Shown: piece by piece, positions 1 to 56,740 of the stretch
How the letters are laid out: the number at the start of each line of letters is the position of its first letter
How positions within the stretch are numbered: position 1 is the stretch's first letter
IMG/VR virus record: IMGVR_UViG_3300032278_003763
Span: 1 to 56,740 of that record
DNA length: 56,740 bases
Origin: a virus
Reading direction: 5' to 3' (one strand)
Translations under genes and position numbers: made by a program
Notes under the pieces: generated by a model
Seen by the model: only the letters and a program-made list of their open reading frames with translations
Databases searched by the model: none
Told to the model about the DNA's origin: nothing

Positions 1-2
1 AA

Positions 3-3000
3 GTTAGAGACGTGGCTAAAGCAGGTTTAGAAAAAAGCTTGACAAGAAATCTAGACGCTCTAAAGTCGTTGGTCGGCGCGCTCCCCGGCGGCGAAGCCGC
101 TCTCGCTGGATTGGAAAAAATTGAAGGCCAGATACCGGAAATAGCAGAAAAGAAATTATCCGCCAAACTTAGGGATGATGAAGATATTCTATCACAAATA
201 GAACAAAATATAGCTGACCTTGATGCCACCGTAAGAGAAGTCAATTTAACGCAAGATAATATATCAGACGCAATTAGAGAAGTCCTTGGTGACAAAGCCA
301 ACCTAATAACCGACCCATTAAGAGACATAGAGCAGGGCATCTTAATGGAACAAAAAAGCAAAGCCATTAGAGACCTTGAAGTAGGCACGCAAAGAGCGCA
401 GGCTGAAAAAAATGTACAGGAACAGAAAGCTGGGGCCAACTTTGAGGAGCTGAGAAAAAGCCTTCTTAACGCCATAAACTCGTTGGCAATGGACCCCGAT
501 GCACTGAAAGCGTTTGGTAATGCGATAAATATCCCCGATTTGTCGATGGAAAAGATTCAAGATTTGAGATTCAATCTTGTAGACTTCAAAAAGTTGCAGG
601 CGGGAGACTGGGCAAAGAAAGGGGCGGGACAAACGGGAATGACCGCAGAGTCCATAGAAAACTTTCGACTAGTAGACAAAATAATTACGAAGATTGTAGA
701 AGGCACCCCCGAGGCGATAATCTCTGGCGCCGCGAAAGCATTTGAGGCGACGGGACCAATGCAGTGGACATATGGCCGAGGCAACATGCAGTGGGCAGAT
801 GTGGGTACGAATGTAAAGATAAAAGACCGAGGTTACGAGCTAAGGCCTGCTTCCGCTGCATCGGCGGAAGGTGAAACAATAAGAACCCCGGGAAGCATGC
901 AAGATGTAACTTTTCCAATGAGAAACATATATACGGTTACCCCAGCGGAAATCATGAACTACTTCAGAGAGGCGGCCAACAAGGGGTTTAATGCCGAAGA
1001 AATGGTTCGAGCATTAAATTACGGAGCCGGTACGGGTCAGACTCAGCAGCTAGCGGGAGATAAAAGGGAGGTCGTTCGTGCATCCGACGCAAAGATCGCG
1101 GCGGCGCCGAACCCGTTTTTGCTCACCCAGCAATATACCGATGCCGCCACTACTTTACATCAAATTATGGACAAATTCACCGATGCGCTAGGACTCGAAG
1201 CCAAGGAGGATGGCTATGTGTCGATGGAATTCGCTCAGGCAAATAGCTACGTAAGAGCTTTAATGGAGGCTATCGCATCTAAGACCATTGGCGGCTCAGA
1301 AGCAGCGGGCGCTGCGAGAGTTTTTGAACAAAATGTCGAAGGGATATTCGGCAAGAATCCCGTAGGTGAGCAAAAAGTACTTAAAGAAAATTTAAACCTG
1401 CTTGCGTTATCTTTCCAACAGAGTGGTCATGATTTCAACGCAGTTCGCCAAGACTTAGGGAACACCGCGGCCAATATTAAGAACCTAAATACTGACTTTA
1501 AGAGCTCCTTCGAACAATGGGGAGATCAGTTTAAGCACGTCAACGACGCGGGCGACCGTTTAACCGGTTCGTTAGAAAATATATCCAGAGGCATCGATTT
1601 AAAACATGCACAACTAATGGCCGCGGGGGCACCCGATATAGCAGCGTCAGCATTAGAGGAATTTTGGACCGAAATAGATACGATTACGAAAAAAACGCGG
1701 ACTGGTCGTCCGGGCGGCAACAAACCTATCGGTCCGCGGAACGTAGAAGATACGCAAAGACTTGAGCAACATATAGAGTTAATGAGGCTCAAAACAGAAA
1801 TCGATACCAAACTCAGGGCGATAGATATGACTGACATGGACAAGCAAGATCCTAGGGATGTTATGAGTAGCGTCAAAGAAAATTTCCAAGTTTACGAAAA
1901 AATACTTGGAAAAAAATTCATGGAGCAAATTAAACCGGATGACTCGACCTCCGCCCAAATACAGGTTCAAAACCTGAAAAAACTGCTCGTGGAAAAAGAG
2001 ACGGCTACTCAGAAAAAAATTGAATTACAAAGGGGGAATCTCATAGGGTCAGGCGGCGAAGTTCTTTCGAAGACCGTGGACGCAACACAGAAAGGTGCAG
2101 ATTGGTATGAAGGCATAACGGCAGAAATGAATGCCAACTGGGCTAACCTAGAAAAAGGTTTGACTGATGCAGCTAAATACGACGCCGTGGTTGTAAGGTC
2201 TCAAGTAAATCACGCTCAGTCAATGAGGCTCCATACTGAGGCCTTGAAAAGGGACGCTATGTCAAAGAGCGATGAGCAAGCGAGAATCGCGGCGGAAGCG
2301 GCAAAGGAGCGTCAGAAGAAGGAAAACGATGCGCTAAGGAAACCCGTAACCCAGCTCAACAAGGTAGAGGCTCAAAATCGTTTGGCACTGCGCGAGCAGG
2401 AGATGAAAGAGCTAAGAGAGCGCAGAGGAAGAAGGACAACGGGTGTTTTTCAACATATTCCTGAGGAAAAGTTCAAAGAAGATCAAACGCTCGGCGCGCA
2501 GCATCCGCTGGTCAAAAAGGGCCTATATAAAGCTGGTTATAAAGCCAAAGCAGGAGAAGTTAAAAAAGGCACCGGGCTCGATCCGATGACGGGCCTACCC
2601 CTATCCATAGCGGATCCTGCTGTCGCTCGTACCGCATTAAGTTTAACTACGTCCGAAGCAACAGCCAAACAAGGGATGGCGGAAATAGTAAGGAGCGGTC
2701 ATTTGGTAAATGCTATTTCTGAATCGTATATAGAAAATATCCTTGCTACTCCCGCCGAAGCTTTGACTTGGGTTACTGAAGAATTAGAACGACTCGAGCT
2801 AGAGGCAACCGACGTAGGTAGAGCAGATATGCCCGAACTCAAAGCCAAGATCGCCGGATTAAAACTCAGGCAAGCCAAATTAAAGCAAGCCCCGAAAGAC
2901 ATTAGAGACCTCAAGGGCGTAGAGCTAATGAAAAAACACCCGGGCGAGTTAGTGTTCGAGGGACGCAGAAGAACTCCGAAACGGAACGAGGCTATGAGTT

Positions 3001-6000
3001 TTAAGTGGGATGCAATTAGGGCTCGGCAAGCAGCTGAACCCTTGTTAAAAGCCAGCCAAAAACATCAGAAAAACATGGCTGCTCGCAAGAAATGGGAGGA
3101 TCAAGCAGCGCCCGATTGGCAGGGGCCGGGAACGAGTAAAAAATACCAAGAGATGAAAGGGCCGATCGCTGCGCTTGAAAAGGTTCGTGATGAGGCAGGT
3201 CGAGGGATGGAGCGCATTAACAAAGCCTATGCAAAAGGAATGGAAACCTTGGTAAAGGAAACTCCACAAAAAGACCTTCCAAAAAATGTAGAGACTTATA
3301 CAAAAGCATGGGTCCCGGCAATTTCTGCTTCGACTGAGGCTTACAGAAAAGCAGATAAAGAGTACAAGGACCAAGTAAAACTTCAAAGTGAAGAGCTTAA
3401 GAGATTCCGCGCAGAAGGACACGTCCTTGCTCAGGCACAATACAACACGCGGGAAGACGCAGCCGACAGAGAAAAGGAAGAAACAGCTCGACTAGCTGAA
3501 ATCACTAAGTTAAAACAGGAACAAAGTGAGGCACACGCTCAATATCTCCAAAGGCCTCTGGTCCCGAGCCAGACCCCAAACGTTGAGGATTTTAGACAAA
3601 GAACCTCACCGCAGCTACCCGGCCTACGGAGAGGTCCACTTATTTTGCCTCATCATGAGGATCCTATTTTTGACGCCTTACAAGAAGCACGCGATCTACA
3701 AGCAGACGCGGTAATCGAGATTCTGAGAACACCGGGTTTGGATCCAAAAATGATAGACGACTTTACGGAACAATGGTACCAAGCGGTGGGCGAGATAAAG
3801 AAAAATCCAAAAGACAAACAAAAAATCCTCGACAAGCTCTTACTGGGGGTGCGCCAGCGCGGCAGTTCTTGGTCGAGGATCGGCAATATTGCTCTTGAGA
3901 GTACTGTAGATGCCCAGCAAACCTACTTTGATGCGCTGATAAAAACGTATGACATTCCCGTCACGAAAACGCAGCTTCATCCTACAACAGGCCTCCCGAC
4001 ATATAATCCGCTCGATTTAACAGCGTGGTTAGAAGCATCTGGCGGGGACAAGGGGCTCGACGTTGCGGAACTACTTAATGAGCATGGAAAGCTTGACTTT
4101 GAAAAATTGTTAGAAGCCATAAAAATAAAAGATAAAGAAAATTATGATGCTCTACTCAAGCAAAGGTCAGACCAAATAGAGAAGGTGAAAGACAAGCTCT
4201 GGACATTTACTCCAATAGCAAAAGAGGAAAAACTACAAAAAGACCTTGCAAAAACATGGCATGCAAAGAAAAAGCCTCTCGAACAGATGTTCCAAGACGT
4301 TTATAAGGACAATATACTCGACCCCTTGGTTGATTGGGGTAAATGGGGCGCAGAATTCGAAGGGGGGTCTTACGTACCCAGAACCTTCGACACTGCTCTA
4401 CCAAATATAGCTGCGGGAGAACAAAAATTCAAAGGCACTACCGAACAACGGGCGGCCTCCTACGAGATGAATCGAAAGTTCAATGTGGCAAAAACGCATG
4501 TACAAGCTAATATGAATGAGCTAAATAATGCAATTATGATGTATTACTCGCTGGGCGCAGATGATTTTGTCGAAACGCAAAAGCTCATGAACGATGACCT
4601 TAGAAAGAGCATTCAGGCGTATATAAAAGGGGAGGTGACTTGGCCTCAGTTCATGCAGCTGTTCAAGGCCACTACAAGAATAATCGACGAGAAGTTGATA
4701 AATCAAGAAGCAATAGGCTATAGAGAATACGAACAAAGGCTCCTAAATAGTATAAATTTACTAGATAAACTCGGCAGAGATACCTCTGAAAACTTCCAAA
4801 AATATTTAGATTCTATTATAAGTTTTAATGTTCATGATATGAATAAACTAGAGAGAGTCTTTAGGGAGCAAATCAGAAAGAGCGGTGACTATTCTCGTAA
4901 AGAATTCGAACCCGAATTTGATCTCGACGGCGTAAATACCTTGGGCAACGTTATTTCTTCGGCGCTAGGTAAATACTCTAAAGAGCTAAAGTCGGGAGAC
5001 ATAAGCAGAAAAGACTTTAGCGAGCTTGTAAACGACATGGTGCTCCTAGACACAACGATTAACAGGTATGTTAGAGAAAAGAGAGGCACAGTATCGGGTA
5101 TTCAAGAAGAAATCAAAAGACAGTTTGAGGGTCGGACAAAAATGGGTCGCTTCGACGAAGCTCAGGATCTTTATGGGCAGTTCAAAAAATGGATGGTTCA
5201 GCCCAAGAATGAAGAAGAAAAAACTTTAGACATACAAAGATCTTTTATGGAACAAGCCCGGGAAGTTGCCACGGGACAATTAGAGGTGTTCGAAATTCTA
5301 AACGAAAGTACCTTGGCGAATCTAGAGAAACTGAGAGAGGCTGGTTTAATTTCAGAGCAAGGGAAAGGCGGGCTCGTTGACATACAGAAACAAATAAATG
5401 CCCAAATAATGGCTAGAGAGATGGGCATCAAGGGAGGATCCATTACGCGCGGAACTGGAAAATATAAACATAGCGCGGCAGGTAAGGATAGAGAAATACA
5501 ACGTATAATGGCTAACCCCAATAGTGGCGCATTCGGTGATCCAAAGATGGCCGAAACCATATATAGATCACACCATCCCGGAATCAAAACAGCTGAACAA
5601 AGAAAATTTGAGGCTGAGCAGAGCTTAGGAAGAGAAGGCAAGGGGGCTCCGAAAAGGGGAGACTTTGGCCGGAAAGGGAAAGGGGCAAAATTATTCAAGG
5701 CAGCACAAAACGAATACGCTCTTAGAGTAAGAGAAAGGGTGGCGAAAGATTTTAGAGAGGAAACCAAAAAAATTACGATAGCGCCCACGGGCTGGAAGGG
5801 TTTCGATACGGCTAAGCTAAGAAGCGTCGCGGACCAAGGCCTTCAGATGATTCAAGACAAAATGATGCCCCCGCTCACAGCAACCACGGAAGAGACAGAG
5901 GCGGGAATAAAGGCATATTACTACAAAATGCCGGTGGAGGATAAGGATGGCAAAAAACAATGGAAATATATTAGAAACAAGGAAGACGCTTATAAGCAGG

Positions 6001-8798
6001 CCATGGCTGCGAGAAGGCAGCTAAGCAAGGAAGAAGAAGAAAATATTATAATGGAAACGAATCTCAGGTTACAGGATTCAATGACCGACAAAGAGTTTAC
6101 GAGCTTCTTGGAGTCGGATTTAGCTGCTGGGGGTGAGAGAGGAGAGCTTGCTGGCCTGTTTAGGGACGGTAAATTATCCAGACAAGGTTATCTGGAGGCA
6201 ATAGCCACCACGGATAATCTCGTTAAAACTAGAAACGAGTGGATAGCGGGAATGGCGAGCCAAGAACAATATTTAAATTCCATTATCCAAAAATATAACG
6301 ACAAGGCTAAGAACGCACGAACCCCTGAAGGTAGAAAGGCGATGAAAAAGCTCCAAGACGAATACATGAAAGCCTTGTATGCGCCACAAAACGCGACGGA
6401 CAAAATATTGGAGAAAGACGCGAGAGAGAGAAGTATGGGCGCACGTCTTACAGAGAAGCAGATGTATGGCACCCACGGTACCAACGCGTGGGGCGCCGAG
6501 GTGCGAACTTCGCCGGGCGCATATGCCCAAGCCGACAGGGATGCTAAAAGATACGAAGCGCTTCGTGCAGAAGGTAAAATCAGCACGGCTGCCGCTGGTG
6601 CCGCCAAGGCCGTTTCTGAAGACTATTGGACCATGCATGCGATGTGGGAAGATCAGAGAATTAGTTCTGAGGCTTTGAGGCAGGTGGCTGAGCGGGCTGT
6701 GCAAACTGCAAGAGAGACAGGCATGGCCATAGAAGAAGTTAAAAGGTTAGAAGCAACATTGTACCGTGACGCATACAAACGTACTGGTGAAGATGCTAGG
6801 CGAGGAAAATTCGATAGAAAAATGGAGCGTGTACCAAGACTGACTAAAGCGGAAAATGATGCGGTGTCAGCCCAAATTTCAGAACAAGAAGACAGGTTGG
6901 CGGGTTTTCGCCAAAGGGGAGAGATAAGCGACGAAGCTCAATCGGCTGGGTTTGGAATAATTACCGATAACGCAATAAATAAAAAGCTATATGAAACCGG
7001 CAAGATGGGTTCTAATGCTTTAGCAGAAGGCTCAATGGCTGGACTACAGACAGCTCGGCAATACGGATTAACAGAGAAGGAGCTGGGATATGATCCATAC
7101 CAAAAAGCACTAGGAGACAAGTTCAGATACAATGCTAAACAATGGACGGAAGACATGCAAGATATAGTCTTGCACGGCGTAGACGCACTCAGGGATAATA
7201 TGGCTGACGCATTCATGTCTATTATTGACGGAACCAAGGATGTTAAGGAGGCGTTTGCGGATTTAGCAGACGTAATGTTAAACGAGGTTACAAAAATGGT
7301 AATGCAGGCCGCAATATCATCCATGATGGGAGGAATAGGCGGCGGGATGCGGGCTCTGGGAGGAGGAAACAAGGGCGGACTAGTTCCTGAATTCAAAGAG
7401 GGTGGCGTCGTAAGGGCTGGAGGAAGCGGGGTCAGAGATGACATTTTGGCCAAGGTCCATAACAATGAGTATGTCATAAAACGTTCCTCTGTTTCTAAAT
7501 ATGGGCTACCTTTCTTGGATGCAATCAACCAAGGTAGCGTCGCTACTGCTGCTACGGGTGGTGGGATGCATGGAGGTTACCCATCAAGAGCGCCAGCTTA
7601 TGTGGCGCCTCCAGACGATGACTGGGAAGGAAGTTCTCTATGGGAAAATATTTTTGGTGGAGGATATAATGACCCTGATGATGAACCAGCCAGATTAGAA
7701 CAATCAAGGATTTATGCTCCGAAAGGAACGCTAATATCAGACCTTAAGCCAGAAGATCTAATTGACCCGCAGAAGGGACTAACGTCTCAGTACGAAGAGA
7801 GAAGAAGAGGTAAATCCGTAGACGCAATCTTAAGGAACGCAGTAATCTACGATAACGACCTGTTCCCTGACGAAATAAACCAAGACGTAAGCAAGATGAT
7901 GACCAGACGGTCTCTAATGGATGATCTAAATCCCAAAAATAGATTCCGTTTAGACAAAGAAAAAACCTTTTGGACTTATCAGGACAATTTACGTGCTGAC
8001 GAAGAAGCTTACCAAGAAGAGCTTAAACAGTACGAAGAATATAGACAGGGCCAAAAGAATAAAATGATGTTCAATATGGCCTCCCTTTTTGGAATGCATT
8101 ATGCTTATGGTAGCGGAAACCTGTTAGGAAAACCTTTTCAGGGTCCAATATGGCAAGGCAATACAGGCGGATTGATTCCCAAATATGCTAACGGCGGCCT
8201 CGCCGGATTCAATATAAGTGGGATTGCTAGTCTGTTCAGTGGGCTTTCCGCTTCGCCCAGCACAAGCAAGGGGCCCATGCCGTCTACCTATAGCCCGGGG
8301 TATTCCGGTTTCGGTCGTGGGGCCGCAGGGTTTGGCGGCTTTGATGAAGATCCTGCTCGCGCTCTATGGGAGAGAACCGGAAGCCCCATTCCTTATGCTA
8401 ATGGTGGTCCCCCTTCTCAAGGACACGCCTTGTTGACTGAAGGAGAATTTGTAATGAGCAGGGATGCTGTTAGAAAATATGGTATACCATTCATGGGCCA
8501 GCTTAACAACGGCACTTTGCCTAGAGCAGCTAATGGCGGGCTCATGGGTTCTAACGGGGGATCTATACTAAACCCGAGTACTGGCTCTAATATGTCTAAC
8601 ACCAACAACATTAATATAAGCGTAAGGGTTGATAGCAATGGCCGGGCCGCAGGCACGGTAAGCGGAGGAACAGCTGGAGAGGGACGAGAACTGGCAGGAT
8701 CCATAGAAGAAGCAGTAGTTAGGGTGCTTTCTTCTGAGATGCGACAAGGGGGCATCCTTGAGGGAGCCAAGCCAAACAGGTTTGGTACGACCGGCTAA
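3..8798 (+). CDS. Tail tape-measure protein (5' end outside window)
   Basis: At least 2930 residues. The frame is open to the left edge, so the GTG at 12 is probably internal and the true start lies outside. The protein is mostly charged, Ala/Lys/Glu-rich and helical, as expected for a protein that sets tail length and fills the tail tube. The C-terminal fifth turns Gly-rich and carries twice a motif usual in lambda-like tape-measure proteins: DDILAKVHNNEYVIKRSSV with KYGLPFLDAIN near 7435-7535, and HALLTEGEFVMSRDAV with RKYGIPFMGQLNNG near 8422-8515. The length is more than three times that of lambda gpH (853 aa), which by the usual length ruler implies a very long tail. The TAA stop overlaps the stop of the convergent tail gene. 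The neighbours (tail-tip genes) support the call; strand orientation is unusual because the tip genes run the other way. Confidence 0.88.
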   Translation, partial: VRDVAKAGLEKSLTRNLDALKSLVGALPGGEAALAGLEKIEGQIPEIAEKKLSAKLRDDEDILSQIEQNIADLDATVREVNLTQDNISDAIREVLGDKANLITDPLRDIEQGILMEQKSKAIRDLEVGTQRAQAEKNVQEQKAGANFEELRKSLLNAINSLAMDPDALKAFGNAINIPDLSMEKIQDLRFNLVDFKKLQAGDWAKKGAGQTGMTAESIENFRLVDKIITKIVEGTPEAIISGAAKAFEATGPMQWTYGRGNMQWADVGTNVKIKDRGYELRPASAASAEGETIRTPGSMQDVTFPMRNIYTVTPAEIMNYFREAANKGFNAEEMVRALNYGAGTGQTQQLAGDKREVVRASDAKIAAAPNPFLLTQQYTDAATTLHQIMDKFTDALGLEAKEDGYVSMEFAQANSYVRALMEAIASKTIGGSEAAGAARVFEQNVEGIFGKNPVGEQKVLKENLNLLALSFQQSGHDFNAVRQDLGNTAANIKNLNTDFKSSFEQWGDQFKHVNDAGDRLTGSLENISRGIDLKHAQLMAAGAPDIAASALEEFWTEIDTITKKTRTGRPGGNKPIGPRNVEDTQRLEQHIELMRLKTEIDTKLRAIDMTDMDKQDPRDVMSSVKENFQVYEKILGKKFMEQIKPDDSTSAQIQVQNLKKLLVEKETATQKKIELQRGNLIGSGGEVLSKTVDATQKGADWYEGITAEMNANWANLEKGLTDAAKYDAVVVRSQVNHAQSMRLHTEALKRDAMSKSDEQARIAAEAAKERQKKENDALRKPVTQLNKVEAQNRLALREQEMKELRERRGRRTTGVFQHIPEEKFKEDQTLGAQHPLVKKGLYKAGYKAKAGEVKKGTGLDPMTGLPLSIADPAVARTALSLTTSEATAKQGMAEIVRSGHLVNAISESYIENILATPAEALTWVTEELERLELEATDVGRADMPELKAKIAGLKLRQAKLKQAPKDIRDLKGVELMKKHPGELVFEGRRRTPKRNEAMSFKWDAIRARQAAEPLLKASQKHQKNMAARKKWEDQAAPDWQGPGTSKKYQEMKGPIAALEKVRDEAGRGMERINKAYAKGMETLVKETPQKDLPKNVETYTKAWVPAISASTEAYRKADKEYKDQVKLQSEELKRFRAEGHVLAQAQYNTREDAADREKEETARLAEITKLKQEQSEAHAQYLQRPLVPSQTPNVEDFRQRTSPQLPGLRRGPLILPHHEDPIFDALQEARDLQADAVIEILRTPGLDPKMIDDFTEQWYQAVGEIKKNPKDKQKILDKLLLGVRQRGSSWSRIGNIALESTVDAQQTYFDALIKTYDIPVTKTQLHPTTGLPTYNPLDLTAWLEASGGDKGLDVAELLNEHGKLDFEKLLEAIKIKDKENYDALLKQRSDQIEKVKDKLWTFTPIAKEEKLQKDLAKTWHAKKKPLEQMFQDVYKDNILDPLVDWGKWGAEFEGGSYVPRTFDTALPNIAAGEQKFKGTTEQRAASYEMNRKFNVAKTHVQANMNELNNAIMMYYSLGADDFVETQKLMNDDLRKSIQAYIKGEVTWPQFMQLFKATTRIIDEKLINQEAIGYREYEQRLLNSINLLDKLGRDTSENFQKYLDSIISFNVHDMNKLERVFREQIRKSGDYSRKEFEPEFDLDGVNTLGNVISSALGKYSKELKSGDISRKDFSELVNDMVLLDTTINRYVREKRGTVSGIQEEIKRQFEGRTKMGRFDEAQDLYGQFKKWMVQPKNEEEKTLDIQRSFMEQAREVATGQLEVFEILNESTLANLEKLREAGLISEQGKGGLVDIQKQINAQIMAREMGIKGGSITRGTGKYKHSAAGKDREIQRIMANPNSGAFGDPKMAETIYRSHHPGIKTAEQRKFEAEQSLGREGKGAPKRGDFGRKGKGAKLFKAAQNEYALRVRERVAKDFREETKKITIAPTGWKGFDTAKLRSVADQGLQMIQDKMMPPLTATTEETEAGIKAYYYKMPVEDKDGKKQWKYIRNKEDAYKQAMAARRQLSKEEEENIIMETNLRLQDSMTDKEFTSFLESDLAAGGERGELAGLFRDGKLSRQGYLEAIATTDNLVKTRNEWIAGMASQEQYLNSIIQKYNDKAKNARTPEGRKAMKKLQDEYMKALYAPQNATDKILEKDARERSMGARLTEKQMYGTHGTNAWGAEVRTSPGAYAQADRDAKRYEALRAEGKISTAAAGAAKAVSEDYWTMHAMWEDQRISSEALRQVAERAVQTARETGMAIEEVKRLEATLYRDAYKRTGEDARRGKFDRKMERVPRLTKAENDAVSAQISEQEDRLAGFRQRGEISDEAQSAGFGIITDNAINKKLYETGKMGSNALAEGSMAGLQTARQYGLTEKELGYDPYQKALGDKFRYNAKQWTEDMQDIVLHGVDALRDNMADAFMSIIDGTKDVKEAFADLADVMLNEVTKMVMQAAISSMMGGIGGGMRALGGGNKGGLVPEFKEGGVVRAGGSGVRDDILAKVHNNEYVIKRSSVSKYGLPFLDAINQGSVATAATGGGMHGGYPSRAPAYVAPPDDDWEGSSLWENIFGGGYNDPDDEPARLEQSRIYAPKGTLISDLKPEDLIDPQKGLTSQYEERRRGKSVDAILRNAVIYDNDLFPDEINQDVSKMMTRRSLMDDLNPKNRFRLDKEKTFWTYQDNLRADEEAYQEELKQYEEYRQGQKNKMMFNMASLFGMHYAYGSGNLLGKPFQGPIWQGNTGGLIPKYANGGLAGFNISGIASLFSGLSASPSTSKGPMPSTYSPGYSGFGRGAAGFGGFDEDPARALWERTGSPIPYANGGPPSQGHALLTEGEFVMSRDAVRKYGIPFMGQLNNGTLPRAANGGLMGSNGGSILNPSTGSNMSNTNNINISVRVDSNGRAAGTVSGGTAGEGRELAGSIEEAVVRVLSSEMRQGGILEGAKPNRFGTTG

Positions 8799-9664
8799 AG
8801 GTCTAATTCTGTTTTATCATACAGTTTTTTAATGGCTTCATCTATCTTAGAAATAGCTTCATTATATACTGCTTCGTTTTTACTTATGTTTCCTTTCATC
8901 AAGGGTATATTCAAATTGGGAGTAAAGTCTCTTATTACTTGATAAGTTGTATTAATTCTGTTCTCTCCGGGATGATTAATATTTAAAAGAATTTCCCATT
9001 TGTTAATAGATATTTTTCCTTTAATTAATTTGGGGGGCAAGGAGTTGTTTAGCTCTAGGTGAGTTTTGTTGTTTTCGCCGTCAATCCTAATGCTCTTTAC
9101 GCTCCTTTCTTCGATGGACCTGCTGTCTAACAATGTTACATTTAAAACTACCTCTGCGCTGTCTCCGGCGCCCGAAACCAGCCGAGTTCTTTCTGCTGGG
9201 GCTTCTATGTATACGCCTTTAGACTTGATCGTGAGAGCCTTTATTTCGCCCTGAGCGCCCACCTCAGCCACTTCTAGCTCCGTAGGGGTGTCGATGTCAT
9301 CTATGGCGCTATAGCTGCATACGCCGCCTTCTGGGCGCAGCAAATCCCCTTGCTTATAGCTTTTGCCAGCGGCGGCAATCGAAACGCTATCGACTTCATA
9401 TTTTTTATAAGAGAAGGCGATAACGTCGTTCATTGTTACATTTATCCCGACGTTATCGTCGATCACAAGCTCTGCTGGCGAAGCGACTGTTACGTCTTTT
9501 ATATAAAAAAACTTATTTTTGCCGATTACTGTATAAAAGTGATCATCGCCCTCAAGTATAACGTAGCTCCCGTTTCGTAGGGTGCCCCAATCAGCTTGAG
9601 ATGAGGCCACGAGGCGGTTTGAGTTTTTTAAAATAGAAGCTGTGTATCCAAATTGTTTAGCCAT
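8795..9664 (-). CDS. Tail-associated protein, last gene of tail-tip operon
   Basis: 289 aa; not a named family that I recognise. The middle (VDSVSIAAAGKSYKQGD, then LEVAEVGAQGEIKALTIKSK with GVYIEAPA) has the rhythm of the GSGY beta repeats common in phage fibre proteins and clearer in the neighbour at 9668-10474. It is predicted beta-rich with a helical, charged C-terminus. It starts three bases after the stop of that neighbour, so it is the promoter-distal end of the leftward operon carrying the M, L, K, I and J homologues. Role inferred from position: a tail-tip or side-fibre component. Its TAG stop overlaps the tape-measure TAA by two bases. Confidence 0.6.
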   Translation of the reverse strand: MAKQFGYTASILKNSNRLVASSQADWGTLRNGSYVILEGDDHFYTVIGKNKFFYIKDVTVASPAELVIDDNVGINVTMNDVIAFSYKKYEVDSVSIAAAGKSYKQGDLLRPEGGVCSYSAIDDIDTPTELEVAEVGAQGEIKALTIKSKGVYIEAPAERTRLVSGAGDSAEVVLNVTLLDSRSIEERSVKSIRIDGENNKTHLELNNSLPPKLIKGKISINKWEILLNINHPGENRINTTYQVIRDFTPNLNIPLMKGNISKNEAVYNEAISKIDEAIKKLYDKTELDL

Positions 9665-9667
9665 TTT

Positions 9668-10474
9668 TTATTCCTTGTTTTCTGTTGTTAAATTTTTTAA
9701 ATATAAGTCATATATATTATACGTGTTTTCAAAGCCTTGCTCTAAATAGTGATATATATTATTTTCGGGTTCACTCGCTACCGCCCGAGCCTGCATGCCG
9801 TCTGCTTCTTCAGGGGGAGAGAGACTGACGATGGGAGCCTCCATGTATGAGCTACCGACCCGAACGGTTTTTATGTTAATTACTTTTCCGTCTTCGATTT
9901 CTGCTATAGCTTTCATTTGAAATCCCGGCACCTCATCTTTTTGAGGGGGGGCTATCGTTACGGTCGGTGGGTTGTCGTACCCAGAACCCGGGTTAGAAAC
10001 GTCTATATCAAACACATTGTCAAATACATTAAAGTTAAGTACTTTATTTGTTTCTTCGTATTCAAATTTTTCAGAATCAAATAGCTGAGGTATATCTCTT
10101 AAGTATTCCTTTATCTTTTTGATGTGTTGCGTGCAGTCAGGACATTCGCTTTCTAAGCTTATAAGAAACTGTATGTCTAGCTTGTTAAGGATAAGGTTTC
10201 TATGCTTTCTTATGGTATCTTTTTTTCTTTTTTTGATTTCTCCGAGCTCATTAATTAGACCTTTTTCTAAATCAAAGCTTTCTTGAAATGTGACGGGGGA
10301 ATAACTAGGATCATTAATAAAATAAGCTCTGTCTACATCGGGGGCCGATAGCCCTTCTAGCTCCATAGCCGTCTTAATGAAGTCTTCCGGCTCGCCACCG
10401 GAAGGGAGAGAAAAGGTCAGTTTCTCCCCCGTCTTTAGGACTATCATTAATACGTTGTTGTCTAAAGGCTTCAT
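9668..10474 (-). CDS. Tail protein with GSGY-type beta repeats
   Basis: 268 aa. The N-terminal half is helical and charged (contains an RKHRNLILNKLDIQFLISLE stretch and a CPDCTQHI pair). The C-terminal half has two copies of a repeat seen in many phage fibre and tip proteins: DVSNPGSGYDNPPTVTIAPP and VRVGSSYMEAPIVSLSPP, each followed by an 'A.A....G.V' strand. It is separated by one base from the J homologue upstream and three bases from the next gene, so it is probably cotranslated with the tip. Function beyond tail structure cannot be read from the sequence. Confidence 0.6.
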   Translation of the reverse strand: MKPLDNNVLMIVLKTGEKLTFSLPSGGEPEDFIKTAMELEGLSAPDVDRAYFINDPSYSPVTFQESFDLEKGLINELGEIKKRKKDTIRKHRNLILNKLDIQFLISLESECPDCTQHIKKIKEYLRDIPQLFDSEKFEYEETNKVLNFNVFDNVFDIDVSNPGSGYDNPPTVTIAPPQKDEVPGFQMKAIAEIEDGKVINIKTVRVGSSYMEAPIVSLSPPEEADGMQARAVASEPENNIYHYLEQGFENTYNIYDLYLKNLTTENKE

Positions 10475-10475
10475 C

Positions 10476-13400
10476 TTATTGATTGTAACTGTAGTCGTAA
10501 TTCGCTGGATTAAATCCAGATTCGTCGATATACCATGTGTAGCCCCAGTCAGTGAACATGGACATGTCTAACAATGGGGCAAGGGCTGGAGCCCCTCCTG
10601 TGGCTATGTTGCTGAAGGTCGCTGATTGATATTTTATGCTGTAGTCATTAGAGGAGGCAACCGCAAACAACGCTTCTTCCAAATAACTATCATCAATTAA
10701 CCTGCCCAAGTGTACGTCAAAGTATCTCTGCGTTTTTAGTAGTCCCCCAAAACCGGCGCCAAACCCAGCAGAGTGATGATTCCATACGCCGGGAATATTT
10801 TCAAAAAGATCGCCTTTTGCTACGTATGCCGGACTATCTTCCTGCGGTCTCCTTGCTAAATTCATCCATGTTTGAACCGTGTGTTTCGGAAATGCTAGAT
10901 TGCCTTGACCATCAAGGCTATCAAACGCCCACTCTCTTGCGAAGAAAAGACTTTTGTTAAGTAATTCTGGATCATTTGTAACAGCGCTATAATCTCCGGG
11001 CCAGCTTTCATATACGCCATTCCACGAATTAAAACCTATCACTGAGTATGGAGCAGGACGACCGGGTTCTCCGGAGGGTGGCAAATTATGTCTGTCAAAA
11101 TAACATCTGAATCTTCTGTATCCGTGAAGCGGCCTCGTAAGTTTTTGCCCCAATATATTGATAGATTCTTCTCCAAACTCATCATATGAACGGATATTTT
11201 CTAGGCCTGAAGACGGGGCGGGTATTCCCGTTTTGAGGCCCGTTAGATTTTGTCCTTCCCACCTATCTAGTTGGTTATCATAATATCTGGTATGTAAATC
11301 CGGCTTATGCCAATAATCTCCATAAGCTCCTGCAGCGCCGGCGAGTTTTTCTCCTTGAGTGAATCTGCAAACAGAACGAGAAAGCCAATAATCATTTGGA
11401 TAAATTGCATAAGTGGGGTTACCGTCCACGGTCTCAAGGCGTTCTACCATTTTGCACGTATAATCATAAAAGCCATCGAAAGCATAATAGTTATTTACGT
11501 CTTTTTTAGTTAGTACCCTAACCATACTTATGCCGTGTCCTTCCCATTGGCCATTTACGTTTAACCTTATCCACCACTGAAAAGGATTCATTCCGTGCGA
11601 GCTGAAGTATTTGCTCGGATAAACACAGACAGCATCGTTTCCGTTTATGTCGGGAGCTGGATTACCTGTGGTGTTACATCCCGGAATAATATCACTTGCC
11701 CCACCGACGCCAGTCGCCGGTCTAGCAAAAGCCACGTATTGTCCTGCGTCATAATTCGCATCCCCATCATCTTTTCTGGCCTTATCAAACTTATCATAAA
11801 ATGATGCCGCCATATAATATTTCATTGTATAATTTATGTCGATAGGCATAGGGTTTCCGTCACCAGCATCAGGATTATTCATTGGCGTGAGCATTAACGG
11901 GTCTGCCCCCACCCATTGGGCTTCATGAGCTTCGAACGGAACTTCTACTATCTGTCTTTGGGCTATTTCAACATCATCAACAATCCCGGCCTTCCTGCCA
12001 GCATGGTCTGGAGTACCATGTTGGCCACCAATAAAATCTCCTGTGTCAAAACCGCTTGCAGACAAATACAGCGTCCCGCCTGCTAGGTCTTTCCAGTAAT
12101 TATTTCTTATATCTAAATATATTAGCCCGTCTGAAGTAATATGTTGCTGCGTACACACTTTGTCCCCCCCAAAACAGCTACCCGGCCTCGTGCCGTGCAT
12201 TACGCGCGGGGTGAGATTAAATCCGGAAGGTCTTGGGTCATGAACTTCTAATATATCGTAGCCGTCGCAAGTCGCTCCGGCAGTATATAGGCAGGATCCG
12301 GTAGACGAATTATTTGGGTAAATTTCTAAAGAATTGGGATCTATCGCCTCTACTACTACGTCATAATGTCTGAAAGGACCGCCTTGGATTTCTTTATTGA
12401 GGTCGAAATGAAAACTGAATTGATTTTCTCCTACTATCCTTGAGAGGCGTACGTCAGTGTGGTTAGGCCCCGCCGTCCAAGGTACGTTAGATGCGCTGGG
12501 TTTACGTATGGTAACTTTATATTCCAAGGGCAAGGTGTATGCCCCTGCGTAAGCGTGGGTTGCTCTCCAAGTAAAATTATGATCCTTGCCTTGGGGGTCC
12601 GCAATAAAATAAGGCTTAGCTCCTGCGCCAGCAGAGCCTTCTTCGCTTTGGTTGCTCTTCAGCCTTAACGAATCAATAACTACGTCTCTTACTGGATAAT
12701 GGTCTTCTACGTCTTCAGAGCTTATTTTGTGATTGCTAGAATATATTCCGACATTGTTTACAGCGTAAGCTAACGCATGATACGTTTTATCGTTATGTCG
12801 TGGTATAAAAGTCCCTGATGAAAAATTGGTATTGTTTGACTTTAAAATCCTGCCTTCTTTAAATTGATCCCGGGGCACGCTCGAGCCCTCTTTGAAGTCT
12901 TCGGTCGAAAACGCAGAGCCTGTTTTTGCCCATACTTGATAATAATAAGTAGTTCCTATAGTGGCGGGAGAAGGTTGTTCTACTTTCCATACTAGCTGTT
13001 TAGTGCTAGAGTCTGACCCGTCTGGCTTCTTAAGAAATTCGTCATATAAATCTAAGCTTACCGGATCGGGGGGCGCAGCAGCACTCGAAGCCGTACTTGG
13101 GCTAGCGGGAGTGAAAACTATCCCCTCGTCTACTGCTGCAAATTTGCCTGAATGGAACTTGGCCGCTTCAACAGCAAACCGGAGAGAGTCTTCGTCTTCT
13201 TTTACGTTTATTATTCTATAATGTTCTGGTTCATAGGAATCCGCTTTTTCTAACGTCCAAACTAGCTGTTCTGGCGCTTGTATGTTCGGCGACACATCTT
13301 CATCACCAGTCACATTAAATAACGATGTATCAAAAGTGCCTTCCGGGTACTTTATGACTGTCCCATATATTGGCCCGTCGGACCCACCACCACCGGGCGC

Positions 13401-15581
13401 AACTGCCGATCCACTGCCTATAATAGTATTATAAACAGAAACGCCAGCAGTATTAGAAGTATGAAACTTGAAAGACTGGACATGGCTCCTTCTTATATCT
13501 GGAATATCAGAAGAATCAAATGGGTCTGCTGGCACCCCCTTAACCAAAGAAGTGTCAAAAAAGTAGCTCGGAGTGGTAAGACTTAGAATGTAGTTAGAGC
13601 TTTCTTCTGCCGCAACCCTATCTAAAAATACACCAGTTACGCCGGCAGATACGGTACGCCCACCTTCTGTGCCCAAGCCTTTATACTTGTCTGCTATTTT
13701 AACTAAGTCCCCGGGCCTGAGAAGCATTCCTTCCCCGCCGCAAGTGAATGAAACCACATCCGTTTCCCAATTGTCCGTATACAATAGCCATCTTCCTAAT
13801 CTTATTGCTTGTCCCCGGCTAGTGCATCCGAATGCCGTGACTTCTTTTTCTCTTATTCCGTATTTTCTTATAGCTTCTGAGTCTTCTACGTATTCTATGG
13901 CTGGCTTATAAAAATTTGTTTTTTCATTATACCTGACTAAGCATACAGACGGCCTTACTTTCTTGGAGGTGGAGCTATAATTGAAATTTCCATCTAACAC
14001 ATTGCCGTTAGTAAATTGTAAGACGGGTTCTCTGGGGCTATCTTGAGTAGCTTGGATAGATCCTACTCCGTAATATAACATGCCCCTAAAAATACTGGCA
14101 AAGTCTTTGAGTACTTTATAAGCTTCTTCTCTAGTGTTGATCAGCACGTTGCAGCTGAATCTAGGCTCGTATCCCCCTTCCCCATTGTCGACTAAAACGT
14201 CACAGTATTGTCCTATTTTATATAGTGTCCACTTATCGACCAATACGTCGGGTACATATTTGCCTAAACCATATCTTTTGTTTGTTATTAAGTCATAAAA
14301 TATCCAAGCGGGGTTGTCTGTCCATTTTAAATCCCAACTTCCATTTTCATTCGTTTGAAAATCTCCCTCCCAAGGAACATATGCGGGTGGATCGCCTGCT
14401 GTCGAGTAGGATCTAGTTTCAGGGTCGTAACCAACTGGGACTTTCACCTTTTGAAGGCGCATGTCAAATGCCCTATTCGGAACCTGACCAAAATAATCAG
14501 ATCTGAATAAACAAGAAACCAAAGAGGAGTTTGGATAAGAAAATCCTTGTTCATAAAATTCAGTTATTGTATCTATGAAACTTTGGTTAGTTATGTTAAA
14601 AGTAATGCTGTCAGCGGTTAATCTTTTTACTCTAATTTCCCAGCCTTTTAGGTGTTCGGTTGTGTCTGCTGTCAGGGAAAAAGAGACAGTGTGCATGTAG
14701 GCTTGACTTAATAATCCTTGTATGCCTAATCTATCGCTCGAGACATCTGTCCATTGGTCGGTGTCTGGTTGAGATCCTAAGGGGTATTCATAAATAGGTC
14801 TATACTCTATGGCAAAATTAAGGTTTGATCCAACTATTTGTCCTTGCTCGTCTTGTTCAAATTCATCTCCATATTTTGTATAGCTTAAAGCTGGAATTCT
14901 GAAGTTTATAGCGAGTTTATTACATTCAGGATTTATAATTCTGTAGACCTTTGGGTAATATACGTTGGCCGAATCGTCTACAACTGAAGCATTTGCGTTT
15001 GGGTCTCTATCCGGTCCGTATAGCCTTTCGCTAATTGTCCTAGTTCTGGAGGGTCTGGACTCTTGGACGTTATTCAAAAACTGGTCATTGGGACCTATAC
15101 CCGAAGCTGCTCCGTCAAAAGTAGAGACCCCAACTTGTTGGTAGTTTAATTGTCCTTTTTCATTAGCTACCGGAGTTTCATTAAAATATACTGATCGTAA
15201 CCAAGGATGGAGCGTAGTGGTTACTCCGTCGCCCGTTTCCCATTCCTGAAAATCCATTGTTCTATAACCAATTTCGCCGATTACCCCAAAGGGCTCATAA
15301 TCTCCGCTAACCAACCCATCTATGGGTCCTTCGGATATTAAATCTAAGGTTTGTATGTTGGTTCTAGAGGTATAGTAGCCCGTAAAATCTACTACTCCGT
15401 CGTCATCTGTGTCAATTGCTCCAGAAACGAGCCCTTCTTCGTAACCACTAGGCCTGTAATTAATCCCGCTCGTGCCGGCCGAGTTCATATTTGTGGAACT
15501 AATTAAATTATCAACAGAATAGGCCGCGTCTTGAATAAACAAGCCGTTGGGCACTACGCTACCATTTATATTCGTTGACAT
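10476..15581 (-). CDS. Tail-tip attachment / host-specificity protein (gpJ-like)
   Basis: 1701 aa. It follows the I homologue, as J does in lambda. The N-terminal region contains the typical J-like core (TLDLISEGPIDGLVSGD, RSVYFNETPVANEKG, and further on an ALSYTKYGDEF region), then a long middle with an AWIFYDLITNKRYGLGKYV stretch, which is a strong match to conserved tip-protein sequence. The rest is a series of beta-sandwich-like sections, some fibronectin-III-like, ending in an aromatic- and Gly-rich receptor-binding-type C-terminus. In lambda, J ends the tail tip, contacts the receptor and fixes host range; the C-terminal third here is the likely variable part. Spacing to neighbours is one base on each side. 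Confidence 0.85.
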   Translation of the reverse strand: MSTNINGSVVPNGLFIQDAAYSVDNLISSTNMNSAGTSGINYRPSGYEEGLVSGAIDTDDDGVVDFTGYYTSRTNIQTLDLISEGPIDGLVSGDYEPFGVIGEIGYRTMDFQEWETGDGVTTTLHPWLRSVYFNETPVANEKGQLNYQQVGVSTFDGAASGIGPNDQFLNNVQESRPSRTRTISERLYGPDRDPNANASVVDDSANVYYPKVYRIINPECNKLAINFRIPALSYTKYGDEFEQDEQGQIVGSNLNFAIEYRPIYEYPLGSQPDTDQWTDVSSDRLGIQGLLSQAYMHTVSFSLTADTTEHLKGWEIRVKRLTADSITFNITNQSFIDTITEFYEQGFSYPNSSLVSCLFRSDYFGQVPNRAFDMRLQKVKVPVGYDPETRSYSTAGDPPAYVPWEGDFQTNENGSWDLKWTDNPAWIFYDLITNKRYGLGKYVPDVLVDKWTLYKIGQYCDVLVDNGEGGYEPRFSCNVLINTREEAYKVLKDFASIFRGMLYYGVGSIQATQDSPREPVLQFTNGNVLDGNFNYSSTSKKVRPSVCLVRYNEKTNFYKPAIEYVEDSEAIRKYGIREKEVTAFGCTSRGQAIRLGRWLLYTDNWETDVVSFTCGGEGMLLRPGDLVKIADKYKGLGTEGGRTVSAGVTGVFLDRVAAEESSNYILSLTTPSYFFDTSLVKGVPADPFDSSDIPDIRRSHVQSFKFHTSNTAGVSVYNTIIGSGSAVAPGGGGSDGPIYGTVIKYPEGTFDTSLFNVTGDEDVSPNIQAPEQLVWTLEKADSYEPEHYRIINVKEDEDSLRFAVEAAKFHSGKFAAVDEGIVFTPASPSTASSAAAPPDPVSLDLYDEFLKKPDGSDSSTKQLVWKVEQPSPATIGTTYYYQVWAKTGSAFSTEDFKEGSSVPRDQFKEGRILKSNNTNFSSGTFIPRHNDKTYHALAYAVNNVGIYSSNHKISSEDVEDHYPVRDVVIDSLRLKSNQSEEGSAGAGAKPYFIADPQGKDHNFTWRATHAYAGAYTLPLEYKVTIRKPSASNVPWTAGPNHTDVRLSRIVGENQFSFHFDLNKEIQGGPFRHYDVVVEAIDPNSLEIYPNNSSTGSCLYTAGATCDGYDILEVHDPRPSGFNLTPRVMHGTRPGSCFGGDKVCTQQHITSDGLIYLDIRNNYWKDLAGGTLYLSASGFDTGDFIGGQHGTPDHAGRKAGIVDDVEIAQRQIVEVPFEAHEAQWVGADPLMLTPMNNPDAGDGNPMPIDINYTMKYYMAASFYDKFDKARKDDGDANYDAGQYVAFARPATGVGGASDIIPGCNTTGNPAPDINGNDAVCVYPSKYFSSHGMNPFQWWIRLNVNGQWEGHGISMVRVLTKKDVNNYYAFDGFYDYTCKMVERLETVDGNPTYAIYPNDYWLSRSVCRFTQGEKLAGAAGAYGDYWHKPDLHTRYYDNQLDRWEGQNLTGLKTGIPAPSSGLENIRSYDEFGEESINILGQKLTRPLHGYRRFRCYFDRHNLPPSGEPGRPAPYSVIGFNSWNGVYESWPGDYSAVTNDPELLNKSLFFAREWAFDSLDGQGNLAFPKHTVQTWMNLARRPQEDSPAYVAKGDLFENIPGVWNHHSAGFGAGFGGLLKTQRYFDVHLGRLIDDSYLEEALFAVASSNDYSIKYQSATFSNIATGGAPALAPLLDMSMFTDWGYTWYIDESGFNPANYDYSYNQ

Positions 15582-15582
15582 A

Positions 15583-16206
15583 TTATCTTTGCCTACCTGC
15601 GTCTCTTGTTAAAATTTCGTAAACATCATAAGAAGACTGTATTACTTGGCTCCCCACCATTAGTCTACCGTACCCTATGGGAACCGGTCCGCCTTCATTT
15701 AGCACGTTAACGGGACCGCTAAATAAGTAAGAGTTTGCCAACGTTGCTGGGTCAGAATTGGGATTGATTATCTGGCGTTGATCTGGTCTAGTTGGTGGTT
15801 CAGAAAGAGAATTTGAAAGAGCGTAACTCAACAAGGTTATTGCCATCAAAGTGGTGGTTGGGGTCGCCCCGAATATGAAGAACGCTGCGCTAGCTAAGAA
15901 CGCAAAGACTGATCCTTCAAATTCAGGTACGATATCTATGCTTTCCAAGTTGCTCATTTTTAAAAAGACAGCATTATCTTGAGATCTGTCGTCTTCTATC
16001 TCGAATTCTTTTTTATTTATTAAGATGCCAAATTTCATTCTCTTTCTATCGAAATCATAAAAGGTCTTATTCAGTTTCTGATCCGTCAGAGTATTGATAG
16101 CGTGTAGCGCCTCGCTAATGCTAGAAACGCACAGGTTCCATTCTCTCTTTCCCATTTTTTCTCCTAGCGCCCCGTGGAGAGTTACTTTTACTTTTGTTTC
16201 TTGCAT
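15583..16206 (-). CDS. Tail assembly protein I-like
   Basis: 207 aa. The N-terminal half is a ubiquitin-like fold region (MQETKVKVTLHGALGEKMGK, SISEALHAINTL). A hydrophobic Ala/Phe-rich segment follows (FAFLASAAFFIFGATP and TTLMAITLLSYAL). The C-terminus has the conserved GPVNVLNEGGPVPIGYGRLM that characterises lambda gpI-like proteins. It is an assembly factor of the tail tip, acting with the K and J products. It overlaps the K homologue by 19 bases and precedes J by one base, the same order as lambda. Confidence 0.85.
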   Translation of the reverse strand: MQETKVKVTLHGALGEKMGKREWNLCVSSISEALHAINTLTDQKLNKTFYDFDRKRMKFGILINKKEFEIEDDRSQDNAVFLKMSNLESIDIVPEFEGSVFAFLASAAFFIFGATPTTTLMAITLLSYALSNSLSEPPTRPDQRQIINPNSDPATLANSYLFSGPVNVLNEGGPVPIGYGRLMVGSQVIQSSYDVYEILTRDAGRQR

Positions 16207-16565
16207 TTTGGTCTGTACTCTTTAAATTGATCTGTTTCTATATGATATAATATAGCGTCTATTTTTTGCTCGTTGCTTACCGCTTTGTCTGCCTCAGAGA
16301 ACTCTGGTTCTCCTTGCGGGTGAGAATGGTAAACTGCGAATATCTTACCTACGGAAGTGGCAATAAGATATTCCTCCGCGGATATTTTATAAAAATTTGC
16401 TTTATCTTCTGCTGAATTATGGCACTTAAAAACTTCGACGTCGTGGTCGCTGTTTAACAATACGAGGCCACAACATTCAAACGGCAGTTCTTCTAAGGCG
16501 TGGTGCCTTATTATGTGCTGAAGCTTCTTGGTCTGCTCTAGCTGAAATTCATTTGTTGTTATCAT
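16188..16565 (-). CDS. Tail assembly protein K-like, JAMM/MPN metalloprotease domain only
   Basis: 125 aa. It shows a complete JAMM zinc site: the upstream glutamate in ELPFECCGLVLL and HSHPQGEPEFSEAD, which fits HxHx7Sx2D exactly. In lambda gpK the JAMM domain is followed by an NlpC/P60 peptidoglycan-hydrolase domain; that second domain is absent here and the protein ends soon after the JAMM fold. The likely role is proteolytic maturation or a structural role in tail-tip assembly, without the cell-wall hydrolase. It overlaps L by 4 bases and I by 19. Confidence 0.87.
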   Translation of the reverse strand: MITTNEFQLEQTKKLQHIIRHHALEELPFECCGLVLLNSDHDVEVFKCHNSAEDKANFYKISAEEYLIATSVGKIFAVYHSHPQGEPEFSEADKAVSNEQKIDAILYHIETDQFKEYRPKCKKQK

Positions 16566-17761
16566 AATACAGATATTTTTGTATTGGTTCCCGGAAAACC
16601 CCCGAAAGGCAGATATTCGTGTGCCGCCTCTCTATCGTCGGTGCCACAGGTTGCGTTTGTGCACCTCTTGGCTGTCCCAGTACTCCCCCATCTTAGCTCG
16701 CACCCTGCTAAAGTTTTCGAGCATTGATCGGGTTCCCAATACCTTCCGTTTGGGGGCGCAAAAGCTGGAGGCACATAGTTTACGTTGGAGTCTTCAGAGT
16801 CTCCTTTGCATACAAAATAATATTTAATATCATTTTTTGTGATAAATACTACGTCGCCTATCACATACGGATTTGAAGGTGACTCCGTCCCTCTAGTTCT
16901 ATCATATTCGCCTTCGAATGTCGAATTTAAAACTCTTCCTACCGCTGCTGGATCATAAGAAGAATCAAGATCTTCTGAAAAAACCTCTGCGATGGTTTTA
17001 TTGTCCGCATTGGCTACTGGCGGAGCAAAATCTGGCAAATGCTCGTCTTCTCCGAAAATGTTTTTCTGGTCATCTCCATCTGTCGGCCCCCCAGTATAAG
17101 CCTTGTGCTCATAACAGCAGCCTTCTCCTCTATACGTCCAAGGACATCTGGTTGATAAGACTAATCTCCCGGGCAATTGAAGATTCTCTAAGTCAATCAT
17201 GCTTGAAAGTTCAAATTGGATTGTGTTTTTATTTTCTACCGATTTTCTTTCTATAAAGTAAATGTCTCTAGGAAATTCTGCTAGTATATCCTCCTCTTCG
17301 CCCACGTTTTCCATATTGTCGTTATCGCCTTTGTCTAAAAATCTAGCAAATGTTCTGATCCTAGTCACCTTCGCTCCGACTAAATGATTAAGCTCTCTGA
17401 ATGCTTCTTTTAAAAGAGTAAGCGCGTTTTCTCCCGCGTGTTGTTCCATGCCTTCTTGCGAGGTTATCGTCAATAATGGTTGTGGCAAAGCTCCTCCGCC
17501 AGCATATTCAAAGTTGTTAGCGGTAATCGGTGACGAATAATAAGTTTTTCCTTGAAATTTCAACTCTTGACCCTTGAGGTTTTCCATGTTATGAAATCTA
17601 AAAGGTATGCTGTAATCGTAATCGGTTGTGCGATTTAACGTAAAGTCTCGAGCTATATCTTTAACGTCTATTTCGTAAAGAGTAATCAGCGCAGAGGGCG
17701 AAAGACTAAGGGCTTCCGTAGACACTCTTTTAAAAGTTTTTTTTGCGTTATCTTTATTCAT
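16562..17761 (-). CDS. Minor tail protein L-like with inserted carbohydrate-binding-like domain
   Basis: 399 aa, longer than lambda gpL (232 aa). The N-terminal half matches the L family (ITLYEIDVKDIARD, YDYSIPFRFHNMEN, KFQGKTYYSSPITA). The C-terminal half holds the cysteines expected for the gpL iron-sulfur cluster: RCPWTYRGEGC, then DQCSKTLAGCELRWG, ending in the conserved FGGFPGT. Between the second and third cysteine is an insertion of about 130 residues. Its end, NPYVIGDVVFITKNDIKYYF to VPPAFAPPNGRYW, has the CBM5/12 pattern (gD.V....k.Y, P, W). In lambda the protein sits between M and the J tip. Four-base overlap with K; one-base overlap with M. Confidence 0.83.
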   Translation of the reverse strand: MNKDNAKKTFKRVSTEALSLSPSALITLYEIDVKDIARDFTLNRTTDYDYSIPFRFHNMENLKGQELKFQGKTYYSSPITANNFEYAGGGALPQPLLTITSQEGMEQHAGENALTLLKEAFRELNHLVGAKVTRIRTFARFLDKGDNDNMENVGEEEDILAEFPRDIYFIERKSVENKNTIQFELSSMIDLENLQLPGRLVLSTRCPWTYRGEGCCYEHKAYTGGPTDGDDQKNIFGEDEHLPDFAPPVANADNKTIAEVFSEDLDSSYDPAAVGRVLNSTFEGEYDRTRGTESPSNPYVIGDVVFITKNDIKYYFVCKGDSEDSNVNYVPPAFAPPNGRYWEPDQCSKTLAGCELRWGSTGTAKRCTNATCGTDDREAAHEYLPFGGFPGTNTKISVL

Positions 17762-18297
17762 TACGGTACCTGTTCAAACCCCGTCGATATATTGTAAGAG
17801 TCATTGAACTCCATGCTCGTTGTCCATTCTCTGCAAATAAATTTTCTTATGTTTTGGTGGGGAGAAGGAGGGACGAAGAAAAAATCATCTACCCCCGCTT
17901 TTGAGTCTAAAAAATGAGAGATAGCCGTGGCTTCTTTCTCGTTTCTTCCGTCAAAATTGAGATTTATATGAAGGAGGTTATTGAAAACTCCATCTTTAAA
18001 TCTTTGTTCGTACCCATCTCCATACTGTATAGATTTCACTTTAGGCTTATTGGCAGAAGACATCCCATAAGAAGGCTTCCAAAAGAAATAGGGTTTTGTC
18101 GAGGTGGGAGGAGCGCTATGAGTACTTAGGGCGGCAGTGATAACCCCTCCCCAGTTAGAAGAAGGATGTTCTGGTTCTACATTTTTGGCTACGTCTCTTA
18201 ACGCGTACCAATAGAAACCTTCGTGTTTCACTATGTCATTTTCGACGAACGGGCCGAGGGTGCTGGTCCAGTCCGGTATGTTGTAAATTGATGCCAT
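17761..18297 (-). CDS. Minor tail protein M-like with N-terminal chitin-binding-like module
   Basis: 178 aa. Residues about 8-50 (DWTSTLGPFVENDIVKHEGF, then YWYALRDV and EPEHPSSNW) follow the CBM5/12 pattern: W, then G/ND.V...G.YWYA, P, W. The remainder is the M family: PYFFWKPSYGMSSANKPKVK, IQYGDGYEQRFKDGV, a FLDSKAGVDDFFFVPP segment and a FICREW strand. It is the first gene of the leftward tail-tip operon. The Shine-Dalgarno is 'taagg' just before ATG, and a perfect TATAAT lies about 64 bases upstream on this strand. Confidence 0.84.
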   Translation of the reverse strand: MASIYNIPDWTSTLGPFVENDIVKHEGFYWYALRDVAKNVEPEHPSSNWGGVITAALSTHSAPPTSTKPYFFWKPSYGMSSANKPKVKSIQYGDGYEQRFKDGVFNNLLHINLNFDGRNEKEATAISHFLDSKAGVDDFFFVPPSPHQNIRKFICREWTTSMEFNDSYNISTGFEQVP

Positions 18298-18417
18298 ATA
18301 CCTTAATCCTTTTGCCTTTTATTTATTTACACTTTGACTGAGGCTTTATCGTAGTGTAATCATTATAAAGTTTTTTTATTTTTTTTATAAAAAATAGCTT
18401 TTTAAGGGAAAAAGGAT
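18298..18417. promoter_or_regulatory. Divergent promoter region between tail-tip operon and tail-tube gene
   Basis: 120 bases, very A+T-rich, between two divergent genes. On the - strand a perfect TATAAT lies at 18367-18362, giving a leader of about 55 bases before the M gene. On the + strand TTGACT (18334-18339) has TAATCA 17 bases on and AGTGTAAT at 18353-18360; the + gene has a good Shine-Dalgarno (aaaagg just before ATG). The -35 for the leftward promoter is poor. Read by eye, so the exact elements are uncertain. Confidence 0.45.
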
Positions 18418-19452
18418 ATGGTTTATAGCTCAAGAAACGTTTCTGTTTTACTAAATAGCACGGGGGTATTCGCTACGGAAGCCTCGGTTAGCTCCGCGTC
18501 TAATATCTCTCCCAATTACCATATAGATAAACGTATCGCTACCGAGTATTACTTGACTGACGGTCCTAATGGTACCCTTTCTTTGTCTTACTTCATGACG
18601 GGAGAAGATCCTCTACTATCCTGTGTTGATAATGAGTTTATTAATATAAGTGGAAATTTCGCTGGTTTATATTTTAACTCAGGAAAATTAACCAGTTATA
18701 GTATTTCTGTGGGCCCAAGCCAAGCTCTAATTGGCCAAGCGGAAGTAGCGTTTTACGAGCAATTAAAGGGCTCTTTTTCTCCCAGAAAAAACGAGATACC
18801 AAATGCCGAGGTTCTTTCTTCTGATAACGTAGGGATAATTTACGACGGTTCTATCGTAGATTCTTCTTCATACGGCGGACACTCCGTTTTAGATTTTTCT
18901 TATGATTGTAAAATTATAGCTGCTCCTCAATACACCGTGCATGACACAGGAACGGACTTGGCGGCGGATAAGATAATCATGGGCAGAAAAGAAGTCGGGT
19001 TCTCTTTTTCAACCCACGAATTGGATATCGATTTACCACCTACAGGTAAAAAAGAAAAATTTGAGATTCAAATACAAGATAACGCTGGAGCACTCAAAGA
19101 GAGCTTGCGAATTAATGGCATGGTAAACGATGAAAATATTTCTGTCGGGGGCGGTGGAGAATTGATGGTTAAAAATGTTTCTATTTCTCAAGGGCACCTT
19201 GGTTTAGATCCTACAATCAGTTCTCTCAATCCTAATGACGGCCCTATCGCCACCTTGGTTACGGGAACCGGAACCAATCTTTCTAACACTAGGGGAGTAG
19301 AATTATCTAATGTTCCTGTCGGCTTCACCGTAAACTCTGATACCGAAGTAGAGTTTACTATACCTGCTGAGCCCAGCGGCATAAGCGGCCCAGTAAGAAT
19401 AATCACTGAGGGCGGCGAAGTTCTATCGACCCAGCTTTTTACTGTAACTTAG
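18418..19452 (+). CDS. Probable tail-tube (major tail) protein with C-terminal IPT/TIG-like domain
   Basis: 344 aa. The first 250 residues look like a tail-tube beta-sandwich: NVSVLLNSTGVFATEASVS, HIDKRIATEYYLTDGPNG, TLSLSYFMTGEDPLL, FAGLYFNSGKLTSYSISVGP. Residues about 262-344 (LDPTISSLNPNDGPIATLVT to ISGPVRIITEGGEVLS) follow the IPT/TIG immunoglobulin-like pattern ('P.I.slnP..G.....v.G.nl....v.....'). Ig-like decorations at the C-terminus of tail-tube proteins are common. It stands alone on the + strand, and its 3' end overlaps the next, convergent gene by 14 bases. It could also be another structural beta protein; the tube assignment rests on fold pattern and context. Confidence 0.55.
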   Translation: MVYSSRNVSVLLNSTGVFATEASVSSASNISPNYHIDKRIATEYYLTDGPNGTLSLSYFMTGEDPLLSCVDNEFINISGNFAGLYFNSGKLTSYSISVGPSQALIGQAEVAFYEQLKGSFSPRKNEIPNAEVLSSDNVGIIYDGSIVDSSSYGGHSVLDFSYDCKIIAAPQYTVHDTGTDLAADKIIMGRKEVGFSFSTHELDIDLPPTGKKEKFEIQIQDNAGALKESLRINGMVNDENISVGGGGELMVKNVSISQGHLGLDPTISSLNPNDGPIATLVTGTGTNLSNTRGVELSNVPVGFTVNSDTEVEFTIPAEPSGISGPVRIITEGGEVLSTQLFTVT

Positions 19453-20161
19453 TCTTTTTTGTCTTGGCTTTTTTAAGTCTTTCTATCAATTCGAAGACCT
19501 TGATCTTGGGAATGTCGCCAATCGAGCCGAGCCCATTTGCATTATCGTAGCCTTCTTTGACTAGCTTATTTTTAATGATCTCGAAAGATAAACCTTTCTC
19601 CTTCATCAGAGTCATAAGAATAGTTTTGGGGTCAGTTTGGCTTGCTTGGTTCTCTTCAGCAAGGAATTTGACGCTGCCTAACTCTTCCTGAGCAACGATA
19701 TTAATTCTAAGAAAATTTCTAACGCATCTTACGAAGGCTCTATTCTCTGCTATCGGACCAAGAAAATGTTTCGCAAAATCTTTAGTATTGTTTGGAGACG
19801 CGTCTCCGATGGCCGAGAACGTAACGACGTGTCCTTCTGTTTCATAGTTGGGGAGCCAAGTGATCGTACATGTCGCAACCACGTAGTCCGGGGTTGGAGA
19901 AACCACGACGTAAGTAACGTCTGTGTAACCGCGTATTTGAGCTAGCTCTTTAATCCCTCCCAGTAAAATTATAAGCTGGCTATCGCTTAATTTGGAAACG
20001 TCTGTCTCTTTGGTTCTGTCTCTGTTTGGAACGAGGAACTCGGGTTTTACCATTTTCCGCCAGTCGACTAAACCGTCTTCCGTAAAAATATAATCTATAG
20101 ATTTGCTGGTGATAAGACCATTGTCGTCTCTTGCGACTTTATTTACCTTGGTTTTGCTCAT
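19439..20161 (-). CDS. Putative single-strand annealing / Rad52-like recombination protein
   Basis: 240 aa. The core reads VVATCTITWLPNYETEGH, VTFSAIGDASPNNTKDFAKH, then ENRAFVRCVRNFLRINIV. The pattern 'atv.l.dG..fsgiGdAs..n.......l.r.AEtRA.aRAlR' occurs in Rad52/DdrA-like and related phage annealing proteins. The C-terminus is Lys-rich. Such proteins pair single strands in phage recombination and would complement the RecA-like protein at 41.0 kb. The start is ATG at 20161 with no Shine-Dalgarno but a promoter ending six bases before it, so the mRNA is probably leaderless. Confidence 0.5.
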   Translation of the reverse strand: MSKTKVNKVARDDNGLITSKSIDYIFTEDGLVDWRKMVKPEFLVPNRDRTKETDVSKLSDSQLIILLGGIKELAQIRGYTDVTYVVVSPTPDYVVATCTITWLPNYETEGHVVTFSAIGDASPNNTKDFAKHFLGPIAENRAFVRCVRNFLRINIVAQEELGSVKFLAEENQASQTDPKTILMTLMKEKGLSFEIIKNKLVKEGYDNANGLGSIGDIPKIKVFELIERLKKAKTKKTKLQ

Positions 20162-20167
20162 ATAGAT

Positions 20168-20196
20168 ACGTTACGACAGGTTTATCGTTAGGGCAA
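20168..20196 (-). promoter_or_regulatory. Sigma70-type promoter, leaderless
   Basis: On the - strand TTGCCC (20196-20191), a 17-base spacer and TAACGT (20173-20168), then only six bases to the ATG of the annealing-protein gene. Transcription would begin at or next to the start codon. The same geometry is found before the genes at 22073, 24117 and 32174. Confidence 0.45.
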
Positions 20197-20211
20197 GCTT
20201 TTTTTAAAAAA

Positions 20212-21393
20212 TCAAACCCTTTCAAAAAGAATGTAATGATCATGCTCTTTCCAAAAGAGCTCGTTATCTATTACTTTTTGGGGCGAATGATTGCCCAAGC
20301 TTTCTACGGTCAAGCCTTCTTCCATCGAGGCTAAATTAAGATATATGTCGCCATCATTTATCAAATACTTTGCGCTTCTGTAAAAGAGCTTGTTCATGTC
20401 TTTGTCCTTTAAGAACTCTAAATCTTCTTTCTTCCCGCCCTTTTCCTTGTGTATTCTTCCATAGTCTAGGTACTCTAGTTTTAGATCGTTGATTTGCTTT
20501 TCGTCCTCTATCTCTGTCAAGAGTAAGCACTGTATGCCTTCATCAAACAGCTCTTCCACGTATTTTTTGTCGTGCTTGTCGGTTAGCATGTAAACGAACT
20601 GGGGTATTCTGCTTCTAAAGTTCTTGATTAGGTTTATGTTGATGGGTCTGTCTGTTATGATTGAGCAGCTGCATGACATTAGTTGGTTATACAGCGCTGA
20701 CTCATCAAACTTTTTGTCCATTCTCACTATAAGTGAGTCTACGGTAAGGTTCGATATATCTATAGGTTTACTAGGTATGGATTCTATTTGAGAATTGCTA
20801 TATTTTTCTCCTACGTAAAGGGTTTTGTATGGAAACTCCAAATCTATGTCTAACAAAGAGCAAACGCTTTTCGCTATTTCTTCAGGGTATATGCTGTTGA
20901 TTGTCTTTGGGTTCTCCTCCGCTGTATAGGAGTATTTATTTCCTTCTAATTTTGGCAAAAGAGCTAAAAAGTTTTCGTCCGTCTCGTATGGGCCATTGGT
21001 CTCAGGTGGACTTTCGGAGAAGAGCGCGATAGTCTTCTTGCGTAGCGCAGAAGAGAGCTGCGCGCTAAAACTATTAACGCATAAATGCAACAAAGAGTTT
21101 CTAATAATGTAACTAGACTGATTTACTGTTAGCTTTCCTAATATAGGAATGCAGGTCTCGATTATCGGGTCTTGGGCCCTGCCCATTTGAACTATAGAAA
21201 TCCCCTGCTTTTGGAGTGCGGGCAAAATTATCCTAATGAATTCTGTCCAATAGTCATATGTTCTCGATTGAGAATTATCGAACGGATAAAAAGAAATAAA
21301 GTTATCCACGTCTAGAGGGTGGTATTTCTCTAGCAAAAACGGTTTGTCTATCTTAGCTCCGCACTCAAGCGCAAATGATTCTAAAAAATGCAT
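20212..21393 (-). CDS. Glycosyltransferase, GT-B fold, GT9/heptosyltransferase-like
   Basis: 393 aa. The recognisable part is the beginning: VDNFISFYPFDNSQSRTYDY, FIRIILPALQKQGISIVQMG, LTVNQSSYIIRNSLLHLCVN with SFSAQLSSALRKKTIALFS. This is the nucleotide-binding half of GT9-type transferases (activated sugar donor, GT-B). The second half is unusual and includes LYNQLMSCSCSIITDRPINI and a charged segment. The Shine-Dalgarno GGAAG lies just before ATG, inside the end of the upstream gene. It lies apart from the main glycan cassette but probably serves the same modification system. Confidence 0.6.
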   Translation of the reverse strand: MHFLESFALECGAKIDKPFLLEKYHPLDVDNFISFYPFDNSQSRTYDYWTEFIRIILPALQKQGISIVQMGRAQDPIIETCIPILGKLTVNQSSYIIRNSLLHLCVNSFSAQLSSALRKKTIALFSESPPETNGPYETDENFLALLPKLEGNKYSYTAEENPKTINSIYPEEIAKSVCSLLDIDLEFPYKTLYVGEKYSNSQIESIPSKPIDISNLTVDSLIVRMDKKFDESALYNQLMSCSCSIITDRPININLIKNFRSRIPQFVYMLTDKHDKKYVEELFDEGIQCLLLTEIEDEKQINDLKLEYLDYGRIHKEKGGKKEDLEFLKDKDMNKLFYRSAKYLINDGDIYLNLASMEEGLTVESLGNHSPQKVIDNELFWKEHDHYILFERV

Positions 21394-21394
21394 A

Positions 21395-21739
21395 TTATTC
21401 TTCCATAGCCTTGTTAACTAGCCCGTATAATAATAGGCCTAATACATTATGAAGTGGTAAAAGATATATATTATTCACCGACAGTGATGAGACCAACGAG
21501 AGCCACACCGACAAGCATAACGGGCATGTTATTAGCCTTATTAAGAAACATGAAAAATTTTTAAGTAAAAAATCTTGGTATGTATCTACCGGATTTTTCT
21601 TAAGCCTCTCTTCATAAACGTGAATATAGAAAAGGTTGCCTAATCCAAAAAGCTTGGCATATTCTTCGAAGGCACTACTCCTAAACCAAACCAAAAGGAT
21701 CAAGCTAACCAGTGACGCTGGCAGCAAAATTTCTACCAT
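21395..21739 (-). CDS. Small membrane protein with CPLC motif
   Basis: 114 aa, with three hydrophobic stretches (residues about 3-18, 62-85 and 90-108). The motif RLITCPLCLSVWLSL resembles the 'C..C...W' of small DUF1360-type integral membrane proteins. No enzymatic motif is seen. It overlaps the upstream gene by seven bases and ends one base before the glycosyltransferase, so it is in the same leftward operon. A role at the infected-cell envelope is only a guess. Confidence 0.55.
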   Translation of the reverse strand: MVEILLPASLVSLILLVWFRSSAFEEYAKLFGLGNLFYIHVYEERLKKNPVDTYQDFLLKNFSCFLIRLITCPLCLSVWLSLVSSLSVNNIYLLPLHNVLGLLLYGLVNKAMEE

Positions 21740-21990
21740 GTCTCCGAGTAGTCCTCTTTAGGAACAACTTTTTCATATATGTTTTGGGGCCTCCCCGTCG
21801 AGCCGGGCTTTTTGCCTACTTGACGTATTCGTCCTTCGTTCATCCCTTCTCTTAACTTTAGGTGGACTAGGACATTGGAAGGAGGATTTGGCATAGAAGC
21901 GATTACATCCTTAACTGTGAAAGCTGCGTCAGGCCAAGAAATATCAATCTTAGGACGCCCTCTTCTTTTTGGGCTATGTTCAGTACTCAT
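21733..21990 (-). CDS. Small basic protein with AT-hook-like N-terminus
   Basis: 85 aa. It begins MSTEHSPKRRGRPKIDISWP; KRRGRPK is a classic AT-hook (GRP core) able to enter the DNA minor groove. Then come FTVKDVIASMPNPPSN and a probable helical segment (VLVHLKLREGMNEGRIRQVG), resembling a small winged-helix or helix-turn-helix. A DNA-binding or regulatory role is inferred. It is the first gene of its leftward operon, with an A+T-rich divergent spacer (21991-22072) in front. Confidence 0.55.
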   Translation of the reverse strand: MSTEHSPKRRGRPKIDISWPDAAFTVKDVIASMPNPPSNVLVHLKLREGMNEGRIRQVGKKPGSTGRPQNIYEKVVPKEDYSETW

Positions 21991-22034
21991 ACGTAACTAT
22001 GATGAGTTATTTTAAAATAAGATTCAAGTTTTTT

Positions 22035-22063
22035 TTGTTGAAAGTCTGTTTTTTATATAAGAT
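22035..22063 (+). promoter_or_regulatory. Sigma70-type promoter, leaderless
   Basis: TTGTTG (22035-22040), a 17-base spacer and TAAGAT (22058-22063), then nine bases to ATG at 22073 and no Shine-Dalgarno. TATAAG (22056-22061) overlaps the -10. Confidence 0.4.
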
Positions 22064-22072
22064 GTTAAAGTA

Positions 22073-22480
22073 ATGACTGTATTAGAAGCATCCGGCTCAA
22101 TCTACGAATGGTATCAACAGCATGACAGCTTCGTCTTGGAAGACAATCTCAAGGACGTGGCGCCCAATTCTAGCTCAATTGAAAAAGATAAAGCCGCCCT
22201 GTGGTGCGCTCTTCTTGACTTTGAAAAAATGGAAATGGTGAATTCCTGCGAAATAGACGGCAGAAGATATTGGATACTGAGAAAAGGTTTCGACTCATTC
22301 GAGCAAACCGTCGTAATTACCCCAATGGTCGCTGTGACTATAGCGGGCATGGTTAATACTTACTGTGATTCTCTAGAAGTAGACTCAGAAAAAGCGGATC
22401 CTGCAAACATAGAAGAAAAAGACATCAAAAATTTACTATTCATCTTGAACCAGTCTCTTGGTATGAGTGAAAAAAATTAA
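22073..22480 (+). CDS. Hypothetical protein, winged-helix-like
   Basis: 135 aa; no family recognised. The pattern AALWCALLDFEKMEMVNSCE, then IDGRRYWILRK, looks like a helix followed by a beta wing, as in small winged-helix proteins. The C-terminus is helical and acidic. It is the first gene of the rightward block, separated from the AT-hook gene by a divergent spacer, and its stop is followed immediately by a TTGACA promoter for the structured RNA. A regulatory function is possible but unproven. Confidence 0.5.
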   Translation: MTVLEASGSIYEWYQQHDSFVLEDNLKDVAPNSSSIEKDKAALWCALLDFEKMEMVNSCEIDGRRYWILRKGFDSFEQTVVITPMVAVTIAGMVNTYCDSLEVDSEKADPANIEEKDIKNLLFILNQSLGMSEKN

Positions 22481-22508
22481 TTGACATCTTCTCGTTTTGG
22501 ACTAAGAC
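22481..22508 (+). promoter_or_regulatory. Promoter for structured RNA / dNMP-kinase leader
   Basis: Consensus TTGACA (22481-22486), a 16-base spacer and TAAGAC (22503-22508), directly after the TAA of the preceding gene. It would start a transcript near 22515 that covers the structured RNA and probably the dNMP kinase gene. Confidence 0.45.
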
Positions 22509-22514
22509 TGTCAT

Positions 22515-22846
22515 AGTTCTTTTTAAATAGCGGTGTACAGCGCGAGAAACGTTAAGACACCTAAAGCCCGTTAAAAGGCACCAATCGAGTTAGCCTAATA
22601 AGCTACACGTTACTGCGGGAGCGCGCGGCGGTTGAGATTGGAGATATCCTGAAACTTCAACCCTACTTAAAGGGAAAGCTGGGAGTCAAAGCCAAAAAAT
22701 AAGTTCCACCGCTTAAGTAAAAAGATTAAACATAGCACAGATGGTTGCGAGCTAGGCTAAAAGAGGCCGATGCGAAGGACTGAAGCAGGTATCTTGTGAT
22801 TAAAATATGACTGTTTTTTAATAGGGCTCCTTTTCTTAACCATTTC
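22515..22846 (+). ncRNA. Candidate structured RNA or long 5' leader, family unknown
   Basis: No reading frame explains 22481-22887, and local G+C rises well above that of other spacers. Helices visible by eye: GGTGT 22532-22536 with ACACC 22557-22561; a TAGC/GCTA hairpin near 22591-22605; CCAATC 22581-22586 with GATTGG 22636-22641; GGTTGA 22630-22635 with TCAACC 22657-22662. The last two cross, which makes a pseudoknot with the second helix directly abutting the first. That crossing order resembles P3/P7 of group I introns, but no intron core motifs or split gene are evident. Not RNase P RNA, tmRNA or tRNA by motif. It could be a separate phage RNA or a cis-acting leader for dNMP kinase. Ends are approximate. 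Confidence 0.5.
22666..22703 (+). repeat. Direct repeat copy 1 in leader RNA
   Basis: Contains AAAGCTGGGAGTCA (22675-22688) preceded by a CTTAAAGGG hairpin side and followed by CCAAAAAATAAG. It matches copy 2 at 22847-22892, which ends on the dNMP kinase start codon. Confidence 0.6.
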
Positions 22847-22892
22847 CTTAAGGGAAAAGAAAGCTGGGAGTCAGAGACGACCAAAAAATGAG
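22847..22892 (+). repeat. Direct repeat copy 2, overlapping dNMP kinase start
   Basis: Contains AAAGCTGGGAGTCA (22860-22873), identical over 14 bases to copy 1, preceded by a TTTCC-TTAAG-GGAAA hairpin and followed by CCAAAAAATGAG, where ATG (22888) is the start codon. Copy 1 has ATA at the equivalent place. The GGGAG lies about 16 bases before ATG. Confidence 0.6.
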
Positions 22893-23484
22893 AAAAAAAT
22901 ATGTGATTGGATTAAGTGGATTAGCGAAATCAGGAAAAGATTTATTCTATAAAATACTTTCAAGGCAGATAAAAATTAAGCGTCACGCTCTTGCGGACGA
23001 ATTAAAATTTGCCCTCCGAGAAAGAATTCTTAAGGAGGACGATATAGACATACTGGACTGTTCCTCCGACCAAAAAGACATCGTAAGGCCAAAGTTGGTA
23101 GAGTATGCAAAGAAAGTAAGGTTTTCTTCTAAGGGAAGACATTGGATCGAGACGCTTAACAATAAAATTCTTCCTGTCAGCGAGTCGATTTGCGTCACAG
23201 ACGTAAGGTATGATGATTATGAAAATGATGAGGTTCATTGGCTAAAAAATGAACTTAATGGAATTCTCGTCCATATCTCCAAGTACGAAATTTTAAATAA
23301 TAATAAAAAGTTATTTTTTGAAGCCCCGAATGAAGAAGAGCGTCGTAATAACCCGAAACTAAGAGATAAAGCCGACTATATCGTTGAATGGCCTATCTCT
23401 AGCAAGCAAGACCCCGAAGAGATGGAGAAAGAATTAGAACCTTATGTCTCAGAATTCGTCGGTTGGCTTAGAAAAAGAAGATGA
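22888..23484 (+). CDS. Deoxynucleoside monophosphate kinase (T4 gp1-like)
   Basis: 198 aa. The P-loop is GLAKSGKD (residues 11-18), followed by KRHALADELKFAL, the LADxLK segment typical of phage dNMP kinases, and VTDVRYDDYENDEVHWLKN, the conserved 'v.DvRy..E...lk' segment. The enzyme phosphorylates dNMPs to dNDPs with ATP and works with the ribonucleotide reductase downstream. The start ATG gives a complete N-terminus (MRKKYVIGLSG). It overlaps the sigma factor gene by 41 bases. Confidence 0.8.
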   Translation: MRKKYVIGLSGLAKSGKDLFYKILSRQIKIKRHALADELKFALRERILKEDDIDILDCSSDQKDIVRPKLVEYAKKVRFSSKGRHWIETLNNKILPVSESICVTDVRYDDYENDEVHWLKNELNGILVHISKYEILNNNKKLFFEAPNEEERRNNPKLRDKADYIVEWPISSKQDPEEMEKELEPYVSEFVGWLRKRR

Positions 23485-24070
23485 TCCGTCTTTGGTTAAG
23501 AATGTCGTCGATAAGGCCTGTGAGGCTAGTCTCCTCGAGTTGATTACTAGACATGAAAGACTTTATTATAAAGTGAGTCAAAAATACTCTTCTTATAACA
23601 GCCGTCACGGCATACCCCTAGACGACATTTCTGATGACAAGTTTTTTATTATCTATAGAGCCATATTAGCCTTTGATCCGTCGAAGAATGTTAAATTCTC
23701 CACGTGGTTGGGAAACTTTGTCAGATACCACTCCCTCAATCACATAAATAAGAGCAGTAAATTTGTTAAAACCGAAGAAAGTTCTTTAGAGTATCTTCTC
23801 AATAGCAAGTCTGCTGAAAAGCATGAAAATCTAAAGCTAAAAGAAGAAAATGAATTTGTTTTTAATATTCTTAAACAGCTTAAAGACAAGAGGATACATC
23901 TGGTTTTTCGCCTCAGATACTTTTCGGGAGAAAAGAAAATGACTTGGGCGAGGATAGCCAAGAGATTAAGCGTAAGCACCCAGACAGCTATTAACCTACA
24001 TGATAAGGGTAAAAAAGTCTTAGTTAAGAAATACAACACCAAGAATGCGAATTGTTTAGATAGAGTCTAA
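23444..24070 (+). CDS. Phage sigma factor (sigma70 family, regions 2 and 4)
   Basis: 208 aa. Region 2-like: LLELITRHERLYYKVSQKYS to FIIYRAILAFDPSKNVKFST, with WLGNFVRYHSLNHINK as the -10-recognition helix. Region 4-like: LKDKRIHLVFRLRYFSGEKK, MTWARIAKRLSVSTQT, INLHDKGKKVL, which is a helix-turn-helix. Regions 1 and 3 are missing, as in alternative and phage sigma factors. It would redirect host RNA polymerase to phage promoters. The start at 23444 lies 41 bases inside the dNMP kinase gene, with a ggagaaag sequence upstream; a later start is possible. Confidence 0.78.
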   Translation: MSQNSSVGLEKEDDPSLVKNVVDKACEASLLELITRHERLYYKVSQKYSSYNSRHGIPLDDISDDKFFIIYRAILAFDPSKNVKFSTWLGNFVRYHSLNHINKSSKFVKTEESSLEYLLNSKSAEKHENLKLKEENEFVFNILKQLKDKRIHLVFRLRYFSGEKKMTWARIAKRLSVSTQTAINLHDKGKKVLVKKYNTKNANCLDRV

Positions 24071-24078
24071 AAAAAAAC

Positions 24079-24107
24079 TTGACATCAACAGAGCGAGCCA
24101 TTACGTT
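24079..24107 (+). promoter_or_regulatory. Sigma70-type promoter, leaderless
   Basis: Perfect TTGACA (24079-24084), 17-base spacer, TACGTT (24102-24107), then nine bases to ATG at 24117. No Shine-Dalgarno is present, so the transcript would begin near the start codon. Confidence 0.5.
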
Positions 24108-24116
24108 AACCCTAGT

Positions 24117-24464
24117 ATGAGCGATAATAATACACAGCAGCAAACACAACAGCAATCCGATTGGCAAAAGAGAGAGCTCGGCGCCCTTTGGCTAAAACAA
24201 AGCAAGACTCAGAAATATTTTTCTGGTCACGTAAAAATCGATGACGGTTTTGGTGGCGAAAAGTCTGTCAATTTAGTAGTGTTCTCCAACAGGAACAAGA
24301 CTAAGCCTAACCAACCCGACTTTAGAATTTACCGTTCTAAAGAGAGAAACGAAGAGGCTCAAGAGACTCAAGAGGTCGCAGACGCACAGCCGTCTGCCGT
24401 CCCAGCAATGTCTACCGACTCCGATTCTAATTCTGATCAACAGAAGGAAGAAGAATTGCTGTAG
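24117..24464 (+). CDS. DUF736-like protein, possible single-strand DNA-binding role
   Basis: 115 aa. The N-terminus is Gln-rich. The core, KRELGALWLKQSKTQKYFSG, VNLVVFSNRNKTKPNQPDFR and IYRSK, matches the DUF736 pattern ('iGalw...s...kylsG......vvf.N..K...qPDyri'). The C-terminal 35 residues are disordered and acidic, ending EEELL, as in many phage ssDNA-binding proteins. That similarity suggests, but does not show, a DNA replication role. The TAG stop overlaps the GTG start of the next gene. Confidence 0.6.
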   Translation: MSDNNTQQQTQQQSDWQKRELGALWLKQSKTQKYFSGHVKIDDGFGGEKSVNLVVFSNRNKTKPNQPDFRIYRSKERNEEAQETQEVADAQPSAVPAMSTDSDSNSDQQKEEELL

Positions 24465-25543
24465 TGAGAGTAGCATTCAATGTTCCTCTTAACGGGGTCT
24501 CCTTTGGGCAGGTTGCGACAGCCTTGCTCAGGGAGGCCCGCGCAAGTTCTATCGATCCGCTGATCTTTAACATCGGCGATTCGGTAGATTTATCTACTCA
24601 GGGGGCCGACAAAGACTTTAATGAATGGATAAACAATTTGCTTCTTCGCGCTCCATCAGAACACGACAGAAATGATCCTACGTTTAAGATATGGCACCTT
24701 AGAGGATCATTAGAGTCTTTTAGCAAAGAGCAGACCGTTCTTTCTTTTTATGAATTAGATTCCCCTACCGAGCCCGAACTCAACATGGTTAGGAACAATA
24801 GGACCATCTTCTCTTCGGAGCATACGGTAGAAGTTTTCTCTAGCATGGGGGCATCATCCCATTACGTACCCTTAGCTTTCGATCATCATAATTTTAAAAG
24901 AAAAGACAAAAAATACTTTGTTGATGACAGAATAGTGTTTAATCTTTGCGGAAAATTTGAAAAAAGAAAACATCATCCCAAGATTCTGAACGCTTGGGCC
25001 AAAAAATATGGCAACAATAATAAGTATTTCTTGCAGTGTGCATTATATAATGGGTTTCTGTCTAACGAAGACAACCACAAGTGCATCGCTAATTCCCTAG
25101 AGGGAAAAAAATATTCCAACATACAAATACTGCACCCCATGGCCAGAAACTCCATGTATAACGACTTTCTGAATTCTGCAAATATTATTATAGGCATGTC
25201 TGGTGGAGAGGGTTGGGGGTTACCAGAATTTCATTCTGTTGCGCTTGGCAAACATGGTGTTATACTTGACGCCCACGCTTATAAATCATGGGCAAATACA
25301 GACAACGCTGTGATGGTGGAATCCTCCGGCAAAATAGACGCAGCCGATGGAGTCTTTTTTAAACAGGGAGAATTATTTAATCAAGGACAATTATTTGATT
25401 GGGACGAAGACGATTTTCTAGATGGCTGCGAGGAAGCTATCAAGAGACACGAAGCCAACCCCGTAAACGAAGCCGGCCTGAAGTTACAGGAAAAATTCAC
25501 CTACGCTAAAACCTTAGAAGGTATACTTAAAGTCATGGAGTAA
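24464..25543 (+). CDS. Glycosyltransferase, GT-B fold (GT4-like)
   Basis: 359 aa, GTG start with Shine-Dalgarno aaggaag. The N-terminus is MRVAFNVPLNGVSFGQVATA. The C-terminal domain is typical GT4: FNLCGKFEKRKHHPKILNAW and NSANIIIGMSGGEGWGLPEF, with the E-G-[WF]-G-L-P-x-[FL]-E-like nucleotide-sugar binding stretch. It transfers a sugar from a nucleotide donor; acceptor unknown. It is cotranscribed with the DUF736-like gene and lies before nrdA, so it is an outlier of the main cassette. Confidence 0.75.
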   Translation: MRVAFNVPLNGVSFGQVATALLREARASSIDPLIFNIGDSVDLSTQGADKDFNEWINNLLLRAPSEHDRNDPTFKIWHLRGSLESFSKEQTVLSFYELDSPTEPELNMVRNNRTIFSSEHTVEVFSSMGASSHYVPLAFDHHNFKRKDKKYFVDDRIVFNLCGKFEKRKHHPKILNAWAKKYGNNNKYFLQCALYNGFLSNEDNHKCIANSLEGKKYSNIQILHPMARNSMYNDFLNSANIIIGMSGGEGWGLPEFHSVALGKHGVILDAHAYKSWANTDNAVMVESSGKIDAADGVFFKQGELFNQGQLFDWDEDDFLDGCEEAIKRHEANPVNEAGLKLQEKFTYAKTLEGILKVME

Positions 25544-25545
25544 AT

Positions 25546-25917
25546 ATGCCCACCTATCTTTTTATACATCCAGACACAGAAGAGGAAAAAGAGGTCATTC
25601 AAAGAATGAACGACGTTCATGCCTATGTAGACGAAAAGGGAATTGAATGGCGAAGGCTTTATACCCCCACCAACTTTACCATAGATGGGAAGGTCAATCC
25701 CATGAGTTCTAAAGAGTTTGTCGAAAAAACTAGAAACAAAAAAAATACAGTCGGAGACATAATGGACATGGCTAAAGAAGCCAGCGAGCAGAGAATACAA
25801 AAAGAGGGTCACGACTCAGTCAAAGACAAATATTTTGATGAATACGCAAAAAAGCGTAAAGGGAAAAGACATCTACAAGATCCGAAAAGGGTCGGTTCCT
25901 TTCTCGGCGGGGCATGA
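25546..25917 (+). CDS. Small phage protein, FmdB-like N-terminus without zinc cysteines
   Basis: 123 aa. It begins MPTYLFIHPDTEEEKEVIQR, like the FmdB/T4-like phage family (MPTYxF..), but lacks its CxxC pair. The rest is charged and helical with a basic C-terminus (KKRKGKRHLQDPKRVG). Similar proteins occur in T4-like phages without a proven function. The start lies two bases after the glycosyltransferase stop. Confidence 0.5.
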   Translation: MPTYLFIHPDTEEEKEVIQRMNDVHAYVDEKGIEWRRLYTPTNFTIDGKVNPMSSKEFVEKTRNKKNTVGDIMDMAKEASEQRIQKEGHDSVKDKYFDEYAKKRKGKRHLQDPKRVGSFLGGA

Positions 25918-25987
25918 TTACACGCGAAAGAACTTGACAAAAAATTTTTCTTCCATCTCTTTTTTTTTCTTTTTTTTAGCCTCGAAA

Positions 25988-25996
25988 TGATGTAAT
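25988..25996 (+). promoter_or_regulatory. Extended -10 promoter candidate for nrdA
   Basis: TG-A-TGTAAT (25988-25996) fits an extended -10. TTGACA lies at 25934-25939, too far upstream to serve as its -35. A long T-run (about 25955-25978) lies between. The leader would be about 15 bases with no clear Shine-Dalgarno. The spacer 25918-26018 holds nothing else recognisable. Confidence 0.35.
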
Positions 25997-26018
25997 ATTT
26001 ACTACTGCGGTAACCGAG

Positions 26019-28475
26019 ATGGCTTCTGATATTTCACACGTTAAAAAGAGGAATGGTAGGCTCCAAGAGCTAGACATTAACAAGATCAACCTATGCGCTC
26101 AAAGAGCCTGCGAGGGGTTAGCTGACGTTTCTGCCAGCGAAGTTGTCATAGATGCAAACGTAGAGCTTTATGAAAAAATCCCCACTAAAGACATAGACAA
26201 AGCTCTAATCATGTCTGCGAGAGGCAAGATAGAAAAAGAACCAAACTATTCTCACGTGGCAGCCAGACTACTGCTTGGAAACATACACAAGGAAGTATCT
26301 GGAACTAGCGTCGATAAAGACGCTTTTGATCACCAGTATAGATTATCTTTTATTAAGAATATAAAACTCTTATCTAAAGAAGGCATGCTTAGTGAAAAGC
26401 TGCTCACGTTCGATCTAAAAAAACTTTCTGAAGCGCTAGATTTAACCCGCGACTTCAAATTCAAGTACCTCGGCCTGCAAACTTTATATGATAGATATTT
26501 TTTGCACATTGATGGTCGGAGAATGGAATCTCCTCAGTCGTTTTGGATGAGGGTAGCCATGGGGCTCTCCCTAAACGAGAAAGATAAAGAAAGGAGATGC
26601 ATACAATTTTATAATGCTATTTCTCAATTTTTAGTTTGCCCCTCCACCCCTACCCTTTTTAATAGTGGCAGCACGAGGAGTCAGCTTAGCTCTTGCTACC
26701 TTAATACGTTTGATGATTCTATCGATGGGATTTTTGAGGGAGCATGGCAAGAAGCAAGAAAATCTAAGTTCGCAGGGGGCTTAGGTTTTGATGTGTCGAA
26801 CTTTAGGTCAGCAGGTTCGCACATAAAGAGCACGAATGGAACATCTAGCGGCCTTATACCTTGGCTCAAAATTTTTAACGACCTTCTCGTAGCGGTTAAT
26901 CAAGGAGGCAAACGTCCCGGCGCAGGCTGTGCTTATCTTGAGCCTTGGCATTTGGATATTGAAGAATTTCTCGACCTAAAAAAGAACACTGGCGACGAGA
27001 GGCGTCGTTGCCATGACATGAATACAGCCAACTGGATTCCTGATTTATTTTTTCGTAAAGTTCAAGCTGATGATGACTGGTATTTATTTTCTCCTTCTGA
27101 CGCCCGAGACCTTCACTGTCTTTGCGGGGGAGACTTTGATAAAGCATATAAAAAATACTGTAAATTAGCAGACGAAGGAGAAATCACCAACTTCAAGACC
27201 CTAAAAGCTAAAGACCTTTGGAAAAAAATGCTTAGGAGCCTTTTCGAAACCGGTCACCCTTGGATGACCTTCAAAGATAATGCAAATTTTCGTTACTCCA
27301 ACAAGCACGAAGGCGTTATTAATAGCTCTAATCTTTGCACAGAAATTTTCTTACATACTAAGCCCTCTCTTTTTAAGGACGGGAAAAAGGCAGAGATAGG
27401 AGAAACGGCAGTATGCAATTTAAGCTCTATCAACCTTAAAGAGCACCTAAAAGACAATGGCAAATTAGATTTTAAATTACTAGGAAGAAGTATAGCTACC
27501 CAGATGAGGATGCTCGACAATGTAATTGATTTAAATTTTTACCCTACCGAAGAAGCGAAAAAGGCGAACTTGGCCCATCGCCCCGTTGGGGCGGGGACCA
27601 TGGGTTGGGCGGACGTTTTTTATTCTTACGAATTAAATTTTTCATCAGACGATGCGGTGAAGTTTTCTGACGAGTTGTATGAGTTCATTTCCTACCAGTG
27701 TATTTTAAATTCCTCCAAACTCTCTAAAGAAAGAGAAGAATACAGCACTTATAATGGGTCACTGTGGAGCCAAAACATTTTACCTATTGACACTTACAAG
27801 CATTTGATGGATTATTTAGGTGAAAAACCTATAGCGCATAGAGGAAAAAAATATGCTCCTGAAGTGGATTGGAAAATTGTTCGTGACCATATACGAGAGC
27901 ACGGTATGCGTAATAGCAATACTATGGCTATTGCTCCTACTGCCACCATATCTTACATTCAGGGTTGCTCTCCCTCTGTTGAGCCTGATTTTTCTACATT
28001 GTTCGTCTACGAAAATAAGTCGGGAAATTTAGTCGTAGTAAACGAGTGGTTCATTAGAGAATGTAAGAATCTTGGGGTTTGGAACCAATCTCTAGTAGAC
28101 ATGCTTAAATCAGTAAATGGAGATCTTAGCAGGCTAAACGGGGAACTGCCAGAAGACGTCAAGTCTAGATACAGGACCGCGTTCGATCATGATCAGTTTA
28201 AGCTAATAGATAGCGCTGCCGCAAGACAAAAATGGATTGACATGGGACAGTCGTTGAACCTGTTCAACAACAGCACTTCATTAAAATACTTGAATGATTT
28301 GTATATGCATGCTAGAGTTAGAGGGTTAAAGAGTACCTATTATTTAAGGAATAAGAGTGCAAGCGAAATTGAGAAATCTACGGTGGTGGGTGTCACTAGT
28401 GATAGTGAGTCAGGTGATACTGATACTCCTAAGGCTTGCAACGTTTTAGATCCGACATGTGAGAGTTGCCAATGA
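26019..28475 (+). CDS. nrdA: Class I ribonucleotide reductase large subunit
   Basis: 818 aa. N-terminal ATP-cone (about residues 6-95: KKRNGRLQELDINKINLCAQ). Catalytic set present: C226 (SQLSSCYLNTF), NLCTEIF with C440 and E442, C466 (AVCNLSSINL), and Tyr-Tyr 774-775 (STYYLR). The C-terminus ends DPTCESCQ, giving a C814/C817 redox pair. It reduces ribonucleotides to deoxyribonucleotides together with NrdB, and the ATP-cone suggests nucleotide control of overall activity. Four small genes separate it from nrdB; the next starts within its stop (ATGA overlap). Confidence 0.95.
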   Translation: MASDISHVKKRNGRLQELDINKINLCAQRACEGLADVSASEVVIDANVELYEKIPTKDIDKALIMSARGKIEKEPNYSHVAARLLLGNIHKEVSGTSVDKDAFDHQYRLSFIKNIKLLSKEGMLSEKLLTFDLKKLSEALDLTRDFKFKYLGLQTLYDRYFLHIDGRRMESPQSFWMRVAMGLSLNEKDKERRCIQFYNAISQFLVCPSTPTLFNSGSTRSQLSSCYLNTFDDSIDGIFEGAWQEARKSKFAGGLGFDVSNFRSAGSHIKSTNGTSSGLIPWLKIFNDLLVAVNQGGKRPGAGCAYLEPWHLDIEEFLDLKKNTGDERRRCHDMNTANWIPDLFFRKVQADDDWYLFSPSDARDLHCLCGGDFDKAYKKYCKLADEGEITNFKTLKAKDLWKKMLRSLFETGHPWMTFKDNANFRYSNKHEGVINSSNLCTEIFLHTKPSLFKDGKKAEIGETAVCNLSSINLKEHLKDNGKLDFKLLGRSIATQMRMLDNVIDLNFYPTEEAKKANLAHRPVGAGTMGWADVFYSYELNFSSDDAVKFSDELYEFISYQCILNSSKLSKEREEYSTYNGSLWSQNILPIDTYKHLMDYLGEKPIAHRGKKYAPEVDWKIVRDHIREHGMRNSNTMAIAPTATISYIQGCSPSVEPDFSTLFVYENKSGNLVVVNEWFIRECKNLGVWNQSLVDMLKSVNGDLSRLNGELPEDVKSRYRTAFDHDQFKLIDSAAARQKWIDMGQSLNLFNNSTSLKYLNDLYMHARVRGLKSTYYLRNKSASEIEKSTVVGVTSDSESGDTDTPKACNVLDPTCESCQ

Positions 28476-28678
28476 CTGACAAAGAATTTGAAAAAGTGAC
28501 AGAGAATTTAGCAGATAAAGCTAAAGCGGCAGGATATAATGACCTTGCTATAGTTTTATATGTCTATTTGGGGTCGGAAAAGGTTGGCATGGGCAGTGAA
28601 TTCGCTAGATATTGTCAACGCTTTGCTGAAGAAGGCAAAAGGCAAATAGAATTACTCAAAAACAGAAGAAATAACTAA
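28472..28678 (+). CDS. Hypothetical protein between nrdA and nrdB
   Basis: 68 aa, ATG start overlapping the nrdA stop (ATGA). Helical and charged; contains YNDLAIVLYVYLGSEKVGMG and a basic end (QIELLKNRRNN). No known domain. Position suggests co-translation with nrdA; function unknown. Confidence 0.6.
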   Translation: MTDKEFEKVTENLADKAKAAGYNDLAIVLYVYLGSEKVGMGSEFARYCQRFAEEGKRQIELLKNRRNN

Positions 28679-28686
28679 TAAACGAG

Positions 28687-28890
28687 ATGGGAGTCGTTCA
28701 AAAAAAATTATCCAAAGCGGAAATCGGGAAAGACAGAGGGTCTTTCGTTGATTTCGAGATGAACGAAAACGGAATTGTACATATTCAAAACAAAACGTGG
28801 AGAATTGAAATGGAAACCCAAGAATTCGTCGAATTCGCTACGGCCTGTGTCAAAGCGGGAAACAAACTAAAGGAATTGAAGGGGGTATAG
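28687..28890 (+). CDS. Small protein, paralogue of the 30209-30406 product
   Basis: 67 aa. The core GIVHIQNKTWRIEMETQEFVEFATACVKA aligns with the core GIHIHYKNFRLDYTIEEF and LNFSNACEEA of the gene at 30209: 'G[IV]HI..K..R[IL][ED]....EF..F..AC..A'. Related short proteins occur in bacteria with no proven function. The fold looks like a beta hairpin plus helix. It precedes the nucleotidyltransferase-like gene by one base. Confidence 0.6.
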   Translation: MGVVQKKLSKAEIGKDRGSFVDFEMNENGIVHIQNKTWRIEMETQEFVEFATACVKAGNKLKELKGV

Positions 28891-28891
28891 C

Positions 28892-29500
28892 GTGCCAGCT
28901 GGGGAAATAGAAGTATTAGAAAAGGTTATGACCTCTATAGCCGAAACGATAGACGATTTCGTGATACTGTCTGTACATGACGATGTTGACATTTTAGTCC
29001 CGAAGGACCACAAGCCGGTAGTCATAGAGATTTTGGAGAGTTTTGGATTCGAAGGACACGTTAATGGGAGCCCGAAGTGTTTGTATTATGCAGAGCCACC
29101 CATTCAATACTATGACTCTAACAAATGCCATATAGACCTGCAAACAGGGCTATACTACAAAGGGATAGAGCCAAACATTCTTGTCCCGATTGACATTAAA
29201 TTTCAAGAATATGCATACAGTACGCGCGTGAAAACGAATGACACGTGGAGATACAGGCTATCACCAGAATCGAACGTGGTTCACACCACCTGCAGAATGA
29301 TCTTTGATAAAAGGCAAGAAGATACGCCTCCCCACTATAGAAAAAGGCTGGAAAAGGCCTTAAATCTATCTAATAAATCAGAACTCAAGCTCGTATTTGA
29401 CATGGCCTTATTTAAGTTTGGGGAAAAGGCGTTAGAGCTAGTGACGAAAGGGGAATTAGATAATTTATTTCAGGAATACATCAGCTATGGAGACTATTAA
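28892..29500 (+). CDS. Nucleotidyltransferase-like protein
   Basis: 202 aa, GTG start with Shine-Dalgarno GGGGG. The N-terminal core, DFVILSVHDDVDILVPKDHK and a later HIDLQTG, has the D.D[IL]LV and a further Asp as in nucleotidyltransferase-fold (NTP_transf_5-type) proteins. The C-terminus is helical. Substrate unknown. It is within the nrdA-nrdB interval and overlaps the next gene by 14 bases. The family is suggested by motif only. Confidence 0.5.
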   Translation: MPAGEIEVLEKVMTSIAETIDDFVILSVHDDVDILVPKDHKPVVIEILESFGFEGHVNGSPKCLYYAEPPIQYYDSNKCHIDLQTGLYYKGIEPNILVPIDIKFQEYAYSTRVKTNDTWRYRLSPESNVVHTTCRMIFDKRQEDTPPHYRKRLEKALNLSNKSELKLVFDMALFKFGEKALELVTKGELDNLFQEYISYGDY

Positions 29501-30230
29501 GCCTCAGAAAAGAAAGAGAAGCATTTATACTTCTGCGCGTGGGTGGTCTCCTACAGAATTTACTGTCGAGTATTCGGTCGGAGCCGTTTGCTCGTACAGA
29601 GGACCATTACTTTATGAGGTTTGGAAAGACGGTGAGGGCCTCTTATATTGGGTGATATTAAACCAAGTCGTCGATCATCATGTTCTAGAAGATTCGTCCT
29701 TGATAGAGCGAATACTAAAATACTCCCAAGAAGACAATTGGGTCGTTGAGACTTTTCTTATCGAAGAAAATTGCTGTATAACAAAATTTTATCCTAATTA
29801 TTTTCCTGTTTTTATCAACAATTCCCACGAACCTTTATACGGTAAGAAAAAAAGAGAAGAGAGAGAGCAAGCTAGGGTTTCTTATTTTACTGATCAAAAC
29901 AGAAAAGATTTTCGTCTTAAGGCTATAGATCAATATAAGATGTTTTCGGATCGTACAAACTGTTTTTTTGAAGACGTTGCAATCAATAATTTTTTAGCTT
30001 CCGAAGACTTTAAAGATATTAAAATCATCGACGTGTGTTCTATACAGCCGGGCCATATCACAGACCAAGTAGCCAAGGTAGACTCAAATAATGACCGGGT
30101 TTTGCGGGTGATGTCGCAATGGGATACAGTCTTAACTCGTGAACCTTGCTTTGACAAGACTCCCCCAGACGTTGTTCGTTGGACGAAAGACTATAAGGAA
30201 TTTAGAAAATGGCTATTAATACAGGAGTAA
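29487..30230 (+). CDS. Hypothetical protein
   Basis: 247 aa. Mixed alpha/beta; basic N-terminus (QKRKRSIYTSARGW), then a beta-rich part (LLYEVWKDGEGLLYWVILNQ). No family recognised. It overlaps its neighbours by 14 and 22 bases in the RNR operon. No signal peptide or membrane segment. Confidence 0.55.
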   Translation: METIKPQKRKRSIYTSARGWSPTEFTVEYSVGAVCSYRGPLLYEVWKDGEGLLYWVILNQVVDHHVLEDSSLIERILKYSQEDNWVVETFLIEENCCITKFYPNYFPVFINNSHEPLYGKKKREEREQARVSYFTDQNRKDFRLKAIDQYKMFSDRTNCFFEDVAINNFLASEDFKDIKIIDVCSIQPGHITDQVAKVDSNNDRVLRVMSQWDTVLTREPCFDKTPPDVVRWTKDYKEFRKWLLIQE

Positions 30231-30406
30231 TCATTTTAGAGAATAAAGATCTTGTCTACACTAAGCCTAGTTGCAGATTAGAGATTGAAGATAACATAGG
30301 AGAAGGCATACATATCCATTATAAAAATTTTAGGCTTGACTATACAATCGAGGAATTCCTCAATTTTTCTAACGCGTGTGAGGAGGCCTTAGCATCAATC
30401 AAATGA
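30209..30406 (+). CDS. Small protein, paralogue of the 28687-28890 product
   Basis: 65 aa. Shares the 'GIHIHYKN.RLDY..EEF..F.NAC' pattern with the other copy. It overlaps the preceding gene by 22 bases and its TGA overlaps the nrdB ATG (ATGA). The two copies bracket the unrelated pair of genes between them, as expected from duplication followed by insertion. Confidence 0.6.
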   Translation: MAINTGVIILENKDLVYTKPSCRLEIEDNIGEGIHIHYKNFRLDYTIEEFLNFSNACEEALASIK

Positions 30407-31413
30407 GCAAGACTGGTTTAATATTGGAAGAGCACGTTACGGGGGTTAATCAGATTTTACCTCATAAGCATCAATTTGCTTGGGATCTATTTCTGAAGGG
30501 CGTTGCAAACAATTGGTCTCCAGCAGAGGTAAACATGACCGAGGACGTTGACCAGTGGAAAAGCGGTGCTCTTACGGATGATGAAAAGCTACTTGTTAAA
30601 CGCTGTTTAGGTTTTTTTGCAGGCACGGAGTCTTTAGTAGGGAATAATTTGCTGTTAACAGTTAACAGGTGGGTGACTGATGCGGAGTGCAGTCAATATA
30701 TACTCAGGCAGGCCTACGAAGAATCTTTACACAACTGGACTATCGTTACCTGTTGCGACAGCTACGGATTGAAGGTGTCAGAGGTCTACGAGGCCTATTT
30801 GAATATCCCCAGCATCAAAGCCAAGGACGATTTTTTAATGGAGATAACGACTGATGTTAATAGACAAGATTTTTCGACGAGAACCACGGAAGGCAAGAGA
30901 GAATTTCTTCGCAACTTAATTACTTATTATATGGTATGTGAAGGCACGTTTTTCTTTAGCGGCTTCGCTATGCTATTGGCCTTAGGCAGACAAAATAAAC
31001 TCCCCGGCCTGTCTGATCAAATTCGATATACCCTAAGAGACGAGAGTTTGCACATACAGTTTGGAACTTACCTAATCAATACGATAAAAGAGCAATACCC
31101 ATCGGTGTGGACAAAGAAATTTGAGCAAGAGACCGTTGAGCACATAAAGAAAGCGGTAGAGCTCGAAGTCCAATATGCACATGACGTTCTTCCTCGGGGT
31201 ATTTTGGGATTAAATGCTGACATGTTTGTCGATTATATGAAATATATAGGCAATCGGCGGTTAGAGAGCATTGATATAGACTTTCGTTTCGATAGCGACG
31301 ACAACCCATTTCCTTGGTTATCAGAAGTGGTAGATATAGGCGCAATGACTAACTTTTTCGAAAGAAAGGTCAAAGATTATCAAAGCTCAGGGGTTTTAGA
31401 AGACGATTTTTAA
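30403..31413 (+). CDS. nrdB: Class I ribonucleotide reductase small subunit, radical Tyr replaced (subclass Ic-like)
   Basis: 336 aa. All six metal ligands are visible: E76 (FFAGTESLVGNN), E107 and H110 (QAYEESLHNWTI), E180 (MVCEGTFF), E214 and H217 (RDESLHIQFG). The residue four after H110, where class Ia/Ib enzymes have the radical tyrosine (E. coli Y122), is I114 (codon ATC 30742-30744). Glu as the first ligand plus a missing Tyr is the signature of Mn/Fe subclass Ic, known from Chlamydia trachomatis (Phe at that position). The C-terminus ends GVLEDDF, able to dock on NrdA. It generates the radical for NrdA. Transcription of the operon seems to end beyond it. Confidence 0.93.
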   Translation: MSKTGLILEEHVTGVNQILPHKHQFAWDLFLKGVANNWSPAEVNMTEDVDQWKSGALTDDEKLLVKRCLGFFAGTESLVGNNLLLTVNRWVTDAECSQYILRQAYEESLHNWTIVTCCDSYGLKVSEVYEAYLNIPSIKAKDDFLMEITTDVNRQDFSTRTTEGKREFLRNLITYYMVCEGTFFFSGFAMLLALGRQNKLPGLSDQIRYTLRDESLHIQFGTYLINTIKEQYPSVWTKKFEQETVEHIKKAVELEVQYAHDVLPRGILGLNADMFVDYMKYIGNRRLESIDIDFRFDSDDNPFPWLSEVVDIGAMTNFFERKVKDYQSSGVLEDDF

Positions 31414-31467
31414 TTTTTTTTTCTTGAATTTTTATGAAAGTATACTACTCTTAGACAGTTCTAAACA

Positions 31468-31650
31468 ATGAAAACATTAGTAACATTAACAGTAGGGGCA
31501 CTGCTTTTCGCAGTGTCAGGTTGTTCGAGTACAGTAGCACTTGGCCCACAGGCGAACAAGGACCAAGTCGTCGGTGCCAGCTTAGGGGCAGACGGAGCAA
31601 GCGTTACCGTCCCCCTCCTAAAAGCTACGGTCGGTAAAGATTCTGACTAA
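31468..31650 (+). CDS. Small lipoprotein
   Basis: 60 aa. Signal peptide MKTLVTLTVGALLFAVSGC with a lipobox (VSGC, Cys19), so lipid attachment at the membrane is likely. The mature part is short, with no domain (STVALGPQANKDQVVG and so on). Upstream is TATACT (31441-31446) about 20 bases before ATG; downstream is a strong terminator at 31671-31699. Phage lipoproteins are often superinfection-exclusion or lysis-associated; that role is inferred. Confidence 0.7.
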   Translation: MKTLVTLTVGALLFAVSGCSSTVALGPQANKDQVVGASLGADGASVTVPLLKATVGKDSD

Positions 31651-31670
31651 AAGCGACAGGTAAAAACACG

Positions 31671-31699
31671 CCCTTACGTTTTACGTAAGGGTTTTTTTT
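31671..31699 (+). terminator. Rho-independent terminator
   Basis: A perfect 9-bp stem, CCCTTACGT-TTT-ACGTAAGGG (31671-31691), followed by an 8-base T run (31692-31699). It separates the RNR/lipoprotein unit from the small membrane genes and glycan cassette. Confidence 0.92.
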
Positions 31700-31720
31700 A
31701 TATCAAGTGTAATAACAGCC

Positions 31721-31828
31721 ATGGATACAGAGACTGTTGTGGCCTATTTAATCATATTCTGTCCGATTGCCATGCTTATAGGAGTATCCATATGGCTAGC
31801 TTGGAAAGATAAGGATAGATTCGACTAA
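31721..31828 (+). CDS. 35-residue single-span membrane protein
   Basis: Reads MDTETVVAYLIIFCPIAMLI then GVSIWLAWKDKDRFD, with one hydrophobic helix (residues about 7-27) and a charged C-terminal tail. It is too short for default gene callers. It sits between the terminator and another small membrane protein. A holin- or antiholin-like role is possible by position only. It is preceded by AGTGTAAT (31706-31713), also seen upstream of two other gene blocks; no Shine-Dalgarno. Confidence 0.45.
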   Translation: MDTETVVAYLIIFCPIAMLIGVSIWLAWKDKDRFD

Positions 31829-31847
31829 GCTTTATGTAAAAACTATT

Positions 31848-32132
31848 ATGGATTACCAAATTCTTGTAAATATTTCGGTCGGAATCATAACGCTCATGGG
31901 TGGGTGGATTTTTAAGATGATTCTTGGGACTCTAAACGAAATCAAGGGCGAGCACCACGACCTAATGAAAAATCACCATGCAGATATCGACAAACTAAGA
32001 GAAAAGCACACGCAATTAGCCCTTTCTCTTCCCAAAGAATATGTTAGTAGGGAAGACTTCAAGATGTTCTCCGAAAGGATGAATGACAGATTCGATCGCT
32101 TGGAAGAAAAAATAGACAGTCTTAAGGGTTAA
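31848..32132 (+). CDS. Membrane-anchored coiled-coil protein, XhlA/holin-associated type
   Basis: 94 aa. One N-terminal transmembrane helix (residues about 6-26, ILVNISVGIITLMGGWIFKM), then a coiled coil (EHHDLMKNHHADIDKLREKH), and a conserved-looking YVSREDFKMFSERMNDRFDR. Proteins of this architecture occur in marine phages and as XhlA-like lysis accessories. Probably membrane-tethered with the helix in the cytoplasm; a lysis role is inferred. Confidence 0.6.
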   Translation: MDYQILVNISVGIITLMGGWIFKMILGTLNEIKGEHHDLMKNHHADIDKLREKHTQLALSLPKEYVSREDFKMFSERMNDRFDRLEEKIDSLKG

Positions 32133-32138
32133 AATTTC

Positions 32139-32167
32139 TTGATTTTCTTTTATGGTTAAGCTAAAAT
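32139..32167 (+). promoter_or_regulatory. Sigma70-type promoter, leaderless
   Basis: TTGATT (32139-32144), a 17-base spacer and TAAAAT (32162-32167), then six bases to ATG at 32174. This is the clearest leaderless promoter in the window and would drive the glycan cassette. The ATG itself has no Shine-Dalgarno. Confidence 0.6.
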
Positions 32168-32173
32168 TTGACC

Positions 32174-32905
32174 ATGAAGAACTTTGTGCCTAGGGTTTCC
32201 CTTATCACCTCCGTGTTTAAGGGGGAGCAGTTTATAAAAGAATTTTTTGTCGATATAACCAGACAGACTATCTTTTCTGACTGTCAGCTGGTTTTAGTTG
32301 CCCCAGAATTAGCTGACGACGCCCCAGAGAGAGCGGCCATAGACATCTATACTTCTAAATATGAGAATATCAAATTTATAGAACTAGAATCAGACCCCGG
32401 CATTTATGAATGCTGGAACATAGGTATAAGAGCTTCTTCCTCTCGGTATATTACTAACGCAAACCTAGACGACAGAAAGCATCCTTGTTTTTTGGAAAGG
32501 CTTTGGCTTGAGTTAGAAACTCATCAGGACGTAGATTTAGTTTATGCGCCCTGCTTAATGACGACCACGCCAAATGAATCTTTTGAGTTTAATTCGTCGA
32601 GAAACATATACCCCTGTTATGAGTTTGATGGAGTGAGGGGGTTATTGAAACACAACTCTCCTCATTGTAATCCCATGTGGAGGAGGAGCCTACACGAAGA
32701 ATATGGCTTTTTTGATAAAGAGTTCAGGTCTGCTGGGGATCACGAAATGTGGCTTAGGGCGGTTTCTCAGGGGTCAATATTTAAGCAGGTCAAACAGCCA
32801 TTGTCCTTATATTATTTTAACCCCAAGGGCATATCAACCAACCCCGAACATAACGTGTGGAAGGCGGAAGAAGAAAGACTAGTAAGAGAAAAATATATAC
32901 AATGA
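32174..32905 (+). CDS. Glycosyltransferase, GT2-like (GT-A fold)
   Basis: 243 aa. GT-A start PRVSLITSVFKGEQFIKEFF, an 'ECWNIGIRASSSRYI' sugar-nucleotide segment, and the Asp-rich motif ANLDDRKHP. Later comes GFFDKEFRSAGDHEMWLRAV, the ED-like catalytic base region of GT2 enzymes. It transfers a sugar from a nucleotide donor. First gene of the glycan cassette behind the leaderless promoter; I prefer ATG 32174 to the TTG at 32168. Four-base overlap with the next gene. Confidence 0.78.
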   Translation: MKNFVPRVSLITSVFKGEQFIKEFFVDITRQTIFSDCQLVLVAPELADDAPERAAIDIYTSKYENIKFIELESDPGIYECWNIGIRASSSRYITNANLDDRKHPCFLERLWLELETHQDVDLVYAPCLMTTTPNESFEFNSSRNIYPCYEFDGVRGLLKHNSPHCNPMWRRSLHEEYGFFDKEFRSAGDHEMWLRAVSQGSIFKQVKQPLSLYYFNPKGISTNPEHNVWKAEEERLVREKYIQ

Positions 32906-33717
32906 TATTAGTAACGGTAACCAATCAGAATTTTGCTGCTTCTACTTTTAATTTAATAGAAAGCTATAAGTATTTTTCTTTTGATAAGCACATAGTAGTT
33001 TACGATTTTGGGCTTAATAAAACCTCTGTAGATCTTTTAAATAAAACTTATGGAGATCAAATTTCAGTAAAAAGCGTTGAGCCTGTTTGTCCTCATTCTC
33101 ACAAGCCTAGGACTTTTTTTTATAAGACTTTCGCTATTAAAGGGGCTTCTGAGCTAGGCGAGGACTTTATTTATTCAGACGCCGCCAACGCTTTCGTAGC
33201 TGAGTCTACCCACCTTTATGAAGACGTTAAAAAACAGGGAAGGCTTTTCTTACCCTATACAGCGGAGGGCCTTACCAACAAATACTGGACGACTCAAAAA
33301 TGTTTTACCAAAATGGGTTGCGATAGCCCAGAGTATTACAACGCGCCCCAATATTGGGCTGGTTTTCAGGCTTATTTAAGCAACCAGAATAATAAAGATT
33401 TTATATCTGAGATGTATGACTACATGCTTGATCCGGATATCGCCGAGCCAGACACAACTGTGAGCAGGCCAGATGGACAGGGCAACCCATGCATAGAGCA
33501 CAGGCAGGACCAATCAGTGTTGTCCTTGCTTATCAAAAAATGGGAGTGGGATCAAAAGTATGATGAAACAATAAATAATCGATACGGGGACGTTTCGACG
33601 TTTTCTGATTGGGAAAATGATTTTGATTACGACCTAGACAGCATAGTCTTATCAGCAAGATTTTCGAAGTTCGGGCACTGTAGATATGTAAAGCCGGAGA
33701 TTTTACAGAAATTATGA
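32902..33717 (+). CDS. Glycosyltransferase-like protein (GT-A)
   Basis: 271 aa, starting ATG 32902 in an ATGA overlap with the previous gene; an upstream in-frame start would only add a basic tail. Segments: ILVTVTNQNFAASTFNLIES, IVVYDFGLNKTS, GEDFIYSDAANAFVAEST (Asp-centred, like a DXD region), and EHRQDQSVLSLLIKKWEWD (as in GT families where HRQDQ starts a C-terminal helix). The family is uncertain; the fold and neighbours suggest a glycosyltransferase. Four-base overlap with the next gene. Confidence 0.6.
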   Translation: MILVTVTNQNFAASTFNLIESYKYFSFDKHIVVYDFGLNKTSVDLLNKTYGDQISVKSVEPVCPHSHKPRTFFYKTFAIKGASELGEDFIYSDAANAFVAESTHLYEDVKKQGRLFLPYTAEGLTNKYWTTQKCFTKMGCDSPEYYNAPQYWAGFQAYLSNQNNKDFISEMYDYMLDPDIAEPDTTVSRPDGQGNPCIEHRQDQSVLSLLIKKWEWDQKYDETINNRYGDVSTFSDWENDFDYDLDSIVLSARFSKFGHCRYVKPEILQKL

Positions 33718-34439
33718 GCAAGGAGAAGGGCATAGTGTTCGTGACTCACTTGGGGGTAGGCGATCAGATAATATGTAACGGCATTGTCGTCAATTTATTG
33801 AAAGATTATGACGAAGTCATCCTACCCATAACGTCACGGACGTTGTGTTCGATTGAGAGGATGTATAAAGGGTTAAACGTTAGGTGCATTGACGGTAATA
33901 CGGACGACGACGTTACGTCTATCATACGCAAGCTTCAGTCCGAAGGATATAGTTTTTTAAAAATTGGGGCGTGGGGTGACCATTTTATGGTGGACGACAT
34001 GCCTTTCTCTGAGTCTTTTTATGACCAAGCAGGGATACCTTTTAGCGAGTCCTTTGACTCTTTTCATTTGATTAGAAACGAGGAAGAAGAAGAGAGTCTG
34101 TACAACCGCTATCAACCATCGGGTAAATATGCGTTTTTGCATCAAGATTCGCCTAGAGGACTTAACGTGTCATTTGATAAACACGCGCCAACCGAGGGCT
34201 TAGCTGTTGTTGAGCCCGACTTCAATTTGGAGAAGCCGTCTTCGGACTATTGTAAACTGATAGAGGGGGCTGAGGAAGTACATTGCATAGATAGTTCTTT
34301 CGCTCTTTTAATAGATAGACTGCCCGAAACACCAAACCAAAAACTGTTTTTACATAGATATGTAAGATGGGATAGCTCGAAGGGGAACCAGCAAGGCGCA
34401 CCGACGACTTACAGGAAGCCTTGGGAAGTAATTTTATAA
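33714..34439 (+). CDS. Glycosyltransferase-like protein, GT-B type
   Basis: 241 aa. The N-terminus MSKEKGIVFVTHLGVGDQII and CNGIV is the 'hlGlGDhi.cngl' motif of small GT-B-like proteins in capsule/LPS loci; SFYDQAGIPFSESFDSFHLI follows that family too. The C-terminus ends in EVHCIDSSFALLIDRLPET, with the donor-site-like Glu/Ser pattern. Only 241 aa, so possibly a single-domain or variant enzyme. The stop overlaps TATAAT (34435-34440), a possible promoter for the sulfotransferase. Confidence 0.45.
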   Translation: MSKEKGIVFVTHLGVGDQIICNGIVVNLLKDYDEVILPITSRTLCSIERMYKGLNVRCIDGNTDDDVTSIIRKLQSEGYSFLKIGAWGDHFMVDDMPFSESFYDQAGIPFSESFDSFHLIRNEEEEESLYNRYQPSGKYAFLHQDSPRGLNVSFDKHAPTEGLAVVEPDFNLEKPSSDYCKLIEGAEEVHCIDSSFALLIDRLPETPNQKLFLHRYVRWDSSKGNQQGAPTTYRKPWEVIL

Positions 34440-34465
34440 TAGACTTCTTTAAACAAATATATATT

Positions 34466-35236
34466 ATGAATATGAGCAAGAAGATATTAGTAGTGTCTCA
34501 CGAAAGGGCTGGCACGCATTTCTTAATTAACTCTTTGGCTTGCAATTTTGGTTTAGAGTTCATGCCTAGAAACATCCCCGTACTAAGTCAGAACGCGCAA
34601 GCTTCAGCAGGCGGGCCAGAAGACTACCAAAAACTTACAGCGTTATTCCTAGAAGGTTTAGCTTCCGAAGCTTACAGCCCCACTAAAGAAGTGGTTTTTA
34701 AAAGTCATCATGACATTTTTTATTATGAGTCAATCCCTCAAGAGTTTCTTGAAGAAAATTTTATAATTTTTTATATACATAGAGAAGTTAAAGATACCAT
34801 GAATAGCTTATGGTACTACTTCAGAAGCAATCACCATCAGGGAGACTTTGTCCCTACTGAGGACCCGGAGGAGTTCCCCTTCTATGAAAAGCCTTCCAAG
34901 CATGTTTTTGATAGAGACTATTCTTATCTAGAAGCGAACAATTTAGTGGAAAGATGGAAATATCACCACGAAGGATGGATGGATTCTAGCCTCCCCTCTC
35001 TTAAGATTTCTTACGAAGAGCTACATTCTGATTTTAATGGCAGTTTAGACCAAGTAGCAGGCGTTCTTAATCTAGATAAGACTTCTTGGCATCGGCCCGG
35101 ATTACGTGAGTTTGTGTCTCATAGCCCTTGGAGGGGAGCTATCGGAGATTGGGTGAATTTATTCTCGGAAGAAACCGGAGGGAAAATAGACGCAATAGTT
35201 AACGATGAAAATATCAGTAGGTACAATATTATTTAA
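34466..35236 (+). CDS. Sulfotransferase
   Basis: 256 aa. The start ATG 34466 (or ATG 34472) is chosen over an in-frame start at 34421, because MNMSKKILVVSHERAGTHFL begins directly at the PAPS-binding 5'-phosphosulfate loop (RAGTHF, residues 14-19). IIFYIHREVKDTMNSLWYYF is the 3'-phosphate-binding R..D...S stretch. It would transfer sulfate from PAPS to a glycan or other acceptor. It overlaps the next gene by 32 bases. No signal peptide, so it acts in the cytoplasm. Confidence 0.78.
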   Translation: MNMSKKILVVSHERAGTHFLINSLACNFGLEFMPRNIPVLSQNAQASAGGPEDYQKLTALFLEGLASEAYSPTKEVVFKSHHDIFYYESIPQEFLEENFIIFYIHREVKDTMNSLWYYFRSNHHQGDFVPTEDPEEFPFYEKPSKHVFDRDYSYLEANNLVERWKYHHEGWMDSSLPSLKISYEELHSDFNGSLDQVAGVLNLDKTSWHRPGLREFVSHSPWRGAIGDWVNLFSEETGGKIDAIVNDENISRYNII

Positions 35237-36062
35237 CGCGGAGTCGTGTTTACCCAAAAACATGCTTAACGCGTGGCTTGCGCAAGCTTATGATATAGCA
35301 GACCAAATTCTCATAACCGAAGGAGCCACAAGAGCCAAGAACCATTATTTCGATGGGGACGCTTCTTCTATGACCGAAGACGGAAAGTCTACAGACGAAA
35401 CCATAGAAATAATCAGAAGCTTTCCTGATCCAGAAAGAAAAATTTTACTTTTTCAAAGTAATGATTTTTGGGACGGTAAGACTACGATGTGTAACGCTTG
35501 GAATGATCACGTTACTGGTGATTACTTATGGTTCATATCCAGCGACGAATTTTACTTAGAGGAAGATATAGGAAAGATATTGAAGCTATTAGAAGACGAA
35601 GAGCCGGACCAAGTAGACTTTTTTGCCGATCATTTTTGGGGCGATTTTAATCATTGCGTTGATGAAAGAATGGACGGTTCTTGGGGTAACGATATCCCTT
35701 GGGAGAGAATTTTTAAACATATTCCGGGCTCTAAGTGGGAGAGACATGAGCCGCCTAGATATCTCCATCCAGACGGAGCCCTGACCATAGACAAAAAATT
35801 GATGGACAAATACAAAACGCTGGCTATGGGAATTAAGCTAAAGCATTATGCTTATGTGTGCGAACAGCAAGTAGATTTTAAAACAAAGTTTTATAAAGAT
35901 CAATCATGCAGGAGACTGTGGGACGAGTGGCAAAAAGATCACGAGGTAAGGATTGTTCAAGGCTCCAAAACGTTTAAATACTCTTCGGCTCACCCAGAGA
36001 GCATAAGGAATTATGTTATTCCATTAATCCACGATGAAAAAAAAAGTAATAGTAGCGGGTAA
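35205..36062 (+). CDS. Glycosyltransferase, GT2-like
   Basis: 285 aa. GT-A features: MKISVGTILFNAESCLPKNM, AYDIADQILITEGATRAKNH, GDYLWFISSDEFYLEEDIGK (Asp-Glu metal region). The rest is Trp-rich (HFWGDFNHCVDERMDGSW). A donor-sugar transferase; acceptor unknown. Overlaps the sulfotransferase by 32 bases and the formyltransferase by 29. Confidence 0.72.
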   Translation: MKISVGTILFNAESCLPKNMLNAWLAQAYDIADQILITEGATRAKNHYFDGDASSMTEDGKSTDETIEIIRSFPDPERKILLFQSNDFWDGKTTMCNAWNDHVTGDYLWFISSDEFYLEEDIGKILKLLEDEEPDQVDFFADHFWGDFNHCVDERMDGSWGNDIPWERIFKHIPGSKWERHEPPRYLHPDGALTIDKKLMDKYKTLAMGIKLKHYAYVCEQQVDFKTKFYKDQSCRRLWDEWQKDHEVRIVQGSKTFKYSSAHPESIRNYVIPLIHDEKKSNSSG

Positions 36063-36660
36063 AGGCATACTCGCCATCGAAGTTGCGGATTGGTTTTTGC
36101 AAACAGAGAACTATGACCTGTCCGAGGTAGTTCCCGTCGTGCCTGAGCCAGACTGGTGCGACAGCTTATCCAAATGGGGCCGGGAAAAGAAAGTGTCCGT
36201 CATTAAATCAGGAGACCACAGAAAGTGCAAAACTAAAGATGTAGATTTATTTGTTTCTGTTTTCTACGACAAGATAATCAAAAAAGATTTTATAGATTCA
36301 TGCCGCAAGATTATAAACATTCATAACGGACCGCTGCCCCTTTACAGGGGGGTCAGGCCGATAAATTGGGCCCTGAAGAACAAGGAAAGCTCTCACGGCG
36401 TGACTATACACGAAATCACCCCCGGGATAGATGATGGGCCCATATACGGACAAGTTATTTACCCCATTTATCCAGAAGAAGAAGTGGAAGACGTTTATCT
36501 TAAGTCTCTGGGCTATGCTTTCGCTTTGTTCTCGGACGTGATCTCGAAGATAGATTTAATCGATGCTGTTCCTCAGAGGGGAGACTCTTCTTACTACTCA
36601 ATAAAGGACGATGCCCGCCTCGGCGACAGGAAAGACTGGAGGAGAACTAGGGAAGAATGA
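36034..36660 (+). CDS. N10-formyltetrahydrofolate-dependent formyltransferase, probable sugar N-formyltransferase
   Basis: 208 aa. The formyltransferase core is intact: NIHNGPLPLYRGVRPINWAL supplies the Asn and His, and HGVTIHEITPGIDDGPI supplies the Asp, so the N/H/D triad is complete. The N-terminus KKKVIVAGKGILAIEVADWF is the Rossmann-like start. It is too short for a Met-tRNA formyltransferase (no C-terminal tRNA domain). Context with a sugar aminotransferase and Gfo/Idh oxidoreductase suggests N-formylation of an amino sugar nucleotide. ATGA overlap with the next gene. Confidence 0.75.
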   Translation: MKKKVIVAGKGILAIEVADWFLQTENYDLSEVVPVVPEPDWCDSLSKWGREKKVSVIKSGDHRKCKTKDVDLFVSVFYDKIIKKDFIDSCRKIINIHNGPLPLYRGVRPINWALKNKESSHGVTIHEITPGIDDGPIYGQVIYPIYPEEEVEDVYLKSLGYAFALFSDVISKIDLIDAVPQRGDSSYYSIKDDARLGDRKDWRRTREE

Positions 36661-37529
36661 AAATAGGAATAATAGGTTTAGGGTATTGGGGGAAAAATAT
36701 TTTTAACGTCCTTTCTAAGACGGACCACGAGTTAATCTTGTGCGACCCCTTTTTGACCAATAAGGATCCTTATTCGGGGTATTCATTTCGTGAGGATTAT
36801 AGACTGCTCAATTGTGACGTAGTCTTTGTCATTACCCCGACCTCGACACACCATGAGGTGTGCAAGTATTTTTTATCTGAAGGCACTTCCGTCTTCTGTG
36901 AAAAGCCGTTGTGCCTATCTGTTGAAGAAGTGGAAGATCTATATAAGACCGCGGAAAACAACCAGTGTTATCTTATGACTGATTGGATTTTCTCCTTTAA
37001 TGATGAGCTTAATTTTATCAAATCAGAGTTTGAGAGCGGAGAATTTGGAGGCATTAAGAGCGCTTTTTGCGAGAGACTGAACCTAGGGCCAGTGAGAACT
37101 GACACCAACGCTCGTTGGGATTTAAGTTCTCACGATGTTTCAATAATCACTTATCTTTTTAATGAAATGCCTCATCGTGTTTGTTGGCTGGATACGCGCA
37201 GAAATCCGTCGTCTCAGCTATGCGATACAAGCATTGGCGTCATAACATATAGTAATTTTTATGCTTCGATTCATTCTAGCTGGGAGTACGAAAAAAAGAG
37301 AAGCAGGAAGCTAACGTTTGAGTTTGATCATTGCGTGGTCGAGTGGGACGACGCTGAGAGAACTGTAAAGCGGGACGGAATTATCATAGCAAAAGAATTA
37401 TCCGACACTTCTCCTTTGGAGTATTCTATTTCGTCTTTTCTTTCTATAGAATCAATGCTTTACAGGTTTCAAAAGGAATTAACTTATAAAACCACTTTAA
37501 TTTTATGCAGGTCAAGTTTAACAATCTAA
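36657..37529 (+). CDS. Gfo/Idh/MocA-family oxidoreductase
   Basis: 290 aa, MKIGIIGLGYWGKNIFNVLS with the G.G..G NAD(P) fold. Then VFVITPTSTHHEVCKYFLSE and FCEKPLCL (EKP, the family's Lys), which is diagnostic. The C-terminal substrate domain contains WDLSSHDVSIITYLFN, the DxxxH-like catalytic segment. In nucleotide-sugar pathways such enzymes oxidise C3 before amination. It overlaps the formyltransferase by four bases and the aminotransferase by 25. Confidence 0.83.
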   Translation: MKIGIIGLGYWGKNIFNVLSKTDHELILCDPFLTNKDPYSGYSFREDYRLLNCDVVFVITPTSTHHEVCKYFLSEGTSVFCEKPLCLSVEEVEDLYKTAENNQCYLMTDWIFSFNDELNFIKSEFESGEFGGIKSAFCERLNLGPVRTDTNARWDLSSHDVSIITYLFNEMPHRVCWLDTRRNPSSQLCDTSIGVITYSNFYASIHSSWEYEKKRSRKLTFEFDHCVVEWDDAERTVKRDGIIIAKELSDTSPLEYSISSFLSIESMLYRFQKELTYKTTLILCRSSLTI

Positions 37530-38617
37530 ATAAGCAGTGGGAGGAAGTGGAGCCTATAGTCGCTAAGAGACTTGCTCACGTACATAAACACTCTTCTTAT
37601 ATCCTAGGCGAGGACGTCGCTGTCTTCGAAGAAAATTTTGCCTCCTTTCTCGGCGTCAAATATGCTGTTGGAGTTTCTTCCGGGCTTGACGCTCTGAAGA
37701 TAGGGCTGAGGGCTTTAAATAAAGACGAGGAAGATACCGTCGTCTTCATGCCGGCAAACACCTTCATAGCCACAGCTATTTCTGCCGAGCTAGCTTATCC
37801 TCGCGCCAAAATAATGCTTGTTGATTGTGATAAATATTTTCAAATTAGCATAGAAGATTTAGAAGATAAAATTGAGAAAAATTTAAAATTTAAAAATAAA
37901 ATAATTATTCCTGTTCATTTATATGGGTGCACAGTGGATGCTGTTGGAATAAAAAGGCTAGCAAGGAAATATAAATGTGACATTATTGAGGACGCCTCGC
38001 AATCCCACGGATCGCAATTTAGCGACGGGAGCTTCACTGGAACCTTAGGCAAGTGCGCCGCATTTTCTTTGTATCCGGGTAAAAATTTAGGTGCGGCAGG
38101 AGACGCGGGCATAATTGTTACAAACAATAAAAGGCTTTACGAAAAGATGCTGTCCTTGAGAAACTATGGGTCTGTAGAAAAATATATCCACAAAGACTTT
38201 GGGTACAACAATAGGCTAGATACAATCCAAGCCGTGATCTTAGACGAAAAACTCAAAAAATTGACGAGCTGGAATCATAACAGAAATGATGCCGCCCAGA
38301 TGTATCTAAGAGAGATAGACAACGAACTGGTTAAATTACCAGAAACTCCTAGCTACTGCGGCTTTAACAGTTATCATGTATTTCCGGTCATTTGCGAGAG
38401 GAGAAGAGAGTTACAATTAAAACTAAATGGTGGCGGTGTTGAGACAGGGATTCATTATCCCGTACCCATAGAGCTAAGCCCGCCGTACAAGAGACTGAGG
38501 GCTCGCAGTAAAAATACTAGATTTTTTAGCGAGAACATCTTAAGCTTACCCATACATCCTTTTATGAGGAATAAAGAGATTGCTCATGTTTGTAAATTAA
38601 TTAACGACTTTAGATGA
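37505..38617 (+). CDS. DegT/DnrJ/EryC1/StrS-family sugar aminotransferase
   Basis: 370 aa. PLP-binding signatures: VGVSSGLDALKIGL, IIEDASQSHGSQF and SLYPGKNLGAAGDAG with the Schiff-base Lys. The segment YNNRLDTIQAVILDEKLKKL then TSWNHNR is nearer to C3-amination enzymes (FdtB/QdtB type) than to perosamine synthases; that is an impression, not a computed comparison. It adds an amino group to a keto-sugar nucleotide. Its start overlaps the oxidoreductase end by 25 bases and its stop overlaps the next ATG (ATGA). Confidence 0.85.
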   Translation: MQVKFNNLNKQWEEVEPIVAKRLAHVHKHSSYILGEDVAVFEENFASFLGVKYAVGVSSGLDALKIGLRALNKDEEDTVVFMPANTFIATAISAELAYPRAKIMLVDCDKYFQISIEDLEDKIEKNLKFKNKIIIPVHLYGCTVDAVGIKRLARKYKCDIIEDASQSHGSQFSDGSFTGTLGKCAAFSLYPGKNLGAAGDAGIIVTNNKRLYEKMLSLRNYGSVEKYIHKDFGYNNRLDTIQAVILDEKLKKLTSWNHNRNDAAQMYLREIDNELVKLPETPSYCGFNSYHVFPVICERRRELQLKLNGGGVETGIHYPVPIELSPPYKRLRARSKNTRFFSENILSLPIHPFMRNKEIAHVCKLINDFR

Positions 38618-39582
38618 AAAACTCAGACAAAATATTTGTAGCTGGCCACGACGGCATGGTCGGTTCCGCGATAGTAAGAAAGTTGAGAGCGAAAGGACAT
38701 CACGACAACGTCTTTACTGTGCCTCACGAAGACGTAGACTTAACCAGACAAGATCAAACGGAGGACCTTTTCGAAAGGCTGAAGCCAGACATAGTTGTCA
38801 ATTGCGCGGCAAAAGTAGGCGGAATTCACGCCAACAATACCTATAGAGCGGAGTTCATATACGAGAACCTGCAGATACAAAGCAACATCGTACATAGTTC
38901 TTATAAAGCCGGAGTCGAGAAGCTGTTATTCTTGGGTAGTTCTTGTATATACCCTAAGTTCGCAGACCAGCCCATTAAGGAGGAGTATCTGCTTTCTTCT
39001 CCGCTGGAAGACACCAACGAGCCATACGCTATAGCCAAGATAGCGGGCGTCAAAATGTGTGAGAGCTATAATAGGCAGCATGGGTGTAATTTCGTTTCGG
39101 TTATGCCCACTAATTTATATGGGCCATACGACAATTACCACCCAGAGAATTCTCACGTTTTTCCTGCTTTCATTAGGAGATTCCATGAGGCGTACGTTTA
39201 CAATAGCAAGAACGTAAAGTGCTGGGGCACGGGTAGAGCTAAGAGGGAGTTCTTACATGTTGACGAGTTAGCAGATGCTTGCTTTTTTATTCTTGAGAAT
39301 GTAAATGCTGAAGATTTGAGTAGACAAGGAATTTCTCACCTTAATATAGGTACCGGCCAAGACATATCCTTACATGATCTTGCGTACCTGATTGCTGACG
39401 CTAGTAAATATGAAGGCGCGATAACCTTTGACCTAGATAAACCAGACGGGACGCTAAGAAAGCTGTTGGATGTCTCCAGACTAAAAGACCTTGGTTGGAC
39501 GAATAAGACCTCTTTGATCGACGGGATTATTTCTACCTGCGAATGGTATAAGGAAAATAAAGACACATGGAAAAAGATATAA
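38614..39582 (+). CDS. fcl: GDP-L-fucose synthase
   Basis: 322 aa. Extended SDR: VAGHDGMVGSAIVRKLRAKG is the NADP-binding start, then VNCAAKVGGIHANN, GSSCIYP (Ser and the catalytic Tyr of YAIAK at residues about 140-144 complete the set), and FLHVDELADACFFI. It performs epimerase and reductase steps from GDP-4-keto-6-deoxymannose to GDP-L-fucose. Encoded directly before its partner dehydratase; overlaps it by 16 bases. Confidence 0.92.
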   Translation: MKNSDKIFVAGHDGMVGSAIVRKLRAKGHHDNVFTVPHEDVDLTRQDQTEDLFERLKPDIVVNCAAKVGGIHANNTYRAEFIYENLQIQSNIVHSSYKAGVEKLLFLGSSCIYPKFADQPIKEEYLLSSPLEDTNEPYAIAKIAGVKMCESYNRQHGCNFVSVMPTNLYGPYDNYHPENSHVFPAFIRRFHEAYVYNSKNVKCWGTGRAKREFLHVDELADACFFILENVNAEDLSRQGISHLNIGTGQDISLHDLAYLIADASKYEGAITFDLDKPDGTLRKLLDVSRLKDLGWTNKTSLIDGIISTCEWYKENKDTWKKI

Positions 39583-40664
39583 TTAAAAAAGTGTTGGTTA
39601 CAGGCGTGCTTGGTCAAGACGGAGCGAACATGTGCGAGCTCTTACTCGGAGAGATGAATAAGCTCGGGACGATGAAAGTATTTGGCATGGCGAGAAGATT
39701 ATCTAATCCTAATTATGTAAATTGTAAATCTTTTTTGAGTCACCCCGACTTTCAATTGGTTTACGGAGATCTTTCGGACGAGGTGAGCATAAACAGATTG
39801 GTTCAGGAAATACAACCAGATTATTTTATCAATTTCGCAGCCAATTCTTTCGTAGGTTGTTCGTGGGGTATGCCGCTTCAGGTTTTTGACGTTAACAGCC
39901 TCGGCGTCTTAAGATGCTTAGAGGCAGTTAAGAACTACAAGCCGGACTGCCGGTTTTATAGCGCTGGCAGCAGCGAACAGTTCGGTGACGTAGACTATTC
40001 TCCTCAAGACTTAAACCATCCTTTTAAACCAAGAAGCCCTTACGGCGCTTCTAAATGTGCGGCGCATCACATCATAAAGGTGTACAGAGATTCTTACGAT
40101 ATGTATGCAGTACAAGGGGTACTTTTTAATCACGAAGGCACTAAGCGTGGAGAGGAATTCGTGACAAGAAAAATTTCAAAAGGCGTAGCTAGGATATATA
40201 GCGAAATTAAAAACGTGAACAACTGGAGAGGGCGTCACGGGGTGGCTGCAGAATTTGACCCAATCGAATTAGGAAACCTTGATTCTAAAAGAGACTGGAG
40301 CGACAGCGAGGATTTTATGAAAGGCGTTTGGCTTATGCTGAACCAAGGAGAACCCAAGGACTATCTCTTAGCAAGCGGAAAGACCCATTCCATAAGAGAG
40401 TTCGTAGAGGAGGCTTTCTCCGCGCTAGGCCTTGAAGGTCATTGGGAGGGCGAAGGCTTAGAAGAAAGATACGTGGGTTCCGGTGGTAAGTATAAATATG
40501 TCTTCGTAAAGGTTAATCCAGACTTTTATAGACCTGCGGAGATAGAGATATTGCATGGGGATCCCTCCTCGGCTAAGGAAGAGCTTGGGTGGTCTCCCGA
40601 GATTTCGTTTGATGATTTAGTCAAAAAGATGGTTAGACATGATCTAAAACTTTTACAGAACTAA
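39567..40664 (+). CDS. gmd: GDP-mannose 4,6-dehydratase
   Basis: 365 aa. KKVLVTGVLGQDGANMCELL is the NADP-binding glycine motif of GMD; INFAANSFVGCSWGMPLQVF, YSAGSSEQFGDVDYSPQ (Ser/Glu) and RSPYGASKCAAHH (Tyr-Lys) complete the active site, and LFNHEGTKRGEEFVTRKISK is the conserved GMD substrate segment. It makes GDP-4-keto-6-deoxy-mannose, precursor of GDP-L-fucose and of amino 6-deoxyhexoses. One-base overlap with the following gene. Confidence 0.94.
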   Translation: MEKDIIKKVLVTGVLGQDGANMCELLLGEMNKLGTMKVFGMARRLSNPNYVNCKSFLSHPDFQLVYGDLSDEVSINRLVQEIQPDYFINFAANSFVGCSWGMPLQVFDVNSLGVLRCLEAVKNYKPDCRFYSAGSSEQFGDVDYSPQDLNHPFKPRSPYGASKCAAHHIIKVYRDSYDMYAVQGVLFNHEGTKRGEEFVTRKISKGVARIYSEIKNVNNWRGRHGVAAEFDPIELGNLDSKRDWSDSEDFMKGVWLMLNQGEPKDYLLASGKTHSIREFVEEAFSALGLEGHWEGEGLEERYVGSGGKYKYVFVKVNPDFYRPAEIEILHGDPSSAKEELGWSPEISFDDLVKKMVRHDLKLLQN

Positions 40665-41014
40665 TGAACGCAATTGGGGAGATGATGAAGATAGGCGTAT
40701 CTAAAGGGTTTGCGTTCCATCTTTTGAAAAAGTACCCAAAGGACTTGAAGAAGAAAATAGAGTTCTTTAAGTGGCTTCTTAAAGAGAAGAAGGCTTATTC
40801 TCACAACTATTTCGTTAAGATAGTTGAAAATGGTGCCAGCGGATATTATTTTGATGAGTTTTTGCAACACAAACGGGACGGGGAAGCCATAAAAAAACTC
40901 AAAGACGTTGCTAAGAAGGGACTGATTAGGCGCGAGGTTGGGAAAGAGAAGATAGGACAAGACAAGACGGTAAGAAGAAAGAAAAATATTTTTAATTTTA
41001 TTAACAATGAGTAA
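40664..41014 (+). CDS. Hypothetical basic protein
   Basis: 116 aa, TAATG coupling with gmd. Lys-rich and helical: GFAFHLLKKYPKDLKKKIEF, then LLKEKKAYSHNYF. No known domain. Its end overlaps the recA-like start by eight bases. A DNA-associated role is suggested only by charge and neighbour. Confidence 0.55.
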   Translation: MNAIGEMMKIGVSKGFAFHLLKKYPKDLKKKIEFFKWLLKEKKAYSHNYFVKIVENGASGYYFDEFLQHKRDGEAIKKLKDVAKKGLIRREVGKEKIGQDKTVRRKKNIFNFINNE

Positions 41015-42095
41015 AGAAAAGAAATCAGAAACCTCTCCCTTGAGCCAGATAGAAGCCTATCTGCAGCAGCACAAGGGTGACCATTACAATTTTGAAGAGC
41101 AGCGCGACTATACTATTTCTAGCGGAAGCCTTCTATTGGATATCGAGATGGGCGGAGGCATTAAGCCCGGCGTTGTGCGGGCCTCAGGAGTCACTGAGGG
41201 AGGCAAAACCTCTTGTGGCCTCGCTTTCGCCAAAAACTTTCAGAAGATGGACAACAGTATGGTTATCTACGTTAAGGCCGAAGGCAGATTGTCCGATGAC
41301 CTAATCGAAAGAATGGGTATAGATATCTCGCAAGACAAGTGGTTCGTTTTTAAGTGCAATGTTTATGAAACGGTTATTAACTTAATGAGGCAGATGGTGA
41401 AAGATAATCCTTCTGATACTCGGTATATGTTTATCATAGATTCTATGGATGCTTTGATTCCTCGGGGAGACCTAGAGAAAGGTTCAGAAGAGGCGTTGAA
41501 AGTGGGAGGGGGAGCGTTATTAAGTTCAGATTTTTTACGTAGGATGGCTTTGGGTCTAGCTACTAGGGGGCACGTATGTTATATGATTTCACAAGTGCGT
41601 AGCACGATCAAGATTAATCCATATGAGAAAACCACTCCTCAGGTAACGAACGCTTCGGGAGGCAACGCGGCTTTACATTATAGTGATTGGATTTTAGAGT
41701 TTCAACCGCGATACAACAAGGACGTAATCACCTCTGGAGCCAAGGGTAAAGAAGACATACTTGGACATTGGTGCAAGGTGACCTTTAGAAAAACGCCTAA
41801 TGAAAAGACCGGCGTTAGCGTAAGGTATCCTGTTAGATATGGTAGGGTAAACGGCAAGAGTATCTGGGTAGAGAAAGAGGTTGTTGATATGATGCTGGCT
41901 TGGGACATGGCCACGGCAAAAGGCGCGTGGGTTACTATTTCTGATGAGATTATTGAAGAAGTACAAGAGAAAATTGGCTTAGAGTTCAAGAAGCAGCATC
42001 AAGGGATGGATAACTTGAGCAAGTATTTCGAAGAGAATAAAGAGGTAGGTAAATATATGTTTCATAAATTCAGGGAAGCGCTCAAAAGGTCATGA
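41007..42095 (+). CDS. RecA-like recombinase (UvsX/Sak4-type ATPase)
   Basis: 362 aa. Walker A GVTEGGKTS (residues 61-69), Walker B YMFIIDSMDALI (near residue 140), and RecA-like downstream elements: ATRGHVCYMISQVRS and NASGGNAALHYSDWILEFQP. The overall length matches RecA/UvsX, but the Walker A 'TEGGKT' differs from the usual 'SSGKT'. Homologous strand exchange in phage recombination and repair; the annealing protein at 19.4 kb may assist. It sits inside the glycan cassette, a mosaic position. Confidence 0.85.
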   Translation: MSKEKKSETSPLSQIEAYLQQHKGDHYNFEEQRDYTISSGSLLLDIEMGGGIKPGVVRASGVTEGGKTSCGLAFAKNFQKMDNSMVIYVKAEGRLSDDLIERMGIDISQDKWFVFKCNVYETVINLMRQMVKDNPSDTRYMFIIDSMDALIPRGDLEKGSEEALKVGGGALLSSDFLRRMALGLATRGHVCYMISQVRSTIKINPYEKTTPQVTNASGGNAALHYSDWILEFQPRYNKDVITSGAKGKEDILGHWCKVTFRKTPNEKTGVSVRYPVRYGRVNGKSIWVEKEVVDMMLAWDMATAKGAWVTISDEIIEEVQEKIGLEFKKQHQGMDNLSKYFEENKEVGKYMFHKFREALKRS

Positions 42096-42841
42096 TTTCC
42101 CTGAAGCATAAGTTTCTTTTTATTCACCCCCCAAAGACAGCAGGCACCAGCATAGAGCAGGCTCTAATTGAACATTGTGAATTCATAGATTCTAAATTCC
42201 GGACGGTAGGGAGAAACCCTTTACCAATAAGGAGTCAGATGTATAGAGGGAGAAATACGAAACACTGGACCCCAAGATACTACTCGAACAATTTTGATAC
42301 TAGGGGGTTCTTCAAGTTTGCTAGCATAAGAAATCCTTGGGATAGGTTTGTGTCTTATTTCTTTATGTTAACCAAAGAGCCTTGGGTGCGTGAAAATTTT
42401 CATGAATTTATTGTTCAGTGCAAAAACGACTTTACCAATACTAGATTTTCTTTTTATAGGGGCGAGGAACTCCCTTCCCATGTTCCTGAAGAAGACGAGC
42501 ATTGGATGCCTTTAGCAATGACTGGTCGGTGTGTGGATTATGACAGATGGGATTTTCGGAGTTGTCATAAAATGCTTTTGATAAACCAAACCAGAGAAGG
42601 AGAAGAGATGGACCATTTTATCAGGTTCCATAATTTGCAAGGAGACTTTGATGAGGCTTGTGATAGGATAGGAATATCTCGGAAGAAGCTTCCTCACCAT
42701 GGAAATGGAAGAGCGCCCGTAGAAAATGGGATGGGCTACACCAAACATTATACTGAATATTATGATGACGAATTAATAGAAATCGTTGCCAAAAACTATA
42801 AAGATGATATAGATTATTTTGGTTTTAAATTTGGAGAGTAA
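42092..42841 (+). CDS. Sulfotransferase, family 2 type
   Basis: 249 aa. MISLKHKFLFIHPPKTAGTS: the 5'-phosphosulfate loop with Lys15, the usual HxPKTaGT signature. ASIRNPWDRFVSYF is the RNPxDRxxSxy 3'-phosphate site. These belong to the Golgi-type carbohydrate sulfotransferase family (Sulfotransfer_2), which acts on glycans. It is a tandem paralogue of the next gene (RNPWDR, LPHH shared). ATGA overlap with the RecA-like gene. Confidence 0.85.
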   Translation: MISLKHKFLFIHPPKTAGTSIEQALIEHCEFIDSKFRTVGRNPLPIRSQMYRGRNTKHWTPRYYSNNFDTRGFFKFASIRNPWDRFVSYFFMLTKEPWVRENFHEFIVQCKNDFTNTRFSFYRGEELPSHVPEEDEHWMPLAMTGRCVDYDRWDFRSCHKMLLINQTREGEEMDHFIRFHNLQGDFDEACDRIGISRKKLPHHGNGRAPVENGMGYTKHYTEYYDDELIEIVAKNYKDDIDYFGFKFGE

Positions 42842-42843
42842 TA

Positions 42844-43527
42844 ATGATAAGTTTTGAAAAACGTTTTATTTTTGTGCACACTCCCAGAACTGGTGGGACG
42901 AGCATGGAAGAAGCCTTGATGGAAAGTGTCCGAGATTGTGATATACATGATGGCACTAGGCACTGGCCCTTAATAGCTTACAATAGTTCTTGGGCCAAAC
43001 TTCAAACCGGCGCTCGGTGGAATAGTTCTCTAAAGTCTGGGGACACGGTCCCCTTGTATGTTGAGTCGAAGAATTTGATTGATGACTACTTTAAGTTCAC
43101 TGTGGTTAGGAATCCTTGGGACAGAATGCTTTCGTATTTTTTGCATCTTAATGGAGGGTTTGACGAAAGGTTATTTCCCAAAATGATCAGGTTGGCTGGC
43201 AAGTCTGGAGAAGGATTTTATCCTTTCGTTAATAGAGAAAGACATAACCTTGGAGAGGACGACATCTTCCGCGTCAATTTTCAAAGTTGTCATAGCATGG
43301 CCCACAATAAAGACGGAGCTAACTCTATTGACTTTATATTGAGATTTGAAAACCTTCAAGAAGATTACGACGCCCTGTGCGATAAGATCGGGATAGAGAG
43401 AACAGAGCTTCCTCACCACAATAAGTCTGATCGGGGTCACTATAGAGACTACTATAAAAAAAGAGAGATAGATATCGTTCGCAAGAACCTTAGACAGGAT
43501 ATAAAAAAATATGGCTACGAATTTTGA
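42844..43527 (+). CDS. Sulfotransferase, family 2 type (tandem paralogue)
   Basis: 227 aa. MISFEKRFIFVHTPRTGGTS mirrors the previous gene, with Arg in place of Lys in the phosphosulfate loop; TVVRNPWDRMLSYFLHLNGG matches the 3' site. Both share the LPHH stretch (GIERTELPHHNKSDRG here). Start two bases after the previous stop. The central part differs, suggesting another acceptor. It overlaps the methyltransferase by 17 bases. Confidence 0.83.
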   Translation: MISFEKRFIFVHTPRTGGTSMEEALMESVRDCDIHDGTRHWPLIAYNSSWAKLQTGARWNSSLKSGDTVPLYVESKNLIDDYFKFTVVRNPWDRMLSYFLHLNGGFDERLFPKMIRLAGKSGEGFYPFVNRERHNLGEDDIFRVNFQSCHSMAHNKDGANSIDFILRFENLQEDYDALCDKIGIERTELPHHNKSDRGHYRDYYKKREIDIVRKNLRQDIKKYGYEF

Positions 43528-44143
43528 TCAAAAGAAATGGTGGGAATATGTTGGAAGCCACCCGGACATAAAGGGCACAAAAACCCACATATGGACACCC
43601 CATAAAGAAGGCGGGGCTTGGCAGGCTACGCCTATATACGAACCCCACCTAAAGATACTAAAGGAGAACATAAAGTTTGACAAGGTTTTAGACTTTGGTT
43701 GCGGTTTAGGTCGCAACTTTCCGACCCTAGAGGCTCTCTTTGAAGAAATACACGGGTTTGATACCTGCCCAATGGTTGACAAGCTCGTCTCAATTCATGA
43801 GGAAGAGGGGCTTGGATACGAATTGCTTACCTGTGATTGGGACGCCCACAAAGATAACGTGTTCGATTGTGTTTTCGAATGCACGGTTCTTCAACACATA
43901 CCAACGGAAGAGGTGAAGTCCAGATTAAAAGACATTAGTCAAATGACAGAGTATTTAGTTGGTAATTTTCGCAGCTTTAATGACCAAAACAGAGACTTCA
44001 AGCAGAACTTTGGCGGCCACAATATGATGCAGTTAGTTGAGGAAGTTGACGCTTTTGATATTGTTGACTGCTCTATAGACCCTTGGTCTGCGGCTACGCT
44101 AATGGATGATACGCACTACAACATTCTTCTGAAGTCAAAGTGA
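43511..44143 (+). CDS. SAM-dependent methyltransferase
   Basis: 210 aa. Class I signature VLDFGCGLGRNFPTL (residues about 57-71), then IHGFDTCPMVDK (motif II acidic end) and DCVFECTVLQHIPTEEVKS, the 'f..v.lqHip' motif of small-molecule or sugar methyltransferases. Context suggests methylation of a glycan or metabolite in the cassette; substrate unknown. It ends overlapping the next GTG. Confidence 0.75.
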   Translation: MATNFDQKKWWEYVGSHPDIKGTKTHIWTPHKEGGAWQATPIYEPHLKILKENIKFDKVLDFGCGLGRNFPTLEALFEEIHGFDTCPMVDKLVSIHEEEGLGYELLTCDWDAHKDNVFDCVFECTVLQHIPTEEVKSRLKDISQMTEYLVGNFRSFNDQNRDFKQNFGGHNMMQLVEEVDAFDIVDCSIDPWSAATLMDDTHYNILLKSK

Positions 44144-44556
44144 GGTTATATAATATACATGGGAAGCTCGTTAGTAAAAACGTCTCGAAATACTTAATTA
44201 AATGGGACGGAAAGTCTCGTTCGAATATACAGTTCAAAACCAAGCAGTTTCTTAAAAAGCATTGGAGCAATCAAATAGTTTACGAGGAGTTTCCTGTATA
44301 TGGTACCAGAATGAAGGTAGACATACTAAACGCTACAAAAAAGATAGCAATAGAGGTCCAAGGACGTCAACATACTAGCTTTAATAAATTTTTTCACGGC
44401 AACTCCAGACTAAAATACCTAGAGTCAATTAAGAGAGACTTTCAGAAGAGAGAATGGCTCAAAAAAAACGGCTTTCAGGTAGTAGAAATAGAAGAAGATG
44501 AGGTAAAAAAGCTTTCTGTTTCCTTTTTTTTAAAATTCTTTAATATAAACGTATAA
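44140..44556 (+). CDS. PD-(D/E)XK nuclease, resolvase/Vsr-like
   Basis: 138 aa, GTG start overlapping the methyltransferase stop. The active site is visible: MKVDILNATKKIAIEVQGRQ (Asp, then E-x-Q/K), with a basic helix before it and the hydrophobic NGFQVVEIEEDE afterwards, the DUF559/Vsr-like fold. Likely a phage DNA endonuclease in recombination or repair. The stop codon overlaps a TATAAT. Confidence 0.68.
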   Translation: MRLYNIHGKLVSKNVSKYLIKWDGKSRSNIQFKTKQFLKKHWSNQIVYEEFPVYGTRMKVDILNATKKIAIEVQGRQHTSFNKFFHGNSRLKYLESIKRDFQKREWLKKNGFQVVEIEEDEVKKLSVSFFLKFFNINV

Positions 44557-44557
44557 T
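44552..44557 (+). promoter_or_regulatory. Possible -10 of promoter for the giant surface-protein gene
   Basis: Perfect TATAAT over the stop codon of the nuclease gene, about 178 bases before the ATG at 44735. A matching -35 is poor (TTTAAA). Downstream the 12-mer AGTGTAATCATT (44567-44578) recurs at 18353-18364. Confidence 0.3.
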
Positions 44558-44734
44558 CCCAATAACAGTGTAATCATTCACAATAGGTGTGTCGGTGACA
44601 CCTTTAAGGCGACGGGCGAGTGAAATGTTGAGGGATTTAGGATTTTTTTGTCATTTTTTCAGGAAGGTGAGCCCTTTTGGGGCTCATCATCGCTTCTTTG
44701 TCGCCCCATCATTTCAGACGGGGGGGAATAACTA
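44557..44734 (+). other. Leader of the giant gene with two hairpins
   Basis: Non-coding. Contains a hairpin AGGT-GTC/GAC-ACCT (about 44586-44604), a 7-bp hairpin TGAGCCC-TTTTG-GGGCTCA (44668-44686) and the T-run at 44643-44649. The start at 44735 is preceded by an unusual GGGGGGG (44720-44726), eight bases before ATG, acting as Shine-Dalgarno. No separate gene is seen. Confidence 0.5.
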
Positions 44735-47700
44735 ATGCCTTACTATTCAAGGGTGCTGCACGGGGCGAGTATGCCGCCAATTGAGCTGCAAAGTTGCATG
44801 GCCAGCATGTTGGACTGCCCTCTGGTTGGCGGTTCGGACACGGACCCATGTGGTAACACTGCGTGGATTGAGCCTGTTACCGTTTATTGGGATAGTAGTG
44901 AGGGTGGTAACGCCACCTTGCCGGATGTTGGCCAGACTCTTTATTGTGACGATCAAGATTCGTATGCGTATGCAGTCAATAGTTATTTTGATGATATGGA
45001 CGGAAATGGCTGTTGCGACTGTCAGGATGCTGGCTTCACTACGATGATAAATTCAGACGTAGATCATTTTTTGGCTTCTGGCAATGAAGATGGTTATTTT
45101 TTCATGCAGTCGGATGACGACGGAACTAATACAACGGAGAGTTGGGAGATAGGAACTGATTCGACGTTTAATTCTGTAAGCTCTTGTTCTGGCACTCCGA
45201 CACCAACACCTAGTCCATCACCATCACCGACGCCGTCGCCGTCACCGTCACCGACACCGTCATCTACGCCCTGTTATACTGCTGAGACAGCTCACGTTTC
45301 TTATTATGATGAGTCCAACGGCTACTTGAAATATGCTAATAACTCTAGCGGAAGTTGGGTAGACACGACCGTTTCCGATACCGCTACGGATGGATTTTAT
45401 ACTTCTATTGCTATTGACAGTAGTGGTAAAGTGCACATAAGTCATCACGAAGAGTACCGTTCCCTTCGATATACAACTAATACTAGCGGGAGTTGGGTTA
45501 CCACAGAGGTAGACGGCAATGATGTCACTGGTAAGTGGACATCCATTGTTGTAGATAGCAACGACAACCCACACATAATTTATGTAAGCGAAGAGGATCA
45601 GGAGGTTAAGCACGCCACGTGCTCGTCGGACACCTCTGTCGCCGGCAACTGGACAATTGAAACGGCTTTTTCGGGGGTTGAGCCCAAGTGGGCTTCTGTT
45701 GCTATTGCTGATGATTATCTTTATCTCAGTTTTGCTGACGATGGTATGCTTGTCACAGCTACCAATTTCGGTGGAGGTGGTTGGGTTTCCGAGCCCTTAT
45801 TTTCCGAAGGTCTATACTCATCGATAACTTTAATAAAAGACGGTAGTGATATATGGCAACGGCATATAAGCCATGTTGATTCTAGCACCGGATATCTTAG
45901 ATATACGTATAGCCACGGATCTTCTAGTTGGTCGGTGGAGAATATAGATACTACTGTATATACAACATATACTTCGATTGCTGCTGCTTCAGACGGCTCC
46001 CTTCACATATCTTATGGGGACGAGGATAATTATGCACTTAAATATGCCACGAATGAACATGATGGTACGAATTGGATAATAGAAACAGTTGATGATGGTG
46101 ACGCTGGAAGCAATACTGTTGGCGAATGGAGCTCTATCGCTGTAGATGGGAACAACGTTGTTTATATTTCTTATTATGATGATACAAATGCAAACATAAA
46201 GGTCGCCGATAACCATTGTGGTTGGAGCATTCAAATTGCAGACGATGAGGATTTGGAGAGCGGTGATACCGTAGGACGATACACCTCTTTAGCTCTTGGC
46301 GCCGGCGGTGCTACCGATACGCCTACACCATCACCTAGCCCTAGCCCTACGCCATCGCCGTCACCAACGCCTACGCCCTCGCCGTCACCAACGCCTACGC
46401 CCTCGCCGTCACCAACGCCTACTCCTTCGCCGTCACCAACGCCTACTCCTTCGCCGTCACCAACGCCTACTCCTTCGCCGTCACCAACGCCTACTCCTTC
46501 GCCGTCACCAACGCCTACGCCATCACCGTCAGCTACTGCGTCACCGTCACCGACGCCTACTCCTTCGCCTTCGCCTTCGTCGATATGCCCACCCACGGTT
46601 TACGCCTACGGCTTCCAAGCTCCCAACGCTCACTTTAATGGCACTTGGCAAATAATTAGTGTCATTGTTAATGGTCGTGAGGTTTATCGAACCGGCTCGC
46701 CCGGTGCGTATTGGTATATGTGGTACGGCGTCGGTGGATGGAAAATGGGCAATTTGGTAACTGCTGATTGTTCGATGGATACCGACGAAAGTTGTCCGGA
46801 ATCAATTAGCGCAGGAGACTGGGGGGCGTGTGGTGGCACGACAACCACAGGCACTGGGACACCATCACCTAGTCCGTCACCGACGCCGACGCCGTCGCCT
46901 AGCCCGACGTCGGAGGGTGATGATGGATGTGATGGGTGTGTAGACGTGACTGGATTTGATGCGGTAGCTAATGGAACCCTAAATGGAGTTTATACAAGGG
47001 GGGCTTCGCTCTGGTATGGAAAACCGTATTGGGAGAAGGGCACCAATGGTACGGGGTTTGCTTACGCATATATTTATTATAATCCAGCGAATAGTAGATG
47101 GGAAATAAGTTACGCTACTTTTTATGATAATGGCATCGGTGTCGCTTGGTGGGCGACACAAGACACTGATCAAGCTTGCCCGTTCTCAAATTTAGACGGT
47201 TGGACTTCTAGCGGTAATGTTGGAGGCACCCCACTCTTAGCGACGAATAGTTGTCCGACTGAGACCCCTACTCCGTCGCCGTCACCGTCTCCTAGTCCGT
47301 CGCCCTCGCCATCAGCTACTGCGTCACCGTCACCAACTCCCACGCCCTCGCCATCAGCGACGGCGGGGGGTTGCCAAGGATGCGAAGACCCCGAGTATCC
47401 GGGGACATATGCCGCATTGTGGAATTATCCTAATTTTATTGATTACTGCGATGGAGATGGTCCAACTATAGCTTGTTACAAAGGTAGGTGCTATAGATGT
47501 ACTGAGTATGTAGGACCGAACGGCGCCAACAACTTACCCCCAGATCAGACAGATAAATGGGTGATAGATGATTGTTGTGATGGTTCGTCTTGCTGCCCGA
47601 CTGGGTCACCGACTCCTACGCCGTCACCGTCACCATCACCCACGGCATCATGCGATGGTGAGACATGCGGAGACTTTTTCTCTTGGGTGAGCTGGGAAGG

Positions 47701-50700
47701 TCTCAATGAAAATAGAGATTATAGTAGTCCGATAGGTCATCATATTTGTTACGATGATAAGTGCTATGAATTAATAGGAGCGCATGGAGCAAATGCGGGT
47801 GGTCAGCAATACGAGCCGGGGGTAGATGGGTCAGAGGCTTATTGGAAAGAGGATATTTGTTGTACTGAATTAGCTTGTTGTCCGACGAACACTCCGACGC
47901 CGTCACCATCGCCGTCACCATCGCCGTCGCTCTCTACCCCAATAAAAGTTCCAATCACTTTATATGCTAAATCTAGATCACGACTTAACCCTCCCGGGAA
48001 AGATCCAGAATTTGTATACTTTGGTTATCAAGAGGGAACGGAAGAAACCCTGACTTGTTGTAGTCTGGGCAGTTTATCTACGACTGTTTACTATTTTGAT
48101 GATCCAGACGAAAATCTTCGAACAGGGGTGACTTCGGGCACAAAACTATATTTAAATTCGGTCCTTGACGATTATACAAGAGCCGAAAGCCTTCAATTGG
48201 CTGCGCCAGACCCCTCACCTGAAGATAACCTGTTCCTCATAGAAGGCGATCAGTATGTTATAATTGGATTGTCCGGTGATGACATAATCGTAGATGAGAT
48301 AGACGATTGTATGTGTCCGACCGAGACCCCTACTCCGTCGCCGTCGGCCACCGCGTCACCTACCCCATCACCATCAGCTACCGCGTCACCGTCACCGTCA
48401 GCCACCGGGTCGCCATCTCCATCGCCTAGCCCGACTCCTTCTTGCCCGGCTTGCGACATAGGACCTTACAACCCAAATGAATGTCTATATCTTACGGGCG
48501 CGGACGGGTCTGATGCAGCTCGAGTTTGTCATGATGGGATTTGTTATATAGCTGCCGTCCCCAATGGTTCTTGTGTTAGAAGCCAATGGGATGATCCGGA
48601 TTATCCGTACGTGGGTTCTTCTATGTGGCTTGATTCATCATCTCGCTATGCTCTTGAGCAGCTAAAGAAAAATGATGGTGAGACTTTATATACCGCGGAG
48701 CAGGTTGATACAATAATATTTGAGTTAGAATGCTGCAGCGGTAGCTGCTGTGGAACACCGTCGCCGTCACCGTCACCGTCACCATCAAGCACGCCAGAGG
48801 ATCAGGATCAGGCCTCTGTTGAATGTCTGGGCTGTGGCGAGTTAGATATTTTGCCTTGGAACGACAGCCAACCGGTCGATTACGAAGTCCAGATTGCCGA
48901 CCCAGATACTGGAGAATTTCCTCAGACTTACGTATGCCATAATGGTAAGGGTTATAGACTCTTAGAGAGCAACTCTTCTCAGGAAGGAGCCGGGAATTAT
49001 CCTTATGCTGTGCCCGGTGAGGACGATTCGATGTTCTGGCTCGAGGACGAATGCGCTAATCTTTGTTGTCCTACGTCAACCCCGTCACCAACCCCGTCAG
49101 CAACGCCTAGTCCGTCGCCAACGGTGACCCCCACCGCAACGCCAGAGCCGGGCGTGGTTTGGAAGGTAAAATTGTGCGTAGGTAGTCAATCGGTGTCCTT
49201 TTTCAGATTCCCTGACGATTTTGACCCTGACTCGGAATTCGTAAGATTGACCGCCGTGGGTGCTGAGTCCGGTTATTGCTATGAAATAGAGGGTGGGGCG
49301 GGAGCAGACCATGCTGAATATGAGGCTTGGGAAGCTCAAGGCAATACGGTAGTCGAAATAAAAGGTAGCGAATGGGGAATTAAAGAATTCGATAGCTGCA
49401 AAGAGTGCGTTTATGGGAGAATGGTCGAATGGACTGCTTGCTCGGGTGAAATTAATTATGTTTTTGTTGGGGATAATTCTTGGCAACCCGCAGCGGGAGA
49501 TCAGACTACTTGGAGTAATCTACAAGGTTTTAAATCAGATCATATACCGGGAGATGAGGGTGTGGATACTTGGACGGTAAGTCATAGTGGCGCGCTTGCG
49601 CAGGGCCGAACCAACACGTGTTACAAGGTCGCTTATATACCCCCCTCGCATGATGATTATAGCGCAGGCTTTCCTATAGCTTTAAATAACTATAGGGACA
49701 CCGGCTTTACTTATGCTTTTGATAACCAAGTTAATGAAAGCATGCTCAATTGGTGGCAAAGCGGCGCGGAAGGCCCGCCCAAGTATCAAGATGTACATGA
49801 TGTCTGCGAAGATTGGTGGCAGTGTGCTAAAAGAATTTACAGACATATCGATTTTAGTTTTAGTTGTGATACCGGTCAGTGGATTGACCCCGACAACCAA
49901 GAAGCCGGAGTTGTAGCCGAAGGACCAGTAGGCAGCCCCGAAACTGCCGCTTGGAAACCTAAATTGTGGCTTAACGGCGGTGCCGATTTCACCGGATTTG
50001 CAGAGTGCTCTCTCCCCACTCTGGTTACAGAGGGATGGCACCACCATCTCACAGAGTATGATGCTGATGGTAAAGCCGAAATTATTTGGTATAGATATAC
50101 TTGGCCGGTTAGATATAACCAAAATTTTGTAACTTATCAGGGCGGCGTCCCTACGGTCACGAATAAACATGATCAAAAATGGGGTAACGTTGGGCCTCAC
50201 GTAGGATGCGCTGACATTAATGATAAGGCAACGGCAGCCGATGCGGGATTGACTGAAGGTGAGAAAATTGTAAAGGATGTATCAACAGACCCAGCCGAAT
50301 ACGATGGCACAGAACAGACAGAGAAACTTAATATCATAGCGGGTCTAGATTCAAAATTTAAATTTAGAGAAATTTATCAGAATAATGGGCAAAATTATTG
50401 GAGAACAGTCGTTCCATCCGAGTGTCAGCTAACCACACAGACGACGCCCACGCCGACGCCTACACCCTCTCCCAGCGTAGAGCCGGCGGGAGCTAATTAT
50501 TATTTACTTACTCCTTGTGGACAAACAATAGGAACAATAGACTTTAATAGTTCTTATATAACTAAATTTAAAACCAATGTAGACCTTGATGATAAAAATA
50601 ATAGGGTAATTAAAATTAGCTCTAATTTTTTCCCGCTAAGAGTAGATAGTTATTCTTTACCAAGCAACATTTATAATGGTCCATGCGTAAAAGTACAAAA

Positions 50701-53700
50701 GATAACCCAGTCAGAGTACGACACTCCCGGTGGAGGACAAAGGGTAGATGGAACACTAAACAAGTACCTCCCCTCCTTTGGGTTCGAAGACACGAGTGGG
50801 ACAGAAGAAGAAGATTTAACGACACTGTGCAATCTATGCGTTAATACAACCGAAAGCGAAATACGCGTAAGATTAATAGAGTGCGGCACGTCTAGCGCCA
50901 AAGAATTCATATTAAGAGCTGACCCAAATAATCTTTTAACACACTTACCTAATAATGTAGTAAATGCAATTAGATTTAATTCTCCTAACCCTTACGTTAT
51001 AAAGGCTTATCAAGCAGTATACACACAGGGCGGCTTGCTGAACGCCCTTACTCTAGTGGATCAAGTTGCCAGTTTAGCTACCGCCGCCTGTTATACCGCT
51101 GTTCAAGAGATTGTCGACACTACCTATACTATTAATGATTATATATATCTTCTTGATGAAGGCGTTAATTGTTTGGATAGAGACTGTTTAGAGAGCACTC
51201 TCTCCGAACAGTTGGGGTGCGAAGAAGGTGCATCTCACGTAGTCAGAAACAAAACCCCGCAACAGTCTTGCGTAGATGGTTACGCAGAGTATGTAAACTC
51301 CATAGATGATGGAAGTGATGAAATCATAAGTTATGGGCAGTTTGTTTCTCAGGAGTGTGAATGCGTTGGGGGAGAAATTCCTTTAGTCCCGACATTACCT
51401 GCCGAATTGGAATGTTGGAGCGAACACATTCAGTATGAAGATAAAGCGAAAGTCTGTTTTAACAGTTCGGTTTATATAGCGTATAACTCAAGCGTGAGTA
51501 TCCCTCCGGCGGGAACTGCTGAGTCGGTTTTGTTTTGGACAGAGTCAACGGTACCAGAATACATAGATCTCTGCCCCAAGGATTGTCCAGATGTTGGACC
51601 TACCGCATCACCATCGCCGTCACCATCGCCGTCGCCATCACCGTCGCCGTCGTCTATTTCTCCTCCTCCTTTACCTCCGGTTGGGCCTACGCCTACCGCT
51701 ACGCCTACGCCATCACCGTCAGCTGAAGCACCGGATTTTGATTGTCCTAGCGTTAGAGTTGCTGACTCACCGTATCCTGAGATTAATCAATGTTATACAT
51801 TCTCTCAAGGCGCGTTCTACGGGGAGAACAATGATTCGCTTATAATGTGGAAGATCCATTTGTTTCAAGGTGAGAGATGGGTTATATCCAAGTACGATTC
51901 TCTGAATAATGCAGCTGGATGGGTTCCCCATCACGTTGCTAGATATAATACTCACTATGGTTATGACTTTCGGACGCCGACTCAAAATCCCGTGCCGGGA
52001 GATTGGATGGGTGGCGGCGAGTGTCCTCACGAAAAAATTGAGATAATGGATACCAACGGCTCGTACCTCGCGAACAACTGGGGCGCGACGTATCTTAGTG
52101 GTGAGATAACTGTCACTGAAGGCTGTCCGACTGGGTCGCCATCGCCAACGCCATCGCCGTCAGCCACTGCGTCACCGTCACCTAGCGCTACTGCGTCGCC
52201 ATCAGCTACCGCGTCACCGTCACCAACGCCGACGCCATCACCGTCAGCTACCCCGCTAGCTGAGACCCCTACTCCGTCGCCGTCACCATCGCCGTCTCCC
52301 AGCCCGTCAGCCACTGCGTCGCCGTCAGCTACTGCGTCACCGTCACCTAGCGCTACTGCGTCGCCGTCAGCTACTGCGTCACCGTCGCCGTCGCCATCGC
52401 CTACGCCGGGTTCACCTTTAACTTGTGCTGAAGCAGACATAACAACCTTCATAAAAGACAGCGTCGAAGAAAATAATGCAGTTTTCATTGGTGAAAGCCA
52501 CGGAATGATGTCTACACTGAGGTACCTGACAGATAAGACGACTGATATTTTGCCTCCGGTGGCCAACGAAGAAGCCATCCACTATTCGCGAGTTTTCTTC
52601 ACCGAGCTTCTTTATTCTGGCGACTCGAGCACAAAGATCGTATCCGACTACCAAGCGAAGGTGTCGGCCCTTGGCATACTGGCTAGTCAAGGGACTCCGG
52701 AACAATGCGCCTTGATAGAGTCACTGAAAGATCGAGGAGTCGATCAGCAGGAAGCACTCTGTTGCCACAATGCTTGGACACCGGCAGAGGACCGTCCTGA
52801 TGCCACCTTGCCCGAAGAAGGTTTTGCAATGGAGATGGTTAAGCTGATAGAATCAGTTACGCTTGCGGGTATTGAAGTCTTAGGTGTTGAAACACCTCCC
52901 TCGGACCCGGCTTACATTTTGGCAGGCAGAACAACCCCCACAGGGGTAGTAGCCCGAAACAACCAATGGGCGGCCGTCATTAATAAATGGTTGGAGGAAG
53001 AAAATGACTGGCGCACCTTCAACGCTCCGCTGATGGGGGAGCCTACGTTTATTATTCATGGTGGCTCGGATCACGGTAGCGAAGGGAGAGTGCCGACCGA
53101 TACTGGTGTAGATCAGATGATTTTTAAGGACGGGGTATCATCCGACGCGGGTGGCCACATGGATATAGACTCTTTTGATTTTCGGTTTCCTTCGTGTCCT
53201 GAGGCAATCGCTGCAAGGTTTGGGATTGATCCCGCTGCATATGGTCCATGGGCTGGGATACCAGCCGCTGAGCTGGATGGCGAGGGGTACAAGTATGGTC
53301 TTGCCAGAATGTCCTCCAGCAGCGGTGGCAATGATCATGCTCCTGCAAACTTCGATACGGGGCTTGGTCCGTACGAAGAAGGACCCTGTATGTGTTTGTG
53401 GGAAAACGATGGGCGTTTAAACCAAGGAAACTATGATCAGACCCAAGACGCGTCAAGTGATTATATAGTTTTCATAAACGTATGTTCTGAAGATGGTCTT
53501 TCTTATGTTAATTATGATTGTACTACCCATAGTCATCCATACGACGAACCGAATTGTCCAACCGGCACAGCGACACCGACACCGTCTCCTAGTCCGTCGC
53601 CGTCACCATCAGCCACTGCGTCACCGTCACCGTCACCGTCACCGTCACCATCATCTACCGCGCCGGAGACTGTTTTTCTATATAAATTTGCTCTTGCTGA

Positions 53701-56700
53701 AGTGTCCGCATCTGATGCTAAATATGTTTGGCAGTCGCGTGTAGATGGAGCTCCAGAGTGTCTTGATCCGCAAAGCGTTACCAGAGGCAAATGGCTAGTA
53801 AGCAAAGATCCGACATCAGGAGAATGCATATTTGAATATTATTATGAAGATTTAGATAAGCTAATACCAGATGGCGCTGAAACCGAATGCATAGACGACG
53901 GGGTAAATGTCTTTTCGTTGGCCCCCCAAATACCGTTTGCGCAAAACCCTTACGTATTAGAGCCGTTTTTAATTAATGTTGATGGTTCTCTCAATGTAAA
54001 CTCTATCCCTTCAGAGATTAAGACTTTCATAGAGGATAAATGCTCGGACATTCTGCCTCCTGACGGGCCGACAGATACCCCAACGCCGTCGCCATCAGCA
54101 ACACCGAAAGGAGATTATTGCGGAGTTAGATTTAGAGTAGGAATAGAGGTTGATGATTGGGATCCTCAAGAAACCAAGGTTTGGCATCCCGCGAGCGAGT
54201 CTTGGGTACTTAATCCAAATTCGAGCTCGGTTCTTTTTGGGGGGGACCCAGCAACTCGTTATTACAAAACTTTTGGCATTGGCATGTCAGCACAGGATCC
54301 ACCGGAGGTGATGATCCCGGGGCCGTATGATGATAATGGGGTACTTGGAGAACTTATATGCACAGAAAAATTTCATAATTGGGAGTTTATTAAAGAGTCT
54401 GGCGGAGGACCCCAAGGTGAAGATATATGTTACTTTGAAAAAATACTTCCAGTTGTTACAGACGAGCAAGATGGTTTAGGTCGCATTGAACTATGCCAAG
54501 GCGAGTTTTGTACTAAGGAGGGCATAGACTTAGAGCGCTTGTCTTCTTTTGGCGAGATTTATGAAAATCATAAGGGGGAGATTAGATTAACTAGAAGTCT
54601 TCTTTGGGGAATATCTAAGGCCCTATCGAAACATTGGATGGTTGATGAGAATGATGAGTTGGATTCATTATATGGACAAGTTAGAGATGCTATAGCTCCA
54701 GATTATTCTTCAAAGGAAGGTGGCTTTTTCGAGTTTAAGCTTCAGGGCGATGTTCAAAATGGTTTTGATAGTGGTGGTTGGACTCTTTCAGAAGAGGGTC
54801 TTATAAGAACGGTTTATAAATGGTGGCAGGGTTTCGCCATCGGTACGGACGCGACAGGACTTGCGTGGGCAATCAAGAACAATCGGGTTTGGATTTCCGA
54901 AAACATGGGGCAATTGGCTTTCGACTGGATGACAAGACACGGTAAATCCGTTCCTCATGCGGGGGTCGATGCTTTGTATGATTATAGTGACCTTCCTGTT
55001 ATTGGTGGTTTACCGGGAATATCAAAGGCGACAAATCCTGCTCTTTCTTATAATGAAAAATGGAACGGATTAATCTTAGCCCGTATACATCCGGGTGGGG
55101 CTATTGATGATGACCGGGAGACTTGGCATGGCAAGTGTCTTTCTACAGCAACGCCATCGCCATCACCGTCGCCGTCAGCTACTGCGTCACCGTCAGCTAC
55201 CGCATCGCCATCACCGTCAGCTACCGCATCGCCATCACCGTCAGCTACCGCATCGCCATCACCGTCAGCTACTGCGTCACCGTCGCCATCACCCTGTGGT
55301 ACTGCAACGCCGTCACCGTCAGCTACTGCGTCACCGTCAGCTACCGCGTCACCGTCACCATCGCCATCGCCATCACCGTCAGCTACCGCGCTAGCATGTC
55401 AGCGTATTCCAATTAAAGTAGTTTATGATGTATTTCAGTTCAATAAGTCGCAAGGAACTAATCCTGTTCAGACAGGTATATATTCAGGATTTAGTGGTAA
55501 AGATCAGGCCTGTGATGCAGACGAGTTCCCGACTATAACCGTCTATACTGACACTTTAATAAATGGCGTTCTTGATGGGGGGGAAATTCTTTATAAAAAC
55601 TGTGAACTTGAGGATACTTCGCCTGCTCTTCTAAGCGATCAGATTGCCGGCCCCGAAGAAAAGTGGTATAAAGTTCTTGAGATAAACGATGTTAGAGTGG
55701 GTGGACAAGCCTCGCAGAATGAGTCGATGTATATGTCTGTTAGACTGCATGTTGGCATAGCGGGTGCCGTTGATACCCTCAAAGTGGAGGAAGCCGACGT
55801 GTGTGCTACCCCATCACCATCACCGTCTCCTAGTCCATCACCGTCAGCTACTGCGTCGCCATCACCGTCGCCGTCAGCTAGTCCATCACCGTCAGCTACT
55901 GCGTCGCCATCACCGTCAGCTACCGCGTCGCCGTCGCCGTCAGGCACTCCGTCACCATCGCCGTCAGGCACTCCGTCACCGTCGCCGTCAGGCACTCCGT
56001 CACCATCGCCGTCAGGTACCGCGTCACCGTCACCGTCAGCTACCGCATCGCCATCACCGTCAGCTACCGCATCGCCATCACCGTCAGCTACCGCGTCACC
56101 GTCACCGTCTCCTAGTCCGTCGCCGTCAATTACTGCGACACCATCACCGTCGCCTACCGGTACGCCGTCGCCGTCAGCTACTGCGTCACCGTCGCCAACT
56201 CCCACGCCGTCGCCATCACCCTGTGGTACTGCAACGCCGTCACCGTCAGCCACTGCGTCGCCGTCAGCTACTGCGTCGCCGTCGCCGTCAGCTACTGCGT
56301 CGCCGTCGCCAACTCCCTCGCCGTCGCCATCACCCTGTGGTACTGCAACGCCGTCACCGTCAGCCACTGCGTCGCCGTCAGCTACCGCGTCACCATCGCC
56401 GTCTCCTAGCCCGTCGCCATCACCGTCAGCTACTGCGTCGCCATCACCGTCAGCTACCGCGTCGCCGTCGCCGTCAGCTACTGCGTCGCCATCACCGTCA
56501 GCTACTGCGTCGCCATCACCGTCAGCTACTGCGTCGCCGTCACCGTCAGCTACTGCGTCACCGTCACCGTCAGCTACTGCGTCACCGTCACCGTCAGCTA
56601 CTGCGTCACCGTCGCCGTCAGCTACTGCGTCACCGTCGCCGTCAGCTACTGCGTCACCGTCACCGTCAGCTACCGCGTCGCCAACGCCAACACCGTCGTC

Positions 56701-56740
56701 ATCACCGTCAGCTACTGCGTCACCGTCACCGTCAGCTACT
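44735..56740 (+). CDS. Giant modular surface / fibre-like protein with mucin-like linkers (3' end outside window)
   Basis: 4002 codons without a stop, open at the right edge; I followed the same frame through the window. Folded modules separated by Pro/Ser/Thr/Ala linkers. Approximate residues: 1-153 N-terminal; 181-527 seven-repeat beta-propeller ([17 protein letters not shown]-type repeats); about 618-710 and 730-840 two related modules (NGT[WY], G..VY.., W); 880-957, 972-1051, 1237-1341 and 1355-1448 four Cys-rich modules; 1069-1199; 1472-1903; 1916-2290; 2331-2466; 2561-2944 ChaN/EreA-like (GESHG, H2589, E2719); 2978-3116; 3126-3471; 3552-3691. From about 3692 only linker repeats are seen. 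No signal peptide. Likely a virion surface or fibre protein; phage glycosyltransferases upstream suggest O-glycosylated linkers. Confidence 0.8.
46355..46522 (+). repeat. 24-bp tandem repeat, SPSPTPTP linker
   Basis: Seven consecutive copies of a 24-bp unit (tcg ccg tca cca acg cct acg/act cct/ccc) coding SPSPTPTP. Units differ at third positions only, except the last. The flanking linker is more diverged. Such repeats expand by slippage or recombination, changing linker length by eight residues at a time. Confidence 0.9.
52131..52413 (+). repeat. SPSATA-type low-complexity linker repeat
   Basis: About 94 codons of SP, TP and SATA units ([18 protein letters not shown] and similar), interrupted once by [11 protein letters not shown]. 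It precedes the ChaN/EreA-like domain. Third positions vary, so the units are older than those at the 3' end. Confidence 0.8.
55147..55395 (+). repeat. SPSATA-type linker repeat
   Basis: Repeated SPSPSATA units (tca ccg tca gct acc gca tcg cca), including four near-identical 24-bp units at about 55194-55289, and a single Cys in SPCGTATP near 55291-55311. Links the 3126-3471 module to the 3552-3691 module. Confidence 0.8.
55807..56740 (+). repeat. Long SPSATA / SPSGT linker array running off the window
   Basis: At least 311 consecutive codons of low-complexity linker: [16 protein letters not shown] units (about 55930-56025), and single-Cys SPCGTATP units at about 56213-56235 and 56330-56352. 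Between 56420 and 56683 are 11 head-to-tail 24-bp units (tca ccg tca gct act gcg tcg cca) differing only at third positions. The array continues past the edge and has no folded module in it. Confidence 0.88.

Follow-up and report, generated by a model that had tools for sequence, protein, structure and literature searches.

A viral class I ribonucleotide reductase small subunit with isoleucine at the radical-tyrosine position probably works like subclass Ic

The window (the whole stretch of DNA analyzed, a linear virus fragment of 56,740 bases with lambda-like tail genes for tail fibre J and minor tail proteins) encodes a class I ribonucleotide reductase small subunit, NrdB, that keeps all six metal ligands and has Ile at the radical-Tyr position. 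In our assessment, this NrdB is probably a functional small subunit that works like subclass Ic: independent of Tyr, with a metal-stored oxidant that is most likely Mn(IV)/Fe(III), and paired with the phage NrdA. The observations behind this reading concern its residues, homology, fold, the coupling of Glu76 to Tyr loss, selection, and the partner gene. In profile searches, NrdB (30403-31413) scored 251 bits against Pfam Ribonuc_red_sm and 437 bits (cut-off, 309) against NCBIfam PRK07209. The gene and its key residues are as follows.

30403..31413, + strand: nrdB, class I ribonucleotide reductase small (radical-generating) subunit, 336 aa (translation, alignment, profiles, and fold search)
30514..30516, + strand: Trp38, equivalent to C. 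trachomatis W51 and E. coli W48, electron/radical pathway (alignment; invariant in the viral clade)
30628..30630, + strand: Glu76, metal ligand 1, which is Asp in Tyr-containing relatives and Glu in Tyr-less ones (alignment and relatives' column)
30721..30723, + strand: Glu107, metal ligand 2; the preceding Glu106 is the Ic-type second-sphere Glu (alignment and relatives)
30730..30732, + strand: His110, metal ligand 3 (alignment and relatives)
30742..30744, + strand: Ile114 (ATC), radical-Tyr position, equivalent to E. coli Y122 and C. trachomatis F127 (translation, alignment, and relatives)
30940..30942, + strand: Glu180, metal ligand 4 (alignment and relatives)
31027..31029, + strand: Tyr209, equivalent to C. 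trachomatis Y222, the R2c electron relay (alignment; 136/136 viral relatives; role from PMC4118035)
31030..31032, + strand: Thr210, equivalent to C. trachomatis I223; invariant across the viral clade, where cellular relatives have Ile (column comparison)
31042..31044, + strand: Glu214, metal ligand 5, adjoining Asp213 (C. trachomatis D226) (alignment and relatives)
31051..31053, + strand: His217, metal ligand 6 (alignment and relatives)
31378..31380, + strand: Tyr326, equivalent to C. trachomatis Y338 and E. coli Y356, intersubunit radical transfer (alignment; invariant in the viral clade)

A sequence-only reading of this DNA had reported the six ligands and an Ile four residues after His110 (ATC, 30742-30744), and both were confirmed by our alignment, the latter also by translation. 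E76/E107/H110/E180/E214/H217 correspond to C. trachomatis E89/E120/H123/E193/E227/H230, and Ile114 corresponds to F127. The C. trachomatis ligand numbering and the NrdBzc (Ic) pattern, namely E,E,H,E,E,H with second-sphere E and D, have been described previously (PMC6370689), and the ligand and second-sphere pattern of the window NrdB is identical to the latter. Glu is the first ligand in Mn/Fe proteins (PMC4118035). Taken at the sequence level, these residues argue against a metal-free cofactor and for a putative Ic-type dimetal site. Class Ie (three carboxylate ligands lost; DOPA) was rejected because all six ligands are present in NrdB, and class O does not fit by ligand pattern or family scores. 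The class O/Cyano SP RNRs of cyanophages (P-SSP7 and S-CBP4) are also viral, lack the radical Tyr, and have Glu as the first ligand, but they differ in having Asp before ligand 2, where the window has Glu. The catalytic subunit of class O is placed as ancestral to both class I and class II (PMC9531940).

In a sequence search of PDB, the best score was 360 bits, for C. trachomatis R2c; 6y2n followed at 337 bits, and the next solved protein reached only 132 bits. The window NrdB is 49% identical to the C. trachomatis subclass Ic subunit. Structure modelling, which the sequence-only reading had proposed as a check, gave a model (pLDDT 83.6) with a predicted fold nearest to C. trachomatis R2c: the top 13 PDB matches were all C. 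trachomatis NrdB (47-49% identity, rmsd 1.4-1.7 Å, TM ~0.87), followed by 6y2n and then by proteins of at most 28% identity. Features common to the window and C. trachomatis Ic NrdB (1SYY, 4D8F, and 4M1I) are the six ligands, the second-sphere E and D, W51, Y222, Y338, F197, the fold, and the lack of a radical Tyr. The differences, from C. trachomatis to the window, are Phe127 to Ile114, I223 to Thr210, Y198 to Phe185, and D236 to Tyr223. NrdBza, the Tyr-bearing subclass Ia of the NrdABz group, belongs to the same larger family (~43-50% identity) but differs by an Asp first ligand, Tyr at the radical site, and Gln at column 190. In the annotated phage collection, the nearest record is only 45% identical to the window NrdB, and this best "phage" match resembles an Acinetobacter chromosomal contig. 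The annotated phage record CAKLQH020000007.1 ("Acinetobacter phage MD-2021a") carries rstA/rstB, nrdA, and nrdB, and resembles a bacterial chromosome.

Scans of viral contigs yielded 136 distinct NrdB proteins of the same clade, which are ~69-91% identical to the window NrdB in the aligned set. At position 114, Val is found in 109 of these relatives and Ile in 27, with neither Tyr nor Phe in any. Codons used at this position by neighbouring relatives are ATA, ATC, GTA, and GTG, so a single mis-called base is no explanation for Ile114. The sequencing error at 30742 that the sequence-only reading had raised against itself is ruled out by these distinct Ile and Val relatives. All six ligands are invariant (136/136), Tyr209, Asp213, and Tyr326 are kept in all 136, and Trp38 is kept in every relative spanning that site; the equivalents of C. 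trachomatis Y222, W51, D226, Y338, and F197 are invariant in the viral clade. Comparisons of nrdB with its nearest relatives gave pS of ~0.83-0.91 and pN of ~0.06-0.08, and a pN so far below pS indicates strong purifying selection.

These results bear on whether the protein is non-functional or repurposed (a decayed gene, a sequencing error, or an R2lox-type oxidase). Loss of the Tyr would kill a class Ia enzyme, and R2lox proteins have no radical Tyr at this site. Glu is likewise the first ligand of R2lox (PMC4118035). We nevertheless regard this explanation as extremely improbable, given the low pN, the agreement among the 136 relatives, the retention of Trp38 and the C-terminal Tyr326, and the intact NrdA adjoining. 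Moreover, R2lox was rejected by its family models, which match at 45-65 bits versus cut-offs of 194-346.

On the trees, Ile and Val at position 114 are interleaved, with at least four switches, which suggests that an inert filler suits this position better than a redox residue. Among the cellular relatives sampled, those that are Tyr-less have only F or L at the radical-Tyr site, with no Ile or Val. The NrdBzc reference members have Phe, Leu, or Val at this site according to one study (PMC6370689), and the reference Ic states are Phe and Leu only in a 2026 preprint (PMC12918982). Compared with these reference states, the window has Ile and most of the viral clade (109/136) has Val.

The residue at ligand 1 and the loss of Tyr are tightly coupled. 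Among 311 distinct relatives, 235 have Glu at ligand 1 with F/L/I/V at the radical site and 76 have Asp with Tyr, without exception; this is a raw count, and the tree holds only one or two independent contrasts, too few for a phylogeny-corrected p-value. When we scanned for columns that distinguish the cellular relatives with Glu from the group with Asp, 76, 114, and 190 emerged, along with weaker ones. The viral sequences match the Ic state at columns 76 and 190 and are non-Tyr at 114, but show the other state at column 284. Column 190 is Met in the viral clade and the cellular Ic relatives, and Gln in the Tyr-bearing ones. In both NrdB and NrdA trees, a second Glu/Phe (Ic-type) NrdB group, comprising three relatives and PDB 6y2n, is nested among Asp/Tyr sequences of gammaproteobacterial type, which suggests that the ligand-1 and radical-site residues changed together more than once. 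Three other viral contigs (74-436 kb) encode NrdB with the canonical Ic states, Glu as ligand 1 and Phe in place of the radical Tyr. In these proteins, Phe also replaces Tyr at the Y222 equivalent, and they cluster with sequences from Micrarchaeota and CPR bacteria. Canonical Ic is reported nowhere in the marine viral set of the preprint (PMC12918982).

For phylogenetic placement, the NrdB trees were built with the two trait columns masked. The viral clade is monophyletic (100/100) with a long stem, and joins the E/F clade that holds C. trachomatis, with supports of 83/89 and 86/100. AU tests rejected none of the alternatives for the viral clade (p = 0.33-0.34): outside the E/F group, joined to the Tyr-bearing sequences, or joined to the outgroup. 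In the NrdA tree, the viral clade branches separately, with full support, next to all of cellular NrdABz, and the nearest sequences to it are two long-branched viral ones of the D/Y type. By these sequence comparisons, the viruses appear to make up a clade of their own next to cellular subclass Ia/Ic (NrdABz). The phylogeny with R2c that the sequence-only reading had proposed thus gave a divided answer, with the NrdB trees grouping the clade with C. trachomatis, but with the AU tests rejecting no alternative and the NrdA branch separate. Clear placement in a Tyr-containing clade, which that reading had named as evidence against itself, is not supported by the best NrdB trees, although the AU test does not reject it. 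Its proposal of a candidate subclass Ic enzyme therefore holds as regards a Tyr-independent, Ic-type subunit, on the basis of the Glu ligand 1, the second-sphere Glu, the best sequence and fold matches to R2c, and the Y222/W51/Y338 equivalents. Formal Ic membership is less well supported than working like Ic, because of the long stem, the AU tests, and the separate NrdA branch.

The viral clade also has residues of its own. We found 15 columns that are fixed in this clade and unlike the residues fixed in the cellular Ic and Ia relatives. Of the residues in them, Gly74, Ser108, Asn111, Phe185, Thr210, and Tyr223 lie close to the ligands along the sequence; the cellular counterparts are Tyr for Phe185, Ile for Thr210, and Asp for Tyr223. 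Thr210, at ligand 5 minus 4, has the same offset as Thr191 of the class Id enzyme of F. johnsoniae; Thr191 hydrogen-bonds a retained Tyr104. Such residues near the ligands are the chief ground for allowing that metal choice or activation could differ from C. trachomatis. A Tyr-independent and metal-based enzyme with another cofactor, either Mn(IV)/Mn(III) as in class Id or di-iron, is accordingly a rival that we rate as rather unlikely. Its merits are the Glu first ligand in common with class Id, the offset of Thr210, the clade's own second sphere, and the preprint's committing to no cofactor (PMC12918982). However, class Id keeps its Tyr and has Cys/Ser before ligand 2 and a conserved Lys at ligand 1 +4, where the window has Ile114, Glu106, and Gly80 (by offset), and class Id itself was rejected on these residues. 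Class Id structures are also far weaker matches in fold and sequence (~19-23% identity), and no NrdI flavodoxin was found within the 56,740-base fragment. A related and tentative idea, for which we would give only a modest chance, is that these viral enzymes constitute a Tyr-less class I subclass of their own, in which the aliphatic radical site, the class-Id-like Thr, and Phe185/Tyr223 give a metal centre with a make-up or activation unlike C. trachomatis R2c. This centre might be Mn/Mn, for example, or Mn/Fe with peroxide or superoxide as the activator, and selection would have favoured it for replicating in low-iron hosts.

For the preferred Ic-like reading, we infer the metals, oxidation states, and electron path from C. 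trachomatis (PMC8463856; PMC4118035). The dimetal site, most likely with Mn in site 1 and Fe in site 2, would react with O2 or peroxide to reach a high-valent state, and one extra electron delivered via Tyr209 and Trp38 would then produce Mn(IV)/Fe(III). In C. trachomatis, the electron that forms this state travels by way of Y222 and W51, and Y222 is conserved among R2c proteins (PMC4118035). The oxidant would be held on Mn(IV) with no tyrosyl radical, and would pass through Trp38/Asp213 and Tyr326 to NrdA Tyr775/Tyr774 and Cys440, starting NDP reduction; Ile/Val114 would be a redox-inert filler. A radical on another tyrosine, such as the clade-specific Tyr223 or the conserved Tyr209, could stand in for the missing Tyr, and we consider this very unlikely. 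Tyr223 is fixed in 136/136 viral relatives where cellular ones have Asp, but cellular Ic enzymes manage without a storage Tyr. Tyr209 is an electron relay in R2c (PMC4118035), and its equivalent is also present in Tyr-bearing NrdBz relatives, so by itself it is not Ic-specific. Our literature survey found biochemistry for no member of the viral clade.

The proposed partner subunit is encoded just upstream of nrdB.

26019..28475, + strand: nrdA, catalytic subunit, 818 aa, with an N-terminal ATP cone (profiles, PRK07207; residue check)

This NrdA carries Cys226, Cys440, Cys466, Asn438, Glu442, Tyr774-Tyr775, and a C-terminal CxxC, and the catalytic residues are conserved in the viral relatives. 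The arrangement of nrdA just upstream of nrdB on the same strand was found in 75/75 loci scored. Small genes lie between them (28466-30406), two of which (28687-28890 and 30209-30406) encode similar-looking short proteins; in Pfam scans of these small genes, the sole match was a weak one to a nucleotidyltransferase (28892-29500). At 22888-24070, shortly before the nrdA region, a gene resembling deoxynucleoside monophosphate kinase overlaps one for a sigma-70 region 2 factor. An island at 32168-44143 surrounds a RecA-like gene (41007-42095) with genes for a glycosyltransferase, an epimerase, formyltransferase-like and aminotransferase-like proteins, two sulfotransferases, and a methyltransferase; in a siphovirus-like phage, this may be a cassette for surface glycans or for glycan modification. 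A 2928-aa ORF (12-8798, + strand) is opposite in orientation to the tail gene block.

The idea of a Tyr-less, Ic-like viral enzyme is not new, since the preprint had already reported viral enzymes in which Ile or Val takes the place of the Tyr (PMC12918982). In that work, 269 marine viral class I sequences from GOV 2.0 virioplankton, nearest to NrdAz, were named "subclass Ic-like"; the viruses that carry them were anti-correlated with iron, and the cofactor was given as unknown (Mn/Fe, another metal, or metal-free). Matched by description, both that set and the window clade are viral, nearest to NrdAz, and have Ile/Val at the Tyr site, and they are very probably the same clade. Beyond the Tyr-site identity and ecology of that work, our analysis adds the coupling of E76 to Tyr, the kept Y222, Thr210/Phe185/Tyr223, and the fold match. 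The sequence-only reading had also suggested a benefit under peroxide or nitric oxide, which is conjecture but possible; avoidance of NO has been proposed for a different Tyr-less cyanophage group (PMC6370689). Low iron offers a reason at least as good as oxidants do, given the anti-correlation with iron (PMC12918982).

The biochemistry of subclass Ic comes mostly from one intracellular bacterium. A large viral group whose second sphere is distinct would demonstrate wide use of metal-stored oxidants by phages, and would supply naturally varied enzymes with which to test how Mn/Fe selectivity is set.

Follow-up and report, generated by a model that had tools for sequence, protein, structure and literature searches.

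Tail fibres and receptor-binding proteins are large, modular phage proteins whose hypervariable parts decide binding. The Ig-like, BACON and PKD adhesins of gut phages, and Hoc of T4, hold particles to surfaces, and Hoc carries a C-terminal capsid-binding domain (PMC13370021). Here, we analyse a giant gene at the right end of a 56,740-bp linear IMG/VR virus contig (hereafter, the window, which is the whole stretch of DNA analysed and the entire record, so that the 3' end of the gene lies beyond it). The gene is not a lone oddity, as some relatives fill the same genomic slot, and by position it is an unusually large first ORF (ORF1) of a two-gene accessory cassette. No description of the cassette was seen among the entries listed by literature searches, which covered a minority of subscription papers and no bioRxiv preprints.

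Results

A single open frame of at least 4002 codons

The gene starts with an ATG and stays open on the plus strand for 4002 codons, to the right edge of the window (44735..56740), in agreement with the initial annotation. Local base composition predicts about 189 stops over this length, and 185 over the 3068 module codons; none was observed. By a codon-usage model trained on 12 other window genes, the annotated frame ranks first of six in all 16 modules defined below, and the remaining five frames carry from 1 to 54 stops each in every module. Reading frames that are open within the linkers in other frames and on the opposite strand had also been predicted and do exist (for example 55639..56739, minus strand); those in antisense invite wrong annotation. 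A further minus-strand ORF, at 49682..50200, falls inside a module, not a linker.

The nuclease gene said to precede the giant ORF is present, 178 bp upstream, and matches phrog_559 (HNH endonuclease, 2.5e-8) and PF04480 (DUF559, 6.4e-4; its 20.0 bits fall short of the 20.6 cut-off). The strong poly-G Shine-Dalgarno sequence said to accompany it comes down to a run of seven G residues, 8 bases 5' of the ATG, which is a possible, non-canonical site. Sugar, glycosyl- and sulfotransferase genes form a block upstream of the giant ORF, and the window also encodes a ribonucleotide reductase and RecA. Its left edge truncates a tape-measure ORF that is 2931 aa long or longer; lambda-like tail genes are found at 8.8-18.3 kb, and the giant gene, at 44.7 kb, is located away from them.

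The predicted protein contains 116 Cys residues, and 483 acidic versus 174 basic residues. Judged by hydropathy, it lacks both a signal peptide and membrane segments (the highest 19-residue value is 1.38, compared with 1.74-2.28 for three controls from the window). Structure prediction from single sequences gave a mean pLDDT of 32.8 for aa 1-1200 and of 31.8 for aa 2330-3472.

Modules and linkers

The linker rule returned 17 modules and 17 linkers; merging a 22-residue piece (aa 2265-2286) into M11 left 16 of each (Table 1). The modular make-up first described is therefore upheld, with 16 modules in place of about 12; they are 75 to 426 aa long, and some probably hold more than one domain. The linkers total 944 aa by the main rule (310 Pro, 289 Ser and 161 Thr) and 1079 to 1155 residues by alternative rules. 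They are long Ser/Thr/Pro-rich stretches of the kind that defines mucin-like (PTS) linkers, which bears out the Pro/Ser/Thr/Ala-rich, mucin-like composition noted earlier. One linker pattern had no matches elsewhere, and another matched 23 loci, none with module similarity. The longest exact repeat in the gene is 92 bp, inside one linker, and the longest between different linkers is 67 bp; thus, the module order is probably sound, whereas linker lengths may be wrong.

Table 1. Features of the window and linker proteins encoded elsewhere in related contigs (coordinates of the latter refer to the contig named)
Feature	Position	Strand	Remarks
DUF559/HNH-type endonuclease	44140..44556	+	left flank of slot; homolog in 34/35 related contigs
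TATAAT	44552..44557	+	overlaps endonuclease stop codon; candidate promoter box of cassette
M1	44735..45181	+	N-terminal, Cys-containing; weakly like N-terminus of G009 slot protein and G035 linker protein
M2	45275..46306	+	repeated units; repeat family widespread in bacteria and archaea
M3	46586..46846	+	one family with M4
M4	46919..47254	+	one family with M3; weak similarity in G009 and G035 linker proteins
M5	47369..47593	+	small Cys-paired module family
M6	47654..47881	+	M5 family (0.001)
M7	47942..48316	+	tentatively M16-like
M8	48452..48748	+	M5 family, weak placement (0.06)
M9	48800..49066	+	M5/M6 family
M10	49154..50431	+	Trp-rich; relatives not found
M11	50480..51592	+	51347-51592, at the end: fifth M5-like copy, weak (0.012)
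M12	51734..52120	+	
M13	52424..53554	+	FIGESHG motif; no family found
M14	53672..54064	+	
M15	54113..55138	+	relatives not found
M16	55394..55801	+	tentatively M7-like
Terminal linker	55802..56740	+	38.6 copies of a 24-bp repeat; at least 313 aa; contig ends in it
G035 linker protein	44255-48181		between terminase/collagen-like/LamG side and tail genes
G012 linker ORF	53140-57414	tape-measure strand	upstream of tape measure
G009 linker ORF	71565-77177	tape-measure strand	upstream of tape measure
G015 linker ORF	174699-178487		at contig end

Several modules resemble one another. M3 and M4 are 28% identical (7e-5 in a 16-sequence database), and M5, M6 and M9 form a family in which M9 matches M6 at 2e-5 and M5 at 3e-4; the likeness of M7 to M16 (28%) is seen in alignment only. 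For M2, a pattern derived from its motif yielded at least 119 stretches, from which 80 loci were kept. Of these 80, which were thus preselected for that repeat, 76 match M2 (best listed, 39% over 328 aa, 3e-45); M2 used as a direct query against genome contigs found no relative. We take the repeat family to be a beta-propeller. Direct IMG/VR searches with M10, M13 and M15 found no relatives, nor did a search of INPHARED with M13. Two labels suggested by motifs found no profile support: Pfam scans give no CBM family for the M5-like modules, which by eye had been likened to CBM5/12, and PF04187 has no match at E ≤ 10 to M13, for which ChaN/Tiki had been considered.

In none of the 16 modules did a Pfam family score above cut-off; NCBIfam had no match to them at E 0.1, no enzyme family was matched by the module scans, and aa 1-2945 had no match in INPHARED. 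The one PHROGs match below 1e-3, to phrog_15511 (function unknown, 1e-7), is mostly to linker; the family has matches in 6 of 20 records and was not counted as a link because four of the five window stretches lie mostly on linkers. The 16 PDB rows obtained likewise fall mostly on the second linker. The claim that the module mix resembles no tail fibre holds for the Pfam, NCBIfam and PHROGs scans of the modules, with no tail-fibre family matched, and for the INPHARED search of aa 1-2945; linker proteins with weakly similar modules are, however, encoded near head-tail genes of relatives (see below).

A slot between the endonuclease and dnaB

A search with RecA found 38 IMG/VR loci, 64-85% identical where most of the gene was covered, and no INPHARED record at 60% or more. 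We surveyed the region downstream of the endonuclease in 36 contigs of this group of uncultured tailed phages, 35 relatives and the window. The endonuclease is present in 35 of the 36; in G027 none was found in the 683 bases after RecA. The slot is empty in 26 contigs, in which the endonuclease and dnaB are separated by -22 to 420 bp, and filled in nine, the window included: its contig ends before any dnaB is reached, and a large linker ORF directly follows the DUF559 endonuclease. The two flanks are 10,234 bp apart in G034 and 12,879 bp apart in G015. Seven contigs (G009, G035, G012, G016, G032, G013 and the window) end within the slot, 708 to 12,187 bases past the endonuclease, six of them in linker sequence and G016 in the ORF2 region; the slot is a place where assemblies break. 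The set contains near-copies (for example G015/G016, G009/G032 and G029/G030; 30 different RecA rows among the 36), so each contig is counted here whether or not it represents an independent phage.

The slot was also approached from the dnaB side, where a search returned 44 loci. We examined the 38 with new identifiers, six of which (L309, L310, L315, L319, L321 and L344) proved to lie on contigs already counted. Six of the 38 loci are filled; in 28 the gap measures -5 to 1293 bp, and the remaining four offer too little upstream sequence to tell. L309 is G034, L310 is G015 and L312 is 100% like G015; L311, L313 and L338 are new. Wherever dnaB is visible at a filled locus, it is at least 62.8% like that of G015; at each empty locus the figure is about 58% or less.

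Of the nine filled contigs, seven carry TATAAT at the stop codon of the endonuclease gene, as do four of the 26 empty ones, with near-copies counted. Its being commoner in filled contigs suggests that the cassette has its own promoter. Within the motif search itself, two promoter-like matches against a mean of 0.7 (sd 0.8) in shuffles are not clearly above chance.

Two genes in the cassette

Wherever the far side of a filled slot is visible, it holds two genes, ORF1 and then ORF2. From stop to stop, these are 1305 and 2953 codons long in G015 and 1286 and 2103 in G034; the end of ORF1 is also visible in L338, L311 and L313, with second ORFs of 2096, 2195 and 1646, respectively (overall range of ORF2, 1646-2953 aa). 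ORF1 consists of modules and Ser/Thr-rich linkers followed by a linker-free end, which measures 617-718 aa in all five. The ORF2 proteins are homologous in 10 of 10 pairs, at about 2e-13 or better. By BLAST, homology of the ORF1 ends was found in 2 of 10 pairs (G015-G034, 24%, 6e-13; G034-L338, 3e-5). When the three ends involved were combined in a profile, it matched neither L311 nor L313. Among the sequences collected, the ORF1-end and ORF2 profiles matched no ORF outside the filled phages, and they matched nothing in the window, which ends before that region. INPHARED had no match to G015 ORF1 or to aa 1-1114 of G015 ORF2; the ORF2 core had no PDB match and one Pfam row, at 0.032, in one of the five members, and the ORF1 end gave three PDB rows, at E 0.05-0.28. 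The G015 ORF2 contains one segment with a hydropathy of 1.76.

At no fewer than 4002 aa, the window ORF is more than three times as long as the two complete ORF1s (G015 and G034). With linkers masked and at E 0.05, its modules matched none of the others in a set of 66 ORFs that are large or carry linkers, and its aa 1-526 matched nothing in the 35 related records searched. The module result indicates that the position of the slot is kept and its content is not.

On the RecA tree, the filled label requires three changes, compared with a mean of 8.1 when labels are shuffled (0 of 500 shuffles as low), a count that near-copies among the contigs help to keep low. The window groups there with empty-slot phages (support 99/98). 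However, its tail-tip protein, a relative of which occurs in 11 of the 35 related records searched, is nearest to those of filled phages (956-1018 versus 442-585 bits). A transfer between lineages, of the RecA region or of the cassette, is therefore probable.

Linker proteins near the structural genes of relatives

In four relatives, linker proteins are also encoded outside the slot (Table 1), and such structural-region proteins occur in the empty-slot phages G033 and G028 as well. Around that of G035, a PHROGs scan left 7 of 10 proteins without a match and identified a terminase (phrog_2, 5.6e-23), a collagen-like protein (6e-10) and a LamG protein (2.7e-8). Profiles of M1 and of M3/M4 weakly match G035 and G009 proteins (domain E 4.8e-4, 0.003 and 0.017, with 12 profiles tried against a 14-sequence database); a five-sequence M3/M4 profile found its own seeds only. 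In linker 6-mers, slot proteins come closest to the structural-region proteins of their own phage in G015, G012 and G009, but not in G035 (3 of 4 phages); at k=5 G009 becomes a tie, and at k=8 G012 and G009 alone hold. Like the window gene, these head-tail linker proteins combine Ser/Thr-rich linkers with Cys-containing modules; unlike it, they lie at another locus. The profiles of the ORF1 C-terminal region and of ORF2 do not match them.

Discussion

With moderate confidence, we favour the reading that the window carries the 5' part of a cassette ORF1 encoding an adhesin fibre that is exposed on the phage particle and attached to it by its C-terminal part. ORF1 would be anchored on the particle through its C-terminal region, perhaps together with ORF2, and the N-terminal modules would be held out on extended, possibly glycosylated linker stalks. 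Each module may bind glycans or other surfaces of hosts or particles weakly, and many such contacts are proposed to add up to strong attachment by avidity. Swapping of modules and stretching of linkers could then provide new targets with the tail tip untouched. The reading predicts, past the right edge of the window, some 620-720 more linker-free residues, then ORF2 and then dnaB. Of the virion-surface or secreted adhesin first suggested, we infer surface binding to be the most economical part to retain; secretion is not supported, because hydropathy shows neither a signal peptide nor a membrane segment. Against a particle adhesin weigh the weakness of the module similarity to the head-tail linker proteins, the presence of such proteins in empty-slot phages, the ORF1-end homology in 2 of 10 pairs, the hydropathy segment in G015 ORF2, the module scans, which matched no carbohydrate-binding family, and the locus itself, which belongs to the replication region and not to the head-tail genes.

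That locus, with a candidate promoter of its own, would also suit a very large protein released at lysis and acting off the particle, as a matrix, a decoy or a glue binding debris, virions and hosts to one another. Such a protein would need no virion anchor, and both the hydropathy profile and the sugar and sulfotransferase genes upstream agree with it. Yet an anchor is what the similar-length, linker-free ORF1 ends of all five relatives and their conserved partner ORF2 suggest, and proteins of the same style are encoded near the head-tail genes of relatives. PF03567 sulfotransferases, moreover, show no tie to the slot, being found in 4 of 7 filled and 4 of 10 empty-slot records, and a link with glycosylation is weakened; we regard release at lysis as unlikely. 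The adjoining replication genes could also point to a large intracellular or host-directed effector, for example one that excludes other phages or acts on the synthesis of the host surface, and the motif in M13 looks enzyme-like by eye. Linkers combined with Cys-rich modules are typical of exterior proteins, and this make-up, together with the absence of any enzyme family from the module scans, leaves the effector a doubtful proposition.

An ordinary long tail or head fibre of a known kind, encoded away from the tail operon, would be in keeping with the linker protein found near LamG and collagen-like genes in a relative, and with a 2701-aa protein of another phage group that has 24 similar linkers. 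It is nevertheless quite unlikely, given modules that matched no tail-fibre family in Pfam, PHROGs or NCBIfam, and the Pfam, PDB and INPHARED results for the G015 ORFs, the ORF2 core and the ORF1 end described above. Joining of several genes at repeats during assembly is extremely improbable: the linkers are repetitive and the contig ends in one, but the frame is maintained across 16 modules and the same design is seen in other contigs of relatives. A more elaborate, speculative reading, to which we give little credence, is that of a phage mucin, in which the hypervariable pair of giant genes would build a glycosylated, partly sulfated particle coat, with ORF2 as its base, ORF1 as decorated stalks with exchangeable binding modules, and the upstream sugar and sulfotransferase genes supplying the decoration. 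A glycan coat and an adhesion array would then belong to the particle itself and be tuned independently of the tail tip.

If the particle-adhesin reading is right, some uncultured phages spend 10-13 kb or more on an exchangeable, particle-borne binding device that is coded apart from the tail, and the way in which such phages stay near their hosts becomes testable. Variants can be gathered from the fixed slot for comparison.

Among known systems, a protein of another phage group (L016) comes close in design, with 2701 aa and 24 SPSPTPTP linkers between short modules, but its modules show no similarity to those of the window by BLAST at 0.01. With tail fibres and receptor-binding proteins the gene shares large size, modularity and hypervariable parts that would decide binding; it differs from them in matching none of their families in these scans and in lying outside the tail gene region. 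In the cassette ORF1, the putatively constant part is the C-terminal one, opposite to the order usual in tail fibres. The window protein is presumably larger than Hoc. Pfam scans of all 16 modules sought Ig-like, BACON and PKD domains and found none, and by this sequence comparison the gene is not a member of the Hoc/Ig-like adhesins; it is set apart from them also by its Ser/Thr/Pro linkers and its fixed slot and, in relatives, by a second giant gene in the cassette. What it would have in common with Hoc and the gut-phage adhesins (PMC13370021), if the present reading is right, is a modular make-up, exposure on the phage and a role in tying the particle to surfaces.

Placement of RecA and the tail tip, and other genes of the window

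The RecA of the window was grouped with phages in which the slot between the endonuclease gene and dnaB is empty, whereas its tail tip was grouped with the filled ones; this disagreement in placement suggests recombination. The block upstream of the giant ORF contains two GT2 genes and genes for three sulfotransferases and one formyltransferase, as well as for a Gfo/Idh oxidoreductase, a DegT aminotransferase, a NAD-dependent epimerase and a GDP-mannose dehydratase. The tape-measure ORF is cut by the left edge, and ORFs matching its C-terminal part reach 5143 aa in relatives. The sigma-70 region 2 protein (9.4e-8) is possibly a phage sigma factor.

Linker, intein-bearing and collagen-like proteins in other phages

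The linker protein of locus L016, from another phage group, carries 24 SPSPTPTP-type linkers flanking a repeated NCDFDVDVDIATPTPTP unit, and is adjoined by an ORF with repeated Cys-containing units. The phage with three consecutive linker ORFs, G033, has an empty slot. In the filled-slot relative G012, a giant protein with LamG and linkers matches the intein splicing domain above the cut-off (1.9e-10).

Features of the window and of other phages
Feature	Location	Strand	Size or match
Tape-measure ORF	window 3-8798		at least 2931 aa
Sigma-70 region 2 protein	window 23444-24070		PF04542
Sugar-modifying gene block	window 32168-43527		
RecA	window 41007-42095		
Linker protein	L016 2307-10409		2701 aa
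Three linker ORFs	G033 48663-74022	(-)	1443, 3010, 3707 aa
Intein-bearing giant protein	G012 57414-63881, L118:3-3881	(-)	PF14890
Collagen-like ORFs (four)	G035 54536-60677		PF01391 (the one scanned)

Four ORFs of G035, a filled-slot relative, located among virion genes, show collagen-like G-x-TGP repeats by eye, and the one scanned matched the Pfam family at 6e-10. The G035 locus (L066) and L338, a filled-slot locus found from the dnaB side, share IMG record 2716884425, which lies outside the 3300-series. Our guess is that this record has a single-cell or isolate source; such an origin, if true, could disclose the host.
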